From Megalonaias nervosa (Eukaryota; Mollusca; Bivalvia; Unionida; Unionidae), in the NCBI GenBank assembly GCA_016617855.1, contig JAECUM010012946.1:1-64000 (forward strand): a stretch of 64,000 bases of DNA, read 5' to 3'. The notes beneath the pieces were generated by a model. The model was not told the origin of the DNA. It saw only the letters and a list, made by a program, of their open reading frames with translations, and did no database searches. Shown piece by piece: positions 1 to 64,000 of this stretch; the stretch's first letter is position 1, and every line of letters begins with the position of its first letter. The translations under genes and the position numbers were made by a program.

Positions 1-330
1 TAAATATATAAATACATATATAAATATATTTCTGAATAAGTATAAAGATATATTTCTGAATTAATAAAAATATAAATAAATAAATACAAGTAAATACAAA
101 TATAAATAAAAATATATTTCTGAGTGAATATAAAGATATATTTCTGAATTAATAAAAATATAAATAAATAAAGATATATTTCTGAGTAAATATAAAGATA
201 TATTTCTCAATTAATATAAATATATAAATATATATATAAATCTATTTCTGAATAAATATAAATATATATATAAATATATTTCTGAATAAATATTTCTGAA
301 TAAATAAATATATTTCTGAAATCTGAAGAA
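1..330. repeat. AT-rich degenerate tandem repeat
   Basis: Almost pure A/T. A short phrase resembling aatatatttctgaataaa recurs about every 20-60 bases with variable AT filler. No coding potential is visible. It continues off the left edge of the window. Confidence 0.85.
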
Positions 331-360
331 AAAAAATACTTGCAAAACATAATCACATCA

Positions 361-486
361 CAACCCCATATGAACCCCTAGGTTGCCAAACGACATCCTA
401 GCAAGCTCAGGGGCATTCGAAATTAGACAACACACAATCCCCATGTGAACCCCTAGGTTGCCAAACGACATCCTAGCTAGCTCAGA
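361..486. repeat. Direct duplication of a ~52-bp unit
   Basis: Two nearly identical segments (about 361-411 and 435-486) share a core beginning tgaacccctaggttgcc and ending at the tcctag/ctcag motif. They are separated by about 23 bases. Function unknown; possibly the edge of an older repeat next to the mobile element. Confidence 0.75.
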
Positions 487-718
487 GGATACATATATAA
501 ATTTAATTCTAACTTATCTCTAAGGGACAGCGCATACACAAAGGGGTCTTCTCTACATTCAACAGATTTTGCACACTCTCCCCCATAATCAACCCCGGGG
601 AGTGCAAAAGTGGTGACATGATGGGAGAGTTTTTTTTCTCTGTTGAAGTTTAAGAGGGCTTGGCAGAGCCCCAATTATTATTAGAAAAACTGGCATTCTA
701 ATGCCACCCCTGACAATA

Positions 719-796
719 TGTCCATTACGGGGAATCGAACCCTAGACCTCGAGTACAAGAGTCAGAAGCATTACCACTGGACCATGAACCTCAGTT
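719..796 (-). repeat. tRNA-like / SINE-head relic
   Basis: On the minus strand there is an A-box-like stretch (tggtccagtgg) and, about 35 bases on, a good B box (ggttcgattcc), the spacing of a Pol III internal promoter. I could not pair the ends into a convincing acceptor stem, so this is more likely a tRNA pseudogene or SINE head than a working tRNA. Confidence 0.5.
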
Positions 797-1199
797 ATAA
801 ATATACGGTTTAGAAATAATTGTATAGTTACCTAGCATTGACTCTGTCAGTGGCGATAAGTATATGCTACCAGATTCTGTGATTAGTATTTACTGTAGAT
901 TCTGAATAAAATGTAAAACAAATCGCGAAAATCAGCAATTTTGCACATTTCTGACTTAGTTAAAACATTATATTCTTAGGCCAGCAAAAACTGTGTTAGC
1001 AATAATGCATGGATCGATATATTATGGTTCTATCCGCATGCAGTCTAGACCAAAAAAAAAATCGATAATGACTATATTACTGAATACAAATGTGTGGTCA
1101 ATGTACGCAATAACGAAAGGGAGACAACTGCTTGATTACTGTATCAGCGAGGACAGAGTTATCTCGCTTCGTCAGACAATGAAAGAACTGTTATTTGTT

Positions 1200-1707
1200 T
1201 TATTCAGAAATAGCAACGTATTTAAAATTTATCCACTGATCGTATTTAACTGAATATGCTGATTTGGTTATTTTTTCTGCAGCACGTTGTACTGAAGGTA
1301 TGCAAATACCAAAATATTTACCAGCCACATACATTGATTGGAAAATTATTTCTTCACCTGTCTCTATTTGTTGATACAACTGATCTTGGAGATTTTTCAT
1401 TATAACCAGATCTTCCAAATTTACAATTCTGGCTTTGTGTAACAACATGCAAATTATTTAAAGAATTATTGATTTTATGACTGTCAATATGATCAATCAC
1501 AAGTCCATCTTCGATGACCCCATGAAAACATTCAAATACAAATCGATGATTATAAGGATGTATTTTATTCCCAGCACAGAATCTGAGATACCCAGTATTA
1601 GTAACATTACCAACTGGCTTTTTTAATCTGCAGTTCCTGATGACACCATAATGAGATGCTTCATAATTTTCAAATATTGGATGTTTCTCAAATTCATTTT
1701 GCTTCAT
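1200..1707 (-). pseudogene. HNH endonuclease with NUMOD-like domains, frameshifted
   Basis: The minus-strand frame starts at 1707. The first part (to about 1356) has an N-terminal segment like NUMOD4 (HPIFENYEASHYGVIRN), then an HNH core with the pattern HRFVFECFHG followed by VIDHIDSHKINNSLNNL, where the conserved His, Asp-His and Asn residues are visible. Near 1360-1370 the frame is lost. The next frame continues to 1200 with a NUMOD1-like tail (SMYVAGKYFGI, then a helix-turn-helix-like stretch). Such proteins are DNA endonucleases of phages, giant viruses and Polinton-like elements. Here it lies at the left flank of the element, pointing outward. The single frameshift makes it a pseudogene unless it is an assembly error. 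Confidence 0.7.
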
Positions 1708-1748
1708 TTATATTATAATACTATTTGTCTAAATGATTATTTTGAAAA

Positions 1749-1934
1749 TCAGGCGAGATAGTCTTCAGCGGTTTTTATGGGAGATTCACCTGATGATTTT
1801 TTATCATAATATCGTTTCAGCTCTCTGTATCTTTTACCCCCGCACTGTACACACAACTGAGTTTTTCCTCATACACCAACACCGCATCATAAACACGGTT
1901 TTGGTCCTAGACTCCCTCTGCGAAAACTTTGCAT
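1749..1934 (-). pseudogene. Small CxxC zinc-ribbon-like protein, two internal stops
   Basis: Reading the minus strand from an ATG at 1934 to a stop at 1749 gives about 61 codons with two internal TGA codons. Around them is a CxxC-like pair (its second position is a TGA), about a dozen residues, then LCVQCGGKRYRELKRYYDKK, so two Cys pairs as in a zinc ribbon followed by a basic tail. At both TGA sites an Arg (CGA) would fit. It lies between the HNH gene and the 148-residue ORF in the mobile element. Family not recognised; a small Zn-binding DNA- or RNA-associated protein is only a guess. Confidence 0.4.
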
Positions 1935-2077
1935 GCGGTAACTACAGAATTCATTTACGCAGGATTTATTACAAGAAAGAGAAAATCCTAACATTAACCA
2001 CTTGCATTTATTATTTGCTTGTATCATTATATATATAATTAAAATCTAATTAAACATATATTTGCCTTAATTATAGC

Positions 2078-2524
2078 ATGGAGAAATTTGAGAGATTATC
2101 CGCAATTGAACCTTCCAGAGCAAGATTCGATCTTGACAAACTACCAAAATCTAAATTTAGTTTTTCGATGCAAGATCTAGCTTTGATAAATAGCGATATA
2201 ACTGATCGTATCTGTGAAGCCAAAAAAGAATTTCACAGCGATGGTGAGGCTCATACTTGGTTGACATTCAGAATTATGGCCGACACCAGCGGTGTTGTCG
2301 ATGTTAGAATGAATGATGAACGAGGAAGAAATATTATCAACTATCTTGATAATCAAAGATATTTTATTCTGATAAAATTTATTGTGCAGACAGATGACAA
2401 CATTTGGATTATCCGTGACAAATGTGACCCTGTACGGCTTCATACTGGAAATAATACTGTTATATTAAATAAAACATCCAAACCAGGAACATTGACTGGT
2501 ATTAATAAACTGTATTTTGAATGA
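2078..2524 (+). CDS. Unknown 148-residue protein of the Polinton-like element
   Basis: An uninterrupted frame from ATG 2078 to TGA 2522-2524. It opens with MEKFERLSAIEPSRARFDLD and is a soluble-looking mixed-charge protein with no signal peptide or membrane segment. I see alternating beta-type stretches (RYFILIKFIVQ, NIWIIRDKC) but no motif I can name. It is the only intact gene-sized frame in the element and sits directly upstream of the polymerase on the same strand, so a replication or virion role would fit. That is inference from position only. The lack of stops in 148 codons, when every recognisable neighbour is broken, may be chance. Confidence 0.55.
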   Translation: MEKFERLSAIEPSRARFDLDKLPKSKFSFSMQDLALINSDITDRICEAKKEFHSDGEAHTWLTFRIMADTSGVVDVRMNDERGRNIINYLDNQRYFILIKFIVQTDDNIWIIRDKCDPVRLHTGNNTVILNKTSKPGTLTGINKLYFE

Positions 2525-2599
2525 GCATATCCTGTAACTGCAGTTGTTTATGCGATATATCCGCTAAATGATAAACCTAGTGTTAATAATCTCAAACCA

Positions 2600-4115
2600 A
2601 TGAAATTGTCCTTGACAGAGTTAAGGCTGAACTGTGTAGCTGAGCAAGTTATAGAACATTTCTCAAAAGCGATACGCGTAAACGGTTTAACAGATCTAAG
2701 ACGTAAAAAAATAAATAATTGGGCAGAAACAGTTAAAGATACCGGTGCATCTATCAGCGACGTTGCTAAGCTAGAAAAATAATTGAGATTGCCAATAACA
2801 GTAAAAACACTAACCGGAGAGATTTAGCATAAATATATACATCAATAGGAGCTGCTATAACGATCATTGATCATAACGCACACGCATGGACATCTGCGGT
2901 AACAATATTTCCATGAGATAGAACAGTTAAATTTTACAGCGATTATATATTTGATTTTATCAACAATATTAGTAAGAGTGACCCTGTATCCGTGTGGTTA
3001 TTTCGAAGTTCAGAATCCATAAATTATGATCAGTTTGTACCACCTAGCGGTGATATTTATCGTGCAGAATTTCTCCACGAGGAAATGAAAAATATTGCTC
3101 GGAAATATACCCCTGACGATGTCATGGTTGAACAATTACTAAATAATTGTTTCAGCGTTCCTTAAGTTGCTGCCCACGCTGCTCAGGAGAAAAATTCATG
3201 GAATCCGACACGATTAGAATTTCTTGAAGATATCCAGCGCAGTTGTATCAAATACGGACACGGCGGATTGTGGAATACTAAATACGATTATAAAGATATT
3301 ATATCGGTTGATATGGTAGCGTGTTATCCTGGAAGTTTTCTTGGATACGGAGAATGTTCTGAGTACTTTAAAAGATTTGGACATCCCACACACAAGATGA
3401 CCAGAGTTGCAATAAACGGACTCTTACCAAATTTTGACTTAACTGGATTTGCTTGTATAGAGTCATTCGAGTTTGCAGAAAATCTGCATCCGATTATTTA
3501 TGTTTGGTTTGGAAGACATTTCTCAGAAAAATATTGGGCTTCAATAGTACTATTACGATATATGCTTGATACTGGAATTTCAGTGTCGTTGAACGTAAAC
3601 GAAGCCATTATATTGTATCATCCGCAGAAACAAGTTTGGTTACCACAGCCAAAGAAATATTCCCTGACAGAGTCAGGTGATGAAAATCCTGATATGATTG
3701 ATTATGAAAATAAAGTTGCAAAAGATCTTGGTAGGAAAATAATTGGTAAATTTACTCAAGGAGGATCATATGATCATAAACGAATGTGTACAAGATTAAT
3801 TATGGATGATATTGAACTCGATTTTATAATTGCTGATACAATGGAAAAAACACATTTATAAGTTGGAGTAATGCTTATTTATCAGATGGAACTAAAGTAG
3901 GTACAATCGTGAGCTATATTGATGGTGAGTCACCGCAATTTACTCATTTAAGATCTTCTATGCTTGCTTACGTTTTGATACATTTATTATCAATGGTAAA
4001 CAGATTCCCTCGTTACACAGTCAGATTTGCCACGGATTCATTTTATATAAATAAAGTGTATACAGATCTGCTAAAACCGTTTTCGGCAATGACGAATGGG
4101 GATCATGGAGGATAA
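2600..4115 (+). pseudogene. B-family DNA polymerase region, broken
   Basis: Consecutive + strand frames look like pieces of one large polymerase. Residues near 3310-3350 read SVDMVACYPG, matching motif A (Dx2SLYP-like) with its metal-binding Asp. Near 4020-4050, RFATDSFYI matches motif C (DTDS-like). The frame between about 2850 and 3861 is open except for TGA at 2914-2916 and TAA at 3163-3165. A frameshift lies between about 3861 and 3870, and another near 4090 where the reading passes into the helicase. The upstream frame from 2600 to 2782 probably belongs to the same protein. Polintons carry protein-primed PolB; whether this one is protein-primed cannot be judged here. Confidence in the family rests on the two motifs and the element context. 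Confidence 0.65.
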
Positions 4116-5210
4116 AACAAGAAAATATACTTGACTATTCCGAATCTGCAGACATTGAAATCAAAGAAATATATTACAGCAATGACAATCAAATATTAAA
4201 ATCATCAGCACCATCTGTGTTTGATCCTGTGGCCAGACATAAAACCGTTTATCTCAATGGGCCTGGAGGTTCTGGAAAAACAACACGTGCCATTGAATTA
4301 TATGGCAGAGTTCTTCAAACTCCGTTGATATGATTGTCCTGACACCTACACACAGACTAGCCAGAGAAATAAATGAACGAGCAGTAAAATCATGCATGTG
4401 TCATGGTTTCTTCTAATGGTGTGGAGATCTGTGGACACCTGAGCAAATGGGGAAAAATATATACCTCAGATTATCATCTAGGATGAAATTTGTACTGTGT
4501 CGCTGGAAACATTAAAACTATTTCTTGATTGGTTACTAACAAGAAATACTGCTGTGATAATGTGCGGCGATCATGGTCAACCGCAACCTTTTGTTGGGCA
4601 GTCTCCACACGAGTGGTTAAAAATGTTTGTGGATTATTATGAGGAGATAACTGATGATCATAGAGCTATTGACGATACCCTGAAAGAATTTAAAAGATTA
4701 ATGAGACTACAGCTAGATAGAATACATTGTGATATAATGTGTGAAATAATTCCGGAAACTCCTGTGAATGATTTTTGGAATTTATGGAGACCAAATGATT
4801 TAATAGTTGCAAGTAGAAAGATGGCTCATGAAGAGAAATTATTTTTGTTACATAAAGAAAAATTTTCAAATCTACCTGTACCATTGTGTTATCGCCCAGC
4901 AGATACTCGATGACAAAATATTGAAGTTGAAATTCCAGGAACAAATGAAAAACAAAATCTTGTATTAAATGATATTGATTTGGTTGTTGTTGATGTTGTT
5001 GAGAGCGTGTTGATCATGGACAAAACTCTTTGAACGTTAGGATATGCTATATTAATTCATTCATCACAAGGACTAACTATTACTGATACAAATATTTGGA
5101 TTGTTGATGATAGAATCGAATGGTCAGATTTAGTTTATCTTGCAGTGTCTTGAGTTAGAAGAATATCTCAACTGCACAGGGTTATTATGAATTTTACAGA
5201 AAATAATAAT
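4093..5210 (+). pseudogene. Superfamily 1 (Pif1/RecD-like) helicase region, broken
   Basis: A Walker A motif, GPGGSGKTT, is encoded at about 4260-4285. Motif Ia-like LTPTHRLA follows after a frameshift near 4330. A DE pair interrupted by TAG at 4479-4481 marks motif II. MCGDHGQPQPF at about 4560-4595 is motif III (GD.xQ). HSSQGLTI at about 5060-5085 is motif V, and LAVS...VRR near 5140-5160 is motif VI, interrupted by TGA at 5151-5153 where helicases of this type have Arg. Other stops are TAA 4414-4416, TGA 4911-4913 and TGA 5031-5033. The helicase follows the polymerase without a gap, so the intact ancestor was probably a polymerase-helicase fusion. Confidence 0.75.
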
Positions 5211-5407
5211 CAAACTGCTAGCAATGGCGTAATAAAAAAAAACTATCTGGTTATAAACAGTGTGACAAAAAAAAATAATCGTGACTTTGATATCGACGCT
5301 GAGTATAGCACTAAAACAGTGACAGAATAATCATTGTGCAAGTTGTAACTGTAATATGATATGGGAATATTTGAATAATAATCCAAGACAGTTCACCGTA
5401 GATAGAA

Positions 5408-6447
5408 TTAATAGTAGTATTGGTCACACGTGAAAATGTGATGCTGACCTGTCTTGAATCTAATCGACGTAGAGGTGCCAGTTAACAAAAGTGAGCGTGG
5501 TGGTAATTGTGTGTCTTCAGGGATTACTTGTAATTGTTCATGTACAAATCCACGCTGAGGAGCATTTGAATCTAGTCTGTATATTGCAGGTCTACCAGTG
5601 GATCTAACCACGCTAGAAATTTTATGTGTAGTCACACTCCAGATAGGATCAGTTGCTCTTTTTTAACCCCCTTCAAGTTCACCAGGTTCATATAAATACC
5701 TCACAGTCACATTACCCAGTACTGGTTGAGAGAGAGAGTCATGTCGTTTTATTGGTATATGTTTCTTTGTAATCGCATTAATTGGTTTCATAGAAATTGA
5801 ACGAGTAATTTCATTATTTAATGCAGCTATCACAGTTGGTAATCTTGCAGCCCATTCACGAGATCTCGTCATTTTGAATTATTTCTTGCGCATACTGATA
5901 TCCAAATAACCGTTCAGTGAGTGTTCGATTAAATCGTTCAACTATTGCCTGATCACAATGAATTGTGGTGTGTCCTCGTCTGATTTTGACATTATGTTTT
6001 TTCATCAAAGATGATACTGTGCCAAGAAATTCTTTGCCAGGATCAACTTGTAGCAACTGTAGCCATCACAAAGGTCCTCGTTGATAAATTCGTTCAAACG
6101 CAGATGCAACTTCAGATGCTGTTTTAGTTGATAATGGTTCTGCTTCTTTATATCTACTTGCAACGTCAATGGCAGTTAACACGTATTTGTATGTGCATGA
6201 TTGACGTCCATGTGTTTTAATGGTATCGTGTGGTAAAAACAAAATATCTGCTTGATGAACCTCATTGGGAGCACTGACATCAAAATGTGCATACTGAATT
6301 TTTTTAGGTGGACGTAGATAGATTTGCCATATTGCCTGTCATGCTAACCAATTTGCAGCAACAATACGTGAGACTTTTGCTGCTTCAGCAAGTTTACTAA
6401 TTGCTGTTCTGCCTCTCCAATATCCACTTGGGCTTTAATAAACTGAT
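5408..6447 (-). pseudogene. Retroviral-type DDE integrase (Polinton class), broken
   Basis: Minus-strand reading from about 6430. An N-terminal helical region is followed by the catalytic core: first Asp in HQADILFLP (about 6265), second Asp in QVDPGKEFLG (about 6045) and Glu in QAIVERFNRTL (about 5950), with DDE spacing usual for rve-type integrases. The C-terminal part has VRYLYEPGELEGG then, after a stop, a segment ending near 5408 that resembles the C-terminal beta domain of this family. In-frame stops are TGA at 6339-6341 and 6066-6068 and TAA at 5663-5665 (plus-strand positions), with a frame change near 5870. The intact enzyme would insert the element DNA. It points opposite to the polymerase and next to the phospholipase gene. 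Confidence 0.85.
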
Positions 6448-6460
6448 TCTAGTTATATAA

Positions 6461-6895
6461 TTAATTACCAACCCCTAGCTTTAGTTTACCCTTCATCGCA
6501 GATTTCACCAGAAAACTAGCAAGTTTTTCTCTGAGAGATTTATCTTTTATAGAATTTAACGCATGAATCAATTTCACATCTGCATTATGTCATTGCTGTA
6601 AATCCTTGCTTTTATACGCAACATCATGAACATGGCACGCTTGATCAGTCGCATTTATTGGATACTGTCCTGGTCTTGGTTGATCTCGTTCGTCAAGTCA
6701 GATATCAAGTCGAGTTCCAGGACCACAATAATTGTATCCGGGTAAATGTTTTTCTCCGGGATACTTCGCCCACGGAGCTCCTGGTAATCTTCCCAACGAA
6801 GTAGCAATATCACCACTTGTTTTTGTAGACTTGTCAAGGGAGATAAATCTGTGTTTGTACTACAATTTTTACACTTGCCTGTTAGTGCGCATTTT
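6461..6895 (-). pseudogene. Parvovirus-type phospholipase A2 domain protein, broken
   Basis: The minus-strand frame contains LPGYNYCGPGTRLD (Ca2+-binding loop of the YxGPGx type) and then DQACHVHDVAY (catalytic His-Asp motif HDxxY). This is the arrangement of the PLA2 domain found in parvovirus VP1 and some other virus-like elements, where it helps breach the endosomal membrane. Two TGA codons interrupt it (plus-strand 6698-6700 and 6590-6592), each where CGA would fit. The likely start ATG at about 6893 has a short Cys-containing leader, then a frameshift near 6835. The frame ends at 6461. It lies immediately upstream of the integrase on the same strand. The motifs are clear; the host protein (capsid subunit or standalone enzyme) is unknown. 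Confidence 0.75.
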
Positions 6896-6993
6896 TTATT
6901 TTTTGTTATTTTTGTTGTTAATCCACTAGTCCCACCAACAGTGGGGGTGGGTGCCTTGCATCAAACACAGTATAGATTCATATTATTTATTAT

Positions 6994-7649
6994 TATGGAT
7001 ATTGACTTCTCAGTGACACAAAAACAGGAGCCACCCAGCGCTACCGAATTCTATCAGGATGATAATAATTGGGCCATCTGGAAGTGGTAAGACGCAATTA
7101 TTGCTTAATTTGATAATGAGATGGCTCAAGTGGGATAAGTTATATTTAGTGGCAACATCTGTAGATGATCAACGATGTTATGAAGTACTTAAAGATTTTA
7201 ATGAAAATGCAAAGTTGCTGGATGAAGATGATAATGATATTATTGATTTTATTACCAGTATTGATGAAGCGCCATCTGTAGATGACCTTGATGGACTTAT
7301 TAATAATTTAGTAGTGTACGATGATATTATGCTGGACAAACAATCAAATCCTGCCAGAATATTTTCGCAAGGTAGACATAAAAATACAGACGTGATTTAT
7401 GTTACTCAAAGATATACGCAAATACCTAAAGTAATCAGAGACAATTGCAATATTTTAGTTGTGTTTAACAGAGTTGATAATCATATGCTGCAAAATATTT
7501 ATTATACTTGGTGTTCAGGGGACATGGAATGATTAAGTTCAAAAACTTTTTTTTCAAAAGCACAAGCTACCCCATTTGGTTTTATAACAATAAATTTACA
7601 TGATCCTGGGTTGAGATATTGTAACAGACTTGATAAAATACTTGGTTAA
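6994..7649 (+). pseudogene. A32/FtsK-HerA-like packaging ATPase, broken
   Basis: From ATG near 6994 about 20 residues run to a frameshift near 7055. The next frame (7059 to 7649) gives the ATPase: Walker A GPSGSGKT at about 7068-7095, Walker B-like LVVYDDIM at about 7310-7335, and RHKNTDVIYVTQRY at about 7375-7415, which resembles the conserved strand and sensor of viral A32-type genome-packaging ATPases. A TGA at 7530-7532 interrupts the last 40 residues, where the frame then continues to TAA 7647-7649. About 215 codons overall, the usual size for Polinton and adenovirus-type packaging ATPases. Divergently oriented to the phospholipase gene across a ~100-bp gap that may have held promoters. 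Confidence 0.85.
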
Positions 7650-9114
7650 TTACAGCAGCAGAGAGGGTGAAACGACCACACATACTTGACCTAGACGTAA
7701 ACAGGTCGTATAAAAATTTGGAAAATACATATCAATGAACGAGTAACAAAAACGAACTAACCCACAAGATTTCGTTAACGCGGTCTGTTTCCCGCAACAA
7801 CGAAATGTGCTCGGTTAATGGATTCGGTTTGACGTTATTGACCCTGTATTTTCAGTCTTTGTAGGAACCTTTATTATTCATAAATAAGGTCTCAGGCAGA
7901 AATGTCTGTTCACCCTCTCTGCTGCTGGTGTACTAGAGAAAGGATTATGAGCAACAGGAAGATCACAGAGGCAGTTACAAGTAACAACGGCAGCCTTTTT
8001 GCGGGCCAGGCAAGTTATAGGCAGCTGTATGTCCTTAACTTCTGCAGGCAGGCCTGGAGGGGAGAGGAAATATGGTTTCACGTTCCCCAATCCTCCAGCC
8101 AACTGTCAGTGACTTGCCTCCCCTCCCACCTGGTTGCAAACATCCTGTGGGCACCAGAATTTTTCTGTTCTGCCAAATTTGGAACAATCTATTTCTGACA
8201 AATGATTGGACCATCTAGCCCCCCCTCTGCTTTTTGTTAACTCCCCATCCCCTTTCTTAGTAGTGTACCCAATTTGTGCTCTTTCATTTGGTGTCAGTCT
8301 CAACCCTTAGACCCTCATCAAGACAATGTCCAACTGCCAGACATCCTCCTTCGCATTGATGGCAGTGTACTTGGATAATATTCTATAAAAGCATTCAATA
8401 AGTTCGGTTTGGTTCACAATATGAACAACCTTCTGTACTTTATTTGCAGTTAGGTTGGATAGTCAGTGTCCCATCTCTACATTTTGTTTATCAAGGTATG
8501 GAGGTTGTAACTTTTGTAAACCTAGTTTGTTTTCCTCTCAAATGCATGAACAGTTTTACATGTGCCCTCTGCAGATGGCCCTTCTGGCACATTGGCACAC
8601 AATCTCATTTGAAGTTCATCCTTTCAGTACAGCAGTCAGTGTGATCCTGATGCAGGCAGAGGTTGGATGCTCAAGCATTTTCTCCCCTCTTACCTATTGA
8701 CCTAATATTAATGTGATTGGGTAATTTGTTTTGATGGAGAAAGGATATTTTTATGTAAATTATGTTTCTCAGAAAATATTTACCTGATCACATTACTGTC
8801 AATTTCTTTCACCCTTTCCCACATTGTGAACACCCAGTTCTAGGTTTTGCTCAAGTTTACTGGTTACATCTGGGATGCAGGTGGGCACCTAGCACAAGGA
8901 GAGTTAATCTACTTGTTACTTCCCTTAGCGTATATAATATGTAGATGGAATGATGGTCTTTCAGGGAGGGCTGGATTCTGAGGTAGCCAAGTATCACTGG
9001 ATTCCTAGTTAGCAGAGAAGAATTTAATTTCATAATGTTAATGTGATCTGGTAATTATTATAAAAAACCCAACCCATAAATTACCAAATAATTTCTTTTA
9101 GTGTTTTCTTTCAG
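7650..9114. other. No recognised gene; old repeat-like DNA
   Basis: Unique-looking and diverged repeat DNA after the ATPase. Around 8700-8800 an imperfect inverted pair (taatgtgattgggtaa and ttacctgatcacatta) resembles phrases near 9040 and 18890-18975, so part of it belongs to a dispersed family. I see no motif-bearing frame. Confidence 0.5.
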
Positions 9115-9190
9115 GAATATGCCATTCTGCAGACTCCTATTAATCAGTTTTCAAAATTTCAAAATCAGTTCAACTACCACAGTAAAGCAG
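9115..9190 (+). CDS. Possible ATR exon upstream of the first certain one
   Basis: A 76-base stretch bounded by tttctttcag and AG/gtataag. The frame that ends in phase 0, which exon 10373-10450 needs, reads through without a stop and ends in VKQ just before the conserved VFKGL. ATR orthologues have a helical stretch ending YQQ at that point, but the body of this exon is not clearly similar. Splice signals are good; homology is weak. It could be a chance exon-like segment. Confidence 0.3.
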
Positions 9191-9697
9191 GTATAAGTCA
9201 ATTAACTCCCATGTAGTTATTTAGTAATTGTTGAATCTGTTAAATGAACTGTGAATCCTAATTTCCAAATCAAATTGTTATAGTCAACTAGTTTGAAGTT
9301 TTTGTTTTAATAGATATATTATTTTAATTGAGATCACATTACAATTATGTAGTTCATAATTCATCTAATTTTGATAAATTAAATATCCATTTAGCTTTAA
9401 AGATATTGTCTTGTCTGCCTTAGTGATAACTAATGTGTCTTTTCTTCTACATTTGCTCCTGTTTATGCAGTGATAAACAATAAAATATTGAGAAGGTTAC
9501 ATTTCTGTATGAAAATATACCGCTTGAAAAATTTGGAAGTACTTGAAAAGTCCTTGAAAGGCAGCTGTTTTGCTTTACAAATAAGAACCCTCAGTTTTAA
9601 AGTTTTAAATTTTCTCTTTTCTAGTGACATAAAACCCTCAGTTTGACAAAAAGGGGATCTCTTGTCCATCCATGGTTTATTTTCTCCCATTAAAGAA

Positions 9698-9987
9698 GTC
9701 CTAGTGGTTAGAGCATCCACCTTGGATGCGGGAGGTTGTGGGTTCGAACCTGGCAGAGTCGTACCTAAAACTTATATAAATGGTACTGACAGCTGCTTCG
9801 CTAAGTGCTTAGCATTAAGAAGTTAGTGTTAGGACTGGTTGGCCTGGTGTCAGGATAATGTCACTGGGTGGGACTTAATGCTACATGTCTGCGGCATGAT
9901 ACCCCAGTGCTGGACATCACTATAAACTGCCACACTGCAGACGTCATAGTGATATGACTGAAAAATTGTTAAAGCTATGTTAAAAAT
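9698..9987 (+). mobile_element. tRNA-derived SINE (family 1) with 11-bp target duplication
   Basis: The head has an A box (tagtggttagagc) and B box (gggttcgaacc). The body is a conserved ~220-bp region (from ggtactgacagctgc to the actgaaaaattgttaaagc tail). The exact 11-base duplication CCATTAAAGAA flanks it (9687-9697 and 9988-9998), the mark of LINE-driven retroposition. A 5'-truncated second copy lies at 59787-60018. Confidence 0.9.
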
Positions 9988-10372
9988 CCATTAAAGAAAT
10001 TTTTTGAATTAGTTAACAATGAATGAAAGAACAAGTTAAATGTCAATGCAAACTGTGACTTCCTGCCCAACCACAAGGGTACATATCCTAGTACTGAGGC
10101 AAAGAGAGGCAACTCGCTACTGCTAGTTACTGGATTTTCAAAAGGGCTTATTGCCCTTGAGAGGGTACATCTACTTTATTTATGCATGCCTTTCACATAA
10201 AGTTTGTTCATGTTGACTAGTACTGCTCTGAATGCTAAATATGAATTATTTTGGTACTGCAAAATACACTTGATGATGCCATAAGTGTGCATGCAATTAA
10301 AAAAAAGAAACAATTTTTTTAAAAAAACTTTCTTATTAGCAACCATAAATAATTTTTTGTTACTTTTTTCAG

Positions 10373-10450
10373 GTATTTAAAGGACTAAGAATTTTGTCAA
10401 CATATGAAATTAACTACACTGGACCAAGCATCAGTACCAGTGAAGAAATG
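10373..10450 (+). CDS. ATR: ATR exon 1 of window (GC donor)
   Basis: 26 codons beginning VFKGLRILSTYE and ending TSEEM, matching the ATR region that reads VFNGLSIL in human. Acceptor cag at 10370-10372. The donor is GC (gcaagt at 10451), not GT. Reading on past 10450 hits TAA at 10526-10528, whereas splicing to 12224 restores the conserved M-ADYLQP junction, so the GC-AG intron is strongly favoured. Confidence 0.85.
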
Positions 10451-11084
10451 GCAAGTCTCTATATGCCACTCTACCGTCTGGATCCCACCCATTCTGAATC
10501 CTACCCAATCTTTAATCTTGGAAAATAACTACTCTTCACAATTAAAATTTAGCTGAAAATGATTTAATTTCTTTAATATTTACAAATTTTGAACCATTCC
10601 TACCACCATGTATTCATATTTTCAAAATTAGGAATAAGGTTGTTTTGACATGTGGGTGTATCTTAAATCCATGATAGTTTGGAAGGATGGAGCTACCTAA
10701 TATACATGATGAGTTATAATGGCTTGATGGAATGCACACAGGGGTTAAAAAAGTACATATATACAGTATACAACTTGCAAGATGTTCTTCACTAAAATAG
10801 CTATAATTAAATTGAAAAAGAGACAAAACCATGGTGATGAAATTCTCAGAATTGTAAAAATATGTTGTTAGTAGAATCTAGATTTTATTTTTGCCTTTTT
10901 GTATTACATGCCAGATTGTCCACTATAATGTGGTCTGGATGAATGTGGTGTTTGCCCTGGAAATCTGTTTTATTCATATTTGGGTGGTATCAAATGTCAG
11001 CAATAGAATATGACTATATTTGCACTATTTTTACTATTACAATTGGAAATAATTTGCTACCTTTTAGAGATAAAATTAGATAAA

Positions 11085-11140
<56 letters not shown>

Positions 11141-14100
11141 CATTACTATTATTATTGCTGCAATTGGTAAAACAAATTGAAATGGTGATTTTAAAAAAGA
11201 TTACATTAATTGAACAAATTATGTTGTACAAATGTCAAACAATATTTTAAACAGTAGATTTTCTTTATATTTTTCATTAATTTTCATTTCAGTTTTATTA
11301 ATGAGTGTTAAAAGGATAATAATTATTACTTAGATTTTACAGGCATATGTTGATTCTTCTTTCTCATATGATAAAATTCATATTATGAATGGAAATTCTA
11401 CTTAAATTAAATCTTTTTGAAATGTTTTGTCAAAATGCAGCTGTCTTAATTATCATCCAAAACTGAATAAAACAAATTTCTCGGGTACAGTCAATTTTAT
11501 ATTAAGAACACATTATTGTGGAAAGATTGACATGTTATACAAGGATGAAAAATCCAGTAATGAAGTTGCATTCCAATAAAAAAGTTGGTAGTCAATATGC
11601 TGACATTGATTTTGACGTCAGAGGTCATGATTTAGTTTTTTAGATTTACTGGCTTGTGAGAATGACAATCAATTACAAATTTATAAATAGACTGTGGATA
11701 TGTCTGAATAATATCCTGTGGTATTTTATTTATTTACTTGAAAAATATTAATTAATTATATATTTAAGCCAACTTAGAACATATCTTGACTGAGTCATAG
11801 ACAGATTCGTTGATCTTCTGTCCATGATATCAGGTTCAAAGTTAAAGACCATGACAAAGAACTGCAATTACTGGTGTCTTGTGAACATGTCAACTGAAAC
11901 ATATAAGAAAATGTTTTTTTTACCAGATTTGGGCTGTTGTTGTTTCTCAAAAATAACAAATTTGATTTCAATACTTCATAGTTAGAAAACATAAAAGAAT
12001 AGCAGAAACTGTTTTTCCAGCAAATTCTTTTTGGTAGTAGAGCACCAGTCCCTTCAAGGGTCTCTTGTTAGTTGTGTTCTAGAGATGGAGCTTATGCAAT
12101 TGGTAACCTTATGGGAGAGTAGCATAGAGTGGGTTATTATCCACATCTTAGTAACTTTTGTCATGTTAAGGGTTAGAATTCTCAGGGAGATAATAATCAT
12201 TTTGTATTCATCTTGTTTTCTAGGCTGACTATTTACAACCAAGGCTACTGGGTGTCCTGGTTTTCTTTGAATCTCAGCTTCAGAACAATAATGTACCCAT
12301 AGAGGAAAAATGCCTTGTAAGTAGCACAGTGTCTCGTACAGAGAGAATAATATCTCATTGTAGGGCCCTGGCTTGCCTAGTGGTCTTTGTGGATCACAAA
12401 CACAACTCACCTCTATCTGTGTGAATTTAAGTTTTGCCTCGTCAGTGTAAGTATGTCAGAAAACTTGCCAGTAGCTTCCAATAGCTTGGTGTTTCTTCCC
12501 AGGGCTTTGGGGTTCTTTCTCCCCCAAATACACTGGCTGCCATGTATAGCCTATCATGTGCTGAAAAATGGAATTAAACCCTTTGAAACAAACATTTATC
12601 TCAGATTCAAAATTTCATTGATGAAAAATCCTTTTTTATCACCATTACTAGCATGATCTGGGTTTGATACAGAAGTGTTGCATGATACAATTTTTAGTTA
12701 GCACTTGTATGGCATAGAGGTATTATATATAGAGTATACAGAGTATCATATACATAATGTACATAGAGTGTCAGTTACAGAGTATACATGGTGTCATATG
12801 CAGAGTATATGTAGAGTATCATACACAGAGTATACAGTGTCATATGCAGAGTATCATATACAGAATGTGTGTAGAGTATCATATACATAAAGTACATAGA
12901 GTGTCAGTTACAGTATATATGGTGTCATATGCAGAGTATACGTAGAGTATCATATACAGAGTATACATAGTGTCATATGCAGAGCATACATAGAGCATCA
13001 TATACAGAGTATACATAGTGTCATATGCAGAGCATACATAGAGCATCATATATAAAGTATACATAATGTCATATACAGAGCATACATAGAGTATCAGATG
13101 CAGAATATACATAGATCATTATACAAATGTTCATTTCTTCAGCAGATACATTAATAGATCATAATACTATCTTGCAAATAAAGCCCTCACCAGGAAAAAA
13201 GAAAGATTTTAACTAGTACCTTGCTTGAGTCTCAGGTTCAGCCAATGCAGATATGTGAGAAAGCTTGCCAGTAGCTTCCCATTTGTCTGCTACTGTCCCT
13301 GGATTTTTTCTTGAGTCTTCCTCCACCAGATATCCTGGCCAACTTGTATAGCCTATCATGTGCTGAAAAATGGTGTTATACCCATAAAACCACGAACCAC
13401 AAAACTAATGCCCTGTGGCTCTTTTTAGCTTTAATAGTACCAAAAATGTCATCTGCTTATCAAGCCAGAAGTTAGATGAGAGTGGTCTCCTCTTGGATCG
13501 AAGGATTAGCTCCAAATCCAGCCATTCACTGGCTACTACTTCTGTTTATGTCTAGTCAGCACATTACTTTCTAAAGTCTGAATGTACAAAGGACTTTTCT
13601 CATCCTGATGGATATACAGTTAATTTTCTGACTGAATATCAGTACAGAACTCCTGCAGCAGTTGATATCTTAACTGATAAAGAGAAGCCTTTTTCAAAAG
13701 TTGCTGACAATTGCACTGCTATGAAAGCCAACCTCATGATCCCAGTGTCAGTAGGCTATTATTCTCACAATGATGACTCCCATTTAACTTTAACCTGTTC
13801 TTCTACAAACATGAACTGATTTGCAACATCATTGCTCTTGGTTCCATGTTCATCCTGGTCTCCATGGCTCTCTTTGAGCAAGCTCAGAATAGTGTATATG
13901 ATGCTACTGAGACCTTCACTGACAGACATGCCCTAGAGCTAGTCTTGCACATGGCGCATGTACTAAACATGGCAGCTCAACACTCATGCCTTCCAATCCA
14001 TATCCAGGTTGTCAGAGAGATGCCGTCCAATCCATATCCAGGTTGTCAGAGAGATGCCTTCCAATCCATATCCAGGTTGTCAGAGAGATGCCTTCCAATC

Positions 14101-17100
14101 CATAACCAGGCTGTCAGAGAGATGCCTTCCAATCCATAACCAGGCTGTCAGAGATGTGCCTTCCAATCCATAACCAGGCTGTCAGAGATGTGCCTTCCAA
14201 TCCATAACCAGACTGCTCAGAGATCATCATAAGACAGTTTTTAGATCTCGACCATTTTCTTCCAGTCTCCTTTAACATTCACACAGAGAATATACAAACA
14301 TTGGCCAGGTCAATCTGCCAACCAAAAGTCAAGGGACACTTTACAGTCACCTTAGACTGCCAAGATTTATAGCTTCTCGTTCCCATGTATATGTCTTCCT
14401 GGAAATTCCTGAAGCTCATTCTCAGTGACTCCATTTACCAGCTCAGGATTCTTCCTTCTCTCCTGGATCTCAGTCCGGGGATGTTTGTTCAAGTAGTGGG
14501 ACCTGAATGTGCCACACTCCAGGACCACTTGTATCTCCCTGACATCAAGCTGTCTTGACATCCTCCTAAACACACAGCGAGCAACATTTTGTATAAAGAA
14601 ATGTAATTATTTGTTTCTGTCTTGTTTGCCTTGAATTCTTATTACATCCAAGCATTTCGTTCGTCAGGATATGAAGTTCAGAAGCTTTCTCAGTCAAGTT
14701 TGCCTCCTGAAGATCATGCCTTGATGGTTAGTCTTCATGATATCTACATTGGGGACCTTACTCCAATGAGATGAAATGCCAGGCTGCTAATCTTTGTCTC
14801 TCAAATTTTGAAGCTTAAAACCTGGCATGTCAGTTCCCTTTCCCCATGCCCCTATGATTCCCAAGGACATTCAGAAGGTGAGAGAATCTGAGTGCAGACT
14901 TGTCCAGAATTGCTTCCTTCAAGTGGAAGAAATTAGGACTATAAGAACATTCCCAGGAAAACGAAGCCTTCTCCATGCATACTCAAACAACCACTCATGC
15001 AGGTAAACCCTGGAACTCTCACCCTGCATGCCTGGTTCATACCAAACAAGCCATCTCCATGCATGCTCAAACAACCACTCGTGCAGGTAAACCCTGGAAC
15101 TCCCACCCTGCATTTCTGGTTCATGCCCCCAGAAAGAAACATTTCTGCAAGCAAGTGATAGAATTGCTTGAGCAAGAAGGCCCACTGCATTGAAAGCTTA
15201 TATGGGGAAGTGGCAAGTCTTCTACTGGTAATGCGAGCGGGAAACATCTCTCCTTTAAAAGCCTTATACCAAAAATTGATAACTTCCTTCTTTGGATTTC
15301 AGAGGAAATGATGTTAGCTTTGAGTACAATCAGGGGCTACTTTTTCATGATTTCCAGTAATTTTTGTTTTCATGGAATGGAGGACACAGGCAAGTACAAG
15401 GGCCTCACCTACCTTATACAAATTTTGTTTTGTCTCAGATGAAGACTTAGCCCTTTGTCTAGATAGAACCAGATATAAATTTTGACATGGCTGAACAAGT
15501 AAAACATTAAAACACTTTCTAAAGCCTTGCTTATTGATCTTTAGTACAAAACCTATTTCCTGGCAGAATCAGTGAAATTCATGCTTTATTGTTGACTCAG
15601 ACTTTATGCAGTTACACTATGATGGTTTGGTTTCCCTCATGACTGCCACTGGTTTCATTGCCAAGAACATATATTCCTGATAATGGGAATTCATTCTTTT
15701 ATTTGAAACAGCTTTTTTCGTTTGATTTGTCTTCTAAAAGGGCTCTGTTAGAACACTGAAGTGGTATTTGAAGAAAAAAACAACAACATTGAACCAGTTA
15801 AAAAAGAGAAGTCATCTTGCTTATTTTTTGCCACTCAAAAAGGAAGGAATGAGATTTTCAGTCTGGTTTCTTTTGCTTGGGTCTATTGGGATATCCACAT
15901 AGTCTGCAAAGAACTCACTACATGACACAACCTACAGGAATTAACTACATGGCATAGCCTACAGGGAATTAGCCCAAGACCACATGAATTTCCTTGGTAT
16001 TTTGGCTCAAGAGGTTAAGGTAGTTACTAACAGTATTTTATTTGAAAGATACTATTCTCAAATTAATGTTATTCATACCTTGTGATGGAGATCTGTTACT
16101 ACTACGTTCTACAGCTCTTGTCTAGGGGAGCTTTCATCTCAGAAGGCTTAATTTCATCTAGTGGGGCCTGTATCAGCAGTCTAACAGATAATTTTTCTAG
16201 GTCCTTCAGCAGCTCATAAAGGTGTGAGTTATTCTACTTTTGCTAGACTTTTAGCCACCTCAGGGATAAGAGGATGTAATTCCCTCCTCCTGACATTATG
16301 ATAGAGCAGTGCATTTGAAGGAGAAACCAATTTTTGGAAAGAAATGTTTCTACCACAATATTTAACTAATCCTAATATTGGTGATCACTCCCAATCCCTC
16401 CCTGTATTTATATCCCTGAAATAGTATGCACTTCCATTGTAATAGCAACCATTGAATGATGAGATTTTGCACCAATCCCTCAATCTAAGGCAAGACCATT
16501 CTTTGAATTGTGTCTTCGTAAGCCAGTGGCATTTTAGTACTTGTAATCCTAAAAGACATTTTTTTCACTTAGGAGGGCTGGATTTTAATATTTTTCCATT
16601 TAAATCTGTTTATTATATACTCCTAATATTTTTCCATTAAATAGTGTAATGAATTTTTTATATACTTATTTCTCTGGGTATTATTCTAAAATGTACCCAT
16701 TTGGTCTCCCTTTACAATGAATGGAGAAAGAGGAATTTATCTTTGACAGTAGATGCCTTTTTATGAGGTCTAATAGTGCCACCAATTACTCTTATGATGT
16801 CATCACGGGCATGCAAGGGGATTATTGTACATTGCAGCGCTGAAAAAAGTTAGCATCATTTGAAATGACTTTTATTTCCGTTACTTCTGGTGGAATACAC
16901 AAACTGTATGCAAGTCACAAACAGAAATACAACCAAGTACATACATGTGCATAGCAATTGTTACAAGTCTATGCTCTTGAAATAAGGAACAGAAAAGAAT
17001 GAAGACAACAAGCTTTGTAAAATATAACAAATATTTTATTTTCCTAGAATACAAAGTGAAAAATTAAGAAAAAAGAACTTACGGTTTTATGAATTAAATC

Positions 17101-20100
17101 TAGAAATAATGCAAGAATTAAAAATAGAAGTACTAGTAATAAAAAGTCCTGAATGAAACTGAGTTCGAGTCCCAATGAAATCCAAAATGGAAGGCAATGA
17201 TGTCTGTTGTGGTCAGCGAAGTGCTGTTGTGTCAACAGTCATTTGTTGAATCACAGAAAATATTATTCCAGTTTTGAATTCAGTATAACTTCCAACAGAT
17301 ATCTTTATCCAAGAATTTTGTAGGAGCACTTATGTATTTCCAGGGAGAAGAATCACTTGAATTCAGTAATTTGAATCAAAAATAAAAATTCAACCCAAAC
17401 TGGTCACAACATAATAACAACTTAAGATGTCAATTGTTTGGAGCCCAACTAAAAAACCTCTATCAAAATCAACAGTTATACACTAATTAAGACGCAAAAC
17501 AGATTCTCAGATGAAGGTCAAAAGTTCATTGTTCTGGAAAAAATTGAAGTTTGTTATGTTATTTGTCATGTAGTCAGGAATGACCTTGATTCAACTTAAC
17601 AATTCTTACTATGAGAAAGATATAAAAAAAACATTGTTTACAAAAATGGCGCTGATTTTGGAACGAGGTCAAGAACTAGATACAATGTTGTTTACATCAG
17701 TGAAATAAAAAATAAAGAAAATCAGTCAGGTCAAACAGAACTGAACTTAGTGTTACATTACAATAGCATGTAATGGAATTAAAAAATTTAAAACTAACAA
17801 ACAATTAAATTAAATATACATAACACAATCAAAACTTGGTAGCATGTTGTACAGTATAATGAAATGTAGGAAGTGCAGAGGCAGGTAGCCAAAGAACTAC
17901 CTCTCCATTTCTGCTTAGCAGCCATCACCTTTCATCCTCAATGATGTGTTGACTGAAGACCAGGGTATATGGGATTGTTCACTTCACAACCCATAAACCA
18001 GCCGCAGTCCCAAACCTATAGATGAAAACAATTTGCTAATCAGTTTTAGAGGCAGTTATATCGATTGGATATGAATCAAAGTTTTTCAACCCCAACACCT
18101 TTCTCTCGCCATTGTCTTATGTCCTCAACCTTCCACAGACATCTATCTGGTATCCACCCAACTCCTTTTTTTTCAAACTGTTCTGGATCGATCATTTTCT
18201 GCTAAGTGAATGGGTCATCAAATTGTCTCAGAGGGCTTCAGTTATCATTTTGCCAACCCCCTCCCCTTTTGCCCTCTCCATTCCTGACAGAAATATCATC
18301 AGAATTGGTAAAGGATACACTTTTGCAGCATGAGATCAGGATGTTTATCAAGAAGCAGGCAGTGGAAATTGTTTGGAATCTGAAGTGATTGAGCCAGTTT
18401 GTGGAGCTCGAAGATGTCACTTTCTCCCAGTTAAAGCTTGAAAAGAGGACAATACAGCATACTCTGACATATCACTGGAACAGAGTTGCATCATGAAAAT
18501 CTCTGCTCATGAGACAAGAGCAATCTCATTGAGCCTTATGTTGAGTATTATTGAGGCCATTTGTTGGCATACACAGTCAGCCTTCTAGAGTTTTATCTGC
18601 AAGACTTGGTTCCTCAGCAACAAACTAATGATCTAGTAGACTCAGTTCAGTTAAACAAGTGGCTACCAGACCAAATTGACAAAAGCACAACCTTTGGACA
18701 GCCACCCTGTGCAGCTTTCACTGGATTCACCCAGAAATGTTATGTGGTAAGAAAATCTCATTATTTCTACATCCAAGACTTAACCATATTTCCTCTGTTT
18801 GTGCTGCTTGCAAGTTAGGATAGTGGCTTAACCTCCATATTGGGAATCCACTCTTCTTCAGAGGTTACACAAGTGATCAATAGGACACCCTAAGATTAAT
18901 GTGATCAAGGTACATATTCATAAAGAGAAACAAAGTTTTTCAGTAATTAGTTTCTTCTAGAATAATTACCTGATCTCATTTCTTTAATCCTCCCATCCTC
19001 CCTGCAATGCTAGCATACTGTTACATTATATTCCACTTAGGTTACTGAAAAATTTGCTTTTATTGTGACTTTAAATTCTAGATCACCCACAAAAACCACA
19101 TAATTTAGGACCACCTTTGATTTGTGGTGTTTCATAGTACTCACCAATATGTCTCGCAGTGCAAAATACTCCCATGAATACAAGTCACGTTCTCTGGTGT
19201 CCAACAATGAATCTCTGTTTTTCCTCACAGGCTTCACATTCACAACTAGAGTACATTCCTTGGTTTTTGGAATGACGTTCCTTTATGCAATAGAAGAATA
19301 TCTAAACAAAAACTAATTTGCATGTGTTAGGTATATTTAATTTGCATTGCTTGTTAGATTTTTTATTTATTATATGCTATGGATAATTGTATTTTTGAGT
19401 TGACCTTGTCTAAAATCAAGTTCATGATGTTACCAGACACACTGATAATGTTTTTATTTAGTAAACAAGTAATATATAGCTAATATTTTCTCACTGAGTG
19501 TGATTTTAATATTAGGATCATTATCAATAGAAGTGAACATATTTATTACGTTCTGAGTCATGGTTAGTGTCATTCCCCCATACAGAATGCCTAGTCCACC
19601 TAGTTTACCACATTTTTTATTACAATTTTAGTACCTGAATCTCCTAGAATGAAAGTTTCCATTAAGTAATAGTTTTTTTTATAGTTTTTTTAATAGAAAA
19701 TGCTAATTGTGACCTAGGTCAAGTTGAGGGCTTTATAATCTTGTTTACCTGAGAAATTACTCATTCGTGCTGTGAGATCTTGAAGCAGAATCATTGTTGT
19801 GTTCAGGTTTTCATTTGGGCTGAAATTATTTATTCAAATTATTATTTTCTGGAATTACAAGTTTTCAGGGATATTCTTAGACAGAAACATTAATTTGGAA
19901 TTATAGTGAATTTAAACAAAGATATTTTGGATTATATTGTGATTCATCATTACACTTCAGCCTGTTGATACATTAGTCCATTTGAGACTACAGGCACATC
20001 AACACCTAATGCATTGGATCATATTTTGGAAATACCACTAAAATTTAGTTAGAACTTTATTCATTAGGATTAGTGATGAAAGTTTTTAATCATTTGGGAT

Positions 20101-23100
20101 TTTATTAGCATTACTATAAGTTCTTGTTAAATTTCCTCTTTGTATTCTAGGGAAATAATTTATTTGTTGAATTTTACAAAACTCATTGGTTTTCACTCTT
20201 TTCTTTTACTTTGTGACTGTGGAGTCGAGTCAGTTTACATGGAGAGACATGTAATCCAGTGTGAGTGTCAATCCAACAGAATCAACTTTTTGCTTTGCCA
20301 GAGGACCATGTGCTTGACCTTTGGACAGTACTGTTTTGAAATTTGTTGATTTCATTTAAATACACTTCTGTTTGCAAAATTAATTATTTTTTGTATTTTG
20401 ATATTTTTCACTGGTGATAAGTGATTCATTGCTTGACAGTTTATTTAAATAGTTTTGGTAAGTGGTTATTAATAATATTGACATGGAATTTAATGACAGT
20501 GTGATAGTGTTATAGCTGTTCAGAATTTTGATTCTTTCAAGGTGATAAAAGCTGAGACCAGAAAAAGGTTAATGTAAATACATTTGTAGTTTTTTCTTTA
20601 TTTTAAGGTTACAGGATAAATAAAATACACGATTGGTATACTTTATAGTATAGTTTACTTCAGCAAGTCCTTGCTGTGTTATGGTTTTCTAACCCTAAAC
20701 CAAATGAGTCACATATTCAAAGACACTTGCCTTGTATTTTAAATGTATGTGACAGTTGTTTTTCCTGATTTCAGGCCTTGGAGAGTCTCATCTCCATCAT
20801 CAAGTTAATGGGATCCAAGTACATCAGTGCAATCAGGCACAAAGTCATGAATACACTCAGGTAGCCAACTTGTAATTCTTTTTTAAATTTTGATGTCTTG
20901 TAAGCATTGGTAACTTGTGAAAGATGTGTATGACCCTATTCATTGCATGAATTTTTTTGAAGGCATTGTTACTAGTGAGCAATAAAAAGACAATGAACAG
21001 TTTGACAAAGAATCAGAAAAATACCAGAATGCAACCAGAATTCATCATTTGTAAAAGAAAATACTGAAACATTATCTTGAAAGTGATTTTTTGTATCGCA
21101 AATAAGGATATAATGCAACCTAGTTTTCCTACTTAAGTCACTTTTGACCAGTAATAAAACTGGCTGGATACATAGATACACAATCCTGACAAGTAAGAGT
21201 TCTATTTTTCTGACAAAATATTTTATATATTTGGTAAAATTTATTATTTTCAGCAGTTAATGAATTATCTGGGCAGGGGAAAAGTAGTTATATTTTAATG
21301 ACTGGATATTTTGGTCCGTTAAGGCAATTTAATATTGGGAAAATGCAGATGCTGCAGAAATCTGCTACTTTAAGCACACACCCCGCCGAAATGTGTGTTT
21401 CTTATTGCCCTGGTTGTAAAATTAGGGTAGGCAGGTAGTTTTTTTATACAAAAAATTAAACATATTATAATGATAATTTAATAATAACTTGACTACAGTG
21501 CTAAGATAAATCATTGGAATAAATTGAATACATTCATCATAATTGTTATTCATAATATACAACTTAAAATTGTCAGCAGCTGAGGCAAAAAGTCTTGTAA
21601 CGAATATGATACAATTTGTCACACCGTAGAAATATTTTTGAATACAACTAATAAGAACAGTATCAGTTTTGGTAAATATATGTAAGTACTTCCAGAAATA
21701 GGAACAGTTAGCTATGAACTTTTGCGTGTCTTTGCATAAATTGTAGGAAATAAAAAAACACATCATTGGTAGTACCATATATACTCATTTACAAGTCAAG
21801 TCAAACTGGAAACAACAAAGATCGTTATCTGCCATAGCACAGTATGTCTGCAGATCAGGCAGTATGATGCTTTTTACTCCTAACAAATTGCACTGACCCA
21901 GATCTGCCTACGAATTGTGTGTTTGTGGATCTGGGTCTGTGCATTTTGCAGTTTGACTTATAAGTAAGTATATATGGTATATGAAACATTGATGCATGTC
22001 ATTTTACGTTTTCCGATATATGTGTATATCTCTCTCTCTCTCTTTATATATATATATATATATATATAGATACGATGTCCTCAGCATTTCACATTGAAAA
22101 CACAGTGTAAACTAATATTTGGTTTGAAAACAAAACTTTTGTATGCAGCATTGATATGGCAGTTACATTTGAAAATATATGAGTCTGATACAAGTCCAAT
22201 TTTTAGCCCAAAGGGAACATAGTCCACTTTGAAGAACACTAGTTGAAGGCTATATTGCATTATAAATGGAGTAAGTTGACTATGGAAATAGGACTGTTTT
22301 TTTTCTTTTAGGATGTCTTGTAACGTGCAGCTACACAAAATAGTTTGCATTTTGATGTTATACACTATGTCTGGGTCAACAAGATTGAATAAAGTATTAA
22401 AAACTATGACTTTAGATGTTTGGGCTTCCAGGATGAAAATAAAATGATTGGAATTATTGAGAAAATTTCTTGTTGGATGTCTGATTTAGTCCAGTAAAAA
22501 ATGGAAATGCAGTTTTTAGAGTTAGGTAAGATACCGATACAGCATTGTAATGCAGTGGAACCATTGTAATCTGGCAGTGAAGGATCCACAAATTTAACTC
22601 ATAATGGACAGTCAGTTGGAATACTCTGAATTAGTAAGGTCTTTGCATGAGTAAGGTCTCTGCATTAGTAAGGTCTCTGTGTTAGTAAGGTCACTGCATT
22701 AGTAAGGTCACTGTCACTGCATTAGTAAGGTCTCTACATTAGTAAGGTCTTTGCGTTAGTAAGGTAGCTGCATTAGTAAGGGCACTGCATTAGTAAGGTA
22801 GGTCACTGCATTAGTATGGTCACTGCATTAGTAAGGTCTCTACATTAGTAAGGTCTTTGCGTTAGTAAGGTAGCTGCATTAGTAAGGTCACTACATTAGT
22901 AAGGTCTCTACATTAGTAAGGTCTTTGCATTAGTAAGGTCACTGCATTAGTAAGGTCACTGCATTAGTAAGGTAGGTCACTGCATTAGTAAGGTCACTGC
23001 ATTAGTAAGGTCTCTACATTAGTAAGGTCTTTGCATTAGTAAGGTAGCTGCATTAGTAAGGTCACTGCATTAGTAAGGTCTCTACATTAGTAAAGTCTTT

Positions 23101-26100
23101 GCATTAGTAAGGTCACTGCATTAGTAAGGTAGGTCACTGCATTAGTAAGGTCACTGCATTAGTAAGGTCTCTACATTAGTAAGGTCACTGCATTAGTAAG
23201 GTAGCTGCATTAGTAAGGTCACTGCATTAGTAATGTCTCTACATTAGTAAGGTCTTTGCATTAGTAAGGTCACTGCATTAGTTAGGTCTCTATATTAGTA
23301 AGGTCTTTGCATTAGTAAGGCCACTGCATTAGTAAGGTCACTGCATTAGTAAGGTCTCTACATTAGTAAGGTCATTGCATTAGTAAGGTCACTGCATTAG
23401 TAAGGTCTCTGTATTAGTAAGATCTAATGTAAAGGTGATAAGACAGGCATAATATTGTGATGATATATGCTGGGATTCTGAATGGGGTAAATTATTTGGT
23501 TGTCACTGCTTATCAGTACCTTATATACTTGCTTATAAGACGAGTCCAACTGCAAACTACACAGACCCAGATCTGCCAGTGCATAGTGGTTCTGTGCAGT
23601 TTGTTAGGAGTAATCAATAAAACAAAACAACATAGGCCCGATTTGAAGGTGCATTATGCACTTGCAGATCAGGATCTTTGTTATTTGCAGTTTGACTCAA
23701 CTTAAAAGTGAAGTGAGTGTATACAGTATTTGTACTGCAATTATAGGAATACTCTATATACTTGCTTTTAATTTGAATCCAACTGCAAACAGCATGGACC
23801 TAAATATGCCATTGGATAGTGTGCCAGCTGATCATAGTCTTTGTTCTGCTGATTACTCCTGACAAACAGTATAGACCCAGATCTGCCGGGGCATCATGTT
23901 GTGGTGGAGCTGAGTCTATGTAGTTTGCAGTTGGACCTGATTTATAAATGTGAACATTTACAAGCCTGGTTTTTATCATTTCCAGGATTGGTTTGCAGTA
24001 TACAGACACAGAGTTTGTGGAGATTTCTTGCAGGGCCTGGAACTGTTTTGTCAGAAGGTAACATTCTTGATAACTTTTTCATTATATCTGTTTTGATTAT
24101 AGACTTAGATATCACATTCCAGAGGCAGTGGCAGTACTGGTTACATTGTCATTACTGTTAACCAAGTTAAGATTGTGCTTTCAGGTTTTTCTGAAAGTTG
24201 TGTACTAAATTAAATCTACTTAGAAAGTTTTTTGGGTTGTTATAAAAGAGATCTAAACTGTGAATTCATTCAATAAAACTATGGATATGATGGCTTATAG
24301 ATAGCATTTTTGCCTTTATGGATATGATGGCTTATAGACAGTATTTTTGCCTCCACAATGTCTGTTGGAAGGCCTATTGTTAGTACACCATTCCCTCGAT
24401 AGCTCGTGCCCTGATAACTCTCGAACCCACGTATAACATGGGGTCAGGCATGGATCCCATTTTTTAAAAACCAAAAATACCCCAAATATTGATCCCTATT
24501 TGTTGATTTTAAGAAAACCAGGATCAAAATTGGTAACTGAAACTTTGATATATTACTCGTTTTATCTTTGAAAACAGTAGATAGGACCTGGGGAATTTAA
24601 TCAATGTTATGAAATTATCAACTTTTAATAAGAAGTCATATAATTTGTTATATTTTCTTTCTAAACAACATTCTTAGTACACTAAATAACAATAGTCAAT
24701 GAAGTTTTGATCAATGAAAACGTCACTTACTCCTAGTGGGGACAGTTCTTTAATAAATAAATACCAATTATACTTTTTATCAAGTGAAATTTGTGTTTTG
24801 TTTCTATTTTCTAGTTCCTTTTAAATGTAATCAGCATAAATGCAATGTGTCCTGTTCTATTTAAACGTAAAATGTGTCAATCTACCGTAAGAGCTATGTC
24901 CGCAAGTATTTCTCTGAGAACCTAATTAAGTGCCAACCGTGTTTTGATATCTGGCTTGAGGAAGTATTTGTATTATTGTTCACTAAATTTAAAGCTTCAC
25001 ACTCTACAACCACAAAAATCGTTGACATAATCCACAAATGTTTTCACATACACATGATGATTGTTGAAACCAGTTGGAATAATATTAATGATCTTTCAAA
25101 TGATGAGCATCTTGGAAATAAATGAAATTTAGGCAGAATAACAGACAACATCATTAGAAAAAGCACTTTATTGACAATTATTCTTGACATAATTATAAAA
25201 CAAGGACTCAGTGATTAAACAAGCCAGTTCCCACCCCCTGCAGTTTTCTTGAAGGCTAGAGGGGATAGTATCCCTTTTTTTTTTTTTTAAGGTCCCTCGT
25301 TAACATGCACCCTTGCTTATAGTGCAGTCTATGTTCTTGGACCCCATTGTGCATGAGTTAATGAGGAGAGGTGTATATGTGCCACCACAGTGTCTATGGA
25401 AAGGCCTATTGTCCATATTTGTGCCTCCACAGTGTCTATGGGAAGGCTTATTGTTAGTATTTGTGCCACTACAATGTCTATGGGAAGACTTACTGGCAGT
25501 TTTTGTGCCTCTACAGTGTCTATGGGAAGGCTTATTGTCAGTGTTTGTGCCATCACAATGTTTATGGGAAGGCTTATTGTCAGTATTTGTGCCTCCACAG
25601 TGTCTATGGGAAGGCTTATTGTCAATATTTGTGCCCCCAGTGTCTGTGGGAAGGCTTATATACAGTATTTGTACTACCACAATGTCTATGGGAAGGCTTA
25701 CAGAGAGTATTTTCACCTCCACAATGTTATAGGAAGGCCTATTGTCCATATTTGTGCCTCTACAGTGTTTACAGGAAGGCTTATGGTCATTATTTGTGCC
25801 ACCACAGTGTCTATGAGAAGGCTTATTGTCAGTATTTTCACCTCCACAGTGTCTATGGGAAGGCTTATTGTCATTATTTGTGCTACCACAATGTCTGTGG
25901 GAAGGCTTATTGTCAGTATTTTCACCTCCACAATGTCTATGGGAAGGCTTATTGTCATTATTTGTGCCACCACAGTGTCTGTGGGAAGGCTTATTGTGAG
26001 TATTTGTTCCACCACAATGTCTATGGGAAGGCTTATTGTCATTATTTGTGCCACCACAGTGTCTATGGGAAGGTTTATTGTCAGTATTTATGCCTGCACA

Positions 26101-29100
26101 ATGTCTGTTGGAAGGCTTATTGTCCTTATTTGTGCTACCACAATGTGTGATGGCTTTTTGTCAGTATTTGTGCCTCCACAATGTTTCTGGGAAGGTTTAG
26201 AGTATTACCTATGTGCATCCATTTCATCCCATCTCATCATGTCCCAACTTATTCTGTCCTATCATGTCCCATCTGATCCCATCCCATCATGTCACATGAC
26301 CCATCCTGTAATTTCCCATCACATCCCATCATGTCTGGCACAAATTCATATGAGACTTTACAAAAATGTCTAGATTGATCTGATATCAGTTTTTATGGCA
26401 TTATATTCCCTGTTTGACTGTTAACTTTGCCCTTCCAGCTCATGTCTGTTCACTAACTTTTGAAGAACTTCTGTAATTGTAATTGAATTTGGAATGAGAC
26501 TTTACAGTAAAAAGACCTAGTCAGGTTCGATTTTTCCTTTTTTGGAAAACGTTGTATGAAGTTGGCCTTTGTTTGATCAAAAACCTTGCTTTGCATTTTG
26601 TTTCCTCATGATAACATTTGAAAGACTTAATGGATTGGAATCAACTTTGGTACAAGGTTTTACATAAGAAATGTAGGTCAGTTTTAATTTTCATGATTTT
26701 CCATCAGAAGATTACAGTTTTAGCCCCAGTTTAAATTGCCCTAAACTGTCTGCTTAATAAATTTCAAGGATTTCATGGATTGAAACTGAGTTTAGGCATG
26801 ATGCTTTATCTAAGTAGAGGTTGATTATTTTTCTCCTTTTTTGGCCAGAATTTTTAATGGAGTCATGGCTCCATGTTTCATTTAGAACCGTGCCTCTTTT
26901 GTCTTTGGTTGGTTTTCACATTTCTTCTGTCTCTCAGTATTTGCTCTGCTTTCCTACTAATATAGGATGAAAGCAGCTCAAGCATGTGTGAAGATTACAT
27001 ATGTATGTGTTTGTTCTTAGTTTTGCACAGCTCCTTCCAGATGGTTTGAAAAAGAGACATTAAATTGTGGGGTATGATTAGGGTTGGTTTGTAGACATGT
27101 GCAATGACCATAAACTTTGGAGGGAGGAGAGTAAATTAGAAAAAGTGAAGAACCATTTGCCTTATGGCAGATTTCAGTTGTAATTATCGTTACTTTTATG
27201 CCCAAATCTGTTGGGGTATTGCTGAAGTTATAACATACAAAAACCAAAGAATATAAAAATTCCCAATATCATCGCTAGGCAGTAGGATTTTGTGGTAAAT
27301 ATACAAGGTGTATAACTCTAGTCATTTTAGAACACTAATTAGGAAATGGTTAGTTAGCCCAAGACTGATATGTATGACATTTTCCTTTTTCTACCCCCTT
27401 TTCAGCCTGGAGCTGCCCTTTTTGGGTCAAATGATGCCCCAGATTGTGGCCACTCTACTTCCCCTCCTAGAACGCTTGCCCAAGCAGGTGGCAGACATCT
27501 TCAATTTTATGATTGTTGAGAATAGGTAAGCAACAGGAAACTTGCATGTGGATTTTTTTCTTCTTTGAAACCAGATATTTCATAGCTGTATTAAAAGTGC
27601 CGATATTTTGATGTGAAATAACTTAAAAGTAAAGTCATTTTAAAAAAATTTTGTACTATCTTACCTTTCATGATTTTTAAAATGCTACAGTAATCCACTT
27701 TGATTCATAATGAGAAATTCACTTGATTACAGTTTTAAAAGAGATTTATTTCAACACTTAGTAATAAGTTTGAGTTTGCAATAAAAGTGACCAATCATGA
27801 AGTGACTTTTTGGAGACACATATACTACAATATATGGGAGATCACCTGATTTGAGATATATGCTGCAGTACAAGTGGAACCACTGGATGGGTTGGGTTTG
27901 GATTTTGTGTGTTTAATACCATTTTTCAGCTAAGGGTAGGCTATACATGATGGTGGGTATATTTGGTGGAGGAAGAACCAAGGCAACCCATGGGAAGAGA
28001 CACTGACCCACAAGAAGCTACTGGCAAACTTTTTCACATAACTGCGTTGGCTGAGCTGAGTCTCAAACCCACTTGGATAGAGGTGAGATGTTACTGATCT
28101 GAAAAGGTGAGCAGCATGGATCATTCAGTCACCGGGGTGCCTGACCTGATGGGAGACATATACTTCAGTATAAGTTCCCACCTGATGCAAAATATATACA
28201 GCAGTACACCATTCTCTTGATAATTTGCACCCTGATAACTTGTGAACATGCTTATAACTTGGTGTCTAGTGTGAATCCTGTTTTTTTTTTAAAGAAAAGA
28301 TTTTTAAAAAATTGGTCACTGTGTTGAATGTGAAGAATATCTCCAACAAAATTGGTAAATGAAACCTTGATACATCGCTCGATTTATTGTTGAAAAGGGT
28401 GGTTAGTGCCCAGAAAGTTAGAATCAGCATCAAGTTATTATTAGAAATCACATTTTCTTTGATGTTATTGGAAAAATATTCTTTTGATATACTGTAAATA
28501 ATAATATATGGCAAAATAGCAATCAATGAAAATTTCTGGTAAATGCTAGCAGGTGGCAACACTGAAAGAAATAAACACCAGTTAAATATGTCTTGTTAGT
28601 CAAAAGTCATGTTTTAATGATTTATTCCATTTGCAATGTAAACAATATAAAAGAGGTAAGTTTATCCTGCTCTATTGGCACATACCAAAAAGTTTATTCT
28701 GGACTGTCAACAGCACAGAATTAACATCCTGATCTGTAAATGGCACTGTAACCAGAAAGATAAAAATTGGGGCATCAATGAAATAGAGATGAGCACAAGT
28801 CAAAGGCCAGATGTAGGTTTGGGGTGCATAGAGTTGGGGCAGGGCACCATAACCCTTAGTACCTGATTAGGATGAACATTAAATTGGTTCTTATTGTCCA
28901 GAAATTAAAATAAAGTTAAATTTATTAGCTATAATGAAATATTATATCCATAACCAAACTACACATTACATCAGAGAAAGTTTACAGTGAAGGACAACTA
29001 TAGTAGAACTGTCAGGTTGTCCACTACAATGAAGAATATATTTGCCAGGTATACCACTACAATGAAGAATGAATTTGTCAGGTGTACCACTACAATGAAG

Positions 29101-32100
29101 AATAAATTTGCCAGGTATACCACTACAATGAAGAATGAATTTGTCAGGTATACCACTGCAGTGAAGAAAGAATTTGTCAGGTGTACCACTACAATGAAGA
29201 ATGAATTTGTACTTTCAGAGAACCACTGAAGAGTTATTTCCATGACATTTATTTCCTGCCAGATTTGCCAGAGCTTAGTGATGCTAATGTCATTCTGAAA
29301 CAATACACAGAGGGCCCATCAAGGTCAGTCACATGTAAAAAATACACAGGATTTGATCTCAGTAGCCAAATCAAGGTCAGTGACATGTAAAAATACACAG
29401 GATTTGATCTCAGTAGCCCATCAAGGTCAGTGACATGTAAAAAATATACAGGATTTGATCTTGGTAGCCCATCAAAGTCAGTGGTTATGTAAAAATATAC
29501 ATGATTTGATCTTGTTGCCCATCAGGGTCAATGAGATGTAAAAATATACATGATTTGATCTTGGTAACCCATCATGGTTCATGGTATTTAAACACATTAC
29601 TTTACACTCACCATGATGGGTAGGGCATATTGTTTTACCTTGTCATCCATCTGTCCCTCACTTCTTAGTTCAGGCATGTGTTTATGTCGGTTTCAGGCAC
29701 ATGTTCTCTGCGCATATTTCTAGTTATGAGTTCAAGCAACTAACAGGAGAATCCCTGAAAGGTTTAGATATTGGAAAGAGTGCAAGACTAACTTGAAATT
29801 TGTGAAATTGATGTCAAATTAATTTTCAGATTTATGCAAGAGCATTCTTAGCAATTTAGTGAAGGAAAGAATAGTGATGTTGAAAACCTGATCATTTTGT
29901 ACATTGGTCATCAGATATACAATGTCTTTGGACCCTGTTTTAGTGAAGGAAAGAACAGTGCTATAAAAAAATCTGATCATTTTGTACATTGGTCATCAGA
30001 TGTACAATGTTTGGACCCTGTTTTAGTGAAGGAAAGAACAGTGCTGTCAAAAATCTGATCATTTTGTACATTGGTCATCAGATGTACCGTGTCTTTGGAA
30101 CCTGTTTTAGTGAAGGAAAGAACAGTGCTGTCAAAAATCTGATCATTTTGTACATTGGTCATCACATATACAATGTCTTTGGAACCTGTTTTCAGACAAC
30201 AGCAAACTGTTTAATGTCTTTTAATTTTCAGATGATGTCTTGTAAGAATTTTTTTTGTGGACAGTTTAAGGAGACCTGGTGTCTTGCTTCAAGTAGATGT
30301 GTCAGTATGTTTTTAATTCAACATAGAGGAAGTATATTTTAGTTGAATGTCTGTCTAAAAGCAAGCCCCTCATGGAGAATGAACCTGTCTTTGATAGCCA
30401 ATTTATAGTGATATTGGAAGGATTTCAGCAGATGAGCTGTCATGTGAATTTTATTTATGAATTTTATTTCTTGTATTATCAAAATTTATCAAATGATTAT
30501 TTATCAGGCTTTTTAAAAAAAACAAAATGGTTTGATTTCATGTCAGAACAAAATGTGATTGGATGTCAGTGTTATCCTTCATTGCTCAAGAGTCCACAAT
30601 AATGCTAATTATGTGTGACTATCATAGTTTTGATTAAAGATAACTAATAGTACTATCAGTGTTGTTATTAGTGAACTTAAGAAAACATATGAAAGAGGAA
30701 AAGATAAGAATGACAGCTGCAGGTGTTTGCTAGTAAGTATATTGTTTCCATTTTCAAGCAAGTCTGAACAACTCATATTTGAGAGATATGTTGTGTGTTG
30801 CATTTTCTGTAAACATTGTCTATGTTTAATGCAGTACAAATGATCTATTTGATTTTTGTTTGCCTGTTTGTACCAAAGGTCTGTTTATAAATTGCAGTTC
30901 TGGAGTGATCTGCCAGTGTACTTTGGAACTGAAGTCCAAGCATGTCGAGGCAGCTCCTGTTTTATTTTCACAGTTTGATGCTTGATTTGCAATTGACAGC
31001 TGTCTGTAATTGTGATGCACACTTGACACCTTTTTTATTTTCACAGTTGGATGTTTGATTTGCAATTAACACCTCTCTGTAATCATGATGGACACTTTAC
31101 ACATTTTATTTTCACAGTTGGATACTTGTTTTGCAGTTGAAAGCTGTCTGTAATTAGGATACACACTTGACACCTTTTTTATTTTCAGTTGGATGCTGTT
31201 TTGCATTTAACAGCTCTCTGTAATCATGATGCGCACTTGACACCTGTTCTGTTTTAAGAGTTGGGTGCTTGTTTTGCAATTGGCTGCTTTCTATAATCAT
31301 GATGCACAGTTTCCACCTGTTCACCTAATTGGAACTAGACAAACTGTGTGATCAATGTTTAACTTATGGACAGTCAAGCTCACTCTCCACCCAAAAAAAA
31401 AAATGACCCAAGTGTTTGAATTTTCAGTCTGCTAGTTGCCATGTCACTTGGACATTGTACTTTTGTGAATTGATACACTTTAGTAGTTTGATAAATTTGG
31501 GGAAATGGAAATGTAATTCTTGCCATAAATTCTTGAACCAGATGACAACATTGATACTGTAACATGATTCTATTTGGTGAATTTATGGAAAGACTGACAA
31601 AGCCAATACTTATATGGGAACAACAACAACACCAAATCCAAGCTGACATTTTTAATTCTGGTTTAAATGATGGGTTTGTGTAATATTTCAAGTGTCAGAT
31701 AAAAGATGGGAAAGAATAAGAACATCAGAAACACTGTTTTGAGACTGCAAATATCGGACTGTAGTGTTAAATACTATGTGTGAAAGCAAATTGGTGTATG
31801 CAATCGAAGTAGAGACAAAGAAAGAGAAATCTATTAATATTTACAACTTAAAGCTCAGAACAAAAATTAAAATCAACAGTGACTTTACTTAAATAGTTAC
31901 TGAACTTATAAGTTCATAAACAATGCCAGTGAAATTGTCAGGTTATCTAAAATAGCCATGTAGTTTGGGGAAGTCAGACAGGTTGACAGACAGGCAAAAC
32001 AATAGGCAGAGAAAAAGTAAAGCAAGCAATATGAAAGATAAATAACCTTAATATTGTGATTAAAAATCTATCAAAAAGAGGGAATAATGTAATCACTCAT

Positions 32101-35100
32101 ATTTTGTAAGTAAATACAGATATTTAACTAATTTAAGGTCCCCAAATGGAAGAAACTGAAATTTCAATGCAACTATAATGGTACTCAGGTTTACCTCCCT
32201 TTGTAGGGAGATGATCATAGCATTAAATATAAATTTATTGTAAGGGTCTTTAATATTGGCAAAATCTGGAACAGCAACTGCTAATGACTTTGGATGACAG
32301 AATGGCAAAGCAACTGCTAATGACTTTGGATGACAGAATGGCAAAGCAACTGTTAATGATTTTGGATGACAGAATGGCAAAGCAACTACTAATGATTTTG
32401 GATGACAGAATGGCAAAGCAACTGCTAATGATTTTGGATGACAGAATGGCAAAGCAACTGACAGATTTTGTGACTAGTGATATTGATCTTATAAAAGACA
32501 CTGTTGGAGAGTGATGTCCCTCATACAGAACAAACCGTAGATAAAAGTACTGTTATGCCATTTGTTCATAGGTCACATATTCCTGACTAAGGGTGAACCT
32601 CAGCTAAACTGCATGCCATACCAGTGTATACTTACTGGAACACATTCATGTTCAGCATCACCCTTCCAACCTTTGTGCCAGAAGAATTTTGATGCAGATT
32701 TGATTAAGAAATTGTAGGATGATGTACCACCTAGAAAATTTTGTACCTGGGGGAATACTGTTTATATATTTATGAAAAATTTGACCAGACATTTTAAGGA
32801 TGGTTTCTTTTAACATTCATGGTGCCCAGTGAAGGCAGTTTTTCTGTAATTATTAACAATGCATGTTAGGGTACTCGGATTACTGAAAGAGTTCAAATTA
32901 AAATGATAAAAAATTCTGAACTGCATCTATGGGAGACTAATCCACATTGAAAGTGCCTACCCCAGGTACCAAATATGTTTTACTGGAACTTGATATTTGT
33001 GTGACTCTTGGGTATTTTCAAAGAATTTTTGCTAATGTTTGGAAACACTTTAAATTCTAAGGGTCCATACTGGTGATACAGTTTTAGACATATTACTTCA
33101 GGGAAGATAAAAGTTATTAAAAATGTCCGAGTTGTAAGTTTAAAAAGTTATCTAGTTGTAGCATGGTAAGCAGCTGCAGGTGAAATGTGTTGAATCGGAA
33201 ATCTCTGAATCCCTTTAAATCTAAACAAACTCCTCATTCTCTTCCTGTTAACTTGTCAAGTGTCGTGTGGGGTGATCATATATTGAATCTTCACCCAAAG
33301 ATTATGTTCTTGAATATAGTTGGTTGAAATTGCTTGAATGCCAATAATTTACCAGAGATGACATCTGCAGAGGTTAGTGTTCTGCTTGCACTGCCATCTT
33401 TGTTCTAATTCACACTAGCATCAGAGGTGGTCTGAAATTTCAACTCCAAAACAACAAAACAAGCAATACTCTTCTGATTGTATCAAAGAATACCAGAGAA
33501 CACAGTTTGCATTCAAGAACAGTCTTGCTGAAAGACACTTAAGATGACCTTTTCTGCTCCGAATCAGTGTTTATTCCTGATAATTTTTTTGGTCCATGCA
33601 GTATTTGAATTAAACATGTATCACTCCATTTATCTCTGTCGCTTTCAGTCAAACAGATTTCAGCACCCGACTGGTTCACTCAATAAAGGGTATCACACAT
33701 GAGACCCTGGATGTCAGGCTTCATGCACTGTCCAAGCTCAAGAAACTGCTCAGAGAAGAAAGGGTAAGGGTAGGGAATAAATATAAATAATACAGCAACT
33801 CTAGTTAGGGCTGTTCCATTAAAACATACATGGTACCCAGGGAAGACAGTTTTTTAAAAATATATGCAAGGGTACTTTGATTTCACAGAGCTCATATTAA
33901 AATGATAAGAAATTTCTAAATTAGATCTATGAGTAAGTACCCCTCTTTAAAAGTGCCTTCTCTGGGCCCCAGATATGTTTTAATGAACAGCCCTTATTCC
34001 AATTCATTGTGATGTGCATAAAAAAATAATTGCCCTGTGTCTCGTTTTTCCAGTATTTGCCCCATATTTTGGACCTGAATACAGGTGTATATTTTTCTTG
34101 TGAAAAATCAGTTTTTTAAATTTAAAAAAATTAAATTAAAAATTTCCTTGCAAATTTCTGTTTAGAACAGGCACCTGGTTCCATTCTGAGAGTTAATGTA
34201 TTGCATGTGTATAGGGATATAGAGTTCTTGAATTTGATTGGTTCATTAAAAATAGAGGCTACCATGCTACTCTTTAATCACTGTATTGGATTGCACAAAG
34301 CAGTTCCTGCTATCAATGTATCTCATCTTTGTAATATCCAGCAATATTCACGTTCTATCATGTTTAAAAGGAAAGCAAATCTTCAGAATTTTCTCCAGCA
34401 AAGAAAAGAAAACAGAACTGGAAGGACAATTATGCTGTCATGTTTAGATTTGTGAAACCACCTAGTAAAGGAGAAAACTTTCCATTTTGCAAATTGTGTA
34501 ATTGTGATTTAACTATTGTGCATGGAGGCATCCATGACATAAAACATCATGAAAAAGCTAATAAAGATGAGCTTGCTCCATCATCATCAACAGTACAACC
34601 TGAACTTACAACATATGTAAATACCAGAGAGAACCTTGATGTAATTCAGTCGAAAGTTCATTTTACTAAATTTCATTTAGCAATGAACTATCCTCTTTCA
34701 GTTGTATGTGTTGCTGACGATTTATTTTGCACCCTTTTTCCAGACAGTAAAACTGCAAAGGATTACTCATGTGCTAGCATGAAAACAGTTCGGTGAAAGA
34801 TATCGCACAGAATTCATATCATCAATGAAAGATGGTACATTGGAATAAAAAATTAAAAAAAAACAAGGTGTGGAAAAGGCTCCTATAAACAGCCTGTGCC
34901 TGAGTGTTGATGTGTTGCACTCTTGCACCTTCTGAATGGTCACCCAAATGAAACAGGATGCCCGTTCAGAAGGTGCAAGAGTACAACACATGTATCTTTG
35001 ACATGAAATAATTAAGTAAGTTATTGCCCTACTTTACTGATGGTTGTAGATGTCGTAATAGTTACATATAATTAAAGTTTTAAAATCAGTATTTTTTCCT

Positions 35101-38100
35101 GAAATCAATATTTTTGCCTTAAGCAATCAGTATTTTTGTACTCTGGGGTTGGCAGCTATGAAAAAAAGACCAGAGAATTGATTGGGAGAATCGAATTTTT
35201 AAAAAAAGCTGCTAAGAGTTAGAGTAATTTCAGTGTATGAGAGACATATCTGACTCCAGATAGAATTTTTTAGAAATTAGTTGAATGCCATAATTTGCCA
35301 AGATAACTACCATGGATTCATTTATTTTAATGAATATATCCTTTCTTTTCTTTTTCCCAGAAAAAGATAATACATTTATAGATATGCCACTGTAATAAGG
35401 AGCATTAATCACTTACATTAGGGTCTTTAAACTTGTGACTTTTATTAACTTAAACATTCTTCATTCTTGCTACATGTAATTAACTTGTCAATAAAAGAGA
35501 CATAGATATGAAATAATTTCGTATTAGGATTACTTTCAGCTGTCATAATACAGCTTTCAAGTGCAACCTGCTGATGAAACCTTTTATTAGAAGAAAAAAT
35601 CAAGCAAATCTGACTATTTGCAGGAGGCATTTTTCCAATCAGTGATTGGTAATGAAACTGCCGATCATGTGGTTTCCCAGCTTGTTTCAGTTGTAAGTAT
35701 ATCTTTTGTATAACTTAGCATTCATTGATCAAAAATTTCCTTGAATACTGTTACAGCTTACCAAAAATGTTTGGAGAGAAAATTTTAAGAAATATGTAAT
35801 GTTTTTTAAAAGTTGAGAATTTCATGACATTGGTTAATAACAGCGCCGTTACCCCCCCCCCCCCAGTGGGGATGGCATCCACTTGTTTTATTTTTTTATG
35901 GTTCTAAACTACTTGGTATATAATAAGAGATATCATAGTTGTGGTGGCCATGTGGGTTATGGTGTGGTCCTCCATCCAGTACACATCATTTGTTGTGTGT
36001 CATTATGTGTCAATCATTCACAATTCCTGTCTACAGCGTCTCAAAACCCACTCACCAGAATTTGATCAGATTTGAATGAAAGCATCCAGGCATGAAGTTC
36101 TTTTAAAAAAAATTTCAAATGCTGCCAATGCAGTATCAGATATTGCTGTCATTACTAAAAATAGATAGACCTAGAAACAACTTTGTCCCAAAAATTGCTG
36201 AACAGAATTTCACCAAATTTGACCAAATTCAACATTAAGCATTAAGGCATGAAAGTCTTTCAGATTCATTCATATGATACTGCTCCACTGCTAAATATGG
36301 CCATCAGTAGTAATAAATGGTAGAACATTTAAGCAACTTCTTTTAAAATAACACCTAACAGAATTCAACCAAATTTGATCTAAAGCATCCTTTCATTAAG
36401 TTCTTTTCAATTTGCCAAATTTTATGCTGCTCTGTCATTAAATATGACCACTATAACTAAAACTAGAGAAACCTTTTAATGACATAATGGGGATGTAACC
36501 TATAATAAAGATAATTTAGAATTACAGGTTTGGGGCTGTAAGATTAACAAAGCCACTAGTTATAATTTAGAATATGAGATGCATAAATTTCAATAGAACA
36601 ACTTATATGAATGCAATATAGTACATGTTTGGTATTATAGAGAATGATTTCTAATTTAAACAGAAAATTAGAAAATAGCAGTGTAACAAATAACACTCTA
36701 AGTTGAGGGCTGTTCCATTAAAACATACATGGGACCTGGGGATGGCACTTTTAAAAACATATGCCAGGGTAGTTTAGTTTCAAAATTGCTTCTGTCCTTG
36801 GTTGTTTATTCATTAAAATCACTTCTTTAGGTGGTTGAAATAATTGGCTCTGGAGGTCCATCTAAAAGTTCAAGCCAAATGTAACCAAAAACTTCAACTT
36901 TAGATATCCTGTCATCAAATTTGTAATTTATTTGATCTTAAATTTAAGAAGTGTACATTTCGTAATTTATGTTATGTCTGCCTTACTTATATTACTATAA
37001 AATGTTCTCATTGGTCAGCTATAAATAGGTTGGGAAAGCCTACTACATGATGCTGCATTTGTAGTTTAACTAATCATAAACAAGTGAAAATCTGTTTTTA
37101 TTTTCTTAACCATAATGAAAACTAGCAGATTTTTGAATAAATATCATTACAAAGTGAAAGTATAAATTCTGCGACCACATTAATTTTAGTCTCGTGCGAC
37201 TTGGGTTGCATCATTCGGATTTGATACAATACACGCTGTGAAAAGAACAGAATGTCACCGGATTGTGACATTAATGGAGGTGAGACATGTTTTTGACTGT
37301 GGAAGACATCAGTATTTGGTTGAGAAAGCACAGCCTAGTGAAATAGTTGACCGCCTTACAGGTAAGTTCTATTATTTTTTCAGGAAGCTAATCAAAAGGT
37401 GGTAAAAGACTAGTGAAAATCCGTTTATTCAATCATTACAAACGTAATAGACACTTGTTTATGTAGGTAAAAACCATTACAACACATACTTTTCTTCATC
37501 TAGATAACTCGATGACCAATATGCACAGAAATGGTGAGGGGGGCAGATTTCGCATTAGTTACTGTGTGTGTGTTGGTTGAAGGAGTGTTTACCGGTTTTC
37601 TTATTTTTGCTCTGTTTTTGCTTTTTTTTTTTTGTTTGCTGACAGAAACAAATGCTTGTGTGTAATGGAGTCTCCATTGGAGATTCTAATTCCAACATGC
37701 AATCATTCCAAGTCCAGCTCCAATAAATAATTCCAATGTTTTGGAATACAGTTTCACAAAATTTGACTATTTAAGGTTATCAGAGGAAAAATTGGATTGA
37801 TGATGCTTTAAAGTTGGAAATGATTAAGCAGTGCAGAGCATTATAACAATGGCATTACCATTGTATGCGTGTATGAAGAGCATCATAAGAATGGCATTGC
37901 CATTGTATGTGTGTATGAAGAGCATTATAACAATGGCATTACCATTGTATGTGTGTATGAAGAGCATCATAACAATGGCATTACCATTGTATGTGTGTAT
38001 GCAGAGCATCATAATGGCATTACCATTGTATGTGTGTATGAAGAGCATCATAACAATGGCATTACCATTGTATGTGTGTATGCAGAGCATCATAACAATG

Positions 38101-41100
38101 GCATTACCATTGTATGTGTGTATGAAGAGCATCATAACTGGCATTACCATTGTATGTGTGTATGCAGAGCATCATAACAATGGCATTACCATTGTATGTG
38201 TATATGAAGAGCATCATAACAATAGCATTACCATTGTATGTCTGTATGAAGAGCATCATAACAATGGCATTACCATTGTATGTGTATATGAAGAGCATCA
38301 TAACAATGGCATTACCATTGTATGTGTGTATGAAGTATCTTATGTGACACTTGAAGTGAACTAGTTGGATTCAGTTGCATTAATTTTGTTTAATTACCGT
38401 GACAGTTTAAAAGAAATATTGGAACTATTATATATGGAAGGGAAGTTAAAGTTATAGGACAAAAATAAGAAAATTGTCTTGCAACCAATGAGTTGGTGAG
38501 GAATAGATCATTGTTCACCCAATCTTCCAGTTATTTCTGTATAGAAATGATACTATGCATATCTAATTAAAAAGTAACTTTGTTTGATCTAAGTCAAAAT
38601 GTGTTGGGGTTTTTTCATTGCTGCTTCAGATTCTTAATAGGTAACAGTTTTTCTTTTCATTGGTGGTGGTCATAACCATGCAAGTATTTAGTAACAATGT
38701 GTTTAGTTGTGGTTTGTTAACAATTAGATGATTATTACAACTTTCTGCTTAGTATCCAGCCATCTCATTTTCTCCACAAAATGTAAGTACAATGATGTCA
38801 TAGTAGCAGGTGGAATTAAACATTGTTGACTTTATGTTTAGATTTTGTCTATGTGCTTGTCAGGTTGCTAAATGTTTGGACAGTTCATCATATCCAAAAT
38901 ATACATAGCATATAACATAACTGCTGCTTTACATTCCATGCCTATTTTTTATTCACTAGAATAACTGACATAATGAATGCACTAGGGATCTTTCTGAGTT
39001 CACATGTGTTAGTTTCAGCATGAATCTTATGTCGGCTTTGGATTAAACTTTGTTTTCTTAGGAACTGTCTATTTTGTATGTACACAGGGGATTGGGTTTG
39101 AACTTTAAATATTTGTGCATAGGAGTAGGGATAAGACCAAGTAATACATACACACCTAATAACAAAAACTTATTAAAGCTACAATAAAACCTCTTTGCCA
39201 TAGCCAACAACAAACAACCTATAGTATTTTCACACCTTCCAATTTGTTTGTACCCCTTACCAATTTTAAAAATGAAAAGCGTCAAGGGAAGAAGTTGTAA
39301 ATTTGTGCAGTACATCATTTTCAATTGGTCAATGAGAAGGCAGTCAACCATTCAGCATACAGTACTTGCATATTAAACGGGTGTGATCATGGCCCATCAG
39401 GTCATGTGAAAAGGGAGAGACATGTCCTCCCTTGTAGCTTTTTATAGTACATATATAACTGATAAGTAAATTGTAAGCAACTAGACGAGCCCCTGTGTCC
39501 TTTTTTGGTTTTGAGAACAGATGACACATAGCAGTCAAAACTGTCATCTGCATCCAGTATTTGCAATGTAGAGTTTTAAAAATAATGAACAAAAAAAATG
39601 TAACTCCAAAATGTACGGAATTATTGAGATTATCAAACACAGTGAATGATCACATCTTTTGCTTGAAAACAGGGACTTGCCTGTGCAGATATGGAGACTG
39701 TGTTACTAAAGAAACTCCCATTTGATTCAAAATACAAACAAGTTGACAGTGTTTGAAGGGGTGGGGTACTAAGCAAAAGCATATGTACACTCTAGGGAGG
39801 GGGTAGAAATAACTACACCCTGCAGTTGGAGTGGTGGGAGGGAATGACTTTTTGCATATGTACAAAATGGACAGCCCTTTATCCTCATCTGGAATAATAA
39901 CTCTTATTTGGCCAGAAATGATGATGAGATAAAATAGTTTTAGACTTTTGTGGGGGTTTTTTTTCTTTTAATTGAAAGGTTGGAATGACTGCATGAAATT
40001 TAAATTATTTTTACACAATTATTATATAATTTATTTTATTTTTGCCGTTATATCTCTGGTACACACACACACACACAGACACACACAGACACACACACAC
40101 ACACACATATATTAATTGAGCTTAAGTTAAAAGTCCCCCCCCACAATCAATGCCAACATGGGCAAGGCACTTTATTCCAATGCCCTGGTGCTAAATCAGT
40201 AAATAACCAGTTTCAGCACTTGGCATTGTAATAGAATAAATGGTTTTATCTTAGATTCCTAGAAATTCTTATTGGTCATTAGAGTGTGCTTCCCTTTGAA
40301 AGACTTTTTTAACAGTTTCAAAATATAGTTGCTCCATCTGTCACAGCCTAGATGACTTTTTATTGCTTTTTTTACAGACAGAAATCCAAGAAAGTGTCAG
40401 TACTGTCATATCAAGAATCATTGTGGTGGACCAGTTGGTGACTTTAGTACAAAACAACTTCTATACATATTGACATATAAGATACAGAAGCTGAACTGAG
40501 GTTACTGAGGAAGAAACTGCCATCAACAATGCAAGTGCTGCTCTTAAGAAAAAGGCCACCAAATTAATTTCAAAACTTGTTGCAGAATGGTGTCATCCAG
40601 AAAGTACAAAGTCAAACAGTGGTTGTTTTATTTAGGTGATGTTAATAAATTGTACAAAATATCATAAGGTGTCTTTGAAGGATTTCCTGGGTAAAAAATG
40701 TTACAATAAAAATTGGTATGTGTATACATCTCAACAAAAGTCTGTATAATGTTACTCTGATTGCACTACCAATCCAGTGGGTGAGGGGATTCATGTTTAT
40801 AATACAAAGCTGTTGACAGAGTTACTCTGATTGCACTACCAATCCAGTGGGTGAGGGGATTCATGTTTATAATACAAAGCTGTTGACAGAGTTACTCTGA
40901 TTGCACTACCAATCCAGTGGGTGAGGGGATTCATGTTTATAATACAAAGCTGTTGACAGAGTTACTCTGATTGCACTACCAATCCAGTGGGTGAGGGGAT
41001 TCATGTTTATAATACAAAGCTGTTGACAGAGTTACTCTGATTGCACTACCAATCCAATTGGTGAGGGGATTTTTGTTTATAATGCAAAGCTGTTGACAGA

Positions 41101-43777
41101 GTTACTCTGATTGCACTACCAATCAAATTGGTGAGGGGATTCATGTTTATAACGCAAAGCTGTTGACAGAGTTACTCTGATTGCGCTACCAATCCAATGG
41201 GTGAGGGGATTCATGTTTATAATACAAAGCTGTTGACAGAGTTACTCTGATTGCACTACCAATCCAGTGGGTGAGGGGATTCATGTTTATAATGCAAAGC
41301 TGTTGACAGAGTTACTCTGATTGCACTACCAATCCAGTGGGTGAGGGGATTCATGTTTATAATGCAAAGCTGTTGACAGAGTTACTCTGATTGCACTACC
41401 AATCCAATGAGTGAGGGGATTCATGTTTATAATATAAAGGTGTTGACAGAGTTACTCTGATTGCACTACCAATCCAATGGGTGAGGGGATTCATGTTTAT
41501 AATGCAAAGCTGTTGACAGAGTTACTCTGATTGCACTACCAATCCAATGGGTGAGGGGATTCATGTTTATAATACAAAGGTGTTGACAGAGTTTCCTTCA
41601 ACAGCAGGTAGTTTTAAAAGTCATTCAGCTTGTGCATTTACATGTTATGTCACATGTACCTAAATTACAATGAAGAGTGCACATTTTAGTATCTTGTTCA
41701 CTTTTGCTGAAATGTGGGGTCACATTTTGGTATCATAGCATGAAACATAGTTATAACACTGGTAACCATTATTGAGCATTGACTGATTATGTTCAGGATT
41801 TAAGTATATGTGTATTAGGGGTTATCTCATATAGTTCCAATTTTTAATAATGCTTATCAATTCTTTTCTTATTTTACGGGTATCTATCTCTGTGAACCCA
41901 TGGCATTATGATACATAAAGGGATTTCCTGAAAAATTTGCCCATTTTAAAATATCTGAATTAAAAAATGAATCCCTTAAAATTGTCAAGATGTAAAATGT
42001 TGAAAGAAGAAAGATTTACTGGTTCTATTGTTATTTCTGTTAACTTTGTTTTAGCAGTTTAAATTACCAGAATACATGTTCAGAATGGAGAGTTTGCCAT
42101 TTATGGATGCCATTTATTGATGTTTATGGAATTTCAGATTGAGCATTGGTCATTGCATTAAATGTTAATGTCATACATGTAATTGAAGTCCCAACATGTC
42201 AGTGATCCTGAGCATTCAGTTTTTAAAATCACATTTGCTGCCATGAGCCTGTTGCTACGATCTAGGTACATGTCCGTGTATTCATAATCTGTAAGATAAC
42301 AAATGTGAATGTAGATACAAGGGTTAGGGTCAACACTGCTTGTGTTAGCTTCGTTTCAGATGGAAGTGTCATTAATAATATATTGAGTTCAATGTTTGTT
42401 GGTTAACTTTACTGGGTCACAAATTACATGTGGTCATGGATATTCTTGACAAACTTGAATTTCTTAAGTAAAGTTTGGACAATTTATTGTTTTTAACTTG
42501 TTAAGGATTGGAACACAACATTTTACACTGATGTAAGAAATCATTTTGGTAATATATTTTGAAATAAAGATGTTAAATTGAATGCTGTTTTGAAGTATTA
42601 TGTAGACCCCTTCCCAACTATAAATAATAAGGCATAAAGAGCCATGCATAATTTAGTAGAAATGTTGCATATAATGTAGATCAGTATATGGTGACCTTGT
42701 CTATCACATTTTTCATCTCCTACAAAAAGGATTATTGAGTGGTCGTAGAATAGCATTTATGGCAGAGGAGTGACTGTCAATACTAATAGCATTTCAGATG
42801 TGCTAAATGTTTTGGAAAAAGAGAAGGTATAAAGAAGAATGTAGACATTGTAGCAATCCTGCATGCATGTCATGGTTTTGCAATATACACCTAGGCATGT
42901 TAAATACTCTTTCTCTGCAGCCATAACAACTTTAATAAACACCAGTCATCACTCAGATGTGCCAGTTTTTGACTCTCAGCCAGAAATGCTCCATCTTCGC
43001 TAGCCAAGGTTCTGATAACCCTATCTACACCTTGGCAGATCGAACAGCTTTATCATTGCTTTGTCCTAGCGACATCTATTGGATTTCAAGTGTTGCCTCC
43101 CTTAGTATGTAATGCCAACTATCCAATAGCATTGTGCATTGTACATTGGCTGAAAACAGTGGTGTCAATTGACCTAAAAAGGATACTTTATACTTTGTAA
43201 GTTTAACATCGAAAGTATGACTGTGTACCAGAAGGAAGCCATTACAGGTCAATTTGAGTGAAAGGTATTTGTGCAAACCAGCACTGGAAAAGTGCTTATT
43301 TATCAGTCCATTCAAGTTGTGTGCTCCCTTTGTCTCGATCATGTAGGAACAGTGTTCAGATTTGAACAGCTTAATTTTGATTGGATGCAGTGGCTTCACA
43401 GACCTGAAGCACAAAAATATCTGCTCGATATGCCAAGGTGTAGATAGGGTTATCAGAACCTTGGCTAGCGAAGATGGAAATACTCATACTTAACAAAGCC
43501 TATTGTTGCAACAAAACATACTGACCAGAAATAATAATTCTGGCAGCCAGATTTAGGTTTGTTATTTTATATTGGAACACTTTGGCTATCTATAATCTGG
43601 CAATGGACCCAGCCCTTGTACACTCTAACATAAACATAATGAACTAACTGGAGCTGGTCTGCTAGAGATAGTCCTACAGAAATGCACATTAGATTTAGAA
43701 CTATAATCTTGAATAAAATGTTTACCAAAGTAACATAAGTGCATAACATAAGTGCAATTTATAAATTTTAATTACAG

Positions 43778-43870
<93 letters not shown>

Positions 43871-46800
43871 ATTTTCTGACATAATATAACAGGTGTGCTT
43901 GTGTATTAATCTGATTATAATCAGATCTCCACTGTCCTATGTGTAGATCTGACAGTGACTGCTTAGTGTGTTCTGGTGACCTTTTATTTTGCCAATGGAG
44001 ATTAAGCTTTCAAAAATTTTAAAGTGAATCAAAACATTTGGTGCAAATTGAGGCTCTTTAGCCGTAATGCTCAGTCTCCCAAATGCGAAGATATAAGACT
44101 TGATCTGATTTGTTGATAAAATTAGCAACTATGGTAATACCATAGGTCATCAGAACATGACCCCAAAGCTGTCGCTTTCTGATCTTCACATAGGACAGTG
44201 GAGATCTGATTTTAATCAGATTACTTCATGTACATGTTCTTGTAAAATAGGAAAAGTTGTCAGCTTTAAACACTGTAACCATTTTGGTTCACAGAAAGCA
44301 CAGAGCACAAGACAGTTGGATAAAATAAACAATTTTGTTGAGATATTCAAACGGTAAAGACTTTATTACGTTCTTGGATGAAGTGTTTTTTTGTTAAAAG
44401 GTCAAAGTTTAATTTCTATGGCCAAATTCAAAGGGCTTTGTTATAATGTTTCTTTGTTACCAGGTTCAATTGGTTATGAGTTTGATTTGTGTGGTCCATC
44501 AGAGGAAATTAGCTCAATTATAATGTTTTTATCACCTGACATGCTGAAGCCAGGTAAACAAGAGCAGTCATTTAAATAACAGAGCCACAATAATAACACC
44601 TTATTCATAACATCAATTTAGACTTGCATATTGCTGATTCAGTGCAATTAAAGCATAAATAGAAATGTTTTTGTTTTGTACTTTGGATCCAATAATTTAT
44701 AAATTTACCTGTATGTTGATTAATTGAGTACAGCTCATACTGACAGATCTGATTTTGTTCATGAAATTCTGCATGTCATTCAAAAACATGTGAAAAGAAA
44801 CAAATTTCAGATTAAGAACAAACAAACATGACTATTAACAATTTTGATCCATCCAAAGAAATTAAGTAAAAGACTAAATGACTTGTTAAGTTATTGAACA
44901 GAGATATTTTCAACACAAAATTGATTTTTATGAATTACCGGCTAGTATATATATATATCCCAAATAAATTCTATGGGTGGGTGATTTTGTTGTTCAATAA
45001 ATTTTGTTGGTGGGTCTGCAAAGGCCTTAATAACATCTTTGCGTGGCTACCCAATTTCAAAACTGCCTTCCCCCAGTCCAATGTATGCTTTAATGGAACA
45101 GCCCTGACAGTATTTTCATGATATGATTATAAGGCTTGTTTGTAAAATGCCAATACAATCTTTTGAGTGAAGAGGATTTTACTAAAGAAAACAGTAGTAT
45201 GGGAATTTATTAAATAATTCACTATAGCCTTTAGGTATAAGAACTAGTCCCTTATGCTCATCATTAAATAAAAATATCAAATTTCTTTATACATTTATGT
45301 GCAAGAAAGGGACTGTTTTAAGAATATATTTCTTGTAAAAACTGTACAATTATTTGTAGAGAAGTTTTACATAAAACACTGGATATAACATTGAGTCCTG
45401 TGATTGGTCATATTTTGATGTGCATCTCTATCATTATCCACACCCTTACAAAATAAGATGGTCACTGTGGCCTACATAGCATATTTTACTGGCTTAGGTT
45501 AAGTTTTAGCATTTGACTCGTGACCATATAAGTTTTTTGCACCCGTTGTGCATGCCATTATATCTAGAATCATAAATTTTGGTGAGGGGATGGATGTTAA
45601 CAAGTACTACAGCCTGATTACAAAAGTAGGTCACTGACCAATATTTTACACTTCACTGACTTTTGTGTCTTAATGCATCTTGATGAGTACTAGTGATTTC
45701 AAAAGTAGGTCATTCAGTCCCTTTATTTTACATTTCACTGACTTGGCTTTAATTATTTTGCTCTTAGTGTTCATTTCTCAGGTAATGTTCATGATGGACT
45801 CATGAAATTAATGGTGATATGAATCTGTTAGCACCACACCCTTTAACAACATGTCAGCACAATACTGGCTATATATTGCCAATTAAATGTTAAGGTTTAA
45901 AAATGTACAGTATAAAAGCAACCAAAGAATAATTATTAAAGGTTGTACTTTTTGAGGTCAAGGTCACTTTAGTCTGAATTTATGTTCTGCATGATAATGT
46001 TTACAATGGCACTGTTGTTGTTGTAGCTGCTGAAGGGCTGCAGGGAACAGGATCCCAGGGTCCAGAGTCTGTACTCCGAATGTCTTGGGGAACTAGGAGC
46101 AGTGGATCCAGGCAGGTAAGATCTGTTGCAACTGTAATTTTGCAGTGATTTTATTGTCGTTGTTGAATACCCAATTCAGAACCTTTTCCAGAATTAAACT
46201 CATAATGTGTTCCTAACTGGGAAGAATGGTAGCAAGGGCCATTAAGTTTCTCATTGATGCTATGGACCATTGTTTTCAGAAATAATTTTAGGGCTAAAGC
46301 ACTATAACAATAGAGTGGAAGGGAAGCAACACTTACTTGTTTTTGCTTTGTTTACTTTAAAGCATCAACCAGACCAGCAAATCTAGATTTCTAGTTTCAG
46401 AAAATTCTCATTCATATATTGTAAACAATAAAACATAGACTCCAATTGTCTGATTTTGATAGAACTCGTTTAACGAGTTAGATGTTTGAGGTAGATGATG
46501 ACCTTGCTCCATGCACTGAAAAGTGATGCTGATGTCTAACACAGGTAATTTAAGTTTAAACAAAATGTTTAACAGATCTGTTGGTCTTTAAGAGATTTCT
46601 TTCAGAAACTGTTTCTTTTATAGGCTTGAGCTGTCAGCCAATAACCCTAAAGAGGAAATGGCAAGGTTCCACAGTTCTATAGAGGAGGATAACTTTGTCG
46701 TGGGGCTGATTAATGAGCTTGTCAAGGCCTACCTGGCTGCCACAGAACCTAGAATACAGGTCAGTTATTGAAAATATACATAGTATTTGTATGCTGAGCA

Positions 46801-49800
46801 GGTTTGAGTGTACATTTATTTCAGACTAGCTATTTCCCGTCCTAGGATGGAAGCGATAAATCTTCAAGATAAAAATTTGAAAAAAAATGAAAAAAAATTG
46901 GGATGAGCATAAATATAAAAATTACGTAAAAGAAAATTTGGGATGCTGTGACCTCTTGTTTGGCATCCAGGACACACAGGCAAATATGGTTGTTTATATA
47001 TAAGATATTTCTGATCAAATTTTCTGAAAACAGTTTATAACTCAATACTGAAGAATATATGTGGGCAGTTTAATATATCAGCAGAAAACAAGTTACACAA
47101 ACAAAACCTTGGTTCATGCTTGGATTTTAGTTCATGATTTTACAATATGAATGGATGAAATTTTACCTATCAGATATTTTGTAATTTTTTTTTGAGCCAT
47201 AATTTAATGTGTAGATTTACGTATATTTTGTGGTTCATCATGTCCATCTATTATTGTGTGTGTCCATGCATCTATCTGTTGGTTCCTCTTGCAACCTGAA
47301 GTCCATCTATACCAGTTGAGGGAGAGTGATTTGGTATGTTGTTTTACAACATTGGGTAGATGACAACAAAGTTCTTGGTTGCTTGATGCATTACCCAGGG
47401 GAGGGAGTCAGTGGGATTTGAAGAGCACATTTTTTAGGTAACATGGACTCATCCTTGAAACCAGAACTCCATCTTTACCATTTGTAGGATTGTGATCATG
47501 TATTGTTTGATGATTTTTAAAGTTGAGTCTCAAGGATAAGAATTTGGTAAGTATAACCTAATTTTCATGGTTATGTATGTTAGACTTATTATTACTCTTT
47601 CTTCAGGACTGCTCAGCATATGCTTTGCAGGAACTGCTTCAAGTCTACCAGGTCAGTGAGCCTAATGAAGCTGATCCCACTGGCAGCAAATTATGGAAAC
47701 GTTTTTCCGAGCACACCCAGGAGATTCTCATACCCCTGACCAACTCCAAGTAAGTACATGCAATCTTGTCAAGGATTCAGCTTCTTACTTGTGATTACTA
47801 GGTGGATTACGGTTCAAATTTGCCTTCTCTATATGGTTATTACTGCCCTGGAATAGGGGCCCCGAGTGGCCTAGTGGTCTAAAGAGCTCACCGTTACAGA
47901 TCACTGCCATCTCACCTCTGTCTGCATGGGTTTGAGTCTTGGGCTCGGCCAGTGCGGGTATGAGAGAAAGCTTGCCAGTAGCTTCTCGTGGGTCCGTGGT
48001 TCTTTCCGGGGTTTCCCAGGTTCTTCCTCCACCATTTATTCTGGCCGCCATGTATAGCCTATTGTGTGCTGAAAAATAGCGTTAAACCCTATAACAACAA
48101 ATAGCAACTGCCCTGTAATATGCTGAAAAAATTTAGCATTCCTGATTTTGATAAAGTTTAAACATTGGAAAATTTCAGTGATGTCAAGGAAAAATGATTA
48201 AATTTTATATTTTAGGCAGTTGTCAAGGTAATGCTGAACAGCTGTATGCAGACTGTTATCTTGAATGACAGATTTGTGCCTTTATGCAAACTTAATTACC
48301 ATTTCACAAGCAGCTAATTTCTGTTTTCAAACAAACATCTTCTTGTGTTACATAGAATTCCTTTGTCCTTAAGCTTTCTTTTAATCCCAGAGCTTTGGGT
48401 TACTTTTTCACAAATGAAGACCATTAAAAATTAAAATGGAAAGAAATTACTTTCTTTTGGGAATGTTGTAGACAAAACATAATGGAAAAAGCAACTTAGA
48501 AAGCACATGAAAATGCCATTTTGCTGTTGATTTCTAGTATAACTATGTATATTTTAGATACATGCTTAAAGAGAAGTCTGACTGGACCAGTCTACAACGA
48601 CCCATCTATTGCAGTAAAAAGGGGAATAACTACAAGGACTGGGTCAGCACGTGGACTGGCTACCTGTCTTCCAAGGTATTCACAATGCTAGAAACAGACA
48701 AGCTTTTGTTCTTCTTAAATAATTCTTGCACTAGTCTGAAACAAGGTCATTGTAATTATTATTCCTGTACTTTTGAAAATGTGAGGGGTTATTCCTTGAA
48801 TTTTGAGGCATTGCCTTAAAAAGTCCTTGAATTTGAAGTTAGCTTTATTCTTGAAAAGTCCTTGAATATGTTAAAACGTTTTGAAATGTTGTGAGGGAAT
48901 TAAACAATTAAATCTGAATGAACTACAGTCAAACCCAGTTATCTTGATTACGTCGGGGGTGTCAAAAAAATTGTCAACATAACCGGGTCCCGAGATATCG
49001 GGGTTTAGTTGATAAATCTACTGCAGAACAATGATAATGCATCTGAAGTACCAGACATGAGGAGTTTTATTTCTAAAAACAAATGGCATTTCTAATGCAC
49101 AATAAAAATAATAATTCAGTCATGCCTGGTTGCACAAAACAAGATTGGAGGTGTTTTAAATGAGATTAAGTAACAAGTTGCACGTTTTTACAACACTTAA
49201 GTATGTTCGGTGATTTAAAGTTGTTTTTCTTTCCCTGTGAATAGCCTCATCCCTTTGGTAGCCTCAGTAGTTTTCTCACACTGACCAAAATCTAGGCCAA
49301 TTTAAGTACATGTACATGTAGGACTGTACTTTTAAAAAAAAAAATATTTTCTTTTCTTTGTGTTGATTTTAACTAGTAGCAAAAGGTAACTGACCAAAAT
49401 TGTGTATGAAAATCAGTCACTTTTGTCAATTATCAGAGGTTCCTTTACACTGGTATGCCCGTTTTCACCGATAAAATTTGCCTTTGTACTGGAAAAAGAT
49501 GAGGCTGTTGGTATTCATGTACTGACAGACTGTAAAATGTGTTTAAAGTCTTAAAGTTAGCTGTCTCAACATCAAATTCTGTAAGAAACTGACATATTCT
49601 AATTCATACAGTTTAGTCCCTTGTCCCTTCCGACTCTGATCAGTGACCGTCAGTAACAACACAGAGTCGGTGTTTCACATTGATGGATTGCAAGGATTTG
49701 ATATCGGATTCAAGATGAAAACAATATAAATTTTAAAAAACCCATCATCTTTCTATTTCATAGACATTAATCCAAGCAGTCACTGTTTGCTATGTTCCGT

Positions 49801-51365
49801 TTGCGTTGAAGACTCTATAATCATTGCACAGCAATCGACAACTTCATTAAAAATAATAATGGGCACTATGGATTTTTTAAATACCTTTTGTGGTTTTATT
49901 TACTCTTGTTTAAAACAAATTAATAACCACATGTTTGTTTGGGGGGTGATACAGCTAGGTTTGGAATTCTGCCCGTTTCTATTTATGGATGATTGTAAGT
50001 CATATGATCTAGCCATGCAGACAGTTGAATGCTTACACTTAACCAAGCTTGGAAACACTTATTAACTACTTATTAACTTTATTATTAAAAAAAACAACAA
50101 CAGCAACAACAAAAAACAAACTCTGTACCAAAGTTGTTAATTGTGTATGGATTAAGTTGGTGACTGACCGTGATGATATTGGAATGGGATTACACTATAG
50201 TTTGTTCCACACAGCATTGTGAATTTTATCTTACCTGTAATTGCATCATTAAATGTAGCTAAAAGTACCAAATTCGATTTAAATATATAGTGTAAAATGA
50301 ATTATGTACTTTTAGCTGCATTTATTGATGTTTGACCTGATAATTTACCGAGTTCCAGATAATATAAAATTCACAATGCTATGTGGAATGAACCATATTG
50401 TTGTGGTATTGATATGTGACTGTCCATTATGAACACAGCTCCTGTAAAGGTCAGAAATGCATTCATTCAGTTTCTTTACTCTGAAGTATTGTTTAAAACA
50501 TAATTTTTTCCACTCTGTGCAAGTCATTAACCATGTATTGATGAGATTGGTTGATTACCATTTATACCAGTAAAATTTGGTCTTGAACCAACTTTTTCCA
50601 TCCTTGCCGGTGTAGCGGAAACGCTGGATCATTATTTGTAAAACGTCTTCGAGATGGACATTAAAAGTTGCATTTCGTCGAATTAAACAGGTCTACATGT
50701 CACTTCAGACCGAAACTTATGCCTGACATAACGGGGCATAAGTGGGTTTGACTGTATAAGATATTTTAAGTTCCAAATATTTTTAATGCATTGTCCAAAA
50801 TTTAAAAAAATGGAATAAAATTTGGTGGATCAAATGACACACAACACTGGTTCTTAATAAAGTAACATATAGAGACAGTTAAATTTCTGTAAGTGAAAAT
50901 ACTCTTTTCAAAACTTGGAAGTTCTTGAAAAAGCCATGAAAGGTCCTGGAAGTGAACTCTTTAAGGCTGTATGAATCATGGTCACACACACATGCAAGAA
51001 CGCATGCATCCATCCATCGCATTTGAACTCCAGTTCTGTAGTTGGTGTAGATGGTGCCAACAATTCAGAAGTTTTATGACATCCCCAGGGTTGGGGCTAG
51101 AGGACTAGGGGTGATTTTACAAAAATTACAATTGACTCAAGTAAATGTTTCCAAGATATGGTGTATATGATCAATAGATAAAGTTTCAACTCATGTGAGA
51201 CTCAGACCCCTCCCAGGTGTGGCTGGAAGTCTTTCCCTGCCTTCAGTGGATTTATCATGAGAATTATGCATTCAGCTCATATTTACCTGTAGTTCATCCC
51301 CATCCTCCAGGTACTTTTCGCCTGGGTCATAACATGGAAAGTATTGAGATTGCATCCTTAAAACT

Positions 51366-51450
<85 letters not shown>

Positions 51451-54400
51451 TACTTACTGGGCATGGAAAGACAAATATATACATTTAACTGATGTTGATC
51501 CCAAGGTCTGTCCCTACCCCCATGGACTTGGGATGCATTGCTTAAAAACTATAGAGATCTGTTTCCTCTAGGAACAGTGGGTAGAGCATTGCATGTGTAA
51601 ACATCATGAGTTCACTACACAACCAGGACACCATGGGTTGGCCCACTCCCTCTGTCATTTGAAAAGGTACTTTCCTCCCATTTCCTCTGCATGATCTGGC
51701 CTATGATGTGTTAAAAATGACATTATGACAGTCCTTACCCTTAGGGACCAACCCAGGAGGCTCATATTTTGCAGTGGTTATTAGAATGTGAAAGCCTTGA
51801 AGAGGGGATCCATTTTACAAACACAGAATTCCATTGCTGCTGAGTACCCTTGTGGTTACAAGAGAGGATGTTGAGTCATGTGATTGGTCAATGTTTTAAT
51901 GAGTTTGAGCCTATGTTGGATTTTATTCTGTGATTTTTTTTTGTTTTCTTTAGAAATAATAATTTCTTTTGAACATATGTTGCTTTTCCCATACTTTCAA
52001 TAGCTAATTTGTGTTTGGATGAATTAATGTCATCTGCTGTGATTCATTGTGATCTAAGTGTGCAGGTGAGGTTTTATAATTCTGTAGCAGAAAGCCATCT
52101 TTTCAAGGGGAACCATTAAACCCCAAACATAACTGACACCATTCACACTGTGCCAAAAAGAAGAACTGCAAAGTCTAATTTAGCAAGTAAAAATCAGTGT
52201 TTGATATCAGATTGGCACCATTTTCATTTAGAATCAACTAGAAATCAGAAGAAGTCAATAGCATATATGATACATGCCTGCTCCTTTTTAGAGGTATTGG
52301 TTCTTTTAGTTTCAAGGGATTTCAGTTTCAATTTACTACTATACATCCAAGTTTATATTCAAGTAAAACCGTTTACTCCCCTCAAAATTCTCTGTCATTA
52401 AACTAATTTGGTAATGAGACTTGCCTGTAAGCTGAAGTGTGAACCTGAATATGTGAGGGATTACACTGAAGTGTGAACCTGAATATGTGAGGGATTACAA
52501 ATGAAATGAGACTTGCCCATAAGCTTGAGTGTGAACCTGAGTATGTGAGGGATTACACTGACATGTGAACCTGTGTGTGAGGGATTACATGAGATGACAC
52601 AAAGTCAAATAATTGGTCAGCCTTCAGAGACCCAGATATTGATACCACTTCACCAGAATACCACACATAAAATACTTAATGGAAAAGAAACCCAAATTTG
52701 GATATACAATGGAGAGACTGTAATCCCACAGATACTCTTGTGCAATGGAATTGTCATCAAATTTAACTTACATTCAGTTGTTATTTAATTACAGTCAAGA
52801 CAGTCAAGAAAAAATAATGTGCAAGTCAAGTACTTGTAAAATTGGAATCACTGATAAACAGTGTCAACAATCGATGGTGCTTGATAATATTTCCTAAAAA
52901 CATCTTTGTGCCAACTGACAGATTTTAAAGTAGCATTAATGGGTACTTTCAAGGCAGCAGCAACACAGCAAGATACCGATCTAGTACTATGTGGAGAAAA
53001 ATTAGAAATATCAACTTTTACTGCCTCTTTAACTGATTTTATCCACTTTAAAATTGTTCACAAGCTTGTGTGGTGCTTGGACACTAATAAAAGGTGATAT
53101 TTCATTTGAACAGATTTCTCTAGTTTTATGCAAGTATTCTTGTAATGTAAGCAAAACACAAGAGCTGGGATCCATGAGCTGTTACATCTAACACAAGAGC
53201 TGGGATCCATGAGCTATTACATCTAACACAAGAGCTGGGATCCATGAGCTGTTACATCTAACACAAGAGCTGGGATCCATGAGCTGTTACATCTAACACA
53301 AGAGCTGGGATCCATGAGCTGTTACATCTAACACAAGAGCTGGGATCCATGAGCTATTACATCTAACACAAGAGCTGGGATCCATGAGCTGTTACATCTA
53401 ACACAAGAGCTGGGATCCATGAGCTGTTACATCTAACACAAGAGCTGGGATGCATGAGCTGTTACATCTAACACAAGAGCTGGGATCCATGAGCTGTTAC
53501 GTCTAACACAAGAGCTGGGATCCATGAGCTATTACGTCTAACACAAGAGCTGGGATCCATGAGCTGTTACATCTAACACAGGAGCTGGGATCCATGAGCT
53601 GTTACATCTAACACAAGAGCTGGGATGCATGAGCTGTTACATCTAACACAAGAGCTGGGATCCATGAGCTATTACATCTAACACAAGAGCTGGGATCCAT
53701 GAGCTATTACATCTTGTTTAAATGTTCAAGTAAATCCCCAATGCAAATTTTTATAAAAGAATCCAATTTCCACATTTCTAGTATCTACAAGATGTCTCCC
53801 CTCTCTGCCTTGTCAGAATGGCTAAAAGCTTGATGAAGTAGGAATTTGATTCCAAGACAATGACATTACTGGGAAAAATCTGTTTCAGCTAATGCAAAAC
53901 AACAGTCATATTCCATGTTGTGGAATATCATTGCAACGAAGAGCAAGACTGAAAAACACCTTTTAAAAATCTATGAATTAATGGATCAGTACCAGCAGGA
54001 GTCGCATGTGGCCAGTGATGAACATGCAAAACTGTCTGTGTTGAGAGCATTATGTCTGAGTCCAAAATTATAAAGTGCCACCAAGAAATCTTATAAACTA
54101 CTGTTAAAGTCATATTGATAATGTGTTTTTTCCCCGTAGACTTCTTATAATCTCTTGTTGGTCCTACATGAAATGATATTGGTGCCAATCTTGCATTCAG
54201 TACAGCTGCCATGATGCCCAGCTGGAAAATCTTGTTATTGCTACTCCTCCTAAATAGATGGTCATATTTTCATGGAGTTCTCACCGTATTACTTCTAAAG
54301 ATGTCTGTTTTGCCCTAAATGAGATGCTACTGATCTTACATCCAGTATGTTATTGCTCAAGAATATCACTCAGCACATAAGAAGAAGAAAAATTGGTCTT

Positions 54401-57400
54401 ACCTTGGATTCCTGGAAAATCTTTTTGGCCAGAAGAGTATTGGTCAGGACACTCGTTACAAGTTTTGTCCATTTGTCCGTCACACTCTTGTCCATTTAAT
54501 ATCTCCAGAGCGGTTTAAGATATTTTCATGAAACTTGGAATGTATTTATATCATGGCAAGAATTTATGCACCACATAAATGTGAGCTTTGTCTGATTAGT
54601 ACTGTTAGAGTTATCTCACCATATGGAGTCAACATTTGTGTGGAGTGATATGTAGTCACATTCCTGGCATTGGTGTCATTGGCATCATCACCATTTATAG
54701 ATTTGGTTATATTTTTTTTTCAGTAATCAAATATGGAGGCTTTGGTTGCCATTTTTAATACTGTATTCACGCTTCATGTCTTGTAGGCAGTATTCTCTAA
54801 CCTCTTGCTTACTGACAGATCTAATTGGATAAGTGACATTTAGTATTCACTTTTTCTAGACTGGTCCCCATGCTCACACTTCTTGACAGCAAGTAGATAG
54901 GTATGTTGATATTATACAATTATTGTACTTTGTAGAGGAGAGCTTATCTATGCCCCTGGTGTTAGTCATCCATTGTTGGTGTTATGAGCACTGAAATCAA
55001 CAAATGTGTTACTTTTGTATTTGAGAAAATATCTCAGATACTGTTGCTTCTACAGTCATGAAAATTATTAGATGCCTGCTGTCTAAGGAGAACCACACCA
55101 TCACATTAACGATCATGTACACTTTTCATGTTTCAAGGACAGAGATACTTGTTCAGTCAACTGATTTTATGTGTTTATTTGTACTATACCACCATACAAA
55201 ATGTAGGCCACATTGACATTTTCATGTTTCAGACATCATGCACATTCATCTATGTTCAGGTCAGTTTCATTTACCATTGCTTGATAAATCATCATTTAAC
55301 CTCAAACTGATCTTATTATACTGCAGAAAATGAAATTACATGAGTGAAAGAAATGGCAGAATCAGAGTCATTTAAGTCTAAATGGTGTAACGCCATTTTG
55401 AAATTCTAGTAACCTGAACACTTTCAGCCACTTGGGGCATGGGATGTAGAATAGGCATGGGGATGTAGAATAGGCACAGGTTGTAGAATGGGTATTGGGA
55501 TGTAGAATAGGCATGGGATATAGAATAGGCATTGGGATGTAGAATGGGCATGGGATGTGGAATAGGCATGGAGATGTAGAATGGGTACGGGGATGTAGAA
55601 TAGGCATGGGTATGTAGAATGTGCATCAGGATGTAGAAATGACATGGGGATGTAGAATAGGCATGGGATGTAGAATCGGCATAGGGATGTAGAATGGGCA
55701 TGGGGATGTAGAATACACATGGAGATGTAGAATACGCATGGGGTAGACTGCATCAGGATGTAGAATAGGCATGGGGATGTAAAATAGGTATGGGATGTAG
55801 AAATTGCATGGGGATGTAGAAAAAGGTATGGGACGTAGAATAGGTATGGGATGTGGAATAGGCCTGGAGATGTAGAATAGGCATGGGGATGTAGTATGTG
55901 CATCAGGATGTAGAATAAGCATGGGATGTAATAATGGCATGGGGATGTAGAATAGGCATGGGGATGTAGAATATGGAAAGAGATGTAGAATGGGCATGGG
56001 GATGTAGAATGTGCATCAGGATGTAGAATAGGCATTGGGATTATGAATAGGCAGTGGGATGTAGAATAGGTACAGGGATGTAGAATGGGCATGGGATGTA
56101 ATAATGGCATGGGGATGTAGAAAAGGCATGTGATGTAGAATAGGCATGGGTTGTAGAATAAGCATGGGATGTAATAATGGCATGGGGATGTAGAAAAGGC
56201 ATGTGATGTAGAATAGGCATGGGGATGTAGAATGTGCATCAGGATGTAGAATAGGCATTGGGATTATGAATAGGCAGTGGGATGTAGAATAGGTACAGGG
56301 ATGTAGAATGGGCATGGGATGTAATAATGGCATGGGGATGTAGAAAAGGCATGTGATGTAGAATAGGCATGGGTTGTAGAATAAGCATGGGATGTAATAA
56401 TGGCATGGGGATGTAGAAAAGGCATGTGATGTAGAATAGGCATGGGGATGTAGAATGTGCATCAGGATGTAGAATAGGCATTGGGATTATGAATAGACAA
56501 TGGGATGTAGAATAGGTACAGGGATGTAGAATGGGCATGGGATGTAGAAGGCATGAAGATGTAGAATGTGCATCAGGATGTAGAATAGACATTGGGATGT
56601 AGAATAGGCATGGGGATGTAGAATGTGCATCAGGATGTAGAATAGACACTGGGATGTAGAATAGGCATGGGGATGTAGAAGGCATGGAGATGTAGAATGG
56701 GAATTGGGATGTAGAATAGGCATGGGGATGTAGAAGGCATGGAGATGTAGAATGGGAATTGGGATGTAGAATAGGCATGGGGATGTAGAAGGCATGGAGA
56801 TGTAGAATAAGCATTGGAATGTAGAAGGCATGGAGATGTAGAATGGGCTTCAGGATGTAGAAAAGGCATGGGATTTAGATAGGCATGGGGATGTAGAATG
56901 GGTATAGAGATGTAGAATAGACATGGGGATGTAGAAGGCATGGAGATGTAGAATAAGCATTGGAATGTAGAAGGCATGGAGATGTAGAATGGGCTTCAGG
57001 ATGTAGAAAAGGCATTGGGATGTAGAATAGGCATGGGGATACAGAATGAGCTTCAGGATGTAGAAAAGGCATGGGATTTAGAATAGGCATGGGGATGTAG
57101 AATATGCATTGAGATGTAGAATGGGCATCAGGATGTAGAATAGGCATGGGGATGTAGAATGGGCATCGGGATGTAGAATAGGCATGGGGATGTAGAATAG
57201 GCATGGGGATGTAGAATAGGTATGGGGATACAGAATGAGCTTCAGGATGTAGAAAAGACATGGAATGTAGAATATGCATTGAGATGTAGAATGGGCATTG
57301 GGATGCAGAATGGGCATCAGGAGTGAGAATAGGCATTGGGATGGAGATGTAGAATAGGCATGGGATGTAGAATGGGCATAGAGGTGTAAAATAGGCATCA

Positions 57401-60400
57401 GGATGTAGAATAGGCATGGAGATTTAGAATAGGCATTGGGATGTAGAATGGGCATGGGGATGTAGAATAGACATGGGGATGTAGAATGCGCATTGGGATG
57501 TAGAATATGCATGGAGATGTAGAATAGGCATGGGGATGTAGAATGGGCATTGGGATGTAGAATAGACATGGGGATGTAGAATGGGCATTGGGATGTAGAA
57601 TGGACATGTGGGTGTAGAATGGACATGTGGATGTAGAATGGGCATGGAGATGTAGAATAGGCATGGGGATGTAGAATGGGTATTGGGATGTAGAATAGAC
57701 CTAGTGTGCTTTCCTGCATGTTGTAAATGGTAACTAATTGAGATGGGCCATGGTGGCACAGTAATCATGACAGACTGAAAGGGTGCAGGTTTGAATCCTA
57801 CTACCAGATCAACCTGGTTGGCTACCATGTCATGTTCTAGGGCAGGGTACTTTATCCCACTTTGCTCAGGAATAAATAACCTACTTGTTTTACTGTGCTG
57901 CAAAACATCCAATGAAACCAAATATTTTGTCGTATATGCTGGTAATATGAGGATAACAAGATGTGATATCACAGGCATATGAGGGTAATATGACAGTGAC
58001 ATGCGGGTATAATGTAACATTACAGGCACATGAAGGTAATATGATGTGACATAATTTGCAAAAATGGGTAAAGTGAAAAGATATAAGCACATGAGGCTAA
58101 TGGGATATGAAATCACAGACACATGAGTGTAATATGATGGTAAGATGATGCGACATAACTTGCACATGAGGGTAATATAGTGACATCACAGGCACATGAA
58201 GGTATAGTGATACAACATCATTGGTGCACGAGAGTATTGTGTTTGACATTACAGGCACATGAGAGTTTTGTGATGTTTTGTCACAGGCATATAAGGGTAA
58301 TCTGAAGTGATGTCACAGACACATGAAGGTAATGTTATAAGATGATGTGACATCACAGGCACATGAAGGTATTGTGACATGACCACACAGGCACATGATG
58401 GTATTGTGATCTGACATCACAGACATGAGTAATATAATGGTAAGATGGTATGACATCACAGGCATTTGAAGGTATTTTGTGATGTGACATCACAAGCAAA
58501 TGAGAGTATTATGATGTTTTGTCACAGGCACATAATGGTAATCTGAAGTGATATCATAAGCACATGAGGGTAATGTTATGATAAGATGATGTGACATCAC
58601 AGGCACATGAAGTTATTGTGACATACCTCACAGGCATTCAGAGGTATTGTGATGTGAAGCATAAAGTAACCTTAAGGGTAATATAAGGACATCTGAAGAG
58701 TTGGACATTTTACAAGAGATGAAATTTAAAAATATATTTTGTTTTAATTTCAACCGAAGACCAATCTAAAACTGATGTTTAATAATTCCAGCTAAAGTAT
58801 CCTGCTTGGCTTATATTCTGGATGAGAGAAATATTTTTATTGTGATTAATGTTAATGTCAACTGTAATGAATATAAGAAATTTTCTATGAAGAATGAACC
58901 TGTTTTTCTTAGACCAGATCTTTTTGAAAATATCCTCAACAACAATGTGGTCTCTTTCAGGTCAAGCAAGAGAAGGCACACAGAGTGTTCAAATCCTGCA
59001 GTGCAGCAATCAAACATGAACTGAACGTGGCTCTCTACATCCTTCCACACATTGTCCTGCATGTTCTTCTTGATGGGTCACAGGAAGATGTAGACGAGGT
59101 AAGCTTGGGGGCCATACAGTATTAATTCTTGGCCCAGGCAATCAATGCATCCATATACTACTTGGTCCTGTCAGTTGAAAAATGCTTGATTAAGTAAACT
59201 TTTGGATAAAGGGTTCTGAATATTGAAATGGCTTTAATCATGACATGTTGTGAAAGCAGTAGTTGTGAAAATGGAACTTTAGTTAAATGCTACTCCTAGG
59301 ATTTTCATCAAAAGACTTCTTTTGAGGTCTAGTTGGTTCCAAGTGAAATTGATACTAATCTTGCATCCAATTTGCCCAACATGTTGGCTGTCTTCAAAAT
59401 TCTTTTATTGCTAAATAATATCAGAATGGTTTCAACTCTCAGCAGTTAACAAGAAGAAACAGTCTTATCTTGAATTGCGGAAAATTCATTTTGGTCAGTA
59501 GAACATCAGTCCCAACAAGGTACCCATGTTTATGGATTACTGTGAAACTTTGTTCATATAACGGTCATTATTTAAAGATGCATATATTGACTTACCTTTG
59601 TGCTTCCTTGATTTTTGTAGGAATTATTGCCCTTTTTGACTTACACATGGATGCAGAGTATGACATAATTTCATGCTCCTTTTGCTGTTTTGGAGTGAAG
59701 CATAGTATATGTTATGGTCATTAGAAGATATGCATGTCGACCAATCATTTTATTGACACTGTCTTCACAAGAGTTGACCAAAGACTTACAAAAATGGTAC
59801 TAACAGCTGCCTCGCTTGGCGCTCAGCATTAAGAGGTTAGTGTTAGGACTGGTCGGCCTGGTGTCAGGATAATGTGACTGGGTGGGACATCATGCTACAT
59901 GTCTGCGGCATGATGCCCCAGTGCTAGACATCACTATAAACTGCCACACTGCAGACATTGTAGCGATATGACTGAAAAATTGTTAAAGCTACGTTAAAAA
60001 TCATAATCACATCACATCACATCACAAGAGTTGTACTTTCTTTTTTCTGCTATGGATTCATCTCCATCCATGGGTAATGGCGGTATGCAGAATATGCACT
60101 GTAATATTTATGTGATCCATTTGTTCACTATTACTCAAATGTCATTTGCTGAGATTTCCTGAACCCTTTGATTCTCTTCATACTTGGCATGAGTCATGAT
60201 GAAGCTAAGATTATAATTTGTTCTATGATATGTTTGCTTTCTCCAGACTTGAACTCAAGGTCACATGGAAAATTGGCATTATGGTTTTGGTTTAAACATT
60301 TTATTTGCTTATGTTCCCTGAACCCCATGAGGAAATGTCATTACACTTGGGATAAATAATTATGAAACTTATACAAATAATACTGTGTCGTGCACTTTGC

Positions 60401-63400
60401 TTCTTTTTATTTGAAGTTAAGGCCACATAGAAGACCTGCATTAAGGTTTTTGTTAAAGTATTTTTCATTTGCTTATACTTCCTAAACCCCTGTTTTGATT
60501 TCCTTCATGCTTGGGATGAATAATTATGAAGATCTGAAAATTCATTCTGCAACATGCTTACTAAACCTTCGATTAATTTTGAATTTGAAATATAAATTCT
60601 CAATCAAAGTTTTAATTTTCCCATTCTGTGATCAGATCCTTGCAGAGATCAATGAAGTGCTTCATCAGGTGAAACGTTCCGATGCCAAACAGCGGAGTGG
60701 TTCAGATTTTCACCGCATGAGTGCCCAGATTGTTTTCTCAGTTCTTGACTATCTCACCAGGTGGAAGACATTAAGGGCCCAGATGAAGGCTGGAGAGGCA
60801 CCAGCACAGAGTAAAGGTAAAATGGTTACATGGAAGCATAGGTTTAATGCAATTATCCTATTGTAGTTTGCAATTTTTAAGCATGAAAACAGGTATAATG
60901 GAATTATCCTCATGTAGTTCACAAGTAATAAGCATGAAAACAGGTTTAATGCAATTATCCTATTGTAGTTTGAAAGTAATAAGCATGAAAACAGGTTTAA
61001 TGCAATTATCCTATTGTAGTTTGAAAGTAATAAGCATGAAAACAGGTTTAATGCAATTATCCTATTGTAGTTTGCAAGTAATAAGCTTGAAAACAGGTTT
61101 ATTGCAATTATCCTATTGTATTTCACAAGCAATATGCATGAACAAATTTAGCCAAGACTTTATATGTTTTATGAAAGCAGGATCAGACTGTCTACGCCAT
61201 AAGAAATTGATGGCAGTTTTGGGATTAATTTTTGGAATGATTTTTCGGTTGACTTTGGGGTGCATTGTATTAAAAATATTGGGCATAATTTCTCTATGTC
61301 CACTCAACAGGAGGGAGGCATATTTGTTTTGTGTTGCACGTCTAAACACATTTACCTTGTAAACAAGATTATGTAAAATGGATATTGAGGCAAACCAAAT
61401 CTAAATGATAATTTATTAAATTTTAGTTTATGCACAACTTGAGGATCTTGAGTTATTGTAGGTACACATTGCCAGGGTTGCAATCGGGTTTGTCTGATAA
61501 TGACCACTGAGGGAGGAACTGCCACTGGTGGTGTGGTAAGATGATGTAATGTCAAATTATAAGGCTTAGTCAGTGGCTAACACTTGGATAGGGGTGTTGT
61601 ACATGTACCTTCAAACTGAGAGGCAGAACAGGGAATTATGCAAGAGACTGTTATTAGCCTCTTGCTGTCTTCATGGGGCTTGTTAAAGGGGGGGGCATGA
61701 GCAGAACTATTCCCATTGGTTGGCATTGGCAGCAGAATTCAAAGAGCCAACCAAATTAGATAATCTTACGTAACATTGCAGGATCATATAGAGTACCATG
61801 TGATAAGTCACTTCTCTGGTTTTTCAAATGTATAGACAATGAATGTAGAGTTGCACTTATCTGGCTTTCAAAGATACAGACAATGGATTTTGAGTCTCTG
61901 CATCAAACTTTTCTTATGGATTTGTGCTGGCCCGCCACCACCCCAGTCACCACCCATTAATGAATACAGCATGGGTTGTGCCCTTATATTGTTCATGCGC
62001 ATGGGGCTACCATGGGATAGGATCATTTTTCCCCAATCGGATACTCATAAGCTATACTAACAACGTAAAGGTCATGCCCATTAAATACATTTCTTTTACA
62101 GTTATAAATAGGAAAAATATAAGAATATTTGCTTCATGCTGAGATCAGCCTAGCTCTATTCCACGAATCTGGGATCAACCCAGAATACACTCTTATGTGG
62201 GGATCAGCCTAGCATAGATTTGGTTAAGATGGGATCAGCCTAGAATACATTAGCATGCTGGAATCAGCCTAGCACGTAGTCTACTTAAGCTGGGATCAGC
62301 CCATAATACACTTGAATGCTGGGATCAGCCTAGCACAGACTTTACTTGATCTGGTATCAGCCTAGCACCGATTGGAAATCAGTCTTTTACATTGAGCTGG
62401 GATTCTTCCTAGCACCAATTCTATTTGAGCTGGGACCAGCCCAGAATACACAGTAATGCTGGGATCAGCCTAGCACTGATCGGGAATCATTCTTTTACAT
62501 TCAGATTCTAGCCCATGAGCAGCCCCCACAGAGACCGCCAAATATTTTTAAAATATTTAAATTAAGTATTGATGTTATTTTAGTTATGAGTTTGATGTTG
62601 TAGAATATTAGCAACAATGAATGGTGGCATGTTTGAGAGAAAGGGAGAGAGTGAGTGAGAGAGAGATGAATGCATATACTCATGTATCCTATATTTCTTA
62701 TAATGCATGTATTAAATCATTTCTCGCACAATTCGGTATTATTTTGTTGTGCATAAATTGGAAACTTAGAATGTATCCCAACATCTGACTGGGTTCTGGA
62801 GACTGACCATTTTTCAAGGTTTTTTCGCATTTTGTTAACTTTTCTGAATGTGTTCAGGTTACACCTACACTAAAATTAAGTCATGTTTAATCCAGTGATA
62901 TTAGCAATGTCTTTTTTACATAATAACTTTCCCTTACACAAAATATTCTTTTGACTTTAAAAATCAGTGGCTTTCTGTGTGACACCCCTAATAAAAATTC
63001 ATTTGATTCACATTGCTAGATTTTACCTTTCCTTTTTGCAAGTGCAAAGTGTCACTTAAGAACATTAATTGTTATTGTCATATGGGGTCATCTGAGGAAT
63101 TGAAAATTGGTTTGTAAAGTCAGATTCCTTAGCATTTGATTATGATTTTCCATAATTGTCTATAAACAATCAGAAATTTGGAAATTTTGGTTTTGTACTT
63201 TTGAATCGTAACATTTTCACTTTGTCGCAATCTACCGTTATGTTTACTTGATAAAGATAAACATTGTAAGAAACACAAATCATTGTAAGACTCACAAATT
63301 GAAAATCAGTACAAGGCAGATGTTGCTTTTGTTAGATAATTTGTTGCACCAGCAGCAATTCTTTGTGTTTGCTCTCTTGTAATGAAAATAAGATGAACTT

Positions 63401-64000
63401 GTGGGCTATGAAAGACTTGTATTTTAAATAACTGGATAGCAACTGAACTTGTTCTTCATCAGTTTCAAGTAAACTTGGACATATATTTCCAATTGTCCCA
63501 AAAAGAATAATGCAGATGCTTAAAGCACACTGCAGAAAATGCATTTCTAAGCTTTCATTGGTGGGGTATCATGTGCCATGTGCAGAACTCTGATGGCTGG
63601 GTGGCGGCATTGCACTAAATCTCTACTAGGACATTGCTTTATGACACCCACAGGGGGCTATGTAGTTTCTACAACTCCAGCTTTGGGCCCCTTCCACTTT
63701 GGATCTGATTGTCCTATCCTGTTAAGATCAAATTACAAAAGCATTCCTGGCACCTTACCTACTAGTGTGTAATGGGTATCCAACTTCAAACAGTGAAGAG
63801 CCAGATTTGCTGTACGATATGTGCTAGAACATCAGCAGGATATATGCTGTTCTTCTGAAATTATGAGAATCATGAAAGCATAGACCCTGATCTAGAAAAA
63901 CAGTATGGATATTATCTAGGTCTGTGCTGATGAATGTTTTTGTGTACATTATCCATAATCCTGTATTTCCCATCCTTCCTCACAGGAGCTGGCCCCATTT
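10373..64000 (+). CDS. ATR: ATR serine/threonine kinase, central part (gene span)
   Basis: Fourteen complete exons and the first bases of a fifteenth join in one phase: 10373-10450, 12224-12316, 20775-20860, 23986-24057, 27406-27525, 29219-29323, 33649-33763, 35624-35692, 46027-46115, 46624-46759, 47607-47749, 48558-48675, 58961-59098, 60636-60816 and 63986 onward. The spliced length in view is 1,558 bases. ATR is the PI3K-like kinase that, with ATRIP, senses RPA-coated single-stranded DNA and starts the replication-stress checkpoint in the nucleus. The encoded part is helical-repeat scaffold: the end of the N-terminal solenoid, the UME domain and the repeats preceding FAT. The kinase domain is not in the window. 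Identity rests on continuous similarity to animal ATR across every exon and consistent phases. Confidence 0.93.
11096..11155. repeat. (TTA)n microsatellite
   Basis: About 20 uninterrupted TTA/ATT triplets, then a few degenerate ones. Confidence 0.95.
12224..12316 (+). CDS. ATR: ATR exon 2 of window
   Basis: 31 codons, phase 0 to phase 0, beginning ADYLQPRLLGVLVFF and ending EEKCL, similar to the ATR segment leading into UME. Acceptor tttctag, donor gtaagt. It was hidden because it overlaps the start of a SINE region downstream, but the splice sites and phase are clean. Confidence 0.9.
12357..12590 (+). mobile_element. SINE family 2 copy
   Basis: Degenerate copy of the element at 47856-48106. 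It shares the cctagtggtc A-box region, the gaaaacttgccagtagcttc block and the tgtatagcctatcatgtgctgaaaa-type 3' block. B box is decayed. It begins about 40 bases after an ATR exon. Confidence 0.75.
12705..13112. repeat. Minisatellite, ~22/44-bp units
   Basis: Alternating short phrases such as catatgcagagtatac and tagagtatcatatacagag recur about 18 times with point changes. Apparent frames rich in Tyr, Met and Cys in both directions are repeat artefacts. Confidence 0.9.
13210..13400 (+). mobile_element. SINE family 2 copy, 5' truncated
   Basis: Matches the body and 3' end of the 47856-48106 element (gagaaagcttgccagtagcttcc, tcttcctccaccag, tatagcctatcatgtgctgaa). The tRNA-like head is missing. 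Confidence 0.75.
13984..14215. repeat. Minisatellite, ~31-34-bp units, 7 copies
   Basis: Units of the form ccttccaatccata-ccagg-tgtcagagagatg, shortening from 34 to about 31 bases toward the right. The repeat lies in the decayed coding-like region. Confidence 0.9.
14971..15138. repeat. 84-bp tandem duplication
   Basis: Two copies starting ctccatgcat at 14971 and 15055, about 90% identical. Confidence 0.85.
15300..18100. other. Intronic DNA without recognised features
   Basis: No motif-bearing frame, RNA gene or clear repeat was seen. Part near 15800-16300 may extend the decayed coding-like DNA upstream. Confidence 0.4.
18140..18800 (+). mobile_element. Possible DIRS-like retroelement fragment
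   Basis: Two frames between 18150 and 18390 read like the stretch just before the reverse-transcriptase core of DIRS-type elements: a W-V pair (SEWVIKL), a proline-rich PPPLLPSPF segment and HEIRMFIKKQAVEIV. The RT catalytic motifs themselves are absent, because the frame stops at 18388. A second open stretch (18561-18818) has gag-like character. Frameshifts and stops show it is dead. The assignment is from remembered family pattern, not a search. Confidence 0.4.
18820..20770. other. Intronic DNA without recognised features
   Basis: A+T-rich intron before the UME exon. A phrase near 18890-18975 resembles that at 8700-8800. Nothing else supported. Confidence 0.4.
20775..20860 (+). CDS. ATR: ATR exon 3 of window (UME domain start)
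   Basis: 28 codons plus 2 bases, starting ALESLISIIKLMGSKYIS, closely matching the first helices of the UME domain of ATR (human ALNSLMSLMKLMGPKHVSS). Acceptor gatttcag, donor gtagcc. The split codon is completed by exon 23986. Confidence 0.93.
21772..21982. mobile_element. MITE (family A) with ~30-bp terminal inverted repeats
   Basis: The left end (accatatatactcatttaca, then gtcaaactgg) is mirrored by the right end (gcagtttgacttataagt, then aagtatatatggta). The inside contains paired cagatc/gatctg phrases. Related copies lie at 23.5 and 23.75 kb. No coding capacity. Confidence 0.75.
22028..22072. repeat. (TC)n(TA)n microsatellite
   Basis: A run of tc repeats passes into at repeats. Confidence 0.9.
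22630..23432. repeat. Minisatellite, 16-17-bp unit, about 48 copies
   Basis: Unit close to gcattagtaaggtcact, with the variable part (tctct, tcact, tcttt, agct, aggtcact) changing from copy to copy in a partly ordered sequence. A block of several units (tctctacatt...tctttgc...agctgc...) recurs, so there is higher-order structure. Not CRISPR: the repeats are contiguous and the host is eukaryotic. Confidence 0.95.
23512..23735. mobile_element. MITE family A copy
   Basis: Left end tatatacttgcttataag followed by gtccaactgcaaac; right end tttgcagtttgactcaac and aagtgagtgtatac. The inner gacccagatctgcc phrase is shared with the other two copies. Confidence 0.7.
23745..23965. mobile_element. MITE family A copy, adjacent
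   Basis: Left end tatatacttgcttttaat then gaatccaactgcaaac; right end tttgcagttggacctgattt and ataaatgtgaaca. It ends about 20 bases before the ATR exon at 23986, so the branch point and polypyrimidine tract lie next to the transposon end. Confidence 0.7.
23986..24057 (+). CDS. ATR: ATR exon 4 of window (UME)
   Basis: Completes the split Arg, then encodes IGLQYTDTEFVEISCRAWNC, which matches the UME segment with the CRAW-CF signature. 72 bases. Acceptor atttccag, donor gtaaca. The 3' split codon joins exon 27406. Confidence 0.9.
24380..24800. mobile_element. Degenerate pogo-like repeat, copy 1
   Basis: Begins tagtacaccattccctcga and contains ccctgataactc and cgaacccacgtataac, phrases like pogo/Tigger termini. 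About 400 bases align loosely with 28200-28600. No transposase recognised. Confidence 0.5.
25375..26205. repeat. Minisatellite, 42-bp unit, about 19 copies
   Basis: Unit of the form agtatttgtgcc-ccacaatg-tctatgggaaggcttattgtc. Because 42 is divisible by 3, all three + frames and the reverse frames stay open for hundreds of codons (for example 25390-26373). These are artefacts. Two outlying units occur at about 24309-24380, so the array once extended further or was seeded from there. Confidence 0.95.
26210..27400. other. Intronic DNA without recognised features
   Basis: Contains a short catccc/catgtcc-rich tract at 26220-26335 and diverged dispersed-repeat sequence (26430-26850). No gene supported. 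Confidence 0.5.
27406..27525 (+). CDS. ATR: ATR exon 5 of window (end of UME)
   Basis: 120 bases. After the split Ser it encodes LELPFLGQMMPQIVATLLPL and then KQVADIFNFMIVENR, matching ATR (VALLPL ... IFHYLIIENR in human). Acceptor cttttcag, donor gtaagc. Confidence 0.93.
27905..28140 (-). mobile_element. SINE family 2 copy, reverse orientation
   Basis: Reverse complement matches the 47856-48106 element: the tttttcagc/gctgaaaa 3' block, tatacatgatgg, the ggtggaggaagaacc block and agctactggcaaact. The head at the right end retains a diverged A-box region. Confidence 0.75.
28200..28600. mobile_element. Degenerate pogo-like repeat, copy 2
   Basis: Shares agtacaccattctcttgata and ccctgataacttg with the copy at 24380, then aligns through the gaaaccttgatacatcgctcg-type phrase. 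Confidence 0.5.
29010..29216. repeat. Minisatellite, 33-bp unit, 6 copies
   Basis: Unit near taccactacaatgaagaatg followed by aatttgtcaggta. It runs to within a few bases of the ATR exon at 29219, so the polypyrimidine tract (tttgtactttcag) is built on the last repeat unit. Confidence 0.95.
29219..29323 (+). CDS. ATR: ATR exon 6 of window
   Basis: 105 bases, encoding EPLKSYFHDIYFLPDLPEL and on to EGPS, matching human DFLHEIYFLPDHPEL. Acceptor ctttcag directly abuts a 33-bp minisatellite. Donor gtcagt. Confidence 0.93.
29310..29590. repeat. Minisatellite, ~55-58-bp unit, 5 copies
   Basis: Unit contains cccatcaaggtcagtgacat, then gtaaaaaatacacaggattt and gatctcagtag. The first unit overlaps the 3' end and donor site of the ATR exon ending at 29323 (gcccatcaag/gtcag), so exon and splice-site sequence has been amplified into the intron. 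Confidence 0.9.
29855..30195. repeat. Minisatellite, ~81-bp unit, 4 copies
   Basis: Unit includes tttagtgaaggaaagaacag, ctgatcattttgtacattgg and tcatcagatgtacaatgtc. Apparent frames across it are artefacts. Confidence 0.9.
30930..31310. repeat. Degenerate minisatellite, ~70-80-bp unit, 5 copies
   Basis: Recurring gatgcacacttgacacc, tttttattttcacagttgga and gcaattgacagctgtctgta phrases with indels. Confidence 0.8.
31320..32270. other. Intronic DNA without recognised features
   Basis: A+T-rich, no motif-bearing frame or clear repeat. Confidence 0.5.
32275..32462. repeat. Minisatellite, 36-bp unit, 5 copies
   Basis: Unit gcaactgctaatgattttgg followed by atgacagaatggcaaa. The unit length is a multiple of 3, giving open artefact frames on both strands. 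Confidence 0.95.
32810..33005. mobile_element. MITE (family B), degenerate copy
   Basis: Aligns with the 33808-33993 element over its inner part (ggcagtttttctg, gggtact, attaaaatgataa, aaagtgcct). The ends are eroded. Confidence 0.6.
33649..33763 (+). CDS. ATR: ATR exon 7 of window
   Basis: 115 bases. After the split Ser it encodes QTDFSTRLVHSIKGITHETL, then DVRLHALSKLKKLLREER. Matches human TDLQTTLQLSMKAIQHENVD. A HEAT-type helix pair. Acceptor gctttcag, donor gtaagg, ends in phase 0. Confidence 0.93.
33808..33993. mobile_element. MITE (family B), Harbinger-like, TTA target duplication
   Basis: Left end gggctgttccattaaaacat and right end atgttttaatgaacagccc are inverted repeats. The 186-bp element is flanked by TTA on both sides (33805-33807 and 33994-33996), the 3-bp TWA duplication typical of PIF/Harbinger. 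Starts with GGG, as many in that group do. A left end alone occurs at about 36715 and a right end at about 45085-45104. Confidence 0.85.
34340..34796 (+). pseudogene. hAT/BED-finger transposase N-terminal remnant
   Basis: The frame from 34440 has FCKLCNCDLTIVHGGIHDIKHH, a BED-type zinc finger with CxxC and HxxxH-like spacing, then a variable linker and, further on, FPDSKTAKDYSC, a phrase common near the start of hAT-family (ZBED/SCAND3-like) transposases. It ends in a TGA just after. A neighbouring frame upstream (to 34455) holds the preceding residues, so there is also a frameshift. The catalytic region is absent: a dead fragment in an ATR intron. Confidence 0.65.
35624..35692 (+). CDS. ATR: ATR exon 8 of window
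   Basis: 23 codons in phase 0, EAFFQSVIGNETADHVVSQL then VSV. Matches human SETVEPIISQLVTV. Acceptor tttgcag, donor gtaagt. Followed by a 10.3-kb intron. Confidence 0.92.
35694..37180. other. Intronic DNA without gene; poly-C run and repeat traces
   Basis: Has a C homopolymer at about 35851-35863, dispersed-repeat relics at 36030-36480 (repeating gaatttgatcagatttgaat-like phrases), and a MITE family B left end at about 36715. No gene supported. Confidence 0.5.
37190..37361 (+). CDS. Exon-like segment A in ATR intron, unknown
   Basis: An open 57-codon stretch bounded by tttttag-like acceptor and a strong donor (gtaagt). It encodes SRATWVASFGFDTIHAVKRT and later VFDCGRHQYLVEK. Codon content looks protein-like. 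It does not fit between ATR exons 8 and 9, which already join across conserved sequence. It could be an exon of a nested gene or a transposon host fragment. Family not recognised. Confidence 0.35.
37835..38335. repeat. Minisatellite, 42-bp unit, 12 copies
   Basis: Unit: aacaatggcattaccattgt followed by atgtgtgtatgaagagcatcat. Each unit contains the perfect palindrome caatgg-cattac-cattg, so each could form a small stem-loop. Long open frames here are artefacts. Confidence 0.95.
38350..40060. other. Intronic DNA without recognised features
   Basis: No motif-bearing frame. Nothing else supported. Confidence 0.5.
40062..40108. repeat. (CA)n microsatellite
   Basis: About 23 CA units with two GA interruptions. 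Confidence 0.95.
40378..40499 (+). CDS. Exon-like segment B in ATR intron, unknown
   Basis: Acceptor tttttacag followed by a frame that continues segment A in the correct phase. It encodes DRNPRKCQYCHIKNHCGG and stops at TGA 40497-40499. The Cys/His cluster CxxC-H-x4-C resembles a zinc-knuckle or a transposase-type C-terminal finger. Phase agreement with 37190-37361 supports a two-exon unit, but no upstream exon or promoter was found. A further open stretch to 40640 in another frame suggests the end is decayed. Confidence 0.35.
40748..41592. repeat. Minisatellite, 70-bp unit, 12 copies
   Basis: Unit begins gttactctgattgcactacc, continues aatccagtgggtgaggggat and ends tgttgacaga. The first four copies are almost identical and the middle ones carry shared variants (aatccaattgg, aatgcaaag), so the array grew in steps. 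Confidence 0.97.
41600..42985. other. Intronic DNA without recognised features
   Basis: No gene, RNA or clear repeat seen. Confidence 0.5.
42991..43477. mobile_element. MITE (family C) with ~50-bp near-perfect inverted repeats
   Basis: The left end (42991 on) starts ccatcttcgctagccaaggt and runs through tctgataaccctatctaca. The right end (to 43477) is its mirror with essentially no mismatch over about 43 bases. Flanks gaaatgct (42983-42990) and gaaatact (43477-43484) are a near-perfect 8-bp pair, as hAT elements make. The 390-bp middle has no coding capacity. Confidence 0.85.
43779..43868. repeat. (TA)n(CA)n microsatellite
   Basis: About 30 TA units, a gata junction, then about 14 CA units. 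Confidence 0.97.
43907..44223. mobile_element. MITE (family D) with ~43-bp inverted repeats
   Basis: Left end taatctgattataatcagat then ctccactgtcctatgtg; right end cacataggacagtggagatc then tgattttaatcagatta. The termini are themselves palindromic (aatctgatt...aatcagatt), which obscures the exact target duplication (TA or TTA). About 317 bp, non-coding. Confidence 0.85.
44230..46020. other. Intronic DNA with MITE B right end only
   Basis: The end of a family B MITE (atgctttaatggaacagccc) lies at about 45080-45104. No gene supported. Confidence 0.5.
46027..46115 (+). CDS. ATR: ATR exon 9 of window
   Basis: 29 codons plus 2 bases: LLKGCREQDPRVQSLYSECL then GELGAVDPGR. Matches human LLKGCQDANSQARLLCGECL. 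Acceptor gttgtag, donor gtaaga. Confidence 0.94.
46624..46759 (+). CDS. ATR: ATR exon 10 of window
   Basis: 136 bases. Split Arg, then LELSANNPKEEMARFHSSIE and DNFVVGLINELVKAYLAATE. Matches human VEDSSFAYGLLMELTRAYLA. Acceptor ttatag, donor gtcagt. Confidence 0.93.
46822..47600. other. Intron with possible old repeat
   Basis: Phrases such as agctatttcccgtcctagg and ccatctataccagttgaggg look like dispersed-repeat relics also echoed at 50985-51100. No gene supported. Confidence 0.35.
47607..47749 (+). CDS. ATR: ATR exon 11 of window
   Basis: 47 codons plus 2 bases: DCSAYALQELLQVYQVSEPN, then SKLWKRFSEHTQEILIPLTN. Matches human DSAAYAIQELLSIY and LWRRFPEHVREILEPHLN. Acceptor cttcag, donor gtaagt. 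Confidence 0.95.
47856..48106 (+). mobile_element. SINE (family 2), fullest copy, 14-bp target duplication
   Basis: A-box region gagtggcctagtggtct and a B-box-like gggtttgagtct give a tRNA-like head. The body includes gagaaagcttgccagtagct and ends with gtgctgaaaaatagcgttaa and an ataacaacaaat tail. Flanking ACTGCCCTGGAATA (47842-47855) and ACTGCCCTGTAATA (48107-48120) form a target duplication with one mismatch. Confidence 0.88.
48558..48675 (+). CDS. ATR: ATR exon 12 of window
   Basis: After the split Lys: YMLKEKSDWTSLQRPIYCSK, then NYKDWVSTWTGYLSSK. Matches human STDWSGVKKPIYLSKLGSNF. Acceptor attttag, donor gtattc. Followed by a 10.3-kb intron. Confidence 0.95.
48926..50754. mobile_element. 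Pogo/Tigger-like DNA transposon, non-autonomous, TA target site
   Basis: The left end cagtcaaacccagttatctt and the right end cataagtgggtttgactg are inverted repeats, each followed outward by TA (48924-48925 and 50755-50756). TA duplication and a CAGT terminus are typical of pogo-type Tc1/mariner elements. A second pair of phrases (accgggtcccgagatatcgg near the left, acataacggggcataagt near the right) extends the similarity. At 1,829 bp it has no recognisable transposase frame. A large hairpin lies inside (50196-50397). Confidence 0.8.
50196..50397. repeat. Large imperfect hairpin inside the pogo-like element
   Basis: Outer arms: ccacacagcattgtgaatttt (about 50207-50227) mirrored by aaaattcacaatgctatgtgg (about 50367-50387). 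Inner arms: aatgtagctaaaagtac (about 50251-50267) mirrored by gtacttttagctgcatt (about 50306-50322). Together they form a ~200-bp foldback, probably a nested MITE inserted into the larger element. Confidence 0.75.
51368..51452. repeat. (TA)n microsatellite
   Basis: About 40 TA units with two TG/CA interruptions. Ile-Tyr frames here are artefacts. Confidence 0.97.
51550..51740 (+). mobile_element. Possible SINE relic
   Basis: An A-box-like stretch (agtgggtagagcattgc), a diverged B-box region, then ggtactttcctcccatttcc and ctggcctatgatgtgttaaa, which echo SINE family 2 3' parts. Too diverged for certainty. Confidence 0.4.
51750..52420. other. Intronic DNA without recognised features
   Basis: Nothing supported beyond ordinary A+T-rich intron. 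Confidence 0.5.
52425..52598. repeat. Minisatellite, ~34-bp unit, 4-5 copies
   Basis: Unit containing gaagtgtgaacctgaatatg and tgagggattaca, with spacer variation between copies. Confidence 0.85.
53160..53716. repeat. Minisatellite, 35-bp unit, 16 copies
   Basis: Unit acacaagagctgggatccat followed by gagctgttacatcta, extremely uniform. The few variants (ctattac, gatgcat, acgtcta) recur in register, suggesting recent block duplications. Confidence 0.97.
53720..55420. other. Intron with dispersed-repeat relics
   Basis: At 54405-54450 the phrase gattcctggaaaatcttttt, then ggccagaagagtattggtc, is shared with 12020-12056, 40254-40300 and 59470-59515. At 54465-54600 there is gtccgtcacactcttgtcc followed by sequence common to a dispersed repeat. 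No gene supported. Confidence 0.5.
55432..57702. repeat. Large minisatellite, ~19-20-bp unit, >110 copies
   Basis: Unit close to gcatggggatgtagaatag, with many one-base variants, covering about 2.27 kb. Higher-order structure is visible: a ~223-bp block at 56016-56238 is repeated almost exactly at 56239-56462, and a ~60-bp block repeats at 56650-56820. Long minus-strand frames of Pro, His, Ser and Tyr (up to 271 codons) are artefacts. Confidence 0.97.
57735..57935 (+). mobile_element. tRNA-headed SINE (possible third family)
   Basis: A-box-like tggtggcacagtaatc and B-box-like caggtttgaatcc about 35 bases apart, then aacctggttggctacc and gggcagggtactttatccc. The last phrase is echoed at 40155-40200 (gggcaaggcactttattcc). 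It starts right after the large minisatellite. Confidence 0.6.
57960..58670. repeat. Degenerate minisatellite, ~30-40-bp unit
   Basis: About 18 copies of a unit like gacatcacaggcacatgaag followed by gtattgtgatg, with many indels. Confidence 0.85.
58961..59098 (+). CDS. ATR: ATR exon 13 of window
   Basis: 46 codons, phase 0 to 0: VKQEKAHRVFKSCSAAIKHE, then NVALYILPHIVLHVLLDGSQ. Matches human MMKHDFKVTIYLLPHILVYV. Acceptor tctttcag, donor gtaagc. Confidence 0.95.
59787..60018 (+). mobile_element. SINE family 1, 5'-truncated copy
   Basis: About 90% identical to 9771-9987 from ggtactaacagctgcc to actgaaaaattgttaaagct. It ends in an aatcacatcacatcacatca tail; the tRNA-like head is missing. Confidence 0.88.
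60020..60630. other. Intronic DNA with diverged dispersed repeat
   Basis: Two loosely similar halves (60150-60365 and 60370-60590) share tgaacccc, cttcatgcttgggatgaata and aaggtcacat-like phrases; an old dispersed repeat. No gene. Confidence 0.45.
60636..60816 (+). CDS. ATR: ATR exon 14 of window
   Basis: 60 codons plus 1 base: ILAEINEVLHQVKRSDAKQR, then HRMSAQIVFSVLDYLTRWKT. Matches human LCQLSTQTVFSMLDHLTQWA. The tail (APAQSK) is the variable linker before FAT. Acceptor tgatcag, donor gtaaaa. Confidence 0.95.
60845..61140. repeat. Minisatellite, 51-bp unit, 6 copies
   Basis: Unit: agtaataagcatgaaaacag, then gtttaatgcaattatcctat and tgtagtttgca. A multiple of 3, so both strands show open artefact frames. 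It starts about 30 bases after the ATR exon donor at 60817. Confidence 0.95.
61150..62140. other. Intronic DNA without recognised features
   Basis: A G-run at about 61688-61694. No gene or repeat supported. Confidence 0.5.
62135..62495. repeat. Degenerate tandem repeat, ~30/60-bp unit
   Basis: About 11 copies of gctgggatcagcctagcac with alternating second halves (agaatacact and actttacttga types), giving a dimeric unit. Confidence 0.85.
62510..63980. other. Intronic DNA without recognised features
   Basis: A short gagaga tract at 62635-62667. Nothing else supported. Confidence 0.5.
63986..64000 (+). CDS. ATR: ATR exon 15 of window (cut by the edge)
   Basis: After the acceptor ccttcctcacag, the first 15 bases join the one-base overhang of exon 14 in phase and read GAGPI. 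Too short for homology; supported by the acceptor and phase only. Confidence 0.6.

What the first reader, a model, noticed from the sequence alone, without database searches (positions are those of the whole stretch)
1000..7870. Polinton-like element combining PolB-helicase, DDE integrase, packaging ATPase, HNH nuclease and phospholipase A2
Motifs for all five enzyme types are visible within 6.7 kb. A polymerase followed directly by a superfamily 1 helicase is not the textbook Polinton layout, which has a protein-primed PolB without a linked helicase. A parvovirus-type PLA2 domain adds a link to virus entry. The mix suggests a little-described lineage of Polinton-like viruses in an invertebrate genome. 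The novelty is inference; I cannot search databases.
Basis: partly seen in the sequence, partly recalled or inferred. Interest (0 to 1): 0.9.

Follow-up and report, generated by a model that had tools for sequence, protein, structure and literature searches.

The report
Mussel-type polinton virus with polymerase-helicase
The stretch is the right half of a decayed copy of a roughly 16-kilobase virus-like jumping element that fills an animal genome with thousands of copies and copies its DNA with an enzyme type known so far mainly from viruses of single-celled organisms.

Summary
Window ~600-7926 (perhaps from base 1) is a broken copy of one integrated element, cut on the left by the contig start and ending on the right in a terminal inverted repeat. 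HNH, replicase (palm fused to an SF1/PIF1-type helicase), rve integrase, PLA2 and A32-type packaging ATPase are present. They are not neighbours by chance: 14 of 20 fetched copies show the whole order, 16 of 20 replicase-integrase-PLA2-ATPase. The left halves of three copies carry a double-jelly-roll capsid gene. Two complete copies measure 16,372 and 15,939 bp, each with a 5-bp target duplication. The genome (2.19 Gb) has 3,345 exact hits to a PolB pattern and 7,760 to the terminal motif. The replicase fits the Tlr1-like pPolB-S1H type (vOTU-like Cys/His motifs, phi29-like palm, motif C without its first Asp, helicase behind), known from protist viruses, Tetrahymena Tlr1 and transpovirons. 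PLA2 in Polintons is also in print. The closest named relatives are freshwater mussels; a sea slug, Hydra and fungi are more distant. New here are the combination in an animal genome and its scale. Virions are inferred; the host species is unknown.

The parts
600..7926 (+). right half of one degraded element copy; bases 1-599 probably belong too (AT-rich array), but this is not certain; the contig starts at window base 1
   Evidence: window = C10860:1-64000; match to other copies; right TIR
1203..1707 (-). HNH endonuclease gene, one frame change (1357-1707 then 1203-1397)
   Evidence: PF13392 E 6.5e-12; PHROG HNH families; matched in 18 of 20 copies
1710..2050 (-). small cysteine-rich (zinc-finger-like) ORF, about 100 aa in several other copies, broken in the window
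   Evidence: 19 sequences incl. window examined; a minus-strand frame of 90 aa or more in 12 of them; phase pattern; zinc-finger reading is by eye
2078..2521 (+). N-terminal part of the replicase, position of a terminal-protein domain; fold not tested
   Evidence: matched, sometimes in part, in 20 of 20 copies
2525..3162 (+). vOTU-like part of the replicase (Cys in LNCVA, His in DHNAHAW), more than one frame
   Evidence: protease assignment by motif only
3166..4112 (+). pPolB palm (pieces 3166-3858 and 3846-4112; motif C reads FATDS)
   Evidence: homologs; fold of the relative P0050; letters
4070..5327 (+). SF1 (PIF1-type) helicase pieces: Walker A GGSGKT, motif V/VI region
   Evidence: fused to the palm in unbroken relatives P0029, P0049, P0061, P0067
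5323..5400 (+). C-terminal HNH-like motif behind the helicase (NHCASCN...), as in relative P0067
   Evidence: 17 of 21 sequences; by motif, no Pfam hit
5411..6434 (-). rve (DDE) integrase, broken; the pieces 5411-5662 and 6342-6434 are assigned to it by position and conservation, not by profile
   Evidence: PF00665 E 2.4e-6 for 6069-6338; no significant Pfam hit for 5411-5662
6464..6859 (-). parvovirus-type phospholipase A2 domain, two in-frame stops
   Evidence: (PF08398)
6995..7649 (+). A32-type genome-packaging ATPase (start codon inferred from the sequence)
   Evidence: PF04665 E 3.5e-13
7630..7926 (.). right terminal inverted repeat; 18-bp end motif AGCAGCAGAGAGGGTGAA (reverse strand) at its outer end and again, inverted, near its inner end

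Best explanation
A polinton-like virus element of about 16 kb, integrated and amplified to thousands of copies in an animal (probably bivalve) genome; the window shows the broken right half of one copy. Likely cycle: the linear DNA with inverted terminal repeats is copied by a protein-primed palm polymerase helped by its own fused SF1 helicase. A vOTU-type protease domain in the same protein frees the priming domain. The rve integrase inserts the linear DNA with a 5-bp staggered cut. A double-jelly-roll capsid with penton-like and protease proteins is filled by the A32-type ATPase. The PLA2 opens the endosomal membrane on entry. SHOWN by sequence: gene set, order, fusion in relatives, TIRs, 5-bp duplications, copy number, third-position signature. 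INFERRED: priming, cleavage, packaging, PLA2 entry role, virions, activity today.
Confidence: 0.85

Rival explanations
1. It spreads now only as a self-synthesizing transposon in the germ line; the capsid genes are passengers or make no particle.
For: Thousands of copies in one genome. No true relative found in IMG/VR contigs in seven scans (the single hit L001 is a phage artefact). No particle data.
Against: MCP without a stop in the matched stretch in 80 of the 124 scored copies (my count). Third-position excess in the capsid region: MCP .167/.100/.237 in 3 sequences, penton-like .107/.084/.303 in 4. PLA2 conserved, which makes sense mainly for entry. MCP relatives of 450-499 aa in short contigs of 1.5-5.8 kb, whose nature is unknown.
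Confidence: 0.4
2. Canonical Polinton or adintovirus whose helicase belongs to a neighbouring gene.
For: rve integrase, DJR capsid, A32 ATPase and PLA2 all occur in Polintons (PMC4642659, PMC11071308 passages).
Against: Palm and helicase in one unbroken ORF in P0029, P0049, P0061, P0067. 55 of 141 proteins and 15 of 21 genomic sequences show a motif C of the searched form, and none reads DTDS. Upstream of the palm the model does not align with phi29 exonuclease in 4 of the 5 phi29 rows.
Confidence: 0.05
3. Unrelated elements inserted side by side.
For: Genes on both strands, many frame breaks.
Against: Same order in 14 of 20 copies on different contigs, common ends with TIRs and target duplications.
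Confidence: 0.01
4. The contig belongs to a protist, parasite or other contaminant of the assembly.
For: The replicase type is so far a protist/virus type; genome unnamed.
Against: 3,345 PolB hits spread over many contigs of a 2.19-Gb assembly. Window carries an ATR-kinase-like exon at 60.5 kb (E 1.2e-4, below cut-off). Relatives in chromosome-scale records of Sinanodonta woodiana.
Confidence: 0.06

Closest known systems
Tlr1 element of Tetrahymena and PLVs with Tlr1-like helicase (pPolB-S1H)
   Same: palm fused to C-terminal SF1 helicase, motif C without first Asp, vOTU Cys/His, HNH or GIY-YIG behind the helicase in some, rve integrase and packaging ATPase and capsid proteins in Tlr1 (PMC11071308, PMC4642659, passages read)
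   Different: here in an animal genome, with a parvovirus-type PLA2, about 16 kb, thousands of copies; no direct sequence comparison with Tlr1 was possible
Polinton / Maverick of animals
   Same: rve integrase, DJR capsid, A32 ATPase, TIRs, size, PLA2 in some (PMC4642659)
   Different: replicase has a fused helicase and no exonuclease was recognised; 5-bp target duplication against 6 bp (6 bp is recalled)
OmPLV of Oxyrrhis marina (PMC12721341)
   Same: SF1 helicase fused to pPolB, endogenous, several copies, decaying
   Different: there the helicase is N-terminal and the exonuclease is kept, with a tyrosine recombinase and no rve integrase detected; here the helicase is C-terminal
Adintoviruses / meldviruses (PMC11071296)
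   Same: animal-associated, rve integrase, OTU-bearing PolB, adenain-type protease class
   Different: no fused helicase is mentioned for adintovirus PolB in the passages read; hexon relationship not tested
Transpovirons
   Same: pPolB-S1H replicase
   Different: structural module lost; giant-virus associated (PMC11071308)

Membership tests
Tlr1-like PLV (pPolB-S1H) | SF1 helicase fused C-terminally to a pPolB palm | tested here: met
   unbroken relatives P0029, P0049, P0061, P0067; same order of pieces in the window and copies
Tlr1-like PLV (pPolB-S1H) | protein-primed type of palm | tested here: met
Tlr1-like PLV (pPolB-S1H) | first Asp of motif C missing | tested here: met
   motif found in 55 of 141 proteins and 15 of 21 genomic sequences, none DTDS (the others lack the region or the searched form); window reads FATDS
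Tlr1-like PLV (pPolB-S1H) | vOTU with Cys and His | tested here: inconclusive
   motifs NCVA in 15 of 21 and H.xHAW in 12 of 21 sequences; no profile or fold support
Tlr1-like PLV (pPolB-S1H) | C-terminal HNH or GIY-YIG (in some members) | tested here: inconclusive
   NHC..CN motif in 17 of 21 sequences; Pfam lists no HNH in P0067
Tlr1-like PLV (pPolB-S1H) | phylogenetic grouping with Tlr1/PLV replicases | not tested
   no such sequence was obtained; 7 viral scans gave none
Polinton/Maverick (bona fide) | rve integrase | tested here: met
   PF00665 E 2.4e-6, 28.2 bits against a cut-off of 32.6 for one piece
Polinton/Maverick (bona fide) | DJR major capsid protein | tested here: met
Polinton/Maverick (bona fide) | A32/FtsK packaging ATPase | tested here: met
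   PF04665 E 3.5e-13
Polinton/Maverick (bona fide) | adenain-type protease | tested here: inconclusive
   PF00770 E 0.011
Polinton/Maverick (bona fide) | stand-alone pPolB without helicase | tested here: not met
Polinton/Maverick (bona fide) | exonuclease domain before the palm | tested here: inconclusive
   not recognised in the P0050 model, whose first 40 residues are poor
Polinton/Maverick (bona fide) | 6-bp target site duplication (recalled) | tested here: not met
   5 bp at 2 of 2 copies
Adintovirus | hexon recognisable by BLASTP; integrase with chromodomain | not tested
   no adintovirus sequence was compared
Parvovirus-type PLA2 domain (PF08398) | calcium loop and His-Asp motif | tested here: met
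   (YCGPGT 13 of 21, C..HD 14 of 21 sequences)

The most novel reading that the evidence does not exclude
A separate, family-level group of animal (bivalve) polinton-like viruses that carry the Tlr1-type polymerase-helicase, still spread as PLA2-armed virions between hosts, and have turned a few per cent of one mussel-type genome into provirus.
Probability: 0.35. Interest if true: 0.78.

Novelty: new variant of a known kind. Interest (0 to 1): 0.62.

Why it matters
Polymerase-helicase (pPolB-S1H) elements are described from protists and giant-virus satellites in the papers I could read. Finding the type with integrase, capsid genes and PLA2 inside an animal genome, in thousands of copies, links the Tlr1 branch to animal hosts. 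It also makes the open question whether polinton-like viruses leave the cell as virions in animals directly testable in a genome with very many fairly similar copies. If every one of the 3,345 PolB hits were a full-length copy, the family would fill about 55 Mb of the 2.19 Gb (arithmetic); truncated copies lower this and copies missed by the exact pattern raise it.

Tried and rejected
Side-by-side insertion of unrelated elements: rejected by synteny. The viral contig L001 holds phage structural-type genes (my reading) and is taken as a chance match. IMG/VR scans with the PolB, helicase, ATPase and integrase pieces and alignments A1, A3, A4 gave no true relative; GTDB contigs gave none. These scans depend on a few short peptide patterns, so absence is weak evidence. 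Profile A2 had no PDB sequence match; the two single window pieces tried had only chance-level ones. The tRNA-like stretch at 718-790 was not confirmed by ARAGORN or Rfam. I first took bases 1-400 as certain element; with the low-complexity filter on, the match vanishes, so this is now left open. The 1720-2052 stretch, first taken as a non-coding control, was not flat and proved to hold an ORF, and 6340-6463 overlaps the integrase start, so the TIR and 700-1190 serve as controls. My pattern for motif A was too narrow for the copies (1 of 21) and is not used; the two motif C listings at the end of that script came out empty. Host identity was not settled. The first-reader idea that the polymerase-helicase layout is unusual was corrected from the literature: it is, for Polintons, but not for Tlr1-like PLVs. 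Searches for an animal pPolB-S1H element in print, listings only, none found; the 2016 Krupovic paper on the fusion was not held, nor the adintovirus paper.
Full report
WHAT WAS CHECKED. The window is contig C10860 from base 1 of an unnamed 2.19-Gb genome in 54,709 contigs. Open pieces were searched apart. Pfam gave HNH_3 (E 6.5e-12), rve (2.4e-6) and Pox_A32 (3.5e-13), and PF08398 PLA2 in two consecutive open pieces (E 3.5e-4 and 1e-3). The palm piece had 47 homologs at E <= 1, and the unbroken relative P0029 shows palm and helicase in one frame. A search with P0029 gave 97 proteins at E <= 0.01, itself included. Named ones are Sinanodonta woodiana (P0049, 71% over 71%; P0050, 47% over 95%), Elysia marginata (P0061, 39%), Glomeromycota (Racocetra, Gigaspora, Paraglomus) and many 'Candidatus Thiodiazotropha' bins, which I take to be clam host DNA (inference).

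ONE ELEMENT, MANY COPIES. A palm search of the own genome scored 150 of 17,280 first-look candidates; all 150 matched at E < 1e-130 and 84-100% identity (the window's own copy is the 100% one); 68 of the 150 had no stop in the matched stretch (my count). Twenty of them, chosen for contig length and partly for long open frames, were fetched. Fourteen of 20 have the complete order HNH(-), replicase(+), integrase(-), PLA2(-), ATPase(+). L011 and L012 show no HNH hit and a shortened replicase start, and L011 has an inverted piece of the replicase beside it. L010, L019, L024 and L029 are truncated or rearranged. Coverage between copies ends sharply a little after the ATPase and runs on to the left of the window's content. 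Left halves of three copies end at a repeat that matches right ends in reverse: TIR, 250-290 bp, 96.4% (C52006) and 93.5% (C2972) between the two ends of one element; the third, C3088, shows no right TIR. The window's TIR is 7630-7926, 83% to the C2972 left end. Both complete copies are flanked by 5-bp duplications, AATGG and CTATT; their lengths from these coordinates are 16,372 and 15,939 bp. An exact PolB pattern occurs 3,345 times (1,669 + 1,676) and the 18-bp end motif 7,760 times (3,861 + 3,899), with 0 for the reversed patterns. No further piece of the element was found in window 7927-64000. On the left of the window, the match to other copies is solid from about base 600; 1-400 is an AT-rich array whose match rests on low-complexity sequence.

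SELECTION AND AGE. Between copies, differences per codon position are .066/.047/.119 (palm, 21 sequences).057/.058/.128 (helicase piece, 19).090/.051/.211 (ATPase, 19).072/.058/.138 (integrase piece, 20).079/.045/.191 (PLA2, 19).185/.140/.245 (HNH, 19).167/.100/.237 (MCP, 3) and .107/.084/.303 (penton-like, 4). The TIR and 700-1190 are flat, while 1720-2052 and 6340-6463 are not and overlap coding stretches. So these copies mostly diverged while coding mattered and broke later. In the palm piece the closest pair is 98.1% identical, the median pair 92.2%, the lowest 87.5% (21 sequences). No absolute date is given.

TREE. In a tree of 38 rows the window's palm piece groups with P0001 and P0041 (99/97) inside a 9-row clade with Sinanodonta (100/100). 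The other 29 rows hold a 4-row branch with the Glomeromycota and a 24-row branch with Elysia, the Thiodiazotropha bins and unnamed rows. The root is for drawing only, and 15 rows fill under half of the columns.

LITERATURE. PMC4642659 (passages) states that some Polintons encode lipases closest to the parvovirus PLA2, and that Tlr1 has an rve integrase and PIF1-like helicase. PMC10120064 (passages) finds that animal Maverick-Polinton capsids form one cluster except those of Cnidaria; the Hydra relative here may fit that exception, but I did not test it. PMC11071296 (passages) describes adintoviruses and chimeric meldviruses. PMC10294476 (passages) lists Mavericks in all analysed mollusc genomes; the two passages seen do not describe this type. 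PMC12220804 and PMC10707223: passages only. The 2016 paper on the fusion was not held, so an animal case there cannot be excluded.

VERDICT. The replicase type and the PLA2 are known; their union with rve integrase and DJR capsid in an animal genome, at thousands of copies, is a new variant. Virions and present activity are not shown.

Noticed in passing
7653-7676 / 7904-7927 and genome-wide: TIRs carry two inverted copies of the 18-bp end motif, in many listed places 150-250 bp apart; some such pairs may stand alone, so the TIR could move by itself like a MITE. The exact-match list (first places only, of 7,760) cannot decide this.
   Followed up: partly
718-790, minus strand: tRNA-like stretch with A- and B-box-like letters (by eye); the surrounding 100 bases match 15 of the 20 fetched copies, one of them reversed, but ARAGORN and Rfam do not call it.
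   Followed up: partly
L011, L024, L029: Parts of the element lie in inverted orientation next to the copy, suggesting replication- or recombination-made inverted duplicates.
   Followed up: no
G000: At least two capsid protein classes seem to coexist: matches of 78-80%, often with 473-aa frames, and of 82-85%, often with shorter frames.
   Followed up: no
60486-60863, plus strand: Exon-like ORF matching the M-HEAT region of the kinase ATR (PF25030, E 1.2e-4, below cut-off).
   Followed up: no
55436-57698, 22624-23425, 25373-26199, 40751-41593, 53155-53714: Many minisatellite arrays, e.g. a 19-bp unit in 121 copies.
   Followed up: no
several of P0017-P0047; Fragments of this replicase are deposited as proteins of 'Candidatus Thiodiazotropha' bins, probably animal DNA in bacterial bins.
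   Followed up: no
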